A stretch of DNA of 64,000 nt from Mesostigma viride (Eukaryota > Streptophyta > Mesostigmatophyceae > Mesostigmatales > Mesostigmataceae). The notes below the pieces were generated by a model, which worked only from the letters and a program-made list of their open reading frames with translations, was not told where the DNA came from and did no database searches. The position numbers were made by a program, and so were the translations under genes. Positions 1 to 64,000 of this stretch are shown here, one piece after another. Each line of letters begins with the position of its first letter. Within the stretch, counting starts at the first letter, position 1. The stretch lies in the NCBI GenBank assembly GCA_009746045.1, contig RPFO01000313.1:184001-248000 (forward strand), read 5' to 3'.

Positions 1-360
1 CACAGTAATCTAACTATTTAATAAAAGATCTCTCTATGTGTGATCTGATGATGATGAAGTAAATCTGGCGTGAACATATCAGCGCCACATCTGACATGCA
101 CAGTGTACATGTCAATCAGTCAGCTGTCCTGTCATAGATTCTCATCTCACATGTCATAGGTCAGCTGACATAGACAGATTTGTCAGCTGCCTATAAGGAT
201 CCACTTGGCATAGGTACTAATCCCTGATTACTAAAACTGGCCACAACTTTCTCATTTGTGGCCAAATCCAACGGGATAAAGAACAGTGGCTCCTGTACAA
301 GAGCCTCTATCTATCTAGCCAGGTCAGGTGGGTACAAATACAAGGACCATGTCCTTGACA
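1..360 (-). repeat. 3' LTR of gag-only Copia-type element (cut by window start)
   Basis: Positions 1-360 repeat 4250-4609 almost exactly; I see only a one-base difference in a G run near 268/4508. The repeat ends at ...TTGACA and is followed by a pyrimidine run at 361-368, which reads as a polypurine tract on the minus strand. This makes it the 3' LTR of the minus-strand element. Its other end lies outside the window. Near identity of the two LTRs points to recent insertion or recent recombination. Confidence 0.85.
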
Positions 361-368
361 CCCCCCTT
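361..368 (-). other. Polypurine tract of gag-only element
   Basis: The plus strand reads CCCCCCTT directly after the LTR end CA. On the minus (sense) strand this is a purine run immediately 5' of the LTR, the expected plus-strand priming site. Confidence 0.6.
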
Positions 369-1704
369 ACAACACATGACCTTGCTCTAGTGCTATCCTG
401 TCAAGTATAACACTTAGAGGAAAAGCTCTCAGCCATAGCTAAGTCAAGCCTTGACCAAACATAGGACTCTAGAATTAAATTCAGTACTCACTATCAAGGT
501 GACATTTGGGTACAACCTTGACACCCCCCTTACCCACATGGCACCAAACCAAAAATGGGATGCAACCCAGGCCAGTGGTAAGGATCAAACACTAACTGAT
601 CACGGGTAAGTGGGCGAAAAACATCCACCCCCCTCGCTAGCAAACACCGTGGTCAAAGTAGTCAAAAGACGATCTCCACGGAAACTGGAAACTGGAACTC
701 CGGACCGGTGACGCGCCGAGTGTCCAACGAAAGCAGCAGGAAAGATTGCCGCATCGCCCAGCAACTAGCATGTGTTGCCAAGTCAAAAACTTCGTTGGGA
801 AGATGCGCTTTGGATCACACCCCCCTCACTCTAGCGTCGCCTGAAAACATGAAGAAGCACACAAAATGCTCTAACACAGGCAAACTCTTAGACAATGCAG
901 GGGACATGATGTATGATTAACGCATAAAACATGTGATTAACGACATAAAGCATCCGACCTACGGCAGAGCACCAACGGTGAACAAGGAGCAGAACACGTA
1001 GTCCTGACACACCTTAATCACACAGGTAACTAACATAAACCGACATAGTCATGGATCTTAGCATTAGCCAACATGAACGAACTGAAAAGACAGCTCTGAT
1101 TAACCAACGATAGTTGAAAGCGACTAAAAACGGGACATGAAGCGACGACAAAGTCAGGAGCACAAACGCAGGCTATGTACAAAAGACACAACCGCAAACT
1201 GCATGAACAAACCTAGCATGCAACGAGAAAGTATGCCCTAAGAATGGGCAACACACACGACATGAAATGAACGTGCAGATTGACCACAAAAAGGGTCAGC
1301 AAGAACGGAGACATGGCCAGCAAACCGGCGCTAGCCAAACGTACCAAGATTACAAAGAACTTGGAAAACATACCATTGCTGGTAGAAGAACGTCATGGGG
1401 ACGATGAACACAGGTGGTCTAGAACTCAAATAACGCATCCCGACGAAGCGCTATGAAAAAGTCTAGCAGAAACAAAACAAGACTATGCGAGATGCATAAG
1501 GCCGGAAGGACCCCGCACCTAACAGCACAATAGACCACAAAATATTCGTGTCTAAAGCAATTTTTCACGAACGAAAAACAGTGGCGACTTGAGATCATAA
1601 GGGGTTAGTTAAGCTAGCTATCAAATTCCCAACGAACGTGACCATAGCGCATCCCCAAAAATCGCCATGAAAATAGCGGAAGCAGGGCTCCCGCACCGAC
1701 CGCC
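369..1704. other. Non-coding internal region of gag-only element
   Basis: About 1.3 kb between the polypurine tract and the end of the gag-protease frame. I found no long frame and no integrase, RT or RNase H motif on either strand. In an autonomous Copia element this is where the rest of pol would lie, so pol appears deleted or replaced. Confidence 0.5.
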
Positions 1705-3774
1705 TTAGTGCTCAAGGCAGCACTTGTGCCGGCAACTTGTTGGCTCAGCACAGTCCCAAATTGACAGGGACACGTGGCAGCCGACGACTCCAGCTCCAGG
1801 ACTTGGCTCCAGGACTGGGCTTGGACTTGGTGCATCTGGTGGCCTCCCCTCACCAGGAATTCCCCCCGCAGCAAAATCCAAAATGCTGGCGCCCGAGACG
1901 CGCCACGCCAAACCCCCACTTGATTCTGGCCAGGGAGCGAAACCGTCACGCAGCAGGCTTGGTGACGTCTGCGTGTTGGCACTAGTAGGCCAAACGATGC
2001 CAGGCTGGGGAAGCTCTCCCAGCACGCCACGTAGGTTGACATCCATGGACAACGGCAAGCCAGGTGAGCTCGCCGCTGGAGGGGTCAGGGAAACTGGTGG
2101 AGCAGAGTCCACCTGATCTGGCACGAGAGGGCTATAAGTAGTACTGCCCGACGCAGAACTCCAGGAACCGTCCTCCCCGTGTGCCCCAACGACCGGTACT
2201 AAGCCGATCCCATTCCTTGCCGTCCCCACCACGCCAAAATCCTGCACAATTGCAGGTTTGTCAGCGGAAAAACCGCCCTTGCCGCCACACGACAGTGGCG
2301 ACGACACCGGGCGCAGCAAAGCGCCTCGGGAAGAAGCCTGCAGTCCCAAAGGCCGCGAAAAGCCAGGCAGAAAGCCCAGCGTCTTGGACATGGCCGCCAC
2401 TGGCAGGCCAGCGCTCCACAGCGACCCCAACGGCCGCACGGTCGTGGCCGCCAGCGCCGCCTTCTTGTTGAGAGCAGGTAACACGTAGACGTTGTCCCTC
2501 TGCTCCATCTTGTGCGCCTTGTTGTCCACCACAGCGATTTCCTGGTTGAAATCCAGCTTGTGGCCAGCCTTCACGAGCGCTCCAACAGAGAGCACCCGAA
2601 CGGGCAGCTCGGGGACCAGAAGGGCTCCATCCAGTCGGAGCTCGCTCCCCGGCAAATGCACAGAAACTGTGCCAACTCCAGCAGCTTGCAGGTCGCCGCC
2701 TGATCCGACGATCTGCCTGTTGTGGGGGATAAGTGACACGAAGTCAGAACGGCACGGGGACATGTGGCTGCTCGCAGCCGAGTCCAGCACCCAGTTGAGT
2801 TTGTCGCCCGTATACTGCGTGAGAGCAGCAGCCTCCAGCGGCGTCGACGGCGACTCCTCGGCGATGGTGACCATGCAGAAGCCAGGCGGCAGTTCAGCCG
2901 CCTCCTGAGTTGCGTTGGCAGCGGATCCAGCAGGTGCGTTGCGTCCCTTGCTCTGGTTCCCTCGGTTGCCGCCCTTGCCCCCCCTGTGCTGGTTGGGGTA
3001 CCAGCGTGGGGCCTTCTCAGGATGCTCCTTCCAGCAGTCTTTGTCCTTGTGATTTGACAGGCCACAGTGACTGCATTTCTTGGTCCCCCCGTTCCCCTTG
3101 CTGTTGGTGTGGTAGGCCTGGCCAGTGCCAGCACTCTCCTTTTTCACCACAGCACGTCCCCCCTTGAGCAGATCCTCCGCCTCCATGAGTGCCCTCTTCA
3201 CCACAGGTAGTGGGTCCTCCTCGTTGAACCTTACAGACACCAGCGCAGGGCGGTACTCGTCTGTCAGTGCTCCCAGTAGAATGGCAGCAAAATCACGGTC
3301 CTGGATGACTCCCCCTGCAGCCTGGTAGTCAGCACGTAGAAGCTCCGCCCTCCTCACGAGCTGTTGCATGGTCTCGTTAGGAAGCTTCTGTAGGCGGTGC
3401 AGCTTGCTCCTCAGCTCAAACCTGTGACTCTTGGTTAGCCTGGTTTGCTCATAGTTCTCCATGAGACATTGCCATGCTTGGCTACCAGTTTTGTTGGCCA
3501 CAGTGGCCATGAGGCGTGCAGCTTCACCTGTTAGACAGGTGAGCAAAGCTGCCCACAGGGCCTTATCAGCCCTGTCATTCTCCTCAGTGCCCAGCAGGAC
3601 AGCATCCAAATTGAAAAGACTGACAACAGCCAAAAACAGATTCTTCCACTCCTCCCACTTGCTGTAATCATCACCAGCTGCACCAACAAATTTCTTGCAG
3701 CTCTTGGCAACTGTTGAAACAAGAGAGGTGTAGTCAGGCTGTCTGGTAGCAGTTTGGGTGTCTTGATCCTCCAT
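1705..3774 (-). CDS. Copia-type Gag with truncated protease (pol-less element)
   Basis: The frame is open from 3852, but ATG at 3774 has the better context (AACCATGG) and starts MEDQDTQ. The N-terminal half is a typical Copia Gag (UBN2-like), with the W-x-C-L-M-E-N-Y-E and F-E-L-R-S-K-L-H-x-L core motifs. A single CCHC zinc knuckle follows (CSHCGLSNHKDKDC). The retropepsin start is visible as WVLDSAASSHM, with Ala where D-S-G-A usually has Gly. After about 100 residues of protease the protein becomes a Pro/Ser/Gly-rich tail, like the variable linker found between integrase and RT in Copia. The integrase seems to have been deleted, fusing protease to the linker. No RT or RNase H follows. Gag would package RNA into particles, while reverse transcription and integration would need a partner element. 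Confidence 0.8.
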   Translation of the reverse strand: MEDQDTQTATRQPDYTSLVSTVAKSCKKFVGAAGDDYSKWEEWKNLFLAVVSLFNLDAVLLGTEENDRADKALWAALLTCLTGEAARLMATVANKTGSQAWQCLMENYEQTRLTKSHRFELRSKLHRLQKLPNETMQQLVRRAELLRADYQAAGGVIQDRDFAAILLGALTDEYRPALVSVRFNEEDPLPVVKRALMEAEDLLKGGRAVVKKESAGTGQAYHTNSKGNGGTKKCSHCGLSNHKDKDCWKEHPEKAPRWYPNQHRGGKGGNRGNQSKGRNAPAGSAANATQEAAELPPGFCMVTIAEESPSTPLEAAALTQYTGDKLNWVLDSAASSHMSPCRSDFVSLIPHNRQIVGSGGDLQAAGVGTVSVHLPGSELRLDGALLVPELPVRVLSVGALVKAGHKLDFNQEIAVVDNKAHKMEQRDNVYVLPALNKKAALAATTVRPLGSLWSAGLPVAAMSKTLGFLPGFSRPLGLQASSRGALLRPVSSPLSCGGKGGFSADKPAIVQDFGVVGTARNGIGLVPVVGAHGEDGSWSSASGSTTYSPLVPDQVDSAPPVSLTPPAASSPGLPLSMDVNLRGVLGELPQPGIVWPTSANTQTSPSLLRDGFAPWPESSGGLAWRVSGASILDFAAGGIPGEGRPPDAPSPSPVLEPSPGAGVVGCHVSLSIWDCAEPTSCRHKCCLEH

Positions 3775-3853
3775 GGTTGATCTGGGTCTGGGTGTTGTCT
3801 CTGGGGTAGTCAGATGAATGTCTCTGCTCCTCAAATGCAGGGTAGGCATCAAA

Positions 3854-3865
3854 CCTCCGATACCA
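3854..3865 (-). other. Primer binding site (initiator Met-tRNA type)
   Basis: The minus strand reads TGGTATCGGAGG directly after the LTR end, one or two bases from the TGGTATCAGAGC type common in Copia elements and complementary to an internal part of initiator tRNA-Met. It separates the LTR (3866-4609) from the gag leader and fixes the element as minus-strand. Confidence 0.75.
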
Positions 3866-4609
3866 TGTTGAAAGAACTAATGGGTTTGCCTTCTACAATG
3901 CTTGTGATTGAACCCAAATGTGCCTGTCCTTGCAGGTACAGGCTATGGAGGATGGAAGCAAAGAGACAGAGACTCAGTTTGAGGCAGAATGATAGTGAGG
4001 AGTACCTTTGGCAAGGCTCCTCAGTTGTTTTATTAACTCGAGGAAAAAACACAGGCAGAAAACTGGAATGACCTGATTGGCTGGCTAGGAATGTGCCTAG
4101 GAATATTCTCATGTAATACTCAGGCCACCAATCAGGTTAGGTCAGTGTACAGGCTACCAATCAGATCTAGACAAGAATAAATCTTATCTTGTAACTGCTG
4201 TACAGTCTTATCTTGTAACTGATGTACAGCCTTAACTTGTAACTGCTGCACAGTAATCTAACTATTTAATAAAAGATCTCTCTATGTGTGATCTGATGAT
4301 GATGAAGTAAATCTGGCGTGAACATATCAGCGCCACATCTGACATGCACAGTGTACATGTCAATCAGTCAGCTGTCCTGTCATAGATTCTCATCTCACAT
4401 GTCATAGGTCAGCTGACATAGACAGATTTGTCAGCTGCCTATAAGGATCCACTTGGCATAGGTACTAATCCCTGATTACTAAAACTGGCCACAACTTTCT
4501 CATTTGTGGGCCAAATCCAACGGGATAAAGAACAGTGGCTCCTGTACAAGAGCCTCTATCTATCTAGCCAGGTCAGGTGGGTACAAATACAAGGACCATG
4601 TCCTTGACA
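3866..4609 (-). repeat. 5' LTR of gag-only Copia-type element
   Basis: A 744-bp LTR starting TGTTG and ending TTGACA on the plus strand. It is bounded by the primer binding site on one side and by a polypurine-tract complement on the other. Its distal 360 bp match the start of the window. For a 5' LTR the outer flank should be host DNA, yet 32 bp of internal sequence (4610-4641) follow, so it was once also the 3' LTR of a neighbouring copy. Confidence 0.85.
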
Positions 4610-4641
4610 CCCCCCTTACAACACATGACCTTGCTCTAGTG
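4610..4641 (-). other. Residual internal sequence of a second tandem copy
   Basis: These 32 bases repeat 361-392 (polypurine tract plus internal sequence) and stop abruptly after CTCTAGTG, where the sequence becomes unrelated. This is what remains of an LTR-internal-LTR-internal array after truncation. Confidence 0.7.
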
Positions 4642-4663
4642 TGCACTCCTGGACAGGACCATC

Positions 4664-5392
4664 ATGGCACGGATGCATAAGGGCGAGGAGGCAGAAATGC
4701 TGAAGGTGTTGCATGATGAGATGGGCGTGTTTATTAAGGAGAAGTATGTGAAAGCACCATCTAAGAATGCCAGTGCTAAGGCAGTTGAGAAGCCACATGT
4801 CATTGGAAGGGAGGCTGAGACCTTGCTGGACAAATTCCATCTGTGTGTGAACATTGTTTGCCAGCACAACGCTGATGAGGATGCAGAGTCGCATGTGGAC
4901 AGGGAGGAGCTGACCAGGGTGTGGCAGGGTTTGAAGGATGTCTGGGAGGCCCTGTGTGACTTTGATGATGATGGGCCAGGGGGGCCCAAGCGGGAGGCAA
5001 AGGCAGCCGAGGTAGAGGAGCTGGCAGCCACTTATGTTGCCTCTTTCATCTCTTTCACTGCCCCCGAGCATGTCACCACATACATGCACGACCTGGTGGC
5101 CCACATCCCATCTCAGATTCGTGAGTTGGGTGACCTGCGCCTGTTTTCGGGGGAGGCCTTAGAACACCTCCACCATGTGAACAAGGTGACCTATGCACAC
5201 CGCTCTAACAAGCGTGTCAAAACTGGGACTGACAAGCGTGGAAGGGCCATGGGCGTTGGTGCACTTGCGCAGAGCATGCATGCTGGCATGGTGCGCCAAG
5301 AGTTGGCACACCGACTCTGGATGCCACTTTCCTATGCGGAACAACGAGCAAGGAAGAGGATGCTGGATCACATGCGGGCTGCAGCAAAATGA
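4664..5392 (+). CDS. Unassigned protein, probable transposon-derived C-terminal region
   Basis: A 242-aa frame with good coding character, beginning 22 bp after the broken retroelement junction. The frame stays open upstream into the junction, so the true start or an upstream exon may be lost. It is rich in Glu, Ala and His. The central part has the pattern TTYMHDLVAHIP followed by IRELGDLRLFSGEALEHLHH, then a basic stretch. This resembles the H-x-L-x-x-H-x-P ... G-x-L ... F-S-x-E-x-x-E-x-L-H pattern I associate with C-terminal regions of some transposase-derived proteins, but I cannot name a family. No signal peptide or membrane segment is seen. It ends in a TGA, and I see no downstream exon. 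Confidence 0.5.
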   Translation: MARMHKGEEAEMLKVLHDEMGVFIKEKYVKAPSKNASAKAVEKPHVIGREAETLLDKFHLCVNIVCQHNADEDAESHVDREELTRVWQGLKDVWEALCDFDDDGPGGPKREAKAAEVEELAATYVASFISFTAPEHVTTYMHDLVAHIPSQIRELGDLRLFSGEALEHLHHVNKVTYAHRSNKRVKTGTDKRGRAMGVGALAQSMHAGMVRQELAHRLWMPLSYAEQRARKRMLDHMRAAAK

Positions 5393-5891
5393 GTCGCCGT
5401 GCAGGGCATGCAGCTTGATGAAGGCATAGCATGACGTTTGCATGCATGCCATGCGAGGGCTCTTCAATGGTGGCCAGTGGGCTCTCCATGTGTTATTGAT
5501 GTGTGTTATAGACGAATAAACTGGCATTCTTATGCTTTCACATGTCACAACTTGGTGATTTTACGATCGCTAGTTGCTGGATGTCTCGTTCTCATTGATG
5601 TGTATATCATTATACAGAGTGGTACCAAGTTTAAGCTCACTAGGACCTCAGTTGCTTGCTTGGAGGTGTGCACTTTCTAGTATGAAGTGCGAGTTGTTGG
5701 CTGCTGGCACACGTCACAGTTTTTTCGCCATCTGATGTGCAATCTCAGTAAAACTTGGGAGACTTGTGTAGCATGGTGCAGCATAACTGCCTGCCAGATT
5801 TCAAGCCAAACTGAGATCATTCGCACCACCTACGGTGTAATGAATGTCTTAATTTGACATCGCGGTGACATGTGACAGCAGAATATTGTCA
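5393..5891. other. Intergenic, no gene seen
   Basis: About 500 bp of mixed-composition DNA between the preceding stop codon and the TTAA transposon. Short overlapping frames on both strands have no recognisable content. It could hold the 3' UTR of the 4664-5392 gene. Confidence 0.4.
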
Positions 5892-5895
5892 TTAA

Positions 5896-7614
5896 CACGT
5901 CGTACGTAACCCTACCTATTTTTAGGACTGAGTTGAACTCAGTCCTATTTTTAGGACTGAGTTTTTGGGTTTCGTAGAAAATTCGCCCCGGTCAGAGTGT
6001 TGGACAAAAAAATTCTCTCAAAATTTATTCAAATACTACGTGAAAAGACCTTTCTTGGACATATTTTTGGGATTTTTTTTATTTTGTTTGGGCGGCTAAA
6101 TGTGCGGTCAAAGTACAGGTGGTAAGGGTACTTTTTCACGCGAAACTTGAGTTCCGGAAATGCACGACCTAGCCATGGCGGCTTGCGCCCATGCATGCAG
6201 TTTACGTTTGCGGACGATTTAGCCGGTCAAACTCAGGAAGTAGATTTCTTATGTCTTAAAGATGACACAGGCAAAATTTTAGCTCGTGGAGATGCGATTT
6301 ACCAGGTGTCGGCACTGCTCTTGGTGGAAAAAACTGCGATCAGGCAGGTTGACGGAATTGATGACCAAAAGTGCTTTCCGGCGCAGGTCGAAGGGTTTAT
6401 ATGCTTCTTTCTACTAATTATCATGAATTTTCGTAGAATAAAGTCAGTGTCAGTAAAGATTTGATGATTTCAACCACTCTGTCACGTCATGGTTTGTGTG
6501 CCGGCAAGTGTCACTTTTGCGGGCACCGCCTGGGCCAAGGTAACGCCATCCGTGAACGGTAAAGCTGAAATATCGTTGCCTCATCGTTTTTTGATGTTCT
6601 TGAATGAGTTTAAGCTTGCGAGGCGTTGTCAGTTTCGAGTCTTGATGCGCTTTCTTGACCGTTGCCTGCCCCTCTCTAAACCCCCCTTTTTTGATGATCT
6701 TACCAGGCATTTGCCTTACCCTAGTGTAATTGTGCAGGTTTTTAGGCGCTTAATGGGTTTAAATACCTTCATAGATGTTAGTTCTTCTTTTGCTACGTTC
6801 ATATTGCATGATTGTGTGGCCATGGGCTGCATCAAGCGTGCTTTCGAGCTTACACTTGTGAGTGAGAAGTCTTGGTGATAAACCACTGTCATAATGTGCC
6901 AGCAAGTATGTTGGCCATGTCATGGCAAAGCAAAACAGCTTTAGCCACGTCTATTCTTGTTAGAAACAATTGAAATATGCTTAACCTACCCATCATATTG
7001 GTGGTTAAGACTTATAATACAACCCTTTGTAGGTAGGTATCCATACCCATTCCCTACGTGCGTGCATAGGCTCTCACACATACTAAGGTATCATATAACT
7101 GCAATATGATGATGCAAGCATGTTGTCCTATTATGCTAGAAGGGAAATGAGTTGATTGGCATGGTTGGTTGCCACGGTGGTGTGTAGTATGACCGCACAT
7201 ACATGCTAGCATTTTGCTAGCAAGGCCCAGTCCTAGTATAGGACTGGCAGTATTTTGTGTGTTTCAGGCAGTGCCTGTGGCCAAATTGAGTCCAGTTTTT
7301 TTCTACAGGTCAACTGAACTATATTTTTTACATGCCTATATTTTTTAAACATGCATATGGAATTTATTCAATTTTCCCCAATCGTGCTTCCACACAAAAA
7401 TGCAAAATCGCAAGTAAGGGTCCACACCCCAGTAAAATTATACATGATTTGGTCAATGTATGATTTTTTATGCATATGCCCAAGCATTAGCATGATATTG
7501 AGTGCTATTATGCATATCAAACATATGGGGTACCCCCCTACCCTTACCGCTACATGATCTCAAAGTTGGCATACTCAGTCCTATTTTTAGGACTGAGTTT
7601 GCACGTACGACGTG
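5896..7614. mobile_element. TTAA-target DNA transposon, family 1, copy 1
   Basis: A 1.72 kb element with inverted ends CACGTCGTACGT / ACGTACGACGTG, flanked on both sides by TTAA (5892-5895 and 7615-7618). Just inside each end is a hairpin-forming motif built from AGGACTGAGT and its complement, which occurs twice at the left end. A second copy at 25232-26950 is similar along its length. I find no transposase: the interior frames at 6147-6464 and 6489-6878 have no recognised domain, although the second is partly conserved in copy 2. TTAA duplication is characteristic of the piggyBac superfamily, so I call this a non-autonomous piggyBac-like element. Confidence 0.75.
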
Positions 7615-7618
7615 TTAA

Positions 7619-8002
7619 CTGCAATTAAATGTAAGATGCAAGTTCCCAGTCAGGCTTCATACTTCACAAATGATGTGTTTAACAAATTCTAGGTGAATCT
7701 AAGCTCATTTGCATTAATGGAGGCATCAACTTGTTAATAAAATGCCTAAAATAGGCTTTGTGTGACGTTTGACAGCATAATTGCTTTCCAAACCGTGTCT
7801 AACTCGGGTGCAATTTGGTAGGTAAGCTAAATGTGATGTAAATAAGTTATCTACCCATTTACAGGTCAAGCAGACATGATTTGTGATGTTTGTGCAATTA
7901 ATAAAGAATAAAATTGGCATTTTTTGCGTTTTTAATGCTTTTCGACGTCACCGTTCAGTAAGCACCATGTAGCCAGCCAAGGTGCAACTTGGCACATTCA
8001 AA
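7619..8002. other. Spacer, no gene seen
   Basis: About 380 bp of AT-rich sequence between the transposon and the degraded gypsy element. It has no recognisable frame, repeat or RNA gene. Confidence 0.4.
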
Positions 8003-8990
8003 CTAGGTTTCATAAGAAAGCTTGCCACCAAGTTTGACCATCATCTGAATATAACTGCAGCTAGGAGGAGTAAGATGGGTGTTTTTTGGCACTTTCAGAC
8101 CGTTGTGGATCCGCGGTCCTGTCGACACGCGCCGGGAAGACGCTGGGGAGGACGGGACCGGTGACGGTGCCGACTGGCCACCAGAAACGGAAGAGGCGGT
8201 GACGGACGGGGGGTACACCGGAGTATACGGCATGTCCTGAGGCGCGTCACCCGCAGATGAACCGTAGGCAGGGGTTTCCTCAGAAGACTGGTCCGCCAAC
8301 TCCATGAATTCGACGGCCCGGTTGCACGCGGTTCGTCATCTACCTCAGCATCCCCCACGGCCGGAAGCCAGTGAAAGATATCACGGAGGCGGTCGCGACC
8401 CTCTGGCGTGCAGATCGAGATAGGAGAAGACCCGGGGGCACTGCAGAACAGCCGAGATCTGTTCCAAGGCCGGACACCGAGGGCCACACCCGAGAAGACA
8501 TTGCCCCGCATCATCGAAGCTATGTATCGCAATGTGCGACCCAAGGGGATCGGCTGCGTACCAGGCCACCCCGAACAGCGCAGCCCGAACTAGCGCGGCC
8601 CGGTCAGCCGGAAGGGCCGAATGTACTGGACCACCCAGGTAACAACTGCGTGACACCCAGCGGCCAGGAAGCATTTCACAGCCACAGCTGCGGATCTGTC
8701 CAGAACCGGAGCCGTAGGGGCAGGCTGAAGATCCCCCGGAGGCATAGGGGTAGACATGACGGCTGCGGAGGGGGGGGGCAACCATCCAACCCGTTGACAG
8801 CAATCATAATCATAATAAGGCATAGAGGAACCACTACTAAAGCTTATGCAGGGTCTTATACTCCTGCAAAAGAGGACTACATCCATCTAGCTCACTCTCG
8901 GTATACCATACTCTATCTACTTCACCCCGCGCATACATCCATTTGACCTTGTACTGACGTTGAGTACCGCGGCCCCTTTTATATCCCTAT
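8003..8990 (-). pseudogene. Gypsy Pol C-terminal end: chromodomain plus extra Cys-containing domain (broken)
   Basis: Read on the minus strand, the top of this segment gives a chromodomain-like stretch with QYKVKWMYARGEVDRVWYT. Further down come LPGRWVSRS, AALVRAALFGVAW, FDDAGQCLLGCGPRC and CPRVFSY in one frame. Another frame then gives a Pro/Ser-rich tail. The same series occurs in the plus-strand copy at 48306-48969, where chromodomain and Cys domain are in one continuous frame. Here stops and frameshifts separate the parts. Chromodomains direct integration in chromoviruses; the function of the extra domain is unknown to me. Confidence 0.6.
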
Positions 8991-9101
8991 GCCCGGCCAC
9001 TATACTCTCTACTTCATCCTCTACCTCGCCAGTATCAGGGTTGTGTTCTAGAGGGGCAGGGGCTAACTCTCTACCAGCAAAGGTGCTCTGATGGTAGAGC
9101 T

Positions 9102-10221
9102 TTAACTGGCTCCTATGAAAGTACGGGAATGCGTTTGCCAGGAGGTAGGAATGCCTACTTCATAAAGAAAATTACCTACTCTAGACAACACACGGAAAGG
9201 ACCTACTAAGAAGGCAGGCCTAAGCTTAATTACTTTAAGCTCAGCCTCAAACTTGTGGGCAAAACGGCCAACCCGACGAGGGCCTTCTACTAAAACTAGG
9301 TCTCCTACTTCTATTTCTGGAGCTCGTCTATCTAGTGAGGCATGCAACCTAGCAAGATATTTGGCCTGTGCCTTAGTATGATAGCCAGCGATAGCATTAT
9401 CATGAGCATTTTTCATCCTATCTAATAGCTCACGCACGCCATTAACAGTATCACGAGACACATCATCTTTGTCCCGCAAGGGACTAGCCTAAAGAGAGGT
9501 AGGGGTGAGCTAGGGGTTGTCTACCGCCAGTATCTAAGAAGAAGGGCGTGTAACCATGGGCGGCCTGAGGACAGTTGTTCAGGGAAAACTCTACAAGACA
9601 TAGATAATCCTCCCAGTCACTACCAGAGCCATTCACATAGTGTCGCAGAGCTTCTTCTACTACTATGTTTAATCTTTAGTACCAGATGAGAGGAGGAGGA
9701 GTGATAGGCAGTACCAAAGATGACCTTAGTACCAATGGCAGAAAAGAACTGCTGCCAAAAATCAGAGGTGAATAATTTATCTTTATCTGAAATAAACTGC
9801 CTACTCATACCATGATACCGGTAAACATTATTGAGCTATATAGGCGAGCACTATCGCGTGCTGTGAGGTCAAGAGGACAAGGTACTAAATGACACATACG
9901 CGTAAGACGATCTTCAAACACCAGAATCTGAGCATTACCCTTAGCGTTTTTTCTACAGGGGCCTACAAAATCCATCATGATAGAATCCCAGGGCATGATG
10001 GGGTCGGGGAGGGTGCGGGGTTCTGCTATCTGTCCTACATTACTGGGTTTCATCTCTTGACATGATTGGCAGGTCCTAACATAATCATCTACATCTTTTA
10101 AGAGGGAGGGCCAGTAATAGGAGCGGGTCACTAAGTCCCGCACCCGTTTACCACCCTGATGCGCTGCTAAATCATGCAATTCAAACAATAATGAGGAACG
10201 GCAGATAGGACTCAGGGACAT
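9102..10221 (-). pseudogene. Ty3/gypsy integrase (frameshifted)
   Basis: The reading order runs from 10221 down. An HHCC zinc-binding domain has FELHDLAAHQGG and TCQSCQ. The catalytic core starts with IMMDFVGP (first Asp) and continues to SDKDKLF (second Asp) and SSSSHLV. The C-terminal domain then has VGDLVLVEGP and LRPAF-GPFRVL. At least two frameshifts divide it, near 9805 and 9480-9620, and the region around the catalytic Glu is damaged. The plus-strand relative at 43133-44455 aligns well over this stretch. It sits downstream of RNase H, the standard gypsy order. Confidence 0.85.
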
Positions 10222-10290
10222 ATAACCGCCATTGAGGGGGAGAATCCTTTAACTGTACATAACCGCCCACGAACTTACAAGGATATTTTC

Positions 10291-11030
10291 CTAACTGTTG
10301 AGGATGTGAGGAAATAGCAGCTGCGTATAAGCTTCCGGCTCAGTGGCCGTAAACCTACTAATAAGGCGTTCTAAATCAGAGGTAGGCGTAGCTACAGAGG
10401 TATCTATAGCAGGTTTGAAGAGGTCGCCCACTGCCTTGCCAAAGAGAAGGGGAGGACCAAGAGGGACTATACTATCGTATGACTTTCCTGCTCTAGTAGG
10501 AATATGGCTAAGCGGTATAGAAATTTTATTTTTCCCCTCCCCCCCCACAGAGACAACAGGAAGGGCCTCACAAGGGAGAGAGAGTCCTACTACGTGTGAA
10601 AGGAGGTCAGGCATACGAATAGAAGTATGAAAGAGGTAGGTGTGTTGTTCATCATCAGGCAAATCACCATAGGGATAGATACCAGGAGGGGTAGGCACAA
10701 TGGTGGTGTTGAGGACGTCTAAGTCCTCGAAAAACGAATAATCGGCACGGCGGGAGAGGGCATCCGGCACAATGTTATCTACACCCTTAACATACTGAAG
10801 TTTAAAAGGGGAAAATTGTGCTAGGAATTCCATCCAGCGGGCTTGACGTGGGGTAATTAAGGTTAGGCTGTGAAAGGAGGTGAGTGAGGGGATGGTGGTC
10901 CGTCTGTATAACTAACCTATACGGATCTAATTCACAGGGCTCATTGAGGCAACATCAAACTGGGCACCTTTAAGGAAATGCTGCCAGGCATGACAACAAT
11001 AAACCACAGCCAACAATTCCTGCTGATGGA
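10291..11030 (-). pseudogene. Gypsy RNase H C-terminal part and linker
   Basis: A minus-strand frame at 10291-10833 starts within the RNase H tail, visible as SPFKLQYVKGVDNIVPDALSR (the N-x-x-A-D-A-L-S-R type ending). It runs on into a linker towards integrase. The sequence up to 11030 encodes the preceding RNase H portion, with broken frames. The other half of RNase H lies at 18350-18490, beyond the inserted Copia-like element. Confidence 0.75.
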
Positions 11031-11035
11031 CGGGG
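11031..11035. repeat. Target-site duplication (left), CGGGG
   Basis: CGGGG at 11031-11035 recurs at 18345-18349, immediately outside the two LTRs. This is a 5-bp duplication inside the gypsy RNase H sequence, as expected for an integrase-mediated insertion. Confidence 0.85.
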
Positions 11036-11478
11036 AGTTAATAAATGAGTGGACCTCTCAATGCTCAATGGCCTAACGCATGTGTTTATTACAATAAATC
11101 ACAAGCCCCGCACCCAACGTGCACAAGGGCATTTAGCATTGTCGACAAGCAACGCTCTGCCTGGCCGCCACGTCTGGAGCAGCCGACAGTGGCCGTTGGG
11201 CTCTGTGGTGCAGCCTGAGTGGCGCGACGCCACTGCTAGACTCTCAGGACCTTAGTCCAACGTCCGACACCTCAATGTCAGTCCCGAGTGGGTACTGGCG
11301 ACGCCGTACCGCCAATCCTACTTGGGTACTGGCGTCCGTCACCAGGACTCGGCTATCGAATAGTCTAGCCTGCCGAATCACATATAGCCGGGACTTCTGA
11401 CCGAGCCTACACGTGCGAAACCCCAGATAGCACATTGCTATCTGGTACTTAGCCTATGTCCACGACTAGAGGCTAACT
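11036..11478 (-). repeat. 3' LTR of Copia-like element
   Basis: A 443-bp LTR, almost identical to 17902-18344; the T/C difference near 11046 is one I can see. The ends are AGTTA and TAACT, an inverted pair, not the usual TG...CA. A run of about two dozen T's follows at about 11491-11515, which on the minus strand is a purine-only tract in the position of a polypurine tract. Confidence 0.85.
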
Positions 11479-11847
11479 CCAGTTTTATTCTTTTTTTTTT
11501 TTTTTTTTTTTTTTTAAGGCATCAGTGCTGCACCTCCAGTTTTTATTCCTTTTTGTTTTTTTCAGGTACTTGGCAATATCATGAATAAGACATTGGTACA
11601 GGAAAACTCATATCAGACCACAATGGACGTTGTGAATTAAAGCGCCCACAGACCCCATTGCCTTTAAATCTGACAGTGTCTTTGAGGTTTCTGAACCTAG
11701 GATCCCCTGTTTGTACAAGTCAGTGGAGTGATGAGTGGCTATGGAAAAACCAGGGGGCACATCAAGAAATTATTATGTTTGTTGCCAAGTTGCCACCAGC
11801 TGGGAAAGACCATAGTCTGCACCATTAGTCTGGAGTGCCCTATTTCA

Positions 11848-14499
11848 TCATCCATTTGTCTGACTAGACAGATAGGGATTCATTGCATCACACAGAAGCT
11901 GGTACTGGGTTGCTGCTAATGACGGAATCTTGGTCAATGCGTCAGCCAGGTTCTCCTCGTCTGGCAGATGCTGCCAGCTGGAAAAATAGCTTGTTTCCTG
12001 TTTCAAAATCACCCAGTCCAGATCAGTATGCACAGCAGCAGTCACAGATTTCTTGTTAAGGAAACTAATGACTGACTGACTGTCAGTGTGTAAGTGAGCA
12101 TGCACATCAGCCTTGCTGCCAGCCTGAGTTTGCAACCAGGTTAGTATGTGCTGAAGGGATCGAGCATGCTGCACAGCAGACACCACAGCACGGCACTCAG
12201 CAGAGTTACTGCCAACAGCTTTTCTGCGATGCAATCTGCTGTACCACGACACCATGGACATATAGTCTCCCTTGTTGGTAAGGAAGAACACCCCAGCCTC
12301 CCTGGCATCCATTTTTGTTATTACCCTACTCTCCATGGAGCTGTCCATCAGACAGTTAATGTGAATATCTTCCATGAGGTTGAGTGGATGAATGACAAGG
12401 GAAGGTCCAGCCTTTAGTAGCTTCTGGAGATCCTTAGGTTTCATGGTTTGTAATACTGTGTCATCAATCCTGCTGACCACTGCCAGATGAGGTGCACAGA
12501 TAGCACTCAGCCACCCTAATTTTCCTTTGACAGTAGCACACATGTGAGCAGGAATGCACGGAATATCAAGCAGCTCTAGGCATTCTTCTAAGTACTGGGC
12601 AGGCGGGGATAGAGTACACACCCACTGTTCCTGTTGCTCTTCCAGTGCTAGCATTATGCCACAGAACTGTAGGGGTTCTGGCCCCAGCTCTGTCTGCTTT
12701 CCAATCTCATATGACTGCTGAACCTGCTGAATGAACTTGTCAACTTCAGCTCTTGGTCCACAAATCAGTTGGTCATCACCATGCCACACAAACAGGAGCA
12801 AGCCAGAGGGTGTGGGCACAGCAAAGAGACAAGGGTCCAGATCATCATAAGTGGCATTAAGTTTCTTGAACACCTCTTCTGCTGATTTTCTGAAGATAGT
12901 GGGAGCACTTTGCAAACCTTCCACCCCTAGATTTAGGAGTAGATATGGCTCATCAATATCATGTGCCCATGCAGCAGGGGTGGGAACCACATAGACCTGA
13001 CCCTTCCACACATCTTGCGCTTTATCAGGGTCCCCTCTAAGGAAAGCCCTTTTGATATCAGTAGCTTTGCAGGCATAATCTTGGCCAGCATTGAGATGGT
13101 GGAGGAAGACAGAGAGCAGTATCCTGAGGGATGTTTGCTGCAGCCCAGGAGTGTAGAGTTCACCCTTGGACAGTTTTGACATGCCTTTTAATTCTGTCAC
13201 ACATGGCCTAGCATGATATATAGGTGAGCCTACTGGCTGTGCCTTGTGTTTTAGCACAAACTTGAGTCTCAACTTTTTGGCACCTTCTGGAATTTCCCAG
13301 ACAGGAGTGACAGGTGGCTTATAGTCAGGATGCTTAGGGTTTGGCAGCACCCACTCTTCGCGGGCTTGGTGCCTAATGGCTTGGATCCATTTTTGAAACC
13401 CTTTTTGTGTTTTGCATTGTTGGATTAGAGCATCATAGTTGTGAGGAGAGTGCATGGCTAAGTCCCACTTTCCAACCCCAAAGGACTGCGGGTGTGGCCT
13501 TTGATTGTGCACCTTTTTCTCTAGGTCAGGGATTTCACCTGGCCCATATTTGATGTTAATGGCCTTGATATAGGCATCTAATCCATGAACCAGTTGGGAC
13601 AATGGAATCTTGTAGTGATCCAAGGGAATGGCTCCTACCCCAGTCACACGCAGCTGGCTAGCAGTGATGGTGACACCTGGGTAAGAGATAAAGGGTTCTC
13701 CCAACAAAGCATTGCCCATGTACCCTTCCACTACCTGGAAAGGTGTCTGGATGCCAAGTATGGGGATCATTACTTGACCCAACACATCTAAGGTTGTTTT
13801 GCCTGAAAAATCTTGCACCTGTGTCCATGGTGAGGGTGCAAGTTGCAGACCAGGAATGGCTTGTGCACTGATCACACTGACCTGTGCCTGAGTGTCCACA
13901 GCTAGGATGCAGGATTCCTGGCTATAATCGGAGCACACAGCAGAGACCTTGGCCAAACCTGAGGCTTGTTTAGCCTTGCTCTTGTGAGCCTTATGCAGAG
14001 CTGCCAGGGCTTTTTCTAGCTTGGATTTGAACTCAGCTGGATTGCCTTTGTTTTGCTCTGGTACCTCATGCCTGGTTGAACTCTGCCCAGAGGGACTTAC
14101 ACCAGGTTGTGGGGTGACACGTACCTCACTGAGGGGTGGAGGAATGACAGAGGGTGTGGTAGTGCCATCATCAGCTCCTGGTGTTGGAATGCTGGGTGGT
14201 TCTGCTTGCTCACCAGAGTTAAGGAGGGAATCCATGTTCAAGGACTCTTCCCCTGGCACGTCTGCCAAAGGAGGGAAATACTTCTTAACTCTATGACTGC
14301 TCACCCTGTGTTTTCTCCCTGTTTCCAAACTTCGAATATCCATATTTTTTCCTTTTTTGGTCATTCTTAGAACAGTGCACGGACCATACCACATGCCTGT
14401 CTTGCCATGTTTGGTTTCTTTGAAATATAGGACTTGTTCACCCAGTTGGAATACTGTTCTGGGGTGTGTTATGTCCTTTTCAGCTAGCTTATCAGCCAC
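11848..14499 (-). CDS. Copia-like Pol: integrase C-terminus, retropepsin, RT, RNase H
   Basis: An 883-aa frame. Residues about 15-75 are an integrase C-terminal domain (VFQLGEQVLYF, MWYGPCTVLRM). Residues about 200-300 form a retropepsin-like domain: AVDTQAQVSVIS, then NALLGEPFI. RT follows with KLRLKFVLKHK, ATDIKRAFLRG, a diverged LGVEGLQSAPTIF equivalent of the Copia YGLKQ box, and FVWHGDDQLI as catalytic box. RNase H has CLMDSSMES, SAECRAV, HTDSQSV and NLADALTK. It overlaps the upstream frame by 16 nt in the -1 frame and has no convincing ATG at its start (the first codon is GTG). The related element at 60289-62928 reads through the same point in one frame, so this looks like a single-base lesion, though -1 recoding is not excluded. 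The product would be the replication enzymes of the element. Confidence 0.88.
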   Translation of the reverse strand: MADKLAEKDITHPRTVFQLGEQVLYFKETKHGKTGMWYGPCTVLRMTKKGKNMDIRSLETGRKHRVSSHRVKKYFPPLADVPGEESLNMDSLLNSGEQAEPPSIPTPGADDGTTTPSVIPPPLSEVRVTPQPGVSPSGQSSTRHEVPEQNKGNPAEFKSKLEKALAALHKAHKSKAKQASGLAKVSAVCSDYSQESCILAVDTQAQVSVISAQAIPGLQLAPSPWTQVQDFSGKTTLDVLGQVMIPILGIQTPFQVVEGYMGNALLGEPFISYPGVTITASQLRVTGVGAIPLDHYKIPLSQLVHGLDAYIKAINIKYGPGEIPDLEKKVHNQRPHPQSFGVGKWDLAMHSPHNYDALIQQCKTQKGFQKWIQAIRHQAREEWVLPNPKHPDYKPPVTPVWEIPEGAKKLRLKFVLKHKAQPVGSPIYHARPCVTELKGMSKLSKGELYTPGLQQTSLRILLSVFLHHLNAGQDYACKATDIKRAFLRGDPDKAQDVWKGQVYVVPTPAAWAHDIDEPYLLLNLGVEGLQSAPTIFRKSAEEVFKKLNATYDDLDPCLFAVPTPSGLLLFVWHGDDQLICGPRAEVDKFIQQVQQSYEIGKQTELGPEPLQFCGIMLALEEQQEQWVCTLSPPAQYLEECLELLDIPCIPAHMCATVKGKLGWLSAICAPHLAVVSRIDDTVLQTMKPKDLQKLLKAGPSLVIHPLNLMEDIHINCLMDSSMESRVITKMDAREAGVFFLTNKGDYMSMVSWYSRLHRRKAVGSNSAECRAVVSAVQHARSLQHILTWLQTQAGSKADVHAHLHTDSQSVISFLNKKSVTAAVHTDLDWVILKQETSYFSSWQHLPDEENLADALTKIPSLAATQYQLLCDAMNPYLSSQTNG

Positions 14500-17400
14500 T
14501 TTAGCCTTACTGTGTTATACAGAGCTAATACCTCTGGAGGGTACACACCTGCCTGTAAGCCAATGGGAAGGATTTCCCCCCATGGTGCATGCAACACAGG
14601 TCTAAGGTTAAGTGTAGCACAGATTTCACTGCACCACAGTGCTCTGTCAGCATAGCTTCCAGATGTGGCTTTCAGGTCAGTGGATTTCGCCACTAAAGTT
14701 TTGACTGACCTGATGGTTCTTTCAATGACACCCTGCCCTTCATGATCTTGCAATCCAGCAATCTCAATATTAGCATCCCATCCTTCACACTCAGCCAGAC
14801 AGCTAAACTGTTGATCAAGCAGTATAGTGTCAACTGGGTAGAATCTGGGCAATGCTATCACAAGTGCTGCACGCAGTTGCTCTTTAGCCATTCCAGGTAG
14901 GGGTTCCATGACAGTGAATCTGGACCATGTGTCTTTTAGGATCAGATATTGTTCACCATCGATATGCACGACATCACCCACAATTATTCCCCTTTGGGTG
15001 GGTGGTGTTGCGACATGCCATTTGGGAGGTTTTGGGCCATGGAACTGACATTGCTGGCAGTGTTTTCTAGCCAACCTGACAGCATTCCTGAGTCGTGAAC
15101 CTCCTGCTCTTCTGGCAATCTTTTCTGCCACCACCTCATGACCCATGGCTATGTGGAGCTGGGTTGCTAGTTCCCTTAAGTCTACTGTGTCAACAGCAGC
15201 TGGGGTAAGAGCTTTGAGGTAGGGCAGTATCACATTATACGTGGAGGAGATTTTCTGAGCTGCCTCAAAATCTAGCAGTCCCTTGTCTTTATCCCCAATG
15301 ATAATGAGATCATATAAATCCACATAGGCGTGCTGTGAGGACGTACATCCTTTTGGAGCCTTGTCCTGCCGGTCGCACCACGTGCCGGGGGGCAGATGGC
15401 GGGGGTGCTTGCAACCGAAGCAGAGGTCCACGTCGCCTACTGCGGGGTTCCACTTGCAGTCCGCCCGCTGGTGTCCCTTGGTGCCACACCGGGTGCACTT
15501 GTTCTTGGGACCTGCATGGGGGGGCTGAGCAGTGGGTGCAGGGGTGGGTGGGGCAGGTGTGGGGGGGGTGGGCCGCCTCCACTGGTTTGGCTTGAGCTGA
15601 GCAGGCTGTCCCGGCTGGCCTTGGGGCTGGTTGCCCTTGGCCTTCTTGGACTGGCCGCCCTGCTGCCCCCCTAGCTGGCGCTTTTTTCCTTGCCCCTTCC
15701 CTTGGGTCTGTTGGACCTTGGGGGTTGGGGTTGCAGACGGAGCACCTATAGCCAGGGGAGTCAGGCAGTCTTGGATATGGTTCATCCCCGCCCGGAAATC
15801 GTTCCACAGAGGTTTGAGACCTGCAACCACAGTGGCGTACACAGCTTTGTCCAGGTTAGCATTTGACAACCATGAATACAGCAGGTAGCTAGCAGGCAGA
15901 CCCCTGAGATCAGGGTCCTTTTCTACAGCCAACCTATAATTCTTGCAATCAGTGGCATAGTCTTGCTTGTTGACCTGGTAAGCATTAAGCCAGTTGAAAC
16001 CACGGATGGATTCAAACTGTGTCCTATCCACCAGCAAGTGCTTAAGCTCATCCATGAAGGCTGGCCACAATGCAATTGCTAGGTTAGGTGTCCCAGCCTT
16101 TTCTTGGTAAATCTGGACCAAGGTTTTAATGGCTGGGGCTGACCTATGGATGGTGGTGGATGCACGCAAGGCACTGAACCAGTTCTGGACATTCAGAGAC
16201 TCAAAACAGTAGTTCAGGCTAAACAAAAATTCCTTGGCCTGTTCCTGGGTGTAACCCTCAGGTAAGCCAGGGATTTCTATTTTAGATTCTTTTTGTTTTG
16301 GGTTAAACGTACCTTTGACCGGGTCCTTCTTTTCAGCCAAGAAAGTCTTGACTGCTTGTTGAAGATCAGCCTCCTCCATGTTCGCCCTGCCCCTTTCCAG
16401 CTGGGAGATACTGGCCAGGAGGCCATCCAGCTGGGTGCGCGACAGGTCGTCCATGGGGTTGGTGGCCATGGTCTTGAGCTGTGCCGTGAGTATGGCAAGC
16501 AGCTCTTGGACGTCCCCCTTAAGGGTGGGTGGGGTTGGGTCCACTGGGGTCCCTTTTGCCACCGCCTTGCTCTTATCTGACTGCCCTGGTGTGGGTGCAG
16601 TCTGCTGGGCCTCCGCAGAAGGTGGTTGTGTTCCAGCTTGCTGTGCTAGTGCAGTGGCTGGTGGTGTTCCAGCTGCAGGCGCAGGGTCTTGTTCCCCTTG
16701 CCTTACTCCACTGCTGGTAGGAAAACCCTTGGCCTGGCCAAGCTGCTGCAGCGCTGCTGCTTGGGCTGCCAGGCCGCCCTCACGGGCTATCATGGCCTCT
16801 AGGAGTTTATTCTCCACCACCTTGCGGCGGTGGAGCTCCTGGGCATCCGGGTCACTTGGGGGTTTGCTGGGGGAGCTGGGGACAGTGCCCTGGCTCTTGC
16901 CCTGCAGCACCCTTGGTGACACGGCCCCTCCAACCACCCTTTGGCTCAAATCAGTGCCAGGGGTGGGGAGGGTATGTGCAGGGAGTGCAGGCGTTTCTGT
17001 TGCCTGCATCTTCTCCTGCAGCTTGGTCAGCTGCAACAGGAGGGAATTGAGTTGGTCCGCTGTTAGCGTGACCCCCTCGTCCCCCTGTGCAACAACCAGC
17101 TCATTGAAGAGGCGCTCATGGAGCACCTCTCCAGCTTGCATGGCAGCCAGCTGCTTTTCAGCAGTCATGTTGCGGGCCGCTGTCTTTTTGCGGTCCCGCT
17201 CTTGCTGTGCAAGACGGCGTGCCTCTACAAACTGGGCGGCGGCCTGTTCGACCGCCTGATTGAGTGGATTCATCTCAATCTCCCCATCAGAAACCCCTGG
17301 GGAGAGGGTGACCTCGTCATCAGACAGCTGAATGCTGCCGATGACGGGTCCTGGGACCTTCTTGGTCCGCATTTTGAACATGTATGCGTCCCTCTTCAGC

Positions 17401-17870
17401 TTCCTCTCGTACCCCCCCGCTTTCTGAGCGGATGAGGGGACGATCGGCACCCCCGCTTGTTCTCCACCGCTTTTGGCTATTCCGCCCTCCTCCTGAGGAG
17501 GTTGGGACGGTGCCTTAGCGGGGAGGTCAGCGGGGCTTGCCTGAGGGCTGGGGGACCGCATACTGCTTACGGATTTTTGCGAGCTAGCTGGGCTAGAAAA
17601 AACAGATTTTTCGGCCTGTTCGGCCAAGGAGGTTACCTGTTTTTGCAGGGCTGCCAGCTGCCGCTCTTGGGCGGCTGCCTTGACGCTTTGCTGAGCCATC
17701 GCTGTCGCTAGCTGCCTAGCCACTAGCTGTTCCTGCTCCGCCTGCGCCCTTCTTGCTTTTTTAATTTTCTTGGCCGCAGCCTTCTCCTCTACTGTTGGCA
17801 CCGTCTGCCAGCCAGCATCATCTATCCGCTTCTTTTTGAATTTCAGGCCTGGCATAATAGGATCTCCCAT
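14484..17870 (-). CDS. Copia-like Gag with zinc knuckles and integrase core
   Basis: A 1128-aa frame from an ATG (MGDPIMPG) about 30 bp inside the 5' LTR/PBS. The first 450 residues are basic, Ala/Gln-rich and coiled-coil-like. A Gag core follows around residues 540-720, with FNWLNAYQVNKQDY and LLYSWLSNANLDKAV. A Gln/Pro-rich basic stretch leads into a CCHC knuckle (CTRCGTKGHQRADC) and a second Cys cluster (CFGCKHPRHLPPGTWC). The integrase has an HHCC-like region (HIAMGH ... CQQCQ) and a core with VVHIDG, LLDQQF and GVIERTIRSVK as candidate D, D and E regions. The frame stops just before the integrase C-terminal domain, which continues in the overlapping downstream frame. Confidence 0.88.
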   Translation of the reverse strand: MGDPIMPGLKFKKKRIDDAGWQTVPTVEEKAAAKKIKKARRAQAEQEQLVARQLATAMAQQSVKAAAQERQLAALQKQVTSLAEQAEKSVFSSPASSQKSVSSMRSPSPQASPADLPAKAPSQPPQEEGGIAKSGGEQAGVPIVPSSAQKAGGYERKLKRDAYMFKMRTKKVPGPVIGSIQLSDDEVTLSPGVSDGEIEMNPLNQAVEQAAAQFVEARRLAQQERDRKKTAARNMTAEKQLAAMQAGEVLHERLFNELVVAQGDEGVTLTADQLNSLLLQLTKLQEKMQATETPALPAHTLPTPGTDLSQRVVGGAVSPRVLQGKSQGTVPSSPSKPPSDPDAQELHRRKVVENKLLEAMIAREGGLAAQAAALQQLGQAKGFPTSSGVRQGEQDPAPAAGTPPATALAQQAGTQPPSAEAQQTAPTPGQSDKSKAVAKGTPVDPTPPTLKGDVQELLAILTAQLKTMATNPMDDLSRTQLDGLLASISQLERGRANMEEADLQQAVKTFLAEKKDPVKGTFNPKQKESKIEIPGLPEGYTQEQAKEFLFSLNYCFESLNVQNWFSALRASTTIHRSAPAIKTLVQIYQEKAGTPNLAIALWPAFMDELKHLLVDRTQFESIRGFNWLNAYQVNKQDYATDCKNYRLAVEKDPDLRGLPASYLLYSWLSNANLDKAVYATVVAGLKPLWNDFRAGMNHIQDCLTPLAIGAPSATPTPKVQQTQGKGQGKKRQLGGQQGGQSKKAKGNQPQGQPGQPAQLKPNQWRRPTPPTPAPPTPAPTAQPPHAGPKNKCTRCGTKGHQRADCKWNPAVGDVDLCFGCKHPRHLPPGTWCDRQDKAPKGCTSSQHAYVDLYDLIIIGDKDKGLLDFEAAQKISSTYNVILPYLKALTPAAVDTVDLRELATQLHIAMGHEVVAEKIARRAGGSRLRNAVRLARKHCQQCQFHGPKPPKWHVATPPTQRGIIVGDVVHIDGEQYLILKDTWSRFTVMEPLPGMAKEQLRAALVIALPRFYPVDTILLDQQFSCLAECEGWDANIEIAGLQDHEGQGVIERTIRSVKTLVAKSTDLKATSGSYADRALWCSEICATLNLRPVLHAPWGEILPIGLQAGVYPPEVLALYNTVRLKWLIS

Positions 17871-17882
17871 GATTTTGTCTAT

Positions 17883-17901
17883 GGTAAACGACTTTAATTC
17901 A
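17883..17901 (-). other. Presumed primer binding region, tRNA not identified
   Basis: The minus strand directly inside the 5' LTR reads TGAATTAAAGTCGTTTACC. It does not look like the initiator-Met type found in the 1-4641 element and does not begin with TGG. A different or internal tRNA site may be used. Confidence 0.35.
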
Positions 17902-18344
17902 AGTTAATAAACGAGTGGACCTCTCAATGCTCAATGGCCTAACGCATGTGTTTATTACAATAAATCACAAGCCCCGCACCCAACGTGCACAAGGGCATTT
18001 AGCATTGTCGACAAGCAACGCTCTGCCTGGCCGCCACGTCTGGAGCAGCCGACAGTGGCCGTTGGGCTCTGTGGTGCAGCCTGAGTGGCGCGACGCCACT
18101 GCTAGACTCTCAGGACCTTAGTCCAACGTCCGACACCTCAATGTCAGTCCCGAGTGGGTACTGGCGACGCCGTACCGCCAATCCTACTTGGGTACTGGCG
18201 TCCGTCACCAGGACTCGGCTATCGAATAGTCTAGCCTGCCGAATCACATATAGCCGGGACTTCTGACCGAGCCTACACGTGCGAAACCCCAGATAGCACA
18301 TTGCTATCTGGTACTTAGCCTATGTCCACGACTAGAGGCTAACT
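17902..18344 (-). repeat. 5' LTR of Copia-like element
   Basis: A 443-bp copy of 11036-11478 with the same AGTTA/TAACT ends, followed by CGGGG (18345-18349). It is the 5' LTR for the minus-strand genes and should carry their promoter. The two LTRs have the same length and near identity, so the insertion is young relative to the decayed gypsy host element. Confidence 0.88.
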
Positions 18345-18349
18345 CGGGG

Positions 18350-19530
18350 TACTTGCGCTCAGCGGGGAGCATAGTCCTAGAAATGTACTCTATAGGCTGT
18401 AAGCCCTGGCCCTGATCCTGAAGGAGAACACCACCTATAGCCACTTTACTAGCGTCTGTAGCTACTACGAAGGGTTTAGTAGTTTCCGGAAGAATGAGGA
18501 CAGGAGTCCTGAGTCAGGAGAAGGGATTATAAACAAACAAATGCCGACTGACACTCATCACTCCAAAGAAAAGGGATATCTTTCTAAGTTATTAATGGGC
18601 GCCGCTATAGTGGCAAACCGAGGGATAAAACATCTATAGTAGGAGGCAATACCTAGGAAACTACGCACACTCTTAACATCGGTAGGGGTAGGCCAATCTT
18701 GAATAGACTTAGTTTTATCCGGGTCGGTAGCAACACCGGCATCTGATAACACGTGACCTAGGAAGGGTACACTCCTACCGGAGCGCACTTTAGCACGCGG
18801 CGAGCCCACAACGAATTTTCTGCCATTATTTCTAATACTTTCTTTAAATCGCGGAGGTGTGTTTCAAAGTCTGGGGAATAAATAAGAATATCATCTAAAT
18901 AGGCCTGGGCACATTCACGGTCGTGCTCAGCCCAAGAAACAGAGGAGAAGGATGGATCTTTTAAATCAGAGGACACCTGGGGAAGGTGGGTGTTGCCCAT
19001 TACAGTCCTAAGAACTTCATTCATTAACATTTGAAAGGAAGCAGGAGAATTGCACAAACCCATGGCAGCTACTCTAAACTGATAATGACCAAAAGAGGTA
19101 GCGAACGCGGTATTGTGACAATCTTCGGGCGCTATGCGCAACTGCCAAAACCCATCTGCACAGTCTTACACAGTAAAACACGTAGAACCCTTAACCTTAT
19201 TTAATATGTCATCAATACGAGGCAAAGGATACTTACACTTGTAGACTTAACGGTAATATCATTTAGTTTCCTATAATCCGTAACTAGACGAAACTTGCCG
19301 TTTGGCTTAGGCACTAAAAGAACACCAGCTGAGTAGGGGGAGTTGCTAGGCTCTATTAATCCTGCTTCTAATAATGACACTAAAATCTGCGGTTTTAGTT
19401 CCTTTAACTCGGTAGGGCCACTTGCGAGGGTCCGACCCATCAAACTTGGGCAACTTAACCGCAGCACTAACAAAAGCGCCCAAACTGGTAGCAGCGGTGC
19501 AGTAGCAACGTTAGCCGCCATGTTCCCCAG
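18350..19530 (-). pseudogene. Ty3/gypsy RT and start of RNase H (frameshifted)
   Basis: The minus-strand order is: GLIEPSNSPYSAGVLLVPKPNGKFR, VTDYRKLNDIT, a gap of damaged sequence, then WQLRIAPEDCHNTAFAT, AMGLCNSPASF and YLDDILIYS (intact catalytic Y-x-D-D). Next come VPFLGHVLSD, VRSFLGIASYYRCFI and, near 18490-18350, an RNase H start with VATDASKVAIGGVL. These are textbook gypsy RT motifs. Frameshifts at about 19150-19200, 18780 and 18500 break the gene. The far side of RNase H resumes at 11030, so this and 8003-11030 are one element. I could not find LTRs; upstream of 19530 the sequence is degraded. Confidence 0.85.
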
Positions 19531-20147
19531 ATAAAAGCACTAACGACCCTGAGCAAGTTCCCACCCCTCTAAATCAAAACCCAAACCAGCTCCACCTGGA
19601 TGCCCGGAGGGGTGCTGCCTATCAAACACAGGATCTGTAAGTTCTGGGGGGTACACACAATATCCCAGACATAGGTACTGCCCCTGTATCGTGAGGATTG
19701 GATATTGATGGTTTATACTGCGTTGATTGTGCAAGAAGATCAGCTATAGGTGCCCATAATCATGGTGTATAATCATGTGTTCAATGTTAGCATCTTGCCA
19801 CCATTTGCTAGCATGCATTCCAGCGTAATATTTGCCTGCATGTAAGCTCATGGATCACTCAACCTATCCAAGCCTTGCATTACATGTGCCTCTTGCTTTC
19901 AGTATTGCACGCGTTATGGAACAAAAACCCAGCACCTCCCTTCCCACGAGGCATGTGCTCAACACGTTGTGAGAGTGGATGTTGCTTTGGCTATGGCTGC
20001 CTGATTCAGTCATATTAGGTCATCCAGTCATGATGTTTGATGCATGTTTGATGCCTATGTAACTTGTACAACACCTATTTTCAACGTTTTGACCCTCCTA
20101 GCTCATTATGGCCCCGCATATGGTGCTCGTTTCGTCGCGTCATGCTG
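19531..20147. other. Spacer, possible remnant of gypsy 5' region
   Basis: About 600 bp with only short frames. A 64-aa minus-strand frame at 19540-19734 could be degraded upstream gypsy coding sequence, but I cannot confirm that. No repeat or RNA gene was seen. Confidence 0.3.
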
Positions 20148-20160
20148 TCATGGCTGTGAA
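20148..20160. repeat. Target-site duplication of LINE derivative A (imperfect)
   Basis: TCATGGCTGTGAA here matches TCATGCTGTGAA at 22699-22710 with one inserted G. The two lie immediately outside the 3' tail and the 5' start of the minus-strand element, as expected for target-primed insertion. Confidence 0.65.
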
Positions 20161-20642
20161 TTGAATTGAATTGAATTGTAACCGATAACTCCGTTGGGAG
20201 TATATGTAGCACATAACCCTGAGAAGGGGTATATGGCCTATAATACACTCTGGGCTACTTCCTGCAAGGGTAGGGTGTAAACTACACCTGCTCTGGGTGC
20301 ACAAAGTGCACCTGCACACCACGTACGCACTATGACTATCGTAGCACCTAACGAAAGGTGCTGGCCTAGGGGGGAAGAAGATCAGCATGGCTATACAAAG
20401 GCTAGCTAGGGCATGGCTTCTCAGCAGAGAGTAACTCCCTGCATGGGCACAGCATAATTAAATAAAGAGTGGCATCTATCCGCTGGCCGGTACTAAGTCG
20501 CCGGCCTGGGCGCCTAGTCAGGTGGGCATCAAAGATTGGTGTCTAGATGCATGCTAGTCGGTGCCTAAGCAAGGTACGGACGCCAGTGCGCGCCGGGACG
20601 GTCAGAGAACCGTCGCCCTCGGTAGCACAGATCCGCTGAGTG

Positions 20643-20730
20643 CCGGTAGTCTCGGGTTAGAGGCTCGAGCATGCACTATCGGGTAGCCTACCGGTAGTCT
20701 CGGGTTAGAGGCTCGAGCATGCCTTATCGG
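20643..20730. repeat. Direct repeat, two 40-bp units
   Basis: Units at 20643-20682 and 20691-20730 share CCGGTAGTCTCGGGTTAGAG and the following GCTCGAGCATGC, differing at a few bases before ATCGG. They lie in the 3' non-coding part of LINE derivative A. Confidence 0.75.
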
Positions 20731-21084
20731 TTAGCGCCGCGCCGCTGAGCTCCTTGCGGCCTGGCCAGCTGCAAGGGTTCAATAGCAATCAGTGGCGACT
20801 GCCGCGGGCTCAGCCTCCCACAATCGGTTCCCCAAACAACAAAAATCCCGTCTCCATCGCCGGCGTGCTAGCCAGCGGTGAAGGGCATTCAACTTGTATT
20901 CACAGATGAAAGAAGCGCCCATTCCCATGCAAAAAGGCATCATCTGGAGTGTGGCACATCATAGGCACACAAGTACATGACTAAAGAGTGCTAAGGCATC
21001 AGCTGGTATAGTGCCTGTAGTAGGCGTACATGTACAAGGCCACTGCTAGGCCTGACTATTCTACCTTACTACTGCTGTATTCCC

Positions 21085-22548
21085 CTAAGCTGGGGCGTCT
21101 GGAGACGCGGGGGTCGCGGGGGTCGTGGGGGTCGCTTGCCAGGGCTTGTGGCCGACGTAGATGGTCGCCCCCTTCCAGTACACCGGCTTCCCCGCCGCGG
21201 TCAGACTGCCGGAGCTGGAGGTAGGTCGGCCATAGCTCCCGTCGCCGTTGTTGCTGGGCCAGGGTCAAGTCGTCGTCCAAGGTGAAGGGAGTCTTCTCGA
21301 GCCGCTTGCGGCGTCTGAGAAACGAAAGCTAAATTGTCCGATGGACTCTAAAAGATGAGAAGAAGCTGTGGCGCCCCTGCCTTACCCCGCGTGCGGGGAA
21401 GGCGGTGGGCGACCAGCTTGATCTCTCCATGAGAAGGCCCATGCGATCAAGGATTTTGCTCTCAAACGCACGTGCAAGCTTCTGGGAATTCTCACCTTCC
21501 GCCATGTCGAAGTTCTTGACGATGACGTTAAGGCTGCGTTTGGCGAGCTCGGCCTCCTCTCGGAGGTCAAACGTCTGCTGCTGTAGCTGTGCTGTGACGG
21601 CGGACGGTGGTGGAGGTGGTGGAGGTGGTGTGCTGCTTAAGCATGTCCACCATGCAGGTCAGGATGGGAGGATCGAGCATCACCAGCCAGGCCAGCTGGC
21701 TTGGCGGCAATGTCCTTCACCGCCTGGGCGGTGATGCCTGCGGTGTTTTGCAGGCATCCGATGGCGATGGCATTGTCCTGGAGGCGCTGGTCGATGTCGC
21801 GGAGCTGGGCGGTGATGGAGTCGGTGGAGGGGGTGGGGTGGGGGGGGGGGGAGGCGAGGAGGGGGGAGGTGGAGGTGGGGATGGCGGGGAGCTCAGCAGC
21901 CAGCGTGCGGCCCATAGCTGTCACATCTGCAGCTAGGGGCGTCACGTGCTGTGAAATGGCTTCTTGAAGATGGAGGAGGAACTGGTGGATTCGGTCAAGG
22001 GGGAGGGGACCCAGAGGTCATCGGCAGAGCGCTTAAGGATGGAAAAGAGAGCGGCGAGCTGAAGGCGAGGGCGAGACCAGCCGGGCAGGTGGTCAGGTCC
22101 GCGGTGGGAAAACTGGCCGTCAACTCCATTGCGGAGGCGATAATGGTCGTGGAGGCGCTGGCACAGGGCCAGCAGCGAGGCGTGTGACCCGTAAAACACG
22201 AGCTCCAGTATCTTGATGGGTGGCATTTCGAAATAGCTGGGTCTGTCGACGTCAAAGGTGGAAAATAAGCTGTCGACGCCAAAGTCAAAGGTGGAAAATA
22301 ACCTGTCGACGCCAAAGTCGCGCTCAGACCAGCTAAGTTCGGCTGGGCGGCTGCGCTTGGGCTCAGGCGAGGCAGAGGGCGAGGCATTAAGCCCGGGAGG
22401 AAGCTGGGCGACCACCAGTGTGCGACTAGTGTCACCGCTGCCTGCCGGACCTGAGGGCGAAGCTGCAGCCGGTGCTGCAGACGTATTTTCAGGGCTTTAA
22501 TAGCGCAGCCGCCAGGCTGCGTTGCGTAGAGGAGCGTTTGCTCGTCAT
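21085..22548 (-). pseudogene. LINE ORF1 protein (decayed copy)
   Basis: The presumed ATG at 22548 matches the start in copies B and C (TSKRPSTQRS-type N-terminus). The frame breaks several times. One piece has SPSASPEPKRSRPAELSW and a local in-frame duplication of a GVDxLFSTFD unit. A distal frame keeps DDDLTLAQQQRRRELWPTYL and LRQS. The intact relative at 45985-47358 shows what has been lost. The Gly/Thr-rich middle region is expanded here. Confidence 0.75.
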
Positions 22549-22710
22549 ATATTGCGTAATAGCTTCAGAAAATTATATCAGCGTGTGCGTCTTAGAAAGA
22601 CAAAGCGATTGTGATATTCACAGCCGAATTTGGTGCCCAAACGTGAAAGTTATGAGCGCCGCCGTCAGTCATGGCTACCTCGTGGCTCGTGGCTCGTATC
22701 ATGCTGTGAA

Positions 22711-23525
22711 GGGCTCTCATTTTTCCCACTGCGTTGTACTGCGTTGTGTTTGTGATACTAATGAAAAAAAGCTCCAGTGCTAATGAAAAAAAGCTCCAGT
22801 GGCCCAATGGGCCTGAGTTTTGTTCCACAGAGCCTGCATATGTTGCCCATAGCTCGTGCAAGAAGCCATTTTTTTTTTCATGAACCATTTGTGAATAAGC
22901 ACATGACTTGTGACCTAGGGTCAACAAATCACAGTCATGGTCAGACCCCCCTGTATTCAAACCAGTGTATCTCTCTAATGAATTAGCATTTTGTAGGTCT
23001 GAGTAGCTCAAAAAATCCTTTGATTTATGGGCTTTCAGGAAAGTATACACATGACTATGAAAAAAAAAATTCCTAGATGTTATGACGTGTTCTATAAATA
23101 GCTCACAACGCAGTATTAAAGTTAATTAATTAATTAATAGACACGTGACTGCGTCACGTGAGCATATGTCCTCAGTGGGAGGGGAACATGGGATGGGGAC
23201 GCAGTATATCGCGTTCTAAAAAAAAAACACGGGATCATAAATAATTCATCTATTCAAACGCCATACGAAACTCATGCCCTCACAAAGGACGCGTATTAAT
23301 TAATTACTTAATTAGACTCGTGCTCCCGTTGGGGAGTCACGGAGCATTAACCCCGACGCATATAACATGATAGTTGTATGATAGTTTCATTCTTGGAGGA
23401 TCTCATCATAGTTCCCACTAACAACTATGATAACAACACCAAGCAAACATTGTCATGAGATAAAACTGATACCTCGGACCCTGGTATCAATCGCCTCACG
23501 TAGTCAACCAACTATTCCTGGACAC
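22711..23525. other. AT-rich spacer with no gene seen
   Basis: About 800 bp. It contains a direct duplication of CTAATGAAAAAAAGCTCCAGTG near 22757-22801, (TTAA)n/(TTAAT)-like runs near 23120-23140 and 23297-23312, and a CACGTG-containing inverted repeat at 23142-23160. No coding evidence. Confidence 0.4.
23142..23160. repeat. Inverted repeat CACGTGAC-n3-GTCACGTG
   Basis: A perfect 8-bp inverted repeat containing two CACGTG hexamers (G-box/E-box core). It could bind a bZIP or bHLH factor or may be incidental. No adjacent gene on this strand is evident other than the 5'-truncated LINE. Confidence 0.4.
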
Positions 23526-23538
23526 ATGGCGCACCTTT

Positions 23539-26500
23539 TTGCGGGATAGCGGGATGGTTGCTGTCAACTGCCACTTCCAACGTCCCTCACAGGACTTGGT
23601 CACTTTTCGTGGCCCTAACGGCCATCAGGCCTGTTTGGACTACGTGGTGGTACGGCAGCCCAGGTGCACCTCGGTTCTGGACACCCGAGTTTTTGACACG
23701 CCCACGGTGTGCTCTGACCACCGGTTGGTGCGCGCGACCATTCGGCTCCGGTTCCACGTCCCCGCGCGCCGCGCCCCAGTGGTCCGCCCTGACTGGTCTG
23801 CTCTACGCCCGGTCCGGGGAGATCCTGAGGACTGGACGGACGCCGAGCACGAGCGGAACCGGTGCCGACGGGAGTACCTGTCGGCCCTGGGCGCCCGGGC
23901 GGACGTCGACGAGCTGGACAAGGGTGCCCCCGACGCCGCCATTTTTGCGGGTTTTGCGACCCGTGCCCCGCTGCTGGCAGCCCGGCACCTGCCGGCCATG
24001 CCCCGCCGCCGCCCCGGCCCGCTCTACCGCCAGGACCCCAAGGTCTTGGCCGCCCGGCACCGCCTCAAGCGTAACCAGGACCCGCTGAAGAAACCAGTGC
24101 TCAAGGCCGCCCTCGTGGAGGCCTACGAGCACGCTCAGGACGCGGAGGCGGCCCAGTGCATCGCGGATGCCAAGGCCTGCCAGGCTCGCAACCAGGGCAA
24201 GGACATGTGGTACCACCTCGACCGGCTCGGCGGCCGGCGGCAGCGCACCCCGGTGGAGCACACGGGGGACGGCACGGCGCCGGTCAGCCTTGACCGCTGG
24301 TTGGTGGCCCACAATGTTTCCTTGACCGGTGGGGCTCGCGCCCCCCCCCCGCCGCTTCACCCCGAGACGGCCGCCCGCCTCAGGGTTGCCGGACCCCCGG
24401 CGCCGCCGCCAGCGCCCCCCTCCTCGGCCGCGGACTACCAAGTCCCCGCCTTGCAGGAGGGCTGCCTTGCCACTGACGACGTCGTCCACCCCTTCACTTT
24501 GAAGGAATTGGACGGCGCCCTTGCTCGCCTGCGGTACGATGCGGCGGTCGGTGCCGACCACCTTTCTGCTGAGCTGCTGAAGACCCCTGATCCGGCGGTT
24601 AGGGATCTTCTGCTGGCATTCTGCAACCGTGTCCTGCTTTCTGACGAGCCTCCGCCTGCTGAGTGGCAGACGGCCATCCGCGTCATGCTGTACAAGAAGG
24701 GCTCTGCTGCTGACCCCGGTAACTACCGGGGTGTCTGCCTCCAGAGCGCCGCGCTGAAAGTCTTCATGCGCATGATGCTGCACAGGCTCCGCGCCGCGCT
24801 GGACCCACACCTGGGTGAGTCTCAGATGGGTTTCCGTCGTGGTCGTAACACTGTCATGGCTGTGTTTGTCGCGCGCCGGTTGATGGAGGAGGTGCGTCGC
24901 CTTCCCCCTGACAGTTTGCCGCTGGTCTTCATTTTGTTGACTATATCAAGGCCTTTGACACGGTCCTCTGGGAGGCTCTTTGGGCCATCCTAGCTCTGGA
25001 TCGAGTGCCACCTGCGTTTATTGCTGCCATTCGCCGACTGTATGAGGGCTCACAGGCAGTAGTTCCGACTGCGGAAGGCACCACCCCACCATTCCCCCTT
25101 CACCACGGGGTGTGGCAAGGTTGTGTCCTGTCCCCATACCTGTTCATTATTGTCGTGGATCACGTCATGCGCCGAGCACGTGCGCGCTTTACTGCTCTTA
25201 AGGGGTTCGAGCCAGGCTTGGACATCCTTAACACGTCGTTTGTAACCACACCTATTTTTAGGACTGAGTTCAACTCAGTCCTAATTTTAGGACTGAGTTT
25301 TAGGGTTTTGTAGAAAATTCACCCAAGTCAGAATGTTTGGCAAAAAAATTCTCTCAAAATTTATTCAAATACTACGTGAAAAGATCTTTCTGGGACATAT
25401 TTTTGCGATTTTTTTGGATTTGATTTGGACGGTCAAATGTACGGTCAAAGTACAGGTGGTAAGGGTACTTTTTCACGTGAAACGCGAGTTCCGGAAATGC
25501 TCGACCTAGCCATGGCGGCTTGCGCCCATGCACGCAGTTTACGTTTTGGGACGATATAGCTGGCCAAACTCAGGAAATAGATTTTATATATCCTAGAGAT
25601 GATACAAGTTAATTTTCAGCTCGCGGGGATGCGATTTACTAGGTGTCGGCACCGTTCTTGCTGGAAAAAGCTGTGATCAGGCAGGTCGACGGAATTGATT
25701 ACTACAACTGCTTTCCGGCGCAATTCGAAGGGTTTATAGGTTTCTTTCTACTTTTTATCATGCATGGTCATAGCATTGACTTAGTGGCAGTATAGATTTG
25801 ATGATTTCGACCACTCTGTCACGTCATGGTGTGTGTGCCGCAAAGTGCCACTTTTGCATGCACCGCCTGGGCCAAGGTAACGCCAGCCATGCCAGGTAAA
25901 GCCGGAATATCGTTGTCTCATCGTTTCTTGATGTTCGTACATGAGTTTAAGCTTGCGAGGTGTTGCCAGTTTCGAGTCTTGATGCTCTTTCTTGACCGTT
26001 GCCTGCCCCTCTCCAAAACCCCCTTTTTAGATGATGTTGCCAGGCATTTGCCTTGCCCTGGTGTAGTTGTGCAGGGTTTTAGGCGCTTAATGGGTGTAAA
26101 CACCTTCATAGATGTTAGTTATTCTTTTGCTACGTTCATACTGCATAATTGTGTGGCCATGGGCTTCGTCAAGGGTGCTTTCGAGCTTATATGGGTGAGT
26201 GAAAAATCTTGGAGGTAAACCACTGTCATCATGTGCCAGCAAGTATGTTGGCCATGCCATGGCCAGGAAAAACAGTTTTATCCATGTCCATTCTTGTTAG
26301 AGACACTTGAAATATGCTTAACCTGCCCAGTACATTGGTGGTTAACACACACAAAAAAACCTTTCGTGGGTAGGCATCCAAACCCATTCCCTACGTGCTT
26401 GCATAGGCTCTTGCACATTAGAAGGTATAATATAACTGCAATATGATGATGCAAGCATGTTGTCCTATTATGCTGGAAGGGAAATGAGCTGATTGGCATG

Positions 26501-27867
26501 GTTGGTGGCCACGGTGGTGTGTAGTACGACCGCACTCCCATGCTAGCATTTTGCTACCAAGGCCCAGTCCTATTTATAGGACTGGCAGTGTTTTGCATGT
26601 TTCAGGCAGTGCCAGTGGCCGAATTGAGTCCAGTTTTTTGCCACAGTTCAAGAACTCTATTATCTACATGCCTATGATTTTTAATAGTGAATATGGATTT
26701 TATTGGATTTTACACACTCGTGTTTCCACAGAAAATTTCAAAATCGCGAGTAAGGGTTGAGACTCATGTATAATTTTACATGATTTGGTCAACATATGAT
26801 TTTTTAAGCATATGCCCAAGCATTAGCATGATATTGAGTGCTATGATGCATATCAAACATATGGGGTACCCCCCCCCCCTTACCGCCACATGATCTCAAA
26901 GATGGTATACTCAGTCCTATTTTTAGGACTGAGTAATTACAAACGACGTGTTAACGAGAAAGAGCACGGCGGGGTTGAACCTGGCTACCGCCTGGCCGAC
27001 CTGATTTATGCGGATGACACCACCCTCATCGCGCGCCCCGAGCACATTCAGACCTGGCTGGACTGTCTGGGCCTGGAGGCGAGGGCGGTGGGGTTGGAGA
27101 TTAGTGTCAAAACTGAGGCGATGGTGATTGGGGCCTCCAGTACACCGCCGCTGCCGCGCCTCCTCGACGGGACGACGGTCCCGTTCCGCAATCGCTTCAA
27201 ACTGCTGGGGAGTTGGCTCCCTGACACCGCCGACGATGTGGACACCCGCATCGGCCTGGCCTGGGCTAGGCTTCATTCGCTCAACACCTACTGGCGCTCC
27301 AAGGGCCTGGGCGAGCACCGCAAGCGCATGCTCTTCAAGGTCCTCGTCCTCACGGTGCTCACGTATGGCGCCGAGGCCTGGACACTCACACCCACACTGG
27401 CAGCTAGGCTAGACGGCACAGTTTACAGGATGCTCCGACAGGTCCTGAACGTAGGGTTTTCCAGGCGACCATCATCAGAGTCTTTGTATCAGGGCATGCC
27501 TCGTATTTCGGACGAGATTAGACAGCATAGGATAGCATTTGTAGGACACCTTGCTCGCACCAGCCAGGTCGACACCGCCCTTGGTCTGGCAGGCCCCCAG
27601 CGGCTTGGCCAGCCAGGGCGGCACATTCTGACCTGGCCTGGCCCCAAGGGCATTGCCAAAAAGGTCGGGAAACATGTCACGAACTACGTACAGATGTTGC
27701 TGGATGACCTACTGGTCCCAGCCCAGTTTGAATACCGCATCCACTCTCTCTCCCTTCTTTGGACTGCCATTCAGAACAAGACGCGGTGGAAGAAGATTGT
27801 CAAGGCTCACACGCCCGACCCTGTGGGCAAGCCACCTCCCCCCAAGAGGAGGCGTTTTGATGAGTAG
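23539..27867 (+). pseudogene. LINE ORF2: endonuclease C-terminus and RT, split by transposon
   Basis: The frame starts inside the endonuclease (GMVAVNCHFQR, CLDYVVVRQP, and VCSDHRLVRA as the S-D-H motif). A Pro/Ala-rich spacer leads to RT: KELDGALARLRYDAAVGADH, MLYKKGSAADPGNYRGVCL and SQMGFRRGRNT. A one-base loss near 24940 shifts the frame to FVDYIKAFDTV. The next pieces are GVWQGCVLSPYLF and, beyond the insertion at 25232-26950, YRLADLIYADDTTLIA (intact Y-A-D-D), LGSWL and the C-terminal region ending PPPPKRRRFDE. Deleting the transposon plus one TTAA joins the two RT halves in frame. The gene would supply nicking and reverse transcription for target-primed insertion, but is now inactive. 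GC-rich codon use contrasts with the AT-rich transposon inside it. Confidence 0.88.
25232..26950. mobile_element. TTAA-target DNA transposon, family 1, copy 2
   Basis: Ends CACGTCGTTTGTAA / TTACAAACGACGTG, flanked by TTAA at 25228-25231 and 26951-26954. It has the same organisation and interior as 5896-7614, including the AGGACTGAGT hairpin motifs next to the ends and the frame at 25826-26218. By my count it has the same length as copy 1 (1719 bp). It is inserted in a coding codon of the LINE RT, so both boundaries and the target duplication are fixed by the host frame. Confidence 0.85.
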
Positions 27868-28011
27868 GGTAGTTAGGATTTTTCTAGACTAGCTAGATTA
27901 GCGTTAGGTTAGTTCGATTACGCGGCTCTCCCCACTCCACCACCCATCAAGGAATATGTGCTACATGATCTCCCAACGGAGGCATGTTATAATTTAATTT
28001 AATTTAATTTT

Positions 28012-28023
28012 AATGGCGCACCA
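28012..28023. repeat. Target-site duplication of LINE derivative B
   Basis: AATGGCGCACCA at 28012-28023 recurs exactly at 30680-30691, directly outside the leader and the pentamer tail of copy B. Confidence 0.85.
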
Positions 28024-28175
28024 GCCACGAGCCAAGAGCCACGAGGTAGCCATGGCTGACGGCGGAGCTCATAACTTTCACGTTTGAGCACCAAATTTAG
28101 CCGTGAATATCACTATCGCTTCGTCTTTCTAAGACGCACATGCCGGTAGAATTTTCCGACTCTATTACGCAATAC

Positions 28176-29514
28176 ATGACGAGCAAACGCCCCTCGACGC
28201 AACGCAGTTTGGCGGATGCGCTCGCCTTTAACAATGCGGCAGCTGAGGCTGCCGCTACGCCATATCCGGCAGGCAGCGGTGACACTAGTCGTGCACTGGT
28301 GGTCGCCCAGCAACCTCCCGGCCTCCATGCCTCGCCATCGGCATCGCCAGACCCTAAACGCGCCTGCTCAGCCGACAAAACAGGAGGGTCTTCACGCCCC
28401 TCGGAACCGCGCTTTCGGCTCAAACCTTTCCAGGTCGATGATCACGACTGGACCAACATGTCTCCGTCCGATGCTCTGGACTGCATCTTCTACGGGGACT
28501 ACGCCTCGCTTTACGACCTGTGCATCCGTCTCCACGCCACCGGACGCCTCCTCGTCACCGAAGGCCGTCGCTGGCACAACGTCAGCATGGTTTTCGGCTC
28601 CCCCCGCCCCGACCTCCAGCGTGCCATCCTCAACTCCCTTCTCCAGCGCTCTGACGGCAAGATCTGGGCTCCATCCATCTCCGCCCCCACCCTCCGTTCC
28701 ATCCTCATGGAAGCCTTCCAGCAGCACGTGACCCCCCTTGCTGCTGACGTCGCAGCAATCGGTGGCCCGCTGGCTGCTGAACTTCCTCACCTCACCGCCA
28801 CCTCCACTGCCATTTCCGCCTCCACTGCCGACATCAAAGCCCAGCTCCTCGACCTCGACCAACGCCTTCACGCCACCGCCACCGCCCTTGAGAGCTTGCA
28901 TGACACCGCCGGCCTCACCGCCCAGGCGGTAAAGGACATCGCCGCCCAGCTGGCGCCTGCTGGCCCGGCCGGCGATGCTCCCTCCACCTGGGCGGACTTG
29001 CTTAAGCAGCACACCACCTCCACCACGTCCACCATCACGGCACAACTCAAGCAACAAGCCCTCGACCTTCGTGAGGAAGCCGACATCGCCCAGGCTGCGC
29101 AGCCACAATGTCATCGTCAAGCACTTCGACCAGCCGGCAGGTGAGACCTCCACGAGCCTTCTTGAGGCATTTAAGCACGACATTTTTGCCCCCATGCTAC
29201 TCACTGGTGAGCTGGACATGTCGGCTGTCCGCCTCCCCCGCGCGCGGGGGAAGGCTGGCACGGCACCCGTGCTCCTCACCTTTAAGTACATGGCGGACAA
29301 GCTGTCGTTCCTTAAATGCCGCAAGAACCTCTCGAGGACTCGCTTCACGCTGGACGACGACTTGACCCTGGCCCAGCAACAGCGGCGACGCGAGCTATGG
29401 CCGACCTACCTTAAGCTCCGGCAGAGCGCAAGGGGGAAGCCGGTATACTGGAGGGGGGCGGTCATCCACGTTGACCACAAGCCCTGGCAGGCCCCCCCTG
29501 CCACCTCAGACTAG
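28176..29514 (+). pseudogene. LINE ORF1 protein, one frameshift
   Basis: It starts MTSKRPSTQRS. The N-terminal part is Ala/Pro-rich with a basic PEPKR-like segment (DPKRACSADK). A conserved ILxxVFYG/IFYGDYASLYDLC block follows, then a Thr/Ala-rich low-complexity middle and TAQAVKDIAAQ. Near 29095 the frame shifts, after which HNVIVKHFDQPAGE, AVRLPRARGKAG and TLDDDLTLAQQQRRRELW continue to the stop at 29514. The C-terminal block resembles the RRM/C-terminal domain arrangement of L1-type ORF1 proteins (aHRlpR..gk..PvLltFk and a late LxxxRREL motif), which bind LINE RNA. Confidence 0.8.
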
Positions 29515-29923
29515 GGAATATATACCAGTGGTGTAGATTAGTCAGGCTTAGCCTAGCATGTGGCCCACGCGCATGTGCGTCCATAATGGCCCCCATGGAT
29601 GATGCCTTCAGAATTTAGCCAAGCCCTGCCTATAATGGGACCCCCATGGATGTCGCATTAAGAATTTAGCCATGCTATGCCATGCAGAGAGATGCTCTCT
29701 GTCGAGAAGCCATGCCCTAGCTCTTGTATAGCCATGACGATCTTCCCCCACATGACATACTCCCCCTTAGCTGGGCATAGTGTGAAGATCATGAGGGTGC
29801 AGGTGCCCTGGTGCACCTAGAGCAAGTATTGCTTACATTCCCACCCTTGCAGGAAGTAGCCCAGAATGCCATATGCCCCTTCTCAGGGATATGTGCTACA
29901 TGTACTCCCAACAGAGTTATTTT

Positions 29924-30255
29924 CTGATTTGGCACGCCGCAAAGGTGAAAACCATTTGCGTTCAGTGCCGGTCCGCGGAAAACGCGGAAAAACGCGATCT
30001 GCAAATGAATCCAGGCCGGAATCGAATTGGGGACCTCTTGCACCAACCTGACGATAGGACGGACGTCTCCGGATCCTAGGGCATCGCCAACTGACACCTA
30101 CAGTCATCCGCAAAAGTTCTCCTTTCTGGGGAGTGATGCAAGCCTTTCGGATTTGACCAGTACTAGATAAATCATTCGAGATCTGTATGTAGGAGTACTA
30201 CACACGTGTCTGCACGCGAGACTTGTTCAGTCTCGCACCGTGAGACGGGCTGAAC
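29924..30255 (-). mobile_element. SINE copy S1 (tRNA-like B box)
   Basis: About 332 bp, the reverse complement of the SINE at 42345-42675, with GAATCGAATTGGGGACC as the B-box complement. The tandem pair S1/S2 is bracketed by AGAGTTATTTT (29913-29923) and AGAGTTATGTTT (30658-30669), suggesting one insertion event or insertion followed by duplication within the LINE B tail. Confidence 0.7.
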
Positions 30256-30319
30256 ACGGCTGGAACCTTCTTGAGAAGGGGGCGTAGCCGGTACTATCGA
30301 AATCAGCCAAGCGTATATT

Positions 30320-30655
30320 CTGATGTGGCACGCCGCAAAGGTGAAAACCATTTGCGTTCAGTGCCGGTCCGCGGAAAACGCGGAAAAACGCGATCTGCAA
30401 ATGAATCCAGGCCGGAATCGAATTGGGGACCTCTCGCACCAATTTTGCTGACGATAGGACGGACGTCTCCGGATCCTAGGGCATCGCCAACTGACACCTA
30501 CAGTCATCCGCAAAAGTTCTCCTTTCCGGGGAGTGATGCAAGCCTTTCGGATTTGACCAGTACTAGATAAATCATTCGAGATCTGTATGTAGGAGTACTA
30601 CACACGTGTCTGCACGCGAGACTTGTTCAGTCTCGCACCGTGAGACGGGCTGAAC
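30320..30655 (-). mobile_element. SINE copy S2 (tRNA-like B box)
   Basis: About 336 bp, nearly identical to S1 and separated from it by 64 bp of unrelated sequence. It retains the A-box-like CCAATTTTGCTG (complement), which S1 has partly lost. It ends GCTGAAC like S1. Confidence 0.7.
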
Positions 30656-30691
30656 TGAGAGTTATGTTTCTAATTAATTAATGGCGCACCA

Positions 30692-31754
30692 ATGTCGTGC
30701 AAGGACCCCTGGGCACTGCCATCGGCAGGCACATAAGTTATCAATGAGACAACCAGCGCAGGCCAGAAATCGGGAGAATCCGGACCATGGTAGCTCGAGC
30801 CTGCCGTTATCTTGTCCGCGTGTTCGAGTCGTTCAGGATGATGAAGATGAATGGTGATGGAAATGTGTATCCTTGTGCATTGAAATTATGGCTGGCTTAC
30901 GTGTAGAGCGACTAGATGACCTAGACGGTGGGGCCGGAAACAGCATGCTTGATCAGGGCGTGTGTTTCGAGCTTAACTGGCCGGGAGTGTCTAGTGGTGA
31001 GCACCATTGCTGCGATCGCTCTCCCACCATTTACGAGGAAATACCCGCAAATGGAAAACCACTGGAAAGGTCTAGCAAGTCAGTCATCACGTTAGCCATG
31101 CCATGATTCCAAACGTCCAAGAACTGCACACAGTGCAAAGGCAAAAAGCCGGAGGACAGCACTTTCAAATGTGCGGCGGGAACCAAAAGCCTGCGTATGC
31201 CAGAAAACATCGTGTTGCTGCAGCGACGCGACGATGTGGACAACGAATCCAGTGCTAAGCTCGGAACGGCCGCAAAGGAGATCTGGCATCACAGGGTTCA
31301 GATGTGCGGAGATACTGTGCGATCCAGCCGGTCCACGACCTGTTTGTAGAGCTTGTGTTATCGCCATCTTACTAAGCATGACCAGCATTGTCATTCTGGG
31401 TTTAAAAAAAAGCAGACGACAATAATGGCCTCAGCCTTGCCAGCAAAATATCCATGATCACCACAGGTAACGATGCTATTGTCCCAAATTTATGCCAGAC
31501 CTGCCTGTGCACTGATGACAGGGTAACCTCTACCCCTACATGTCATGAGCAAGGCAAAAGAGAGGAACCGTGTCAACTGGCCACCAGCCCAGCTGCCCCG
31601 GTCTCTGGTTGCAAGGTAGGGCGGTCATCCAGACAACCCAACCGTAGGGCATGCTGATGCCTGTGCCTGTCTTGTGCTATTAGCACTGACCCGTTCAACA
31701 GACAGCAGTAGTGGAGGATACCTCAATGCCAGGCATCGTGATGTCACACTCCTC
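30692..31754. other. Intergenic, no gene seen
   Basis: About 1.06 kb between LINE derivative B and a TTAA transposon. Several short frames of fewer than 105 codons lack recognisable domains on both strands. No RNA gene was recognised. Confidence 0.4.
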
Positions 31755-31758
31755 TTAA

Positions 31759-33651
31759 GGGGAGGGTCCCATAGAAATATATCAAAACTTACCCCCCCTA
31801 ATAACTACAGAAATGCAACTGACAACCACTGAATGATGTTTGGGGACCATAAACATGATGTTTGGGCATGCATACCACCACTTGTTGGGGGTACTACCCC
31901 CAGCCATACACCGGCTATGAGCTAAAAATAGAAAAAAACGCTGTCCGGGGCACATCTTGCCCAGAACAGTGGGAGAACCAGTTGCATGAAAAAAGCACAC
32001 CCCATATAAAAATGTCATGGGACATTGTTTCTACCTAATTGGATCAACAAAATCAGCACATCCCTTTGAGTTATTAATTTTTGGGCCAAAAATACGCTTT
32101 TTTAGGCGGGGCGTCCCCATACACACTCATAACACATCAATTAGGCCTGAAAAGCACAAGTCAAATTCTGTCATGACCATAGAAGGCACTGTCAAAGTTT
32201 GGTGGCATTCTGAGCTCAGCTGTAGCAGTTATTAATTTTGGCAGTTGGCCACCTGTGCAGACGCTAAGGAAGGCATTAGTGAGTATTAAGGCACACTAAC
32301 ACTTCCTATGCCATCCAAAAGGCTCCTGACCATGCCCAATTCGACCACAATGTACAAGGAGGTGGCTGGGCACGTCATGTGCCCTTGCCTTACCTCGACA
32401 CGGGCAACCTGTTGCGTGTGTGCACAACAATGAGGCAGGTAGCTCTACATGCCTAGCCAACACTTCTAAAGCATATTCCAGGTTTATGGTGTGGGCATCA
32501 TCCCAAAACCAAGCTCAAACACACCCTAGAAAGCCATATCCACTAATTGCCCAACAAGGGTAACAACAGACAGTCCACAGAGAAAGCAGAATTATCATAC
32601 ATGCTGCTTGCCAAGGCTTCTTACCATGGTTACCTTGCCTTGCTAGCATATGAATTAGGGCTCTCCCATTTTAGTGGGAGAAAGGCCAACAAGACAACGA
32701 TAACCCCTACCTACGTGCAGTTCCACCCATGCAGTATGCCCCTCAGAAAAACCACTGCCACCTTTCTTTCCAGCGCAATTGTTTGCCAAGAAACAAACTC
32801 AAGCTTGTGAGCCTCTAACCACAATGAAGCCTCTGCTAAGAAAGGCCGCGTCAATATTCACACAAAACTGAGTGCTGTTAGCAATCTCCTTCCAAGAAAC
32901 CACTCAGCAAATCCCTGACAACTTGACGATATGCCACGGTCACGCTTTGACACATCCCAGCCATGCAACGTACATAAAAACCACTGAAAGGTGCCAGGAA
33001 TCTGGCGATGCGCAGCACGGAATGGCATTATACCTGGCGCTAACTGCACGGAAAGAAGCCGAAAACTTGCGTTGATAACCCATAAAGGAAGCGAAACATT
33101 CATAGGGTCACGTTGATCACACGATCGTACCATTACCGGAATTGTCCTTCGCCCAGCGGCGCAAGAAAGAACAACCTTCCATGGAATAATAAGACGCGCA
33201 TCCCGCGAGCCTGGAGAGTGTCTTACCGATCATGACGGAAATCTTGCCGAAACCCAGCAAATTTTTTAAAGCTTTACCAATAACGATTTAAACGCATCCT
33301 TGACGCTAGGTAAAGCCCATAAAACCTGACAATCACCGCCGCCAGCGTGCATTCTAATTTATTCCTCTCGACGAAAACATCAGATTGGACCCCCGTGGCG
33401 ATGGTCATCAATAAAATCATCGACACTGCAAAAAACGCGAACTCCGCTACGAAGTAGTATCATTTACTCATCGTCTTTAAGATTCGCTCAGTTTCTCTGC
33501 ATTCCGCGAGCTATCTTTTTCTACTCTGCCTGAAAGCACGTCGCCATGGCCAGCTCCGGTAGGGGTGCGCGCCCCGTGCACCACTTTTTCACGGTACGGA
33601 CGGGTACCGCGAATTTTTCGGCGCCAAAATATTCGCGCCGGGACCGTCCCC
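31759..33651. mobile_element. TTAA-target DNA transposon, family 2, copy 1
   Basis: A 1.89 kb element with inverted ends GGGGAGGGTCCC / GGGACCGTCCCC, flanked by TTAA (31755-31758 and 33652-33655). It aligns in patches over its whole length with 44422-48305 (minus the LINE inserted there). The two share a CACTTGTTGGGGGTACTAC block, AGTTATTAATTTT, ATCATACATGCTG-TTGCCAAG and a GCCATGGCCA-CTCCG block before the right end. No transposase frame was found. It is non-autonomous and piggyBac-like by target site. Confidence 0.75.
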
Positions 33652-33737
33652 TTAAGTCATGACGGCGACCCCTCAAAGGCGTCATTTCCCAGAAAAAAAC
33701 TTAATCTCAAAGGCGTCATTTCCCTGAGTCCTGGCCA

Positions 33738-36700
33738 TCACCTCATCTGTCGGCGCAGCTGCTCGAAGATGAGCATGCGCCACATCTTGATCACGAATAT
33801 CTCGGCCTCGTCGTCCAGCACCGTCACCAGCTGCTCCAACAGCTGCGGCGCGGCGGCACGCTGTTGCAGTCGGCCGAGGATGAAGTCAACGAGTGTAGGC
33901 TCGTCCTCGCCGAGCAGCTCCATGATCTTTGTGCGCACCCAGGGGCGCACCTGAGCGCGGCAAGAGGGACAGGGACGCAGGAGGCACATGGCCAGCAGGT
34001 ATACCGTCAGTTCACTGAGAAAGGACGTTGCGACACGTCAACGATCAGCGACTGTGCAAACCAAATGTAGCTGGCTTCTTGGGGTGAGACACTCATGAAA
34101 CATGCCAGATGACTTCGTCCCCGTTGACATGGAATGGCATACCCAAAGCATACCCGTGCAGACAGGGATTGCAAGCAGTCAGTCGATTATCTGAAAACAG
34201 GTGAACAAACGGACATAATATCTGATATCGAGTTTTCTGTGACATCAGGTAAACAACACATAACCTACTCATGATTATTTAGGCTATGTCACCCCATCAA
34301 GGAAGTGCCGTAGACACCGCAGATACCTTATCCGCCCCACATAAAGTGGAAACAAACAAACAAGCAAACTCATTGGAAGACTGTGCCGCACTCACCTTGC
34401 CGCGCACGATGTTCTCATCAAACACCTCCCACGCGAGCGGGTACGAGAACAGCTCCTCCTTGCGCTTGGGGATGCTGTCGATAAGCGAGCGAGCCTCCTC
34501 CGGACGCAGCAAGGACACAGGGACCACTGCTGGCACCGCCCCCGCCGCCATGGGGGTTCCAGCCGAGGAAGGGGCATTGCTAGCATACGCGCCCGAGACA
34601 GGCATGCCCGCACCCCTGGCCGCCGCCGCCGCAGCATCGGCAGCCGCCGCAGCCGTGGCAGCAGCCCCCCCCCTGGCATCTGCTAATGACCCGGTTCCCA
34701 TGGGCGCAGCTGCCGTCGCCATGCCATCGCCGGCGTGCATCGGCAGGTCATTGCCGCCCGTAATTCCTACGATCCCTGCACCGGTTCCACCGACGCCTAC
34801 GCTGGCGTAAGCATGGCCCGCGGGCGTACGGAATAACGTGGCCCCGTGAGCGGGCTGTGTGTAGCCAGCAGCGGCTGAGCCAGGTATGGCCACCCCCACA
34901 GCCGCCAGGTAGCTGCCAGCACAAGCGCTGTTTGCAGACACCTGGGCATGCCCCTGCATCGTTCCAGGTGCCATGCCTGGCGTACCAAAGTACTGGCCGG
35001 CAGGTGCACCTGGCACCTCCGTGGAAGTGCCAGAATGCAGCGAGGGCCTTTGTGGGGCTGCCGCGGAGGAAAAGCCATCGGCAACAGCTGGCTGCCCGCC
35101 CGTTGCCGCCACATCCCTGGCAAGGGCGGCCGCATCGTTGGCAGTCCTGGGCCGCTCCACGTCTTGGTCGGGGGACATTGCCGTCGCCCCCCCTGGCTCC
35201 CCCCCTGCCGCGCTGATGCCTGCACTCGCTTCCTTTTCCCCCTCCCCCCCCTCGTCTTTGTCCTCCCCTCTGCGCTCGCATTCCTTAGCACGCTGTGCCT
35301 CTCGCTCCTGCTCCACCCGCCGCATGATCGCGTCCTCTTCGGCCTCCCGTTGGCGCAACCGCTTGGCGTCCTCGCTGCGGTAGTCACGCAGCGGCCGCCG
35401 CTTTGAAAGGGAGGAGCCGCCCGACCGGCGGCCGCTGCGCCCTCGCCCTCGCTCGTCGTCGCTGCTGTGGTCGCTGTCGCGCGCGCCGCGCAGCTGGGGG
35501 GGGGGTTGGAGCGGTTGGGTTGCCGGGTGGGGCGGTAGGGGTGCAGGATGTGATGGAGCCAGTGGCGGGGCCATGAGGTCGGGCAGGGTGGGAACATTAT
35601 GAGTGAATGAGCGAGGGAGGGAGGGAGGGAGGGAGGGAGGGAGGGAGGGAGGGAGGGAGGGAGGAGGGAGGGAGGGAGGGAGGGAGGGAGGGAGGGAGGG
35701 AGGGAGGGAGGGAGGGAGGGAGGGAGGGAGGGAGGGAGGGAGGGAGGGAGGGAGGGAGGGAGGGAGGGAGGAGGGAGGGAGGGAGGAGGGAGGAGGGAGG
35801 GAGGGAGGAGGGAGGGAGGGAGGGAGGGCATAAAGATAGCTTGTACAATATGGTCAGGAAAGAAATGCACACAAACAAACAGCAGTCCATGGTAGGTCAA
35901 GTCCAAAACATTTCCGTTCATCGCCATGCGACTGGTTGCAGCCGCGACCTGTTCCTCTGTACTGCCAGCACAGGTCACGTATTCACACACATTCCTCTAA
36001 TATGCCACCTGTCATCGGCAACTTCCACCCTGATCCTAATCCGGACTCATCCTTAACCCTAATGCTGTCGCTGCTGACTGTGCTCCTTACCACCCTACCC
36101 AAGGGCACTCCCCCCCCCCAAAAGACGCATCGTACAGCGTATCCACAAGGTATCCACCACGCAGCATGCTGCGCCCGATCCGTACCAACTTGAATCGCAC
36201 AATAGACACTGCCGTAGTCATCCCAAGGATCACTCCCGCAACTCCCACCCATCGCTCATGCTCCCCTCCCTCCCTCTTCTCCGTTCCTCGGACACCCATG
36301 CAGCTGCGTGAACGGACACCGCTGCAATTGCGTAAACTAGGAGATTAGAATCCCACAACTCCAGGGAAAGCAGTTGCCTGGCGAAGCGAGAGAGTGGAGC
36401 CCACTGGTGACTATACTGGTCATTGTAGCTGCTGGGTGGTTGCCAGGAGAAGGCACAGCTACCACATCTGAGACCACTTGAACTTTCCGCCAAATATAGT
36501 GTGAGAGGGTGACTCCATTGCCCCGCCCAAGCGATCTGCTTCCCTCGGGCGAAGGGATCCCCCGATTTTCCTTTCCCCCCCCCCCCCCTCGCTCCCTTCC
36601 TCACACCCACCGCACCCACCGGCACCCACCTCTCGCTCCCGCGCGCGCTCCCTCTCCCTCTCCCGCTGCCTCTCCCGCTCCATCTTCTCCTCACGCTCTC

Positions 36701-39304
36701 GTTCCCTCGCCTCCTGCTCGCGCTCCCGCAAGCCCACGAGCCGCTCCTCCTGCCGCCGCTGCTCCTCCTGAGGGGGGATGAGCGTAAAGGAAAGATGCAC
36801 AGGACAGATGTCCAGAGCAGGTGTGTAGGGCAGATGTGCAGGGAAGGTGTGCAGGGCAGAACCAGGTGTGCATTAACGCGCGAAAGATCGCTTTAGAGAA
36901 ACAATGGATGCAGCACCCAATCGCAAGGTGCTCCGATGGATGCTGGATGTTGCAAGGCAAACGTACGCCCTCGCAGGATTTTGACACCTGGCTGTTCGTT
37001 CCTTGAGACGTGCGCGCACCTGCTGCAGCAACTAAAGTACTCTAGTAACAAACCATTGCACTGTTCTTGAAAACACGCGCCCACCTGCTGCACAAAATCA
37101 AGTACTGTACTAAATAACCATTACATTGTTCTGCAGCAACTCAAATACTCTACTAACAAACTATCGCACTGCACTTGAAAACTCGTGCGCACCTGCTGCA
37201 GCAATTCAAGTACTGTAGTAACAAACAATTGCAGTGTTCTTGACAACACGCGCGCACCTGCTGCAGCAATTCAAGTACTGACAAAGCTTGCGTGCCATGT
37301 GCAGACGCAAGTACTAACAAACCGTTTGTGAAGAGCCGCACGCACCTGCAGCAGTAACTCTACCAAACTATTGTAATCCCATCCATAAAAGCGCACGCAA
37401 TAGCTGCAGCGACAATCCGTTGATCTTACCCACGCTCGCGCACCTGTAGCAGTAACTGAAATTTCTACTACTAATACGTGCAGCTGTAACCAATTCCTTC
37501 ATGCAAGCGCACGCCAACTGCAGCAGTAGGTAAAATATCAAACCAAAGTACTATACCAATGTGTTATACCAAAGTATTCTGCTACACTAGAACTGTACCA
37601 CCGATCAACGTGTCCGCGCACCTGCAGCAGCCGCTGCCGCTCACGCTCCATCTCAAACTGGCGCTCGACACGCTCCTCCGCCGCCTCCCGGGACGAGCGA
37701 CCACGCTCCCGCTCGCGCTCCTCCTGCCGCTTGGACCCATCCTCCCCACCCACATCCCCTTCCTTGCCGTCCACGCCGCCCGCCTTATCCCCCCCTTCCT
37801 CCCTGGCCCGCCCGTCAGCAGACAGGGCCGCAGCCCCGCCGTCCCTGTCCCTGTCCCTGTCGTGGTCGCTGCGCCCTGCGCTGGCACCGCGCCGCTCGTC
37901 TGTGCCCCTGTCAGACTCCCTGGCGCGCTGCGAGGAATGCTCACGATCCGCACTGTGGTCTCTCCTCCTGTCTCGGTCCCTGTCCCGGTCCCTGTCCCTC
38001 ACCTTCTCTCTATCTCTATCCCTACCCCTGTCCCTATCCCTACCCCTGTCTCTATCCCTATCTCTGTCTCTATCCCTATGTCTCTCCCTGTCTCTATCCC
38101 TGTCCCTATCTCTGTCCTTCTCCCTCTCCTTGCTTTTCTCCCACTCCCGCTCCCCCTCTCGCCCCCTCTCCCTCGCTATCTCCTCCACCCGAGGGCCTTC
38201 CCCCTCCTTCCACTCCGGCAGCAGCGCACGAATCTGCGACCTCACCGCCTCGTCCTCAGCCACCATCGTGGGGTCCGCAAACGGCGCATCAACACCCTCC
38301 TCCTTGCCCACGTCCTTGCCCTCCTTCTTGCCCTCCTCCTTGCCTTCGCCCGCGCCCCGGCCACTATCATCAGCCCCAGCAGCACCGCTGCCGTCGACCG
38401 CCCCGCGTCCTGCCCCCTCCGCCAGGGCTCCCCCCGCACGTTCCCCGTCTTGCCCCTCGCCAGCATCACCTGCATGCGCGGAATCTCCTGGGGCAGACCC
38501 CCCTGCAGGGCCCTCGTTGGCCTTGCCCCGCGCTGCCGCGGCCTCGGCATCCTGCTTCTTCTTCTTGAGGAAGTTTTCCAAGTAGTCGTGCGTCGCCTGG
38601 TTGGCGGTCACCACCAGCTCCTGCCCCAGCACCCGGACCTTGTTCAGCACGCGGAGAGCGCGTAGGGCACCCTCTGCCAGCTCGTACTCGCAGAACCCAA
38701 ACGCCTTGGGCTTGCCCGAGACAGGGTCGAGCGCGCGCTTCCACGAACGGACGGGCCCACACAGCCTCAGGATCTCCTCCAGCTTGCCGTCCTCCACGTC
38801 CGCCGAGATCTTGCCCACGTACACCGTCGTGTGCGCTTCCTCCTTGGCGGGAGGAGCGACGGCGACAGGGGGCATGCCGGCACGGAGAGGTGCCATGCCG
38901 GACATCATGGGAGGCATTCCCATAGGAGGCCGCGGGGGCATTGGCATGCTGCCTGGGAAAGGACCCGCGGCGGGCGCCATGGGCATCATTTGGGGCATGC
39001 CAGGCCGCCACGCCGGGGAAGGATAGGCCATGCTGAGGGGCATACCCGGTGGCATAGGCACCATCCCAGGCGGCGGTGGTCGCCACGAAGCATATGTAGT
39101 CCCCAATAGAGGCGCACCTTGCTGCTGCCATTGCATAGGAGCAGGGCCAGCCGGTCTTTGCCCTTGCATGCCAGGGGGAAACTGGCCGCCAAGCATTGGA
39201 TTCGGCATACCGGGAAAGGGTGCCCCCGGCATGGCAGGTGCACCGGCCGGACGCATGGGCATCATTCCGCCAGGCATCCCATACGGAGGCGGTGGATTAT
39301 TCAT
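33738..39304 (-). CDS. RBM25: RBM25-type splicing factor (RRM + RE/RD-rich + PWI), four exons
   Basis: Minus-strand exons by consensus splice sites: 39304-37622, 36767-36630, 35493-34396, 33950-33738. All junctions are phase 0, with GT-AG ends (donors CAG/GTGCGC, GAG/GTGGGT, AAG/GTGAGT). The predicted protein is 1043 aa. Residues 1-155 are Pro/Met/Gly-rich. An RRM spans about 159-235, with RNP2 VYVGKI and RNP1 KAFGFCEY. After it come a charged stretch, a long RD/RE dipeptide region (about 400-605) and an Ala/Gly-rich low-complexity region. The C-terminal PWI domain begins near SLIDSIPKRKEELFSYPL, crosses the last intron and contains VRPWVRTKIMELLGEDEPTL. The order matches RBM25, a U1 snRNP-associated nuclear regulator of 5' splice-site choice. 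The second exon is purely RE-rich. The start is MNNPPPPYG, since upstream in-frame sequence lacks conservation-like content. Confidence in identity is high and in exon ends good. Confidence 0.9.
34297..34395 (-). other. Start of RBM25 intron 3 (33951-34395)
   Basis: The intron runs from donor GTGAGT (34395 downward) to acceptor CAG ending at 33951. It interrupts the PWI domain between NIVRGK and VRPWV, where PWI domains have W-x-x-D ... I-R-P-W. The 445-bp intron shows no other gene. Confidence 0.8.
35614..35828. repeat. (GGGA)n tetranucleotide array in RBM25 intron 2
   Basis: About 215 bp of nearly pure GGGA repeats with a few GGA interruptions. On the gene's sense strand it is an uninterrupted pyrimidine tract, (TCCC)n, lying about 120-335 bp upstream of the exon 3 acceptor at 35493 within the intron 35494-36629. 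The long open frames through it (GREGG or PSLP repeats) are repeat artefacts. Confidence 0.9.
36990..37621 (-). repeat. Degenerate tandem repeats carrying copies of the exon 1 splice donor
   Basis: Within RBM25 intron 1 (36768-37621) the motif CGCACCTGCTGCAGCAA or close variants recurs at about 37014, 37078, 37188, 37252, 37343, 37438 and 37510, each followed by TCAAGTACT- or AACTxxxACT-like sequence. On the sense strand each reads like CTGCAG/GTGCGC, the same as the genuine exon 1 donor at 37622. The spacing is about 60-110 bp. Confidence 0.75.
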
Positions 39305-41790
39305 CTTTACCAGTGAGCGTTGCCTGCGCAAAGGACTACCTGATTATCAGCCAAGGACGTCCATGTTGTACGCCCGCCTTTGGTCCCTGCCGCCACAAAA
39401 CTGCTATTTACCAACAAGACAGCGGGCCCCGCCGACAAAAGACGAATACGGCTAAATAATCATAAGCTGTTCAATGCTCGAAATCATGCTCACGTTAAAG
39501 AGACAGGCTGCCTCCTCTTGTGCACAGCTGACTGCCATACTGCGACTGCTTTTGCAGTTGGCAGGCTTTGGACAACCCCGACAGGCACGCACGCACGCAA
39601 GAAATAGGTTCCCAGGTTCCCGGGTTTGGGCAGAGCGCTGGCAGTCACAAGTCACAACTCAAGACTCACAAAACGACGGTCGGACTAAGCCGGTAGGGAG
39701 AACGGCGTCTGGCTTGATGCAGAAAGCTGCAGAAAGCGGGTCAGAAAGCCCATGGAAACTGGAAAGCCCTACTGTACACCAATTACCAAAGCGCAGTAGA
39801 CCATATTTTTCAGACTCATTGAGTCTGGATGCGCATCCAGACTCACCCGAGCCTACTGTAGTGGCGCGGTACTCCAAGCAGGTCCGTAGCCTTCATACAA
39901 GGCTCGCCCCTGGGCGGCGTGGGACACAACAACAACAACAACAACAACAAGGCTCGCCTGTCGGCCGGTGGGCCTGCGGGCGCGTAAATTACTCAGTTAG
40001 GCGCCGTAAGTGCAAGACAGCAGACCCCCGGCAGCCATGGCGGGAGAAACATTCCGGATATTAACGGGGGCGGCATGGACATTTACCTAAACGTAGATCG
40101 ACGTTTCAATGTCTTGTTTCTATGCACGTTGTTTCTATGCACGCAGGTTAGCGTTAATTTCAATCCGATAGATAAGGCATTTTATCATGGATTTTCTCCA
40201 GAGCTTGACAGTGTTTGTCGTGGACGACTGGTCCAATCCAGTAAATCAAGTGTCGGCATTACTATCGATTGTTCCTTTGGATTGCTGCATTTGCCAATTG
40301 AGCTTCACTTCGAAGAGTGATATTGCCTTGTTATGTTGCCAGGCGGAGCAAATGTTGCCAGGCGAGTTACCGTCAACTGTGCTCGCCATCACCTTGCAAC
40401 AGTTTTAAGTACATGCAACTGGCGAGCGGGGTTGCTGGTGCTCTTTTCTTTCCTGCGAGCTGTCTTGGTTCTTCTGCGTTGTGCATTGTTTCTCGATGCA
40501 TGTAGGAGCGCGCATATAAGCGGGCTTGCTTTCTTTGGGTCAGGTCCCGATGGTGCGTTGTCAATCGAGGGAGCCCGTCAAGCAGGCGTGCTGGTTGCTT
40601 ATTATTATGATGATTTTAAACTGGTCTGATTCCCACCATATGTTCAGCTAGACTATGGCCACGTTTGGTGCCATGATGCTACAGTTTTACCGATGGCAGC
40701 CATATTTTCCGCTTGCGTCAAGCGTTGGAATGCACAACCTCTCCATTTTTTTTCCCGCCCGGCATGTCAGTCTCGGAACTCCAGGTAAGAGACCCTTCAT
40801 GGCTTATTCATACTTGCTGATTGGGCCAACGTATGTGCTTCTATCGCCAGCCGCGCTTCTCCTTACACCTTATTTTGTTTGCCTGCAAGGGCCCTGCCTG
40901 ATGCCTTGGCGTTGGCGGTGGTCGTTATGGATGTCAAGCACGTGGTCAGAAAGACGGTATCGCGGTATGGCATTGGTAAAACTTCTATAATTCAGTGTAG
41001 GTAAAGCTCTTGCCAGCATCCTAGGCACCATAGCAGTAGTATTGTCAGTACGGTTCCTGTGCTTGCTCGACAGCATTAGTCGTGTAGCCTTATTTTTTTT
41101 CTCATGAAGGCTATGGTTGGCAGTGGTACCATTACATGTTGCCTGCATGCAATTGTTCTAGGCTCGATACCTGTCCATGGTAGGTGATTACGATAAGGGT
41201 GATAGAATTTCTTCTAAGAGACCGGAAGTCCTGTTGAGATCAAGGTTGGGAGAATATGTAGGCGACTGGTGTTGTCACATTGGTTTCTCTATGCTAATGT
41301 GAATCGGGTTGTGGTGTTGGGATGCTGCATGTTGCCACCGGAGGAAGGCAGGATTCATGCTTCAAAAAGAAACTATTGTAGCAAACTATAGCAAACTATA
41401 TCATAGCAAAGTATTATAGAAGCAGCCAGCAGGTAATACCTAGCATCGGTCCTTAGGTAAGCGAACTTCTTGCATATTGCATCCTGTCTTTCCTTGCTTC
41501 CAGGCTTGCTTCGTTACTTTGGGTTTCCTTGCTGGCCGGCTTGCTGGCTGGCTTGTATTGCTTGTTCATGCCCACACGTACACATTTGCATATTTACGTA
41601 CACACGTGTCCATACGCACACACACAGTGCTATCCACACACAATACCGCGCTTGTGCCACTACATCAGAGCAACCAACCAATGTAACAAGCTGCCATATC
41701 CCATATCGTCATGGCTTCCCACCCTACGCAGCTGTTAGCTGCACCGCAGGACCAGTGTCTCCTAACACCATGGGTTGTCATGCCAAATCG
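39305..41790. other. RBM25 upstream region and intergenic DNA
   Basis: The first few hundred bases should hold the RBM25 5' UTR and promoter (minus strand). A (CAA)n tract is at 39926-39950, bounded by two CAAGGCTCGCC copies. A palindrome is at 39821-39844. Frames up to 196 codons (39474-40064) have no recognisable domain and uneven composition. I see no convincing gene from 40065 to 41790. Confidence 0.45.
39821..39844. repeat. Perfect 24-bp palindrome
   Basis: GAGTCTGGATGC followed directly by its reverse complement. An overlapping imperfect palindrome (CAGACTCATTGAGTCTG) sits just before it, so either of two hairpins could form. It is about 520 bp upstream of the RBM25 start codon. Confidence 0.7.
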
Positions 41791-41848
41791 CTGTCATGGC
41801 TGTCATGGCTGTCATGGCTGTCATGGCTGTCATGGCTGTCATGGCTGT
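41791..41848. repeat. 9-bp minisatellite (CTGTCATGG)n
   Basis: About six and a half copies of CTGTCATGG, directly abutting the left arm of the foldback element at 41849. The Leu-Ser-Trp repeat in one frame is a by-product. Confidence 0.9.
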
Positions 41849-42258
41849 CCTGCGCAGGATGTAAGAATATGCGTTAACCTTAGCTAAAAGGTTTGCGCAT
41901 AAAAAGTATAAGCGTTAGCTTGTACAACTTAGAACCGGCGCGGCGCGGAAGTCATGGGTTCGAAACCTCGTGGGGACAGTGCCGAGTAGGGATTATTTGC
42001 ATGGGAGGATCCGCCGGGGCACCAGTCGGACCTAATTAATCGCCTAGCGAGGTAGATATCGGACCTTCCCGGGATTAATATCGAATCAGTAATTCGATAT
42101 CGAATTAGTAATTCGATGCGGAAGTAAACCCTAGTTAGGGAGCCGCTTAAATATTCCGCCCCAACGCGCAAAGGTTTAAGTTGTACAAGCTAACGCTTAT
42201 ACTTTTTATGCGCAAACCTTTTAGCTAAGGTTAACGCATATTCTTACATCCTGCGCAG
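41849..42258. mobile_element. Foldback/MITE-like element with ~80-bp inverted ends
   Basis: The left arm 41849-41930 starts CCTGCGCAGGATGTAAG and ends TTGTACAACTTA. The right arm 42175-42258 is its reverse complement. The 244-bp core has GGGTTCGAAACC (a B-box-like motif) near 41955 and an internal inverted repeat around TCGATATCGA. No coding capacity. A third copy of the arm follows at once (42255-42330). Confidence 0.75.
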
Positions 42259-42330
42259 GATGTAAGAATATGCGTTAACCTTAGCTAAAAGGTTTGCGCA
42301 TAAAAAGTATAAGCGTTAGCTTGTACAACT
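42179..42330. repeat. 152-bp perfect palindrome
   Basis: 76-bp arms meet without spacer at CTGC/GCAG (42254/42255); I checked both arms base by base and found no mismatch. It is formed by the right arm of the foldback element plus an extra adjoining arm copy. Confidence 0.85.
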
Positions 42331-42344
42331 AATACTACTCTAGT

Positions 42345-42675
42345 GTTCAGCCCGTCTCACGGTGCGAGACTGAACAAGTCTCGCGTGCAGACACGTGTGT
42401 AGTACTCCTACACACAGATCTCGAGTGATTTATCTAGTACCAAATCCGAAAGGCTTGCATCACTCCCCGGACAGGAGAACTTTTGCGGATGACTGTAGGT
42501 GTAAGTTGGCGATGCCATGGTAACCGGAGACGTCCGTCCCATAGTCAGCAAAATTGGTGCGAGAGGTCCCCAGTTCGATTCCGGTCGGATTCATTTGCAG
42601 ATCGCGTTTTTCCGCGTTTTCCGCGGCCCGGCACTGAATGCAAATGGTTTTCACCTTTGCGGAGTGCCTGATCAG
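42345..42675 (+). mobile_element. SINE with 14-bp target duplication
   Basis: A 331-bp element bounded by AATACTACTCTAGT at 42331-42344 and 42676-42689. It contains an A-box-like CAGCAAAATTGG (42546-42557) and a B-box AGTTCGATTCC (42572-42582). The interval between them is shorter than in a normal tRNA gene, so the promoter is diverged or compressed. Two further copies are at 29924-30255 and 30320-30655 in reverse orientation. There is no coding sequence. Confidence 0.75.
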
Positions 42676-42689
42676 AATACTACTCTAGT

Positions 42690-44421
42690 TCCTACCACTA
42701 TTGGTGTAACCCCTTATGGTGAACTACCGGATGATGAACCTTATGCCTACCTCTTTCATACTGCTGTTCGCATGCCTGACCTCCTTTCTCACGTAGGACT
42801 CTCTCTCCCGTGTGAGGCCCTTCCTGTGGTCTCTGTGGGGGGGGGAGGGGAAAAATAAAATTTCTATACCGCTTAGCCATATAGCGACTAGGTCAGGAAA
42901 GTCCTATGATGATATAGTCCCTCTAGGACCTCCTCTTCTCTTTGGCAAGGCGGTAGGAGACCTCTTTAAACCTGATATATTAATATAGATACTTCTGTAG
43001 CGATGCCTACCTCTGATCTCGAACGCCTTATCAGTAGATTTACTGCCATAGCCGGAAGCTTTAGCTGCTATTGCCTCCCATCCCCAACAGTTAGGCAAAT
43101 ACCCCTGTAAATTTGTAGGTGGGTTTTTATATGTGCAGATAACAGATTCTCCCCCTCAATGGCGCCTGTATGTCCCTCCTATCTGTCGCTTCTCCTTGCT
43201 TTTTGAGTTGCATGATTTAGCTGCTCACCAGGGCGGTAAACGGGTACGGGATCTAGTAACCCGTTCCTACTACTGGCCTTCCCTCTTAAAGGATGTAGAT
43301 GAGTATGTTAGGACCTGCCAATCTTGTCAGGAAATGAAACCTAACAACGTAGGGCAGATAGCCGAGCCTAGGACCCTTCCTGACCCCACCATGCCATGGG
43401 ATTCCATTATGATGGATTTTGTAGGACCTTTTAGAAAGAATGATAAGGGTAATGCTCAGATCCTTGTGTTTGTAGATCGCTTTACGCGTATGTGCCATCT
43501 CGTGCCTTGTCCCTTGGAACTCACCGCACGCGATTGTGCCCGCCTATACCTCAATAATGTTTATAGATACCATGGTTTGAGTAGGCAGTTTATTTCTGAC
43601 AAAGATATTTACTTCAGATTTTTTGGCAGCAGTTCTTCGCTGCTATCGGTACCAAGGTTACCTTCGGTACTGCCTACCACTCCTCCTCTTCTCATTTAGT
43701 AGAACGTTTGAATAGAGTAGTGGAAGAAGCTCTGCGGCACTATGTGAATGGCTCTGGGAGTGATTGGGAGGATTATCTATGTCTGGTAGAGTTTTCCCTT
43801 AACAATTGCCCTCAGGCCGCGCATGGTTATACGCCCTTCTTCCTAGATACAGGTAGACAACCCCTTACCCCTACCTCTCTCTTAGCCAGTCCTTTAAGGG
43901 ACAAGGATGATGTGTCCCGGGATACCGTAGAAGGTGTGCAGGCGTTATTAGATAAGATGAAGCATGCCCACGACAATGCTATTGCAGGGTACCATAGGGC
44001 GCAGGCCAAGTACCTTGCTAGGTTGCGTGCCTCATTAGATTGAAGAGCACCTGAGATAGAAATAGGAGTCTGATTTAGTCTTAGTAGAAGGCCCTCGTGT
44101 TGGCCGATTCGCTCACAAGTTCGAGGCTGAACTTAAAGTGAAACTCAGGCCCGCCTTCTTAGGACCCTTCCGTGTGTTGCCTAGAGTAGGTAATTTCTTG
44201 TATGAGATAGATATCCCTACCTCTTGGCAAACCCATTCGCGCACCTTTCATAGAAGCCAGCTAAAGCTTTACCACCAAAGCACGTTTGCTGGTAGAGAGT
44301 TGGCCCCTGCCCCTTTAGAGCATAATCCTGATACTGGTGAGGTAGAGGACGAGGTAGAGAGTATCGTGGCCCATAGAGACATTAAAAGAGGCCGTGGTAC
44401 TCAACGCCAGTATAAGATTAA
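42690..44421 (+). pseudogene. Ty3/gypsy fragment: RNase H linker, integrase, chromodomain start
   Basis: The first part parallels 10291-10833 (GELPDDEPYAYLFHT, VRMPDLLSHV, LSLPCEALPVVSVGG). Integrase begins near 43150 with FELHDLAAHQGG and TCQSCQEM, followed by IMMDFVGPF and FISDKD. A frameshift near 43610 is followed by LNRVVEEALRHYVNG and LVEFSLNNCPQAAHGYTPF. A stop after RLRASLD is followed by LRPAFLGPFRVLPRVGNFLYEI and a chromodomain start (VESIVAHRDIKRGRGTQRQY). The fragment begins abruptly at the SINE target site; RT is absent. A family 2 transposon interrupts the chromodomain, which resumes at 48306. Confidence 0.85.
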
Positions 44422-45815
44422 GGGGAGGTGGCACCCCAAAACCCTTCAAAATTGAACTATGGTAGTAATAACACTTGAAATTCATTTGCACAATGCTGAA
44501 ATATGATTGCGGGCACTAAATAACATCTCTTGTGAGTTGTCCATGCACTTGTTGGGGGTACTACACCCAAGTATACGCCAATATTGCTCTATAAATAGAA
44601 AAAGATGTTAATTAGGGCTGGGTATGCCCCAGCCAATGCACACATTTGTCGGCAACGAAAAATCAACCATTTGTAGTTCCCTGAGTGTGTAGCTTGCTGA
44701 GCTATTTACATCATGGAAATGGCAAAACCTTGAACAGTTATTAATTTTCCCGCAAAACAGGTCTTTTTTTACCGGACATTGGGAATAAACATATCATAAA
44801 CACTTCAGATAAGGCCACAAAATCAAGCGAAAATCCGTCTAACAGGGGGACAGCAGTGGTCCAAGTCCCAGGTCATTCCGACAAGTCTAGCTCAAGTTAT
44901 AATAAGGTTTTGCGTGATAAATCCTGAACATACGCTAAATGAGGTTTTTCTGTGTATAAGGCCACCTAGACATGATGTTTTCCATCCAAGATCAAGCCAA
45001 AAAACACGCCCAACTTGATCACACAACATAAGAAAAGGCTAGGCACCTCATCTGCCCTCCCCTGCCCTCTGCATGGCCAGCCTTGCCAGCGTGGGCATAG
45101 CAACACCATCGCTAGGCATACACGCACCAAGAGAGCATACACTATGCTCAGCCCAAGGTTACCATGTAAATTTATGCCAAGAACTCAGCAAGTATACGTG
45201 TAAAAACCTTAAGAATGCCCAAGCAATAGAGGCAACTGCAGCCTGCAAACTTGGCAGCAAATCATACATGCTGTCTGCCAAGCATTCACATCCTATCCAG
45301 CTTGCCTTGCTGCACACATAGCAGGGAAGTCTTAATGGTTATAGCTCAAGGAAAGCAATGGAAACACCTATCTAATGCAATGCCACTCATGCAGTATGGC
45401 CAGCAAAAGAACCACTCTCACCTTCCTTTCCAATATGGCAATTTGCTAAGAAGCTGATGCCAGCTTGTTAGCCTCCGTATAGGCACATGCCGGATGTCGT
45501 TACTAAAACAGGCGTGTCAGATCCGGCACATAACAAAGCGTCTGAGCAAGCTCATGTCCAAAGGATTATGGAAAACAAATGTCAACACATTACCAACAAC
45601 TTGACCTCGGCGCCTCAAGGATGCCAGCCATAAACTACACGAAATTGTACGAAATTGCTAGGAATCTGACGATGCAACCGAAAGAAATGGAACGCTTCCT
45701 GCGCAGGGAAACTGCCCGAAAGAAAGGCGAAAGGCCGACGTTAATGCACCTGCCTGCGTGGAAATGTTTCATGCATCAACTGGCACGCAAGCTCGAACAA
45801 TAAAAGACATCATCC

Positions 45816-45826
45816 ATTGATCAGGC
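45816..45826. repeat. Target-site duplication of LINE derivative C
   Basis: ATTGATCAGGC at 45816-45826 recurs at 47800-47810, directly after the (AATTC)n tail. Confidence 0.85.
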
Positions 45827-47799
45827 ACAGCAGCCACGAGCCACGAGCCACGAGGTAGCCATGGCTGTCGGAGCTCATAACTTTCTCATTTGAGCACCGA
45901 ATTCAGCTGTGAATATCACAATCGCTTCGTCTTTCTTAGACGCACATGCTGATATAATTTTCCGACGCTATTACGCAATATACGATGAGCAAACGCCCAT
46001 CGACGCAACGCAGCCCGACGGCTGCGCTCGGCAATGAAAATACGTCTGCAGCTTCGGCTGCAGCTTCGCCCACCGGCCCAGAAGGCAGCGGCGCCACTAG
46101 CCAAGCTCTAGTGGTCGTCCAGCCCCCTGCTGCGCCCGCATCGCCAGCAGCGTCGCCCGAACCCAAGCGCAGTCGCCCTGACGGGCTGCTGGATGAGTAC
46201 GACTTTGACGCCAGCCAGCCCGGCTATTTTGACAAGCTTACACCCGATCGCATCCTGGGCCATGTGTTTTTCGGGACGCATGCCTCTCTTCTAGAACTGT
46301 GCAAGCAGCTTTCCCACCAAGGTCGCCTTGTCAATGCCTTCCTCCAGAGGCGCAATTTCGGCAAGGACGTCCTCAACGCCCGCCGCCCCCACCTCCAGCA
46401 ATACGCCCTCTTTTCCCTCCTTGGACGCTCCATCGAGGAGCTTTGGCCTCCAAAGCCCCTCACCACCACCTTAACCGAATCCTCCATCCGCTCACTCCTC
46501 AAGGAGGCCCTCGAGCAGCACGTGGCCCCCATCGCTGCAGATGTGGCGGCCATGGGCAGCACGCTGGCTGCCGAGCTCCCCCTCCTCTCCACCATCCCCA
46601 CCGCCACCGCCACCCTCCTCGCCTCCTCCACCGCCACCACCCCCACCTCCGACGCCATCACCGCCCAGCTCCGTGAAATCGACCAGCGTCTTAAAGACAA
46701 CGCAATCGCCATCGAGGTCCTGCAGAACACCGCCGGCCTCACCGCCCAGGCGGTGAAGGACATTGCCGCCAAGCCAGCCCCTGCTGGCCTGGCCGGCGAT
46801 GCTCCTCCCATCACGACCTGGGCGGACATGCTTAAGCAGCACACCACCTCCACCACCTCCGCCGTCGCAGCACAGCTCCAGCGGCAGACGCTTGACCTCC
46901 GCGAGGAGGCCGAGCTCGCGAAGCGCAGCCTTAACGTCATTGTCAAGAATCTCAAGATGGAGGAAGGTGAGAATTCCGAGAAGCTTGCGCGTGCTTTTGA
47001 GAGAGAAATCCTTGATCGCATGGGCCTTACTGGTGAGATCGAGCTGGCCGCCCACCGCCTTCCCCGCGCGCGGGGTAAGGCAGGGCCGCCCCCGCTCCTT
47101 CTCACCTTTAAGACCCCGGCGGACAAGATTTCTTTTCTCAGACGCCGCAAGCGGCTCGAGAAGACTCTCTTCACCCTTGATGACGACCTGACCCTGGCGC
47201 AGCAACAACGGCGACGGGAGCTATGGCCGACCTACCTCCAGCTCCGGCAGACCAAGGCGGGCCAGCCGGTGTACTGGAAGGGGGCGGCCATCTACGTCGG
47301 CCACAAGCCCTGGCAGGCGACCCCCGCGGCCCCAGCGACTCCAGGCGCCCCAGCTTAGGGGAATACAGCAGTAGTAGTGTAGAATAGATAGACCGTGGCC
47401 ATGTACATGTACGCCTCCTAGAGGCCCTCTCCCAGCTAAGCCACGCGCTTTATTTAATCATGTACATGTGTGCCTATGATGAGCCACACTCCAGATGATG
47501 CCTAGCTTTATTTAGTTATGTTGTGCCCATGCAGGGAGTAACTCTCTGCTGAGACGACATGCCCTAGCTTTTTGTATAGCTATGCTGATCTTCCCCCCCA
47601 TGACAGGCTCCCCCTTCGCTGGGCATAGCTTGAAGATCATGGGGATGCACGTGCCCTGGTGCACCTAGAGCAAGGGTCCTTTACATCCCCACCCTTGCAG
47701 GAAGTAGCTTAGGATGTATGATAGGCCATATGCCCCCTCTCAAGGGCTATGTGCTACATATACTCCCAACGGAGTTATGTTACAATTCAATTCAATTCA
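45827..47799 (+). mobile_element. ORF1-only LINE derivative, copy C (best preserved)
   Basis: A 1.97 kb element with leader 45827-45984, an intact ORF1 (45985-47358) and a 440-bp 3' region. The 3' region contains GCTATGTGCTACATATACTCCCAACGGAG and ends in an (AATTC)n pentamer tail. An 11-bp target duplication flanks it. There is no trace of endonuclease or RT between ORF1 and the tail. The intact frame and clean ends suggest it is the youngest of the three. Confidence 0.88.
45985..47358 (+). CDS. LINE ORF1-type nucleic-acid-binding protein
   Basis: A 457-aa intact frame starting MSKRPSTQRSP; the ATG position is conserved in the three copies. Residues 1-60 are Ala/Pro/Ser-rich, with a PEPKRSRP basic motif that may act as a nuclear signal. 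Residues about 80-150 contain ILGHVFFGTHASLLELCKQL and a Leu-rich region. The middle (200-300) is Ala/Thr-rich with a likely helical REIDQRLKDNAIAIEVLQN segment. Residues 310-445 resemble the RRM plus C-terminal domain of L1-like ORF1 proteins: NVIVKNL, EKLARAFEREIL, AAHRLPRARGKAG, LLLTFKTPADKISFLRRRK, TLDDDLTLAQQQRRREL. Such proteins bind element RNA and act as chaperones. No zinc knuckle was seen. The element has no ORF2, so it would depend on an RT in trans. Confidence 0.82.
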   Translation: MSKRPSTQRSPTAALGNENTSAASAAASPTGPEGSGATSQALVVVQPPAAPASPAASPEPKRSRPDGLLDEYDFDASQPGYFDKLTPDRILGHVFFGTHASLLELCKQLSHQGRLVNAFLQRRNFGKDVLNARRPHLQQYALFSLLGRSIEELWPPKPLTTTLTESSIRSLLKEALEQHVAPIAADVAAMGSTLAAELPLLSTIPTATATLLASSTATTPTSDAITAQLREIDQRLKDNAIAIEVLQNTAGLTAQAVKDIAAKPAPAGLAGDAPPITTWADMLKQHTTSTTSAVAAQLQRQTLDLREEAELAKRSLNVIVKNLKMEEGENSEKLARAFEREILDRMGLTGEIELAAHRLPRARGKAGPPPLLLTFKTPADKISFLRRRKRLEKTLFTLDDDLTLAQQQRRRELWPTYLQLRQTKAGQPVYWKGAAIYVGHKPWQATPAAPATPGAPA

Positions 47800-48305
47800 A
47801 TTGATCAGGCGAACAAGGAAGGTGCGCCTTCCGTGAATACGTCGAAGGCGACATGCGCAGGCCTGCGTAGGTTCTTACCTTGAATGCCGGAAATGTAAAA
47901 GAAACCGGGAAGCTTCGGCACAAACTCGACAACACCATTAAGTTAGCCTCATAATCGCTCGTTAGAGCCTACGTTGCCTCACAATCGCTGCCGTAAACCT
48001 GCATTAAATTTCATGATCCGCAAGAGAAATTATATCCTGGACCCCCGCGCCCGTAGCCGTTCGAGGAATTAGCGATATTGCAAACCGTAAACTTTCCGCC
48101 ATGAAATGAGGTCATCGACTAATCTTCTGCGAAATCCATGCATTTTTTCTAGCTTTTTAGATGCCATATCGATTAATATTGCCTGAAGGCAAGCCGCCAT
48201 GGCCACCTCCGCGAGGGTTGAGCGGTCCGGGCACACATTATACACCGTACGGACGGTACCGCGCGAATTTTTTGGCGCGGAAAATATTCGGCGCGCCACG
48301 TCCCC

Positions 48306-48969
48306 TTAAATGGATGTATGCTCGTAGCGAGGTAGATAAAGTCTGGTATACGGACATGCCGCCTACCCCTGATCCGGAGCTATATTATGAGGTCCTTCCG
48401 GGCCGGTGGGTCTCCAGATCCAGCTTCCCGGGTGGCCCAATCCATCCTGCCCTTCAGGCGAGTCATGCTGCTTTGGTCCGGGCCGCCCTCTTCGGGGTCT
48501 CCTGGTTTGGGCCAGACCCCCATGAACCGCAGCAGTTGGTTGTTCATGGTTTCGACGACGCTGGACACTGTCTCCTTGAGTGTGGGTCCCGCTGCCCTGC
48601 CTTGGGGCAGATAGATGCCATCCTCCAGTGTCCCAGGATTTTCTCATACAGGTCTGTCTACCCCTGTGGGCCGCTCCTGCCTCCGGGATGTTTTCCCTTG
48701 GCTTCCGGCTGAGGGCGATGCCGAGTTAGATGATCACCCCTGTGACCTCCTGCGGCCGGGCGGTCGAGTTCATGGAGATTGCGGACCAGTCGGCGGGGGT
48801 GTTAGCATATGGCGATCCTTCCCCTGTGGATGCACCGGTAGAGTCGCAGTACACGCCGGAGTATTCGGCCTCAGTCGCAGCTTCCTCCTCCTCCGTGTCG
48901 GCGCCTTCTCCTGTTCCGTCATCACCGCAGTCGACCAGGCGCGTGTCGGAGTTGCAATCTGTTGCATGA
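48306..48969 (+). pseudogene. Gypsy Pol C-terminus: chromodomain end plus Cys-containing domain
   Basis: The frame continues from the chromodomain (KWMYARSEVDKVWYTDMPP) into LPGRWVSRSSFPGGPIHPAL, AALVRAALFGVSWFG, VHGFDDAGHCLLECGSRC, LQCPRIFSY and a stop near 48712. A second frame (48730-48969) holds MEIADQSAGVLAY and a Pro/Ser-rich end homologous to 8003-8305 minus. Conservation in two elements with shared Cys residues (C-x3-C-x3-C, then C-P-R) suggests a real domain fused to Pol after the chromodomain. I do not recognise it. Confidence 0.6.
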
Positions 48970-49000
48970 CCGAAATGCGTGTATAAACTGGTGCATGCAT

Positions 49001-50155
49001 CTGCCAGCATAGCCCCTTGGGTATTGTCTAGCCCTTCCTTGGTTGAGACGTGCCTGGCAACATCATGGAAGGATATGGGGCTTTCAGTGGCAACATCGTG
49101 GAAGCTCATCCCCAAACTGTCAGGGGTGAGGGCTTAAGGGGTGAGAAGATCGCGTGCAGGAGGCATTTCAGAATCCTTGTACTCTACCCCTTTCATGGCA
49201 GCCACCATAGGCAATGAGAGACCCCGAGCAGCGACATCGAGGGAAAAATTATTCAATCGCATACAGCCAAACCCCGCTCGGGACAGCTGTGTGCTGCTCA
49301 CTGTAACCCCGGGTAGCGTCAAGAACGGCTGCCCTAATAAGGCGGGCCCATCATACCCCTCTACCACACACATGGGCGTGTCTGCGCCGAGTATGGTTAA
49401 TAAGGGAAATTCCCCCAGGACCTTGTAGGACCCTGACCTAGCAAAATCAGTGACCTGAGTCCAATGAGAGGGCAGCAAAGGAAAGTCTACACAATTGGCC
49501 CCGATAATAGAGACCTGGGCCTGGGTATCAATGAGGAGCCCACAATTCAGCGCCCTAGCGGTTAACAAGGAAGATATGACTGCAGTGCTCGGGCCCAGCT
49601 GAGGGGGGACGCCTGCAGTCTGTGGTGGGTTGCTCAGCAAGATTGTTCTAGGGCTGCGCCGGGACAATAACATGGGGTTAGTAGGCTCCCTTTGCCGCCC
49701 ACCACAGACTGCAGGCGTCCCCCCTCAGCTGGGCCCGAGCACTGCAGTCATCTCTTCCTTGTTAACCGCTAGGGCGCTGAATTGTGTGTGGTAGAGGGGT
49801 ATGATGGGCCCGCCTTATTAGGGCAGCCGTTCTTGACGCTACCCGGGGTTACAGTGAGCAGCACACAGCTGTCCCGAGCGGGGTTTGGCTGTATGCGATT
49901 GAAAAATTTTTCCCTCGATGTCGCTGCTCGGGGTCTCTCATTGCCTATGGTGGCTGCCATGAAAGGGGTAGAGTACAAGGATTCTGAATTGCCTCCTGCA
50001 CGCGATCTTCTCACCCCTAAAGCCCTCACCCCTGACAGTTTGGGGATTAGCTTCCACGATGTTGCCACTGAAAGCCCCATGTCCTTCATGATGTTGCCAG
50101 GCACGTCTCAACCGAGGAAGGGCTAGACAATACCCAAGGGGCTAGTATGCTGGCT
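49001..50155. repeat. Large inverted duplication of a protease-containing fragment
   Basis: The left arm is about 49001-49629 and the right arm about 49698-50155, with a 68-bp spacer. The arms are reverse complements over most of their length, except that the right arm lacks the counterpart of about 49371-49540. The inner ends are CGCCTGCAGTCTGTGGTGGG and its complement. Confidence 0.85.
49134..49673 (-). pseudogene. Retropepsin-like domain of Copia-like lineage (left arm)
   Basis: A minus-strand frame of 179 aa with LLIDTQAQVSIIGANC, WTQVTDFARSGSYKVLGEF and GPALLGQPFLTLPGVTVSS. It aligns along its length with the protease regions of the elements at 11848-14499 and 60289-62928. The D-T-Q-A motif is intact. 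No RT follows in this orientation; the frame ends where the arm ends. Confidence 0.7.
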
Positions 50156-50329
50156 GCAGGGGAACGATGGTTAGGACTGGGTTGTGTGGAGCCAGTGGAC
50201 CTAGTCCCAAGGGATGGCCGGTTGCCTCGTTTCAAATGGACCTTCCAGATGAAGCCGGTTCCCGGCACTGACAGGAAAGTAGAGTTTGCTAGACCTGTGG
50301 TGCTAGAATTTTCTGGATCTTCTAGTTAG
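49769..50329 (+). pseudogene. Protease remnant and RT N-terminal stretch (right arm)
   Basis: Plus-strand frames: 49769-50126 holds VVEGYDGPALLGQPFLTLPG but has lost the D-T-Q-A part through the arm deletion. 50147-50329 gives CVEPVDLVPRDGRLPRFKWTF and RPVVLEFSG, which parallel the RT lead-in of the element at 51981-53505 (CAEPVDELPEVHQLLRLMF, RPVVTEYHG). The frame then ends at a TAG. Confidence 0.6.
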
Positions 50330-51980
50330 CAACAAAGCCAGAGCGTGAGCTCCTGGTCTTTCACGCACACAACGGGATGAGCCAAAGTTGCAGGACAGCA
50401 ACCTTTTAACCCGTGCACCAAGCCACGACCACGGTGAGCGGTTCCACGTCCAATGTGGGAGCCTCGGTTCGTGCTTGCCAAGATAGCTGGTCATCCCCCA
50501 TGACCAAGCTATATCCTTTGTGTTGTTCCTCGTTCCCATCGGCGTGACGAGGCACGTGCAGGCGTGCAAGCAAATCCTCAATGTCCACTGGCATCAGTGC
50601 AGAGCCAGGACGAACTGGATTTGCCTAGACTTCTGCAACCTAGGAAGTACAGGACCTGTCACAAGCCTGCAAGGCCTAGTATCCTTGCAGTCCTGTGCCA
50701 GCGATCCAGTATTCCACCAGTCACAGGCTGCTGCTCCACCTGGTCTACGTGGACCACAGTCACGTGATAGTCAGGCTAAGCCTGTGCAGGCACGGCCTGC
50801 CACGTGTCCTGTCCACTATACCAGAGGACTGCACCCTAGTCAGCCACGGACGGCTAGGACTTCGGGACCTCATATCTTTCTCGTCCCTTGTCTGTTTCAG
50901 GCGGTCAGCACGGCGTTGGAAAGGTCTTTCCAAACTGCATCCACTTAGCATATTGGTTGCCCAAAATGCTAACTCCAACCCTTTCTTCTTTTGAGCTGGA
51001 CCAGCTTGAAACAAGCCTAACTTTGCTTGTGCCCACTCAGCCACAGACCACTTGGTCCCTTGAGGTTGATCAGACCTGTTAGGGCCCAGGGTCCTGCCTC
51101 CTTTTGGGTAACAACATATATGCCCTTAGACCAGGCTAGGTGTACTGGCCAGTGAATCAGAGGTCACCCCAGGTTATCCCCTGACCCCTTGGTCAGCTCC
51201 CAACCTTTCCTTGGGAACTTGGTGCTAGATTAAAGTCAAGGCACATTACCTAGTCCAATGGCTGGGATTAAAGGATGCCAAGAACGTATTATTGTGAGTT
51301 CCTGATCTTTCACAGTTATCACAGGCGCCCGTTCTTATGGCGCCCGCCTTGGCCAAGCTTTCCCTTTTATGCTCAAAGAGACTTAGGTAGCACCGATGTA
51401 AATGCTGCCTTATTGGGGAGCCCATGTCATCACTGGGTGTTAAGCCCAGGAATCACTCATGCCAGGCTGTGGCTCTGCTGGGGAATTGAACCCCACCCCA
51501 ACCTCCAGGTTTATAGGTGACCTGGAACTTTTACACAAGACAAACATTACAACCATGAGAACAACATGAGAATGACATGATTATGTTTTATTCAAGCATT
51601 ATATAACCCAGAATGTGGCTCCCTGGCAACCATGTTCCACATGGTCACACAACCAGGTTCTTTATTAGCAACAGGTTGGAAACAAGCACTAGAAAACATA
51701 TGTACAGCAACCTGTAAGAACCAGCATTCGGGTTGCCCTTGCATGGCCTAACTGTTTGAGGCCAAAGGCGTCGACTTAAGTCCTGGCGACTCTTCTGAAC
51801 CCCATGGGGAGGGCCAGGCATGATTCTCAGCTGGTAGGAGTGCATTCCACACCAACTCCTGTCCAGGAGGGTGTACCTAACCCTGAAGGACCGGCTGTCA
51901 ACCAGTAAGCACCAGTCACCACTTGGTACTTTGGTCAAGCAGCCCACTGGGGACACCCAAGCTGAAGCAAGGCCTGGTCT
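50330..51980. other. Non-coding region, possible LTR/UTR of the minus-strand RT fragment
   Basis: About 1.65 kb with frames shorter than 143 codons and no recognised domain. If the RT/RNase H fragment at 51981-53505 still has its 3' LTR it should be here, but I could not find a second copy to define it. Confidence 0.35.
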
Positions 51981-53505
51981 CTATGGCCGCCCGTGTAAGG
52001 GGTCCATGAGCCCACGGAGCAGGGGGTACTGCCGCTCCGCCTTCTCCTCCAGCTTGGTGAGGGCATCTGCAGGGTTATCCACACCAGGCACATGTTCAAT
52101 GTGAGCTAGGTAGGACATCTCCTTGAGCAACAAGTAGTCAAGGTCCCTGCTCCTGGCCAGCTGCCTGTGCACAAATTGCACCATGCCCATGCTATCAGTC
52201 CTCACCAGTGTGTGCAGCTGCAACCTACAGGAAGCCACTTGACATAGCTGGTAGAAGAGCTCCCTCAAGTAAAGAGCAGTATGCAGCCCTTCACAGATTG
52301 CCCTGCACTCAGCAATATCACTGCTGGGTGTAACCCTGTTCTGTAACCGACTGTACAAGGTAACAAGTGAGGTGTGATCTTGCTCCAGGGTAACTAATGC
52401 TGCTGCCCTGCCCCTGACCTCTGTGACCTTCCTATTGTCCATAGAACTGTCCACATAGAGGATCATGTCAAGGGGCTTGTACAAATCCACAGGACCCAGT
52501 ATAAGAGGGGGAGACATCATGACAGCCTGCACCACACTCTCAGCACCCACCTCAACTAGCTGGGAATCAGTAAGTCGACTCAATACCAGCAAGTCAGGGG
52601 CACATATACTTGCAAGCCATGCCAGCATGCCCCTGATGGTAGCACACATAGCCTGCGTGATGGGCTCCTGCAATGCGTCTACAATCTGTTGTGGATAGTC
52701 CTTACCACCCTCCATCTTGATGAACCACGAGCCCTTGGCTTGGAACAACGTAGCCTGCATGCCACAGAAGACCATAGGCTCATTCTCCACCATGTGCTGT
52801 ATCTTACCCAGCTCAAACCGCTTCTGGATCTTGGCCAAAACAGCCTCAACCCAGTCTGGTGGACCTATGAGATGCAGGTCATCACCATGCAGTGAGGCAA
52901 AGACAGGGAGGCCATTGTGGGACCCTTGGAACAAACAGGGATCCACTGGAGACACAGAAAACCCACAAGTATTCTTCAAGAATTTCTCTAGGCTCTTTCT
53001 CCAGATGATGGGACTGGACCTGAGACCTTCCAACCCTTTTAGAATTCTCAGGTACCTGGCCTTTATCTCTGCTCTCCATACAGCAGGTACAGTCACAAAG
53101 AAAGGATCGAGGGATATCTCTCCAAGTCTGCCTAGCCTGGTCCTGGTCACCCTTGAGAAAAGCCCTCTTGAAATCAATCAGCACAGAGCTATAGGGCACA
53201 CCCTTAACCAGGAAAGACAGAAATATACACAGCAGAATCCTCCACGTGTCATGCAGCATCCCTGGAGTATAGAGCTCCTCATCTAACAACTGGCCAGTGC
53301 CATGATACTCGGTTACAACTGGTCTGACATGTGGCACCTGGACACCATCTACCTCCTTGAGCTTGAGGACAAACATCAATCTGAGCAGCTGGTGAACTTC
53401 TGGCAGCTCATCCACAGGCTCTGCACAGTTGGAAACTATCCACTCATGCCCAGAAGCAACAAAGCCAAGAGTCCATGCCTTAGCCATCTTGGGGCTTTGC
53501 ATCAT
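51981..53505 (-). pseudogene. RT and RNase H of a third Copia-like lineage member
   Basis: Minus-strand. The upstream frame (53505-52882) has WIVSNCAEPVDELPEV, RLMFVLKLKEVDG, RPVVTEYHG, ELYTPGMLHDTWRILLCIF and VLIDFKRAFLKGD. A frameshift near 53120 passes to the 398-aa frame with GLEGLRSSPIIWRKSLEKF, DPCLFQG, FASLHGDDLHLIG, MCATIRGMLAWLASICAPD, ILYVDSSMDN, IAECRAICEGL, VRTDSMGMVQF and NPADALTKL, ending at 51981. The catalytic box is H-G-D-D, as in the other two members. There is no integrase or protease beside it, so it is a 5'-truncated element. Confidence 0.82.
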
Positions 53506-54240
53506 CTCGACTAACTGGCGCCAGGGAATAGGACTGTGAGCAGCTATCTGGTACCTGTTTACCCCTAATTACTGCCGTGGATCAAAAATGGTTGGGATGA
53601 TCAACAGGTCCTCAGCTATGGGCTCCTGACCTTGGGGACCCTCTACTTGCTGACTCTTAACAGCCTTCACAGTTATTCTAGGGCTTCAGGCCTAGACTAT
53701 CAGTACACGTGGCGTTGTCCCCGTCTACCAAGTGGGATACGGACATGGACGGTAGTGTAGTACACTGGACATATCTCTACTAGGATTTAGATCCGCACGT
53801 GCCATGTTGGGCACGTGGGTGCTAGATATTAGCACTGAGATATGTAGGGCACACGCACGTGGGTATTCACGTGGTAGGGTTTATGAGCTGTGATGCAGAC
53901 CACAAGGTGGTTGCAGTGCTAGTCCTGTACGGAGGTCCTAGGGGAGGTCCAGGACCGTCCACGTAGTGCTGCTAGGCAGTCGTTGCCTGCGGGCATCGTA
54001 TCAGTCCTAGCTGGAGTAGATCTAGCTGGACGGAGCCAGCACCTCATTGGTTAGCACTAGTGCAGGATAGCTAGGTTACCCTAACCTACGTGCCCATGCA
54101 ATCCAGCTTGGCAAGCTTGCATGGATTGATATTATGCCAGCCATTGCATAATCCAACACACGTTCGCTTCCATTGCACAAGTGCATTAACTTTCATTAAT
54201 AAAAACTCTCACGGTTTTTATACTACTCTATCATCGTAAA
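53506..54240. other. Non-coding region, probably LTR/leader of the following element
   Basis: About 735 bp with no frame of interest. It contains several CACGTG-type motifs near 53800-53870 and an AT-rich stretch just before the first Gag ATG at 54241. As the 3' end of the plus-strand element lies at or beyond the window edge, its LTR cannot be confirmed by comparison. Confidence 0.35.
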
Positions 54241-56681
54241 ATGTCGAACGTTTCCGATAACGATTACTCTTCGGAGTCGAGCCTGTCGCCATCGTCCGAG
54301 GATTTGGACTACCGGGCGGCAGTGAGGGGCCGGCAGGGTAGGGGTGATCACGCTGGCAGCGATGCCGGCAGTGGTCGCTCGTCCTCGGACGAGGACCCGC
54401 GGTACCTCGACCAACTGGCGTTGAGACCGCCGACATACAATGTCTGGCGACCCAACGCGCCACCGGCTGAAGGGCAGCCCACGGCACCCGAGTTGATAAC
54501 TGGGCCGGGGAGGGTGGTGCCAGTTCTGGGGGATATCCCGTCGGATGGATACGACGAGGACGAAGACCTAGTCGATCTCGAGCTGCCTGAGGACAGGGAG
54601 CAGCGAGAGGAGCTGCTCCGCCGGGAGGCAGAGCGCCTTCGGCAGGAGGCCCAGCTCCGCAGAGAGCTGGAGCAGCAGCGCGAGCTGGAGGCTCAGCGCG
54701 AGGCTCTGAGCTGCGGGCGGAGAATGAGATAGACAGGACAGCCCGGGTGCTCGCGGAGCGGCAGCAGGAGCGGGATCGTGTGGCCAGGGCAGGCCTGCGC
54801 GCGGGACCGACAGGTGCGCGCGAGGCGCCCCCCTACGTGCTACGCAAGAAGAACGAGCTCTTCACCTTTGCTCACAGGCGCACAGCGCGCAACTTTCGGC
54901 GCATGGCAGGGGATGTGTTGCAGGAGACAGACTCCTCGGTTGAGATGCAGCCAGGAGCGCGGGGGGAGGAACTGGTTCTGATGGACCCGGCCATGGTCGA
55001 GGCCGAGAGACTGGCCAAGATCGAGTACACTCGGCATTGCCAGCGGAAGGCAAAGCGAGCGATGGTCCGGTCGATGGCAGAGAACAGCTTGGCTCGGGAG
55101 CGTGCAGCCAGGGAGGCGCAGCATCGGGAACTGCGCAGACTTCGGGCGAAGGCACACGACGCCACAGAGAAGACCCGGCGTCATCAGGCGCGTTTGGACG
55201 CAGCCATGAAGAGGTCGGAGGCGGCACTGGCTGTGATGGTGGGCCCGGCGAGGAGGGAGCAGGAGGCCAGGCTGGCGAGGAAGAGCAGGCGGAACGCACG
55301 TGCCCTAGACAGGCGCATGCGTAAGGAGGAGAGGGCTCTCCGCCGGTATCAGGAGGCGGCCAGGACCTGGGCTCTGCAGGGCGAATTCGGAGACGCCATC
55401 CGTTTTGAGCGTGGTCTGGCGCCACATGAACCGCTGCCCGAGGACGCGGTACTGGACTTCATGCGCACCCCACAGCCAGCAAGAGCCCAGCGAGGAGCGG
55501 CTTTGTTAACCGCGCGTGAGCGCGTACGTGCTGGTGCAGACACACCCCACACCCCACCCCCCACACCCAAAACCACTTTGCAGACCGACACGGACTTGGA
55601 ATTGGACCGCATCGCTGCACTACTCCACCAGGAGCTGGACGCAGCGGAGGCCAACCCGACCAAGCGGGCGCGGGCAGCAGAGGCAGTAGAGCAACTGCTG
55701 AGGGCCGCCAAGCGGGTACGCCAAGGAAAGGGACAGGCGGGGTGTGGACCATCGTCTACGCCCCAGCGGTCGCATCCAGAGGAGGATGGTGACGAGGGGA
55801 AGGACGGGGGAGCACCAGGGGGAGGGGCACCCTCAAGCACCGGGGGTATGGCGGGCGGCAGCAACGCTGGAGCGACAACCCAGCAGCAGCAGCAGCCACA
55901 GCATCAACAACAGCAGCAGCAGCAGCAGCAGCAGCGGCAGCACCGGCAACAGCAACCGCAGCAGCAGCCGCAGCAGCAGCAACCTCAACCACAAGCGGCT
56001 GTCGCTGTACCACAGCGACCCAGTTTTGATGCATCCCGTAGGGAAGATAGGATTACCTTCCCAGGTCTAGCTGAGGGGTTTGTGCAGGAGGATGCACTTG
56101 AGTTTCTTTTCAAGATAGAACATTCCTGGTCCCATGATAACATCCGTGATTGGTTTCCTGCTCTTAGGGTGTCTAACACGATCCACCAATCTGCACCTAG
56201 CATAAAACAAATGGTACAGATGTACGAGAGGAGGGCCAGCACACCTGGGGCAGAGGAGGTGCAAATCTTCACAGAATTCATAGCAGACCTAAAGGGGCTG
56301 TTGACCAAGGGGGAACACCTGCAGGCTCTCAAGGGGTTCAATTGGTTGGCCTCGTACAAAGTCAACAAGTCTGACTACGTACGTGACAACAAACAGTATG
56401 TCATGTACATAGACAGGGACGAGGAGTTGAAGAAACTCAACTCTAAGTACCTGATCCATCAGTGGCTCACCAAAGCTGAGTTGGACAAGAACACCAATGC
56501 AGTTCTGCTGGCTGCATGGCCTTAAAGACAAGTGGGATGATTTTAGGGGGGCCATGTTGTTCATTCAGCAGAGCCTAGAACCCTTCTCCACTGTCAAGGA
56601 ACCCAAGGTCAACAAGGTCCAAGGGGGGGGAGGTCAGGACGGTGCAGGTCCTAGCAGGAAGAAGCTCATTGTCCAAAAACC
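54241..56681 (+). pseudogene. Gag of Copia-like element D (frameshifted)
   Basis: It starts MSNVSDNDYSSESS. The N-terminus is acidic/Ser-rich, followed by a long Glu/Arg-rich coiled-coil-like region. A frameshift near 54705 divides 54241-54732 from 54747-56525. The second part is basic and helical, then has a poly-Gln tract (CAG/CAA repeats, about 55879-55990). The Gag core follows: FPALRVSNTIHQSAPSIKQMV, LKGFNWLASYKVNKSDYV and YLIHQWLTKAELDKNT, parallel to FNWLNAYQVNKQDY in the 14484-17870 protein. Another shift near 56510 leads to DKWDDFRGAMLFIQQSLEPF, after which the frame runs into a DNA transposon at 56682. Confidence 0.8.
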
Positions 56682-59600
56682 AAATGTCCTCATTTGAGGA
56701 CATAGTCCTCGTTTGAGACGGGGGGGTTCAGGGGCGTGGTTTTGGCGCCAAATTTGGTCCTAGGGTCACTTGGTGGGTTTTGGCGCGAAACTGGGATAGG
56801 TACTGAGCGCGCCAAGCCCCTGGGGTCGACAGGGGTCGACCGTACCTGGAAAATATGAGGCGACGAAAAGTACCTACAACAGCAAGAACATCGCAATGCA
56901 ATCGAGTGTTTCGTCGAGTGGCGGCTATGGGGTCGTGCCAGTTCCGAGGCTTGCTTGAATGTTATAGGGCATTATTTTGCCCCGGACGAAGACAGCATTT
57001 TAGATCGTCATCTAGTGATTTCGAAAATGCTATTCTTCACGTGCAGGTGCTTTGTATATGTCGAACATTTTGTTCATGAACGGATTTTGGCATTGTTGAA
57101 GAAAATCTGAGAGCTACGTAGATCGCATGATAGGTTAGTTCGCAGTTCGGTTTTACAATTTCTTTTTCCGCCCAGGCGCTGCGGATATCGCGAGTATGGG
57201 TTATGGTACGCTTCTGGGCTTATGGGCGACATGGGGAGAAGAGGGACCTGGGCAGTTGCATGCGTCAAAGAGTCTCTATTTTTTCGTCGTGATGTCGCAG
57301 TCGCGCCTGGCGAAAACCAGGGCGAGCGCGAGCCATATTTTTCTTTTGCCGCGAGGCTGGGTGCTTCCCACGCGTCACCGTCCTTTAATATATATTTCTT
57401 GAGCTGGCCCGCGCAGCTGGCGGCCTGGGCGCACGTCAAGAACAAGGTTCCGACTGTCATTCTCAACCGCATCGTTCTAAGTAAGCGTGTTGAGCGGATT
57501 GTAACCTGTAACTCCCGCAGGCGTGATAATTCCGGTTGCTTTCAATGCCCAACATCGTGGTTTTGATTACGTTTATGCCCGGGGAATAACGGAAGTTTGC
57601 TGGGCAGTACTTTCTTTTTCCCATTGCGTCACTGAAAAGGTAAACGGCCTTGCGTTATCAAAACAGCAGCAAGTAGAAGTCGCTGTGCTTAATTGCGATG
57701 TGGTAGTTTGATTCAACACATATACTGCCTTGTTGCTGAGAAGTTTTTCAAGGCTTGCTGGTATGTTGCCCATATGTTTCTAATGCTTCAACTCATGTCC
57801 AAGTGATCAAGACTGGCTTGGAAACTTGAGCTTGTCATGTTTACATTGTGCTTGTGTTACAACTTGTGCCTCTTTGCAGTATATCCCCTAAATGGTCTTG
57901 CGGCCGATTTTCCGCCAAAAATCGAGTTCCAGCCGATGCATCGGCCCCTTCTCGGGCGACCAAATGCCGCGAAAACTATTGAGAATTAGGAAAAGTTTAG
58001 CTGAGAAGATCGAAAGTTTATAAAATACTCTAAAGCATGGTATATGGGTTTGCATACTTCTGACAAAGTTATAGAGGTGTTCTGGCCGGTCAAAGTACAA
58101 GGGGTCAGGGTACTTTTTCACGTACAACGTGCATTCCGGAAAACGACGACCTGGCCATGGCGGCTTGCGCCCACGCATGGCATTTACGTTTTCGTTCGAA
58201 TTTTCTGACCAAACTTAGGATATTGATTTTATACGTCCTAAAGATCATACAGGCCAATTTCTGGTTCGCGGGAATGCCATTTGATAGGTGTCGGCAGCGT
58301 TCTTGCTGGAAAAAACTGCGATCAGGCCGGACGATAGAAACGTTGACAGCAATACCTTTCCGGCGTATTTTAAAGGATATATCGGTTTCTTTATACTTTT
58401 TATGATACATAGTAGTCGTAAACGTGCAAGGGTGGCCAGAAATCGCCGAATCCAGCGACCATGCTGCACAACTTTGGTGTGCCGAAATGCGCCATTTTGC
58501 GGCCACCGCCTGGGCCAAGGTAACGCCATCCATGCCTGGTAAAGCTTAAGCATCGTTTTCCTATCGATGTTTGACGTTTATATATACGTTCTAGCTTGTG
58601 TAGCACATTCTTTTTGCATTATTCATGCTCTTTCTTGACCCTGGCCTGGCCCCTTTCTAAAACACCCTTCTTAGATGCTTCCCTCAGTCAGTTGACCTGC
58701 CACAGGGTGATGGTGATAAGTTTTAGAGGCTGTATGGGTTTGAATACCTCCATATATGTTTGTTATACATTTCCCATACACATATTGCATGAGTGTGAGG
58801 CAGTTGGCTGGTCGCTGTGGCATCATCAAGCACGTAACTGGTGAGTAAAAGCTTCCCATTGACAGCATGTGCCACCAGGTGTGCTGGCCATCACCTGGCA
58901 AGCTATAGCAGCTTAGGCCTAGTTTATCCTTGCTAGGGCAGGCTGAAATAGGCTCAACATCACTAGTTTGTTGGTGGCTGCCTCCTAGAATGCATGCCTT
59001 GCGTAGGGTATCCGTACCACGTTACCTACGTGCATGGACAAGGTAGCACCTGCACATAGGTGCCATGTAAGGGCAGTGTGATGATGCAGTTATGTTCCCC
59101 ATCATTGTGGAAGGGAAATGTATTGTTTGGCATGGTTGGTGGCTATATTAGTAGGTAGTATGCCCACCCCTACCCCCTTGGTTGCTTTTTACCAACGGTA
59201 CCCCTATGGGCTGTACTGGGTGTAACTGCTGGTATACCCACCCAAATGATGACCCCAATGGCTCAAACTGTTCAGCAACTAATTGTTTATCATCCCTGAA
59301 GTGGTAGGTGCCTAGGTCTTATAACATAATTCAAAATGCACATTCTACCAAAAATGAAAACGCGCGTCTTGACCCCCCTGACTTTGACGGCAGTTATACA
59401 TGGCCTACCCTGCATATATGTGAGGTTGTGATATACCAACCCGAAGGGCAACTCATGGACATGCTTGGCCCCCAAGGACAGCCATTGGATATGGGTAGGT
59501 TGGATGGCATCTGGTTTGCAAAATTGTGAAGATCCAGCCGATTTATCGGCAGGATCTCAGACCATTTAGGGGATATGTTTCATATATAACGTAAGGGTTC

Positions 59601-60103
59601 AGCATCATGGTTTAGCACCGTGGTGGCAGCCGAGCCTCTACTAACGATCATGGACCTAACCTTGGCAAGTATTTGCTTCATATTTCACTCTTTGGACTGA
59701 GCTAGCTTTACACCTGCTGTTTGGCCTGCACCATGGTCCCTGGCTGCCAGTTACATTTTGTGCCCCCCCCTGGCAGGCTGCAGGGTCTAGGACTGCGAGG
59801 GTGTAACATAGACATGCTGTGGGCACCCTGGGTGCATTTTCAGGACCAGCCATGACCTGGCCATGCCTTCTTTCATGGCATATTGTTGACTTGAGTGCTA
59901 TTTGGTCACTCGCGTAGCGACCCCCCTGCATTCATAAATTGTAAACAATTATACAATGATCATATTTCATGCATGTTAAGCATTGCAACTCTTGAACATA
60001 TCATAAATGAACATGGTTCCATACCGTACCCATGGATTTGTTGACATGTGTGAGTTATTACAAATGGTATCCATCCTTAAAAATGTCCTCATGTGAGGAC
60101 ATT
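56682..60103. mobile_element. DNA transposon with self-complementary ends, inserted in Gag of element D
   Basis: A 3.4 kb insertion between the Gag core and the zinc-knuckle coding part of element D. The left end AAATGTCCTCATTTGAGGAC and the right end AAATGTCCTCATGTGAGGAC are each near-palindromic hairpins and match one another, so they also form terminal inverted repeats. I could not fix the target duplication. Interior frames up to 132 codons are unrecognised. A second transposon (57885-59572) is nested inside. Confidence 0.65.
57885..59572. mobile_element. DNA transposon related to family 1 in its interior, with different ends
   Basis: Inverted ends CCCCTAAATGGTCT / AGACCATTTAGGGG, flanked by ATAT at 57881-57884 and 59573-59576. 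Subterminal GCCGATGCATCGGC / GCCGATTTATCGGC palindromes lie just inside. The interior from GGTCAAAGTACAAGGGGTCA onward aligns with 6112 on and 25443 on, including CCATGGCGGCTTGCGCCCA, AAAACTGCGATCAGGC and TTTCTTGACC. No transposase frame was found. Confidence 0.7.
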
Positions 60104-60131
60104 TTCTTGGTGATTAGACATCATCAAGGAG

Positions 60132-60563
60132 GTGGTAGCTCAGGTCAAGGCGGTGTTCAAGGGTCCCCAGCACGGTAAGAAGGCAGGGGGGTCATCCAAG
60201 CAGCAGGGGAAATCAGACAAGGGGGGAAAGGGGAACCCAGGCAGTAAGGCAGGGCCCTCCCAGGGGCCTAGTCAGAAAGGTAAGCCTCATGACTCCACCC
60301 TGTACTGCACCAGGTGCTCATGCAAGGGGCATGAGAGGGATGATTGCTGGAAGGGCAAACCCGAACTTGGATCTGATGTGGATGTGTGCCCAGGTTGCTG
60401 GGAGCCCCGCCACCCGTTACCTGCAGGGGGACGCTGCAACAAGCCCAGGAAGGGAGCCTCGACGGGGCGCCCCACAAAACAAGCCAGCACTCAGGACGAC
60501 TGTAAGTCTCCTGTACCCTGGTTTCTTAATGGCCGTGTACCCTATTTGCTCTGTGTTGCCTGA
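60132..60563 (+). pseudogene. Zinc-knuckle region of element D Gag
   Basis: A basic Lys/Gly/Ser-rich stretch followed by CTRCSCKGHERDDC (CCHC) and a second Cys/His cluster (CPGCWEPRHPLPAGGRC). Both align with the 14484-17870 protein. The frame then ends near 60563 while the integrase continues in another frame, so a shift lies between about 60480 and 60560. Confidence 0.75.
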
Positions 60564-62928
60564 CAGTGAGGAAGTGGATTGGGACCTGGCTTATGACATG
60601 ACGTTAGCACAGGTGGCCCAAGATCCCACTATAGCCTCCTTAGATGCAGCAGCAGATAAGGTTATCTCCTATGCCAGGTTAGCCCAACAGCTACACAAGG
60701 CAATGGGGCATGAGGCAGTGGCAGAAAGGCTGGCCAACAAAATTGATGGCCGTGACCTGGAACAGATGTGCAGGCATGTCAGGAAGCACTGTGAAGCGTG
60801 CCAACTGCATGCACCTAAACCCAAGAGATGGCATGTGGCCACCCCACCACTGGCTAGAGGAAAGCTAGTAGGGGATGTGATACACGTGGTGAAGGACACG
60901 GTGTATTACTTGGTCCTAAAAGATGCCTGGTCTAGGTTTGTGGTGATAGAACCCTTGCCAGGCATGGCCAATGAACAACTGCACAGAGCCCTGCTGATTG
61001 CACTAGCACGGTATCATCCTCAGGAAAAATTAATGCTGGATCAGCAGTTCACGTGGATACAAGATTATCCTGATCTGCCCAAGATAGACATTGCTGGGGC
61101 TCAAGATCATGAACGCCAGGGGATGATTGAACGTACCATGCGTGCTATCAGGGACCTCATAAAGAAAAATGAGTCCAGGACAGCAGAGTCTGGGAGCTAT
61201 GCTGATAGGACAGCGTGGGCAGCTGAGGTGTGCAGAACTCTGAACACCAAGCCCCTCATGTCTTCTCCTTTTGGTGAAATCACATCAATTGGCCTGCAAT
61301 CAGGTAGCTACTCTCAGGAGGTACTAGACCACTACAACACGCAAAGGCAACACTTGGCCAAGTTGCTGGCAAAAAAGGATAAAAGTAATGCCAGGCCTGT
61401 GTTTGAAGTGGGGGATCAGGTACTCTACTATAGGGAGGGGGAAGGGAACAAAGCCCACTCTGGTAGATGGCATGGTCCAGCTGAAATCATCAGGTTGTCA
61501 GAAACAGGTGACACGGTGACTATTCAGCATCACAGAGAGCGAATGGTTGGCAAGCATAGACTGAAGCTTTATTACCCTCCTTTGGCAGACGTGTCAGGGG
61601 TAGAATTCTTGGACATGGATTCAGAGCCTCAGTCTGGTGGGTTGGTCTCACCCAGTGAACTGGCTAGGGACATAGCTGATGCAAGCAACACAACCATAGA
61701 CGCTCCTGTGTTCCTCAGTGGTGCAGCCCCACCACAGCCCACTGGTCCAACTGGGCAGGAGGAACGTGCACTGGATGAGCAGCAGGTCGCTCCTCCCTCA
61801 TCTCAGGAACAGCCACACGAAGCAGCAGATCCTGTTGTCCCCAGGAATAAATTTGCTGAGGCTCTAAAAGCTCTACATAGAGCACACACTGCCAAGGCAC
61901 AAATGGCAGCAGGTGCAGCACAAGTCAATGCTGTGGGTGAATCTAACCAGGATCCCAGTATTCTGGCAGTAGACACACAGGCACAGGTGAGCATCATCAG
62001 TGCACAAGCTGTATCTGGCCTAAGTCTGCAACGCTCGCCCTGGGCTAGAGTGTCAGATTTTTCAGGCAAAACAAAAATGGCAGTCAAAGGCCAAGTGCTA
62101 ATTCCCATTCTGGGTGTGCCCACTCCCTTCCAGGTAGTAGAGGGCTACAAGGGGAATGCACTGCTGGGGGAACCATTTGTCTCATACCCTGGAGTAGTCA
62201 TCTCAGCTGGGAGGTTGAGTGTGACTGGGGTGGGGCAGGTCACCCTGGACCATTTCAAAATTCCTTTAACACAGATCAGTGATGGCCTGGAAGCAGCCAT
62301 CAATGCTGTCAACATAAAATACCTCCCAGGTCAGGAACCCTGTGTTGATTCCCTCATTCATTCTCAGAAGCTACACCCCTCTGCGTTTGGGCTTGGTAGA
62401 TGGGACATAGCGTCCATGTCTCCCTTGTCCTATGATGATGTGGTCAAAGACTGTCAAACGCAGATTGGTTTTCTGAAATGGATGGAAGCCTTTAACAGGG
62501 CTAGAGAGGAATGGGTTTGTCCTGATCCACGTAGCAAGTCCCAGGTACCACCTGTAACACCGATTGAGGCACTGCCACAAGGGGCCAGAAAGCTCAGACT
62601 GAAGTTTGTCTGCAAGCATAAACCCCAGGCAGATGGGACACCTCCCATTTTTCATGCCAGACCTTGTGTCACGGAGTTCAGGGGCTCCACTGAGCTAACA
62701 GAGGCTGAACTGTATACCCCTGGTATTCAGCAGACGTCTCTTAAGGTCCTGTTGGCCACTTTCCTTCACCATCTGAATGCTGGTAAGGACTACGTGTGTA
62801 AAGCCACTGACATTAAACGAGCCTTCCTTAAAGGCAACCCTGACATAGCCCAAAAGGTGTGGAGGGGTCAAGTCTATGTGGTAACACTCCCAAAGTCTGG
62901 TCTGGGGACATCAAGGAACCTCATCTAA
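60560..62928 (+). CDS. Pol of Copia-like element D: integrase, retropepsin, RT N-terminal half
   Basis: The open frame extends from 60289, but homology starts near 60560 (EEVDWDLAYDM). Integrase: AQQLHKAMGHEAVAERL, CEACQLHAPKP, RWHVATPP, GDVIHVV, VLKDAWSRFVVIEPLPGMA, LMLDQQFTW and GMIERTMRAI, then a C-terminal domain with FEVGDQVLYYREG and GRWHGPAEIIRL. After a linker comes the protease: ILAVDTQAQVSIISAQAV, NALLGEPFVSYPG. RT follows: RKLRLKFVCKHKPQ, ARPCVTEFRG, ELYTPGIQQTSLKVLL and KATDIKRAFLKGNPD. Integrase C-terminus, protease and RT start are in one uninterrupted frame, giving direct proof of the INT-PR-RT order. A frameshift near 62900 ends it. Confidence 0.88.
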
Positions 62929-63995
62929 GGCCTAACTTGGGGGTAGAAGGGCTTCAGTCAGCACCTAAAATTTTTAGGCTGTCTGCCCAAGAGGTCTTCC
63001 TGAAGCTGGGGGCCCAGTATGATGATATTGACCCTTGTTTCTTCACCATCCCTCATCCTGCTGGTATGATGATGTTTGTGTGGCATGGGGATGATCAGCT
63101 CATTACTGGTCCCAGGGCAGCTGTGGAGGATTTCATTGCTCAAGTGTCTGCTAGCTTTGAATTAGGCAAGCAGCTGGAGCTGGGGAAAGATCCTGTCAAG
63201 TTCTGTGGCATCATTCTGAACCTGTTTAAGGAGCAGAAGGAGTGGGTGTGTTCTCTCAAAGCATCCCCTGAGTATGTCATGTCTTGCAAAGATGTTCTTC
63301 CCTCTGACATCACTCCTGATCTCTGTCCCACTATTAGGGGTAAGCTAGGTTGGCTGTGTGCCACTTGTGCTCCTCACCTGGCAGTGGTCAGCAGAGTGGA
63401 TGATGATGTCCTCATGGAGGTAGGGTCTAGGGCTATTAAACAGGTGTTGCATGATGGCCCTCCCCTTATTCTTCATGCCTTGGATCTGTTCCAACCCATC
63501 ACATCACATGCATGATGGACAGTTCCATGGAGTCACGGGTAGTCACTAAGGTACAAGCCAGAGAGGCAGGCTCTTTATGTTGTCTAACCCCACTGGCAAG
63601 CAATCTTTGGTTTCCTGGTTCAGCAGACTCCACAAGCGCAAGGCAGTCAGCAGCAATGTAGCTGAATGCCGTGCTGTGGTATCAGCTGTGTTGCATGCCA
63701 GGTACTTGAACCATCTGCTGGTGTGGTTGCAGCATCAGGCTGGTAGTTATGCTGGTGTCAAATCCATCTGCTGACTGACAGTCAATCCCTTCTCTCTTTC
63801 CTGGACAACCCCTTGGCTGTGCACACCGATTTGGACTGGATTGTCCTCAAGCAGGAGTGTACCTATCTGGAGTCCAAGACTCACATCCGAGACCCTGACA
63901 ATGCAGCAGATGCACTCACAAAAGTGCCACAGGCTGCAGGGCCTCAGTACAGAGTCCTATACACGCTGATGAACCCATATAACGGCAGAGGGTGA
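62859..63995 (+). pseudogene. RT C-terminal half and RNase H of element D (frameshifted)
   Basis: The frame from about 62930 to 63515 has LGVEGLQSAPKIFRLSAQEVF, YDDIDPCFF, MFVWHGDDQLITG, VKFCGIILNL, CPTIRGKLGWLCATCAPH and SRVDDDVL. A shift near 63505 breaks the RNase H start (MDSSMESR in another frame). Further pieces are KAVSSNVAECRAVVSAVLH (63577-63774 frame) and AVHTDLDWIVLKQEC with NAADALTKVPQ, ending at 63995. The 3' LTR, if present, is outside the window. Confidence 0.82.
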
Positions 63996-64000
63996 AGTGC

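Follow-up and report, generated by a model that had tools for sequence, protein, structure and literature searches.

Introduction

In the available text of a survey of fungal genomes (PMC3248453), the classification of LTR retrotransposons rests on domain order and on reverse transcriptase (RT) similarity, the RVT_2 family is associated with Ty1/Copia, and the integrase of Gypsy elements usually comes last in pol. The order of Copia elements is given as GAG-PROT-INT-RT-RH in a plant reference survey (PMC6317226), and an LTR-network study (PMC2774666) names Gmr1 as a Ty3/Gypsy lineage with a Ty1/Copia-like integrase order. As the plant survey states that all elements with an unexpected domain order were removed as likely mispredicted, surveys of this kind may overlook reordered elements.

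An element that combines a Copia RT with an integrase located before the protease breaks the domain-order rule of classification. It also offers a test case for the processing of a polyprotein whose protease adjoins RT, and may help to show how such elements swap parts. Here we describe two elements (A and D) found in a 64-kb stretch of DNA (hereafter the window), which are Copia-like LTR retrotransposons by their RT, with a non-canonical domain order.

Results and Discussion

Element A, a complete LTR retrotransposon

Element A is a complete LTR retrotransposon carried by the minus strand (11036-18344; Table 1). Its LTRs are 443 bp long with a single mismatch between the two copies (the repeat match starts at 11036 and 17902) and, taking LTRs of this length, CGGGG is found at both ends as a 5-bp target duplication. 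The primer-binding site is placed by its expected position, and no tRNA gene was found within the window. The open frame of ORF1 (17903-14487) encodes Gag, a CCHC zinc knuckle and the N-terminal domain (NTD) and core of the integrase, while that of ORF2 (14514-11851) encodes the integrase C-terminal domain (CTD), a domain marked by the residues D-T-Q-A (hereafter the DTQA domain), RT and RNase H. Read 5' to 3', the order is Gag-CCHC-integrase-(D-T-Q-A domain)-RT-RNase H. A search of PDB sequences with ORF1 returned one GAG chain, at E 5.8.

The initial annotation had described a complete element at these coordinates, with this order over two overlapping frames. Coordinates and order stand, with the element on the minus strand, but the frame break calls for another reading. 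It falls inside the integrase, where element D and a related protein (P0014) are open in one frame, and therefore looks, from this comparison, like a lesion or an assembly error. The native layout probably has integrase to RT in one frame, and we do not regard the two ORFs of A as native. A programmed frameshift between these ORFs was considered and rejected, as no slippery heptamer was seen by eye in the 31-nt overlap.

Table 1. Coordinates of the retrotransposon features identified in the window.
Feature	Position	Strand	Evidence or remark
Target site duplication CGGGG	11031..11035	.	Flank of element A
Element A, 3' LTR	11036..11478	-	443 bp; ends AGTTA...TAACT
Element A, candidate polypurine tract before 3' LTR	11479..11515	-	Purine-rich: A-run, then GAATAAAACTGG
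Element A, RNase H region	11851..12372	-	Motifs and position
Element A, Copia-type reverse transcriptase	12697..13299	-	Pfam RVT_2 36.9 bits (cut-off 31.6); HGDD at 12772-12783
Element A, retropepsin-like domain DTQAQVS...ALLGEPF	13627..13926	-	PF13975 E 0.0035, below cut-off
Element A, integrase C-terminal domain	14215..14514	-	Second frame; homology to D
Element A, integrase zinc domain (H-x4-H-x26-C-x2-C) and core (D-x52-D-x30-E)	14487..15287	-	Motifs, homology to D; no Pfam match
Element A, CCHC zinc knuckle of Gag	15453..15503	-	Motif CTRCGTKGHQRADC; Pfam zf-CCHC E 0.2, below cut-off
Element A, ORF1 from first ATG: Gag, zinc knuckle, integrase NTD and core	14487..17870	-	
Element A, expected primer-binding-site position, just inside 5' LTR	17882..17901	-	Position alone
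Element A, 5' LTR	17902..18344	-	One mismatch to 3' LTR
Target site duplication CGGGG	18345..18349	.	Flank of element A
Fragment C: retropepsin-like domain (DTQAQVS) into RT linker	49026..49604	-	One stop
Second, inverted partial copy: retropepsin-like domain and linker	49788..50123	+	Active site outside copy
Fragment B: RT and RNase H of related element	51984..53670	-	Two frames; 33-34% identical to A over later piece
Element D, integrase zinc domain and core	60562..61323	+	Pfam rve E 4.8e-5, below cut-off; 49% identical to A
Element D, integrase C-terminal domain	61345..61641	+	Homology to A
Element D, retropepsin-like domain	61945..62244	+	PF13975 E 0.012, PF12382 E 0.21, both below cut-off
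Element D, RT linker and reverse transcriptase	62305..63500	+	Homology to A; two frames, break ~62886
Element D, RNase H region	63500..63980	+	Several frames

Position of the protease

Read in its sense frames, A contains the protease active-site pattern a single time, in the stretch that separates integrase from RT. Before the integrase, ORF1 shows neither a protease motif nor a match to a Pfam protease family; the earlier claim that no protease motif precedes the integrase, made from the letters alone, is thus borne out in A by motif and Pfam searches alike. The same pattern occurs four times in the whole window, none of them between 50 kb and the integrase of D, and a profile containing the DTQA domain found nothing at 56500-60300, upstream of the D integrase. 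The window also contains a conventional Copia ORF (1708-3876, minus strand), which matches Retrotran_gag_2 and then Pol_BBD, both above cut-off, and has DSAAS as its protease site. Pfam therefore detects the normal Gag-protease order when it is present. As no protease was found in A between Gag and integrase, where canonical Copia elements have it, A is not classed as a standard Copia element.

Reverse transcriptase and RNase H

Both RT and RNase H had been described as Copia-type in the initial annotation. This holds for the RT of A, which passes the RVT_2 cut-off and still scores 32.6 bits when the RT piece is taken alone, but no Pfam RNase H family matches in A. Among the sequences compared (A, the D frames P0004 and P0005, fragment B, P0010 and P0012), A alone reaches the RVT_2 cut-off: fragment B (18.3 bits) and P0010 (26.3 bits) fall below it, and neither the two D frames nor P0012 show any match to this family. 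For RNase H, fragment B matches RVT_3 below cut-off (E 0.24); a Pfam IMPa_N_2 row on the RNase H region is also below cut-off. NCBIfam returned no row that came near its cut-off, and its rows (metallo-beta-lactamase models for the RNase H region, an HPE1-like model for ORF1) were taken as chance matches.

The active loop of Copia RTs is YVDD. It reads HGDD in all five aligned sequences (A at 12772-12783 on the minus strand, fragment B, P0005, P0010 and P0012).

Element D and other copies in the window

Element D has a single frame, open from 60139 to 62928 on the plus strand, that reads integrase (from 60562), CTD, DTQA domain (61945-62244, AVDTQAQVSIIS...ALLGEPF) and the first part of RT, just as first annotated. 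The first 141 residues of this frame show no match to the Gag of A. D is a decayed copy, since a zinc-knuckle-like stretch (60306-60455) sits in another frame than its integrase and RT changes to a second frame at ~62886. A Gag-like ORF (54591-56525, plus strand), 41% identical to the Gag of A over 169 columns, lies about 4 kb before the D integrase.

Identity between A and D is 49% over the NTD and core of the integrase, 52% from its CTD into RT, and 55% in the RT piece that follows. Segment by segment, identity ranges from 44 to 70%, falling to 30% in the linker that joins integrase and DTQA domain, and the homology is far beyond chance (dS is near saturation for this pair, and its estimation failed for two of the seven segments). 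Fragments B and C carry no integrase information, and C alone of these shows the order from DTQA domain to RT linker. The two partial DTQA copies lying in opposite orientations at 49026-50123 suggest a local inverted duplication.

Other features of the window include a probable host gene (34300-39343, minus strand; Pfam RRM_1 above cut-off), with a downstream stretch that by eye we take to be PWI-like, so that the gene presumably resembles RBM25. Two ORFs on the plus strand (23470-24993 and 26827-27867) resemble, by eye, LINE-type reverse transcriptases with endonuclease.

Related proteins carry the same junctions

Profile queries of protein sets returned four related proteins and then one more, hence at least five in all (P0010-P0014); an 888-residue query returned no protein at E<=0.001. 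No relatives were returned from viral contigs, genome contigs or plasmids, by searches that depend on shared words, so that absence there carries little weight. Four of the five proteins carry one of the junctions: P0013 and P0014, named as Prorocentrum lima, and P0011 and P0012, named as Mesostigma viride. P0014 is 72% identical to D over 272 columns. P0011 covers the end of the integrase, the DTQA domain and part of the RT linker, and is 43% identical to A (E 2e-79; 345 columns). P0012 takes in the last part of the DTQA domain, RT and RNase H (39%, 640 columns), while P0010 consists of RT and its linker alone. The junction from integrase CTD to DTQA domain lies in one frame in the five sequences that span it (A, D, P0011, P0013 and P0014).

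As these junctions are found not only in A but also in D and in four of the five proteins, the reordered elements are to be regarded as a lineage, not as one rearranged copy. The initial annotation had reached the same view from the two elements of the window, and proteins named for two organisms now extend it.

P0013 is letter for letter the product of A, except that a 105-nt stretch is missing. This stretch (14020-14124, minus strand) belongs to the linker between integrase and protease, starts with GT and ends with AG in the window, and could be an intron within the element, either spliced or predicted. A scan of the window for what we take to be the dinoflagellate spliced-leader pattern found no occurrence, and P0011, from M. 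viride, is about as close to D (51%, 333 columns) as A is (53%, 512 columns). Retrotransposons of this kind apparently have an algal host. Given the exact match of P0013 to A, the absence of the spliced-leader pattern and the position of P0011, this host may be either P. lima or M. viride, contamination of a culture or of a protein set being possible.

A probable derived domain order

We consider it probable that A and D belong to a group of LTR retrotransposons with a Copia-type RT and a derived common order, Gag-zinc knuckle-integrase-retropepsin-like protease-RT-RNase H, in which one polyprotein is cut by an internal protease, and that this order arose once. Under this model, a single Gag-Pol polyprotein would be made, and its internal retropepsin-like domain would dimerise and cut it into Gag, integrase and RT-RNase H. 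Replication would then proceed via tRNA-primed cDNA and DDE integration. The order would probably go back to an ancestor of A, D and the M. viride elements, in which the integrase may have been moved or captured between Gag and protease, leaving the protease next to RT.

Origin of the integrase

The integrases of A and D both show the motifs of DDE integrases, with H-x4-H-x26-C-x2-C in the zinc domain of each, and D-x52-D-x30-E (A) or D-x54-D-x29-E (D) in the core. Pfam rve matches D below cut-off (E 4.8e-5) and does not match A, and the integrase model (pLDDT 38) gave no significant fold match. The CTD has W-x-GP and an HRxKxY end, which we take to resemble the GPY/F module. Of the six rows returned by a three-row CTD profile, none was significant; the top two were a chimeric HIV-1 integrase (E 0.63) and an integrase chain of 58 residues (E 0.81). 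Judged from these motifs, the CTD looks more like the Gypsy/retrovirus kind than like that of Copia. Thus, the term Copia lineage fits the RT better than the whole element, and it has to be seriously considered that the integrase was captured from a foreign element.

Such a chimera, compatible with the common derived order proposed above, would be a Copia RT/RNase H element that captured a Gypsy- or retrovirus-type integrase before its protease; the order would then stem from this capture and not from an exchange of positions within Copia. The protease-like domain fits this origin as well, its trimmed form in A and D having a sub-threshold match to gag-asp_proteas and none to Copia Pol_BBD, while the conventional Copia ORF of the window matches Pol_BBD. 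On the other hand, Pfam rve alone does not separate Copia integrases from those of Gypsy and retroviruses, and D,D-29/30-E is a shorter spacing than is usual in either of them. On balance, a chimeric origin is conceivable, though less likely than not.

Identity of the DTQA domain

The domain between integrase and RT had been called retropepsin-like. Its position is as annotated, but its family matches stay below cut-off, PDB searches return no protease and its triad is D-T-Q. For the trimmed domains of A, D and P0011, the best Pfam match is PF13975 (gag-asp_proteas), which covers most of the 92-position model with E-values of 0.0035, 0.012 and 0.064, all below cut-off (18.3, 16.7 and 14.3 bits, respectively, for a curated cut-off of 28.2). 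A sub-threshold match to an aspartyl-protease family is therefore seen in three of the four trimmed domains, fragment C showing no match to PF13975 in either form tried. Neither of two hand-reversed controls (A and P0011) matched this family. Whole ORFs gave weaker matches for A (E 0.049) and D (E 0.2), and whole P0013 matched at E 0.016, while whole P0011 did not match PF13975. The D domain also matches PF12382, again below cut-off (E 0.21). The initial annotation had suggested profile searches as a check, and their outcome is mixed: RVT_2 is above cut-off in A, but PF13975 and rve are below it.

Sequence and structure searches gave results that count against a retropepsin. PDB sequence searches returned no protease, two of them giving one row each, a proteasome subunit (E 1.2) and an aminotransferase (E 0.26), and the predicted structure of the DTQA domain (mean pLDDT 48) is too poor to judge the fold. 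With this model, Foldseek gave nothing at E<=0.001 (HIV-1 protease chains account for six among the best 50 of 69 rows, at a non-significant E of 2.5-6.7), and VIA-align returned two rows, neither of them a retropepsin. Aligned with the conventional Copia protease of the window by hhalign, the domain obtained a probability of 1.2%. The likeness to retropepsins is, as we see it, one of a D-T-x-A-x-x-S-x-I-S start, a glycine-containing middle and an A-L-L-G-x-P-F end.

The catalytic triad of retropepsins is D-T/S-G, with a near-invariant Gly. In each of the six sequences that include this site (A, D, C, P0011, P0013 and P0014), it reads D-T-Q instead, the Gln codon being CAG in A, D and C. This replacement of Gly, together with the sub-threshold family scores, would be expected if the domain were a retropepsin descendant that no longer cuts and acts as a structural linker, with a host protease taking over processing or processing not being needed. 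Such a loss is rather unlikely, given that A, D and C share Asp-Thr, DTQAQVS and ALLG-PF without change, that only one of the seven segments compared between A and D is better conserved than this domain (66% identical, with dN 0.25 and a near-saturated dS of 1.9, compared with 50% identity for the integrase core), and that searches of A revealed no further candidate for a protease. Taken by itself, the short active-site motif does not exceed chance expectation in the window (four occurrences, versus a mean of 1.8 and a maximum of 5 in 30 Markov sequences); DTQAQVS has no occurrence in these 30 sequences. We take the D-T-Q triad to be a lineage-specific change in a putative enzyme still under selection. 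If active, this site would challenge what counts as essential in retropepsins.

In a more far-reaching proposal, these elements would form an LTR-retroelement architecture of their own. A Copia RT/RNase H core would have captured, between Gag and protease, an integrase of Gypsy/retrovirus-like type; it would use an RT with an HGDD loop and an active retropepsin whose D-T-Q site has no precedent, and would have spread across distant algal groups. We hold this combination, taken as a whole, to be doubtful.

Has the order been described before?

In the available text of the literature searched, outside which lie Repbase and most subscription journals, we found no description of an order with integrase before protease. 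The initial annotation, which knew of no described Copia lineage with this order, is borne out to that extent. Relatives are present in public protein sets, so that others have had the data, and Repbase, for instance, could already list the order under an algal Copia family without comment; the outcome of the literature search makes this unlikely.

Finally, an assembly artefact or a nested insertion mimicking reordered domains, which the decay of D, its proximity to fragments B and C and the frame break of A might suggest, is largely refuted and highly improbable, as A has matching LTRs and a target site duplication, and the junctions are common to A, D and proteins from other sets at 39-72% identity.

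Comparison with known systems

The DTQA domain is similar to retropepsins (PF13975 and PF12382) in its sub-threshold match over most of PF13975; it differs in having D-T-Q for D-T/S-G, and its retropepsin fold is putative. The integrase CTD presumably resembles the GPY/F-type CTDs of Ty3/Gypsy elements and retroviruses in W-x-GP and HRxKxY. In Ty3/Gypsy and BEL/Pao elements, however, the integrase comes after RNase H, whereas in A and D it precedes both the DTQA domain and RT. The Ty3/Gypsy lineage Gmr1 is an earlier example of an integrase displaced with respect to RT, but it is a Gypsy lineage, while A combines a Copia-type RT with an integrase located before the protease-like domain. Likeness to Ty1/Copia (Pseudoviridae) is seen in several features: A has an RVT_2-type RT, an integrase before RT, and LTRs with a short target duplication, and both A and D depart from this family in having the protease-like domain after the integrase and HGDD instead of YVDD in the RT loop.
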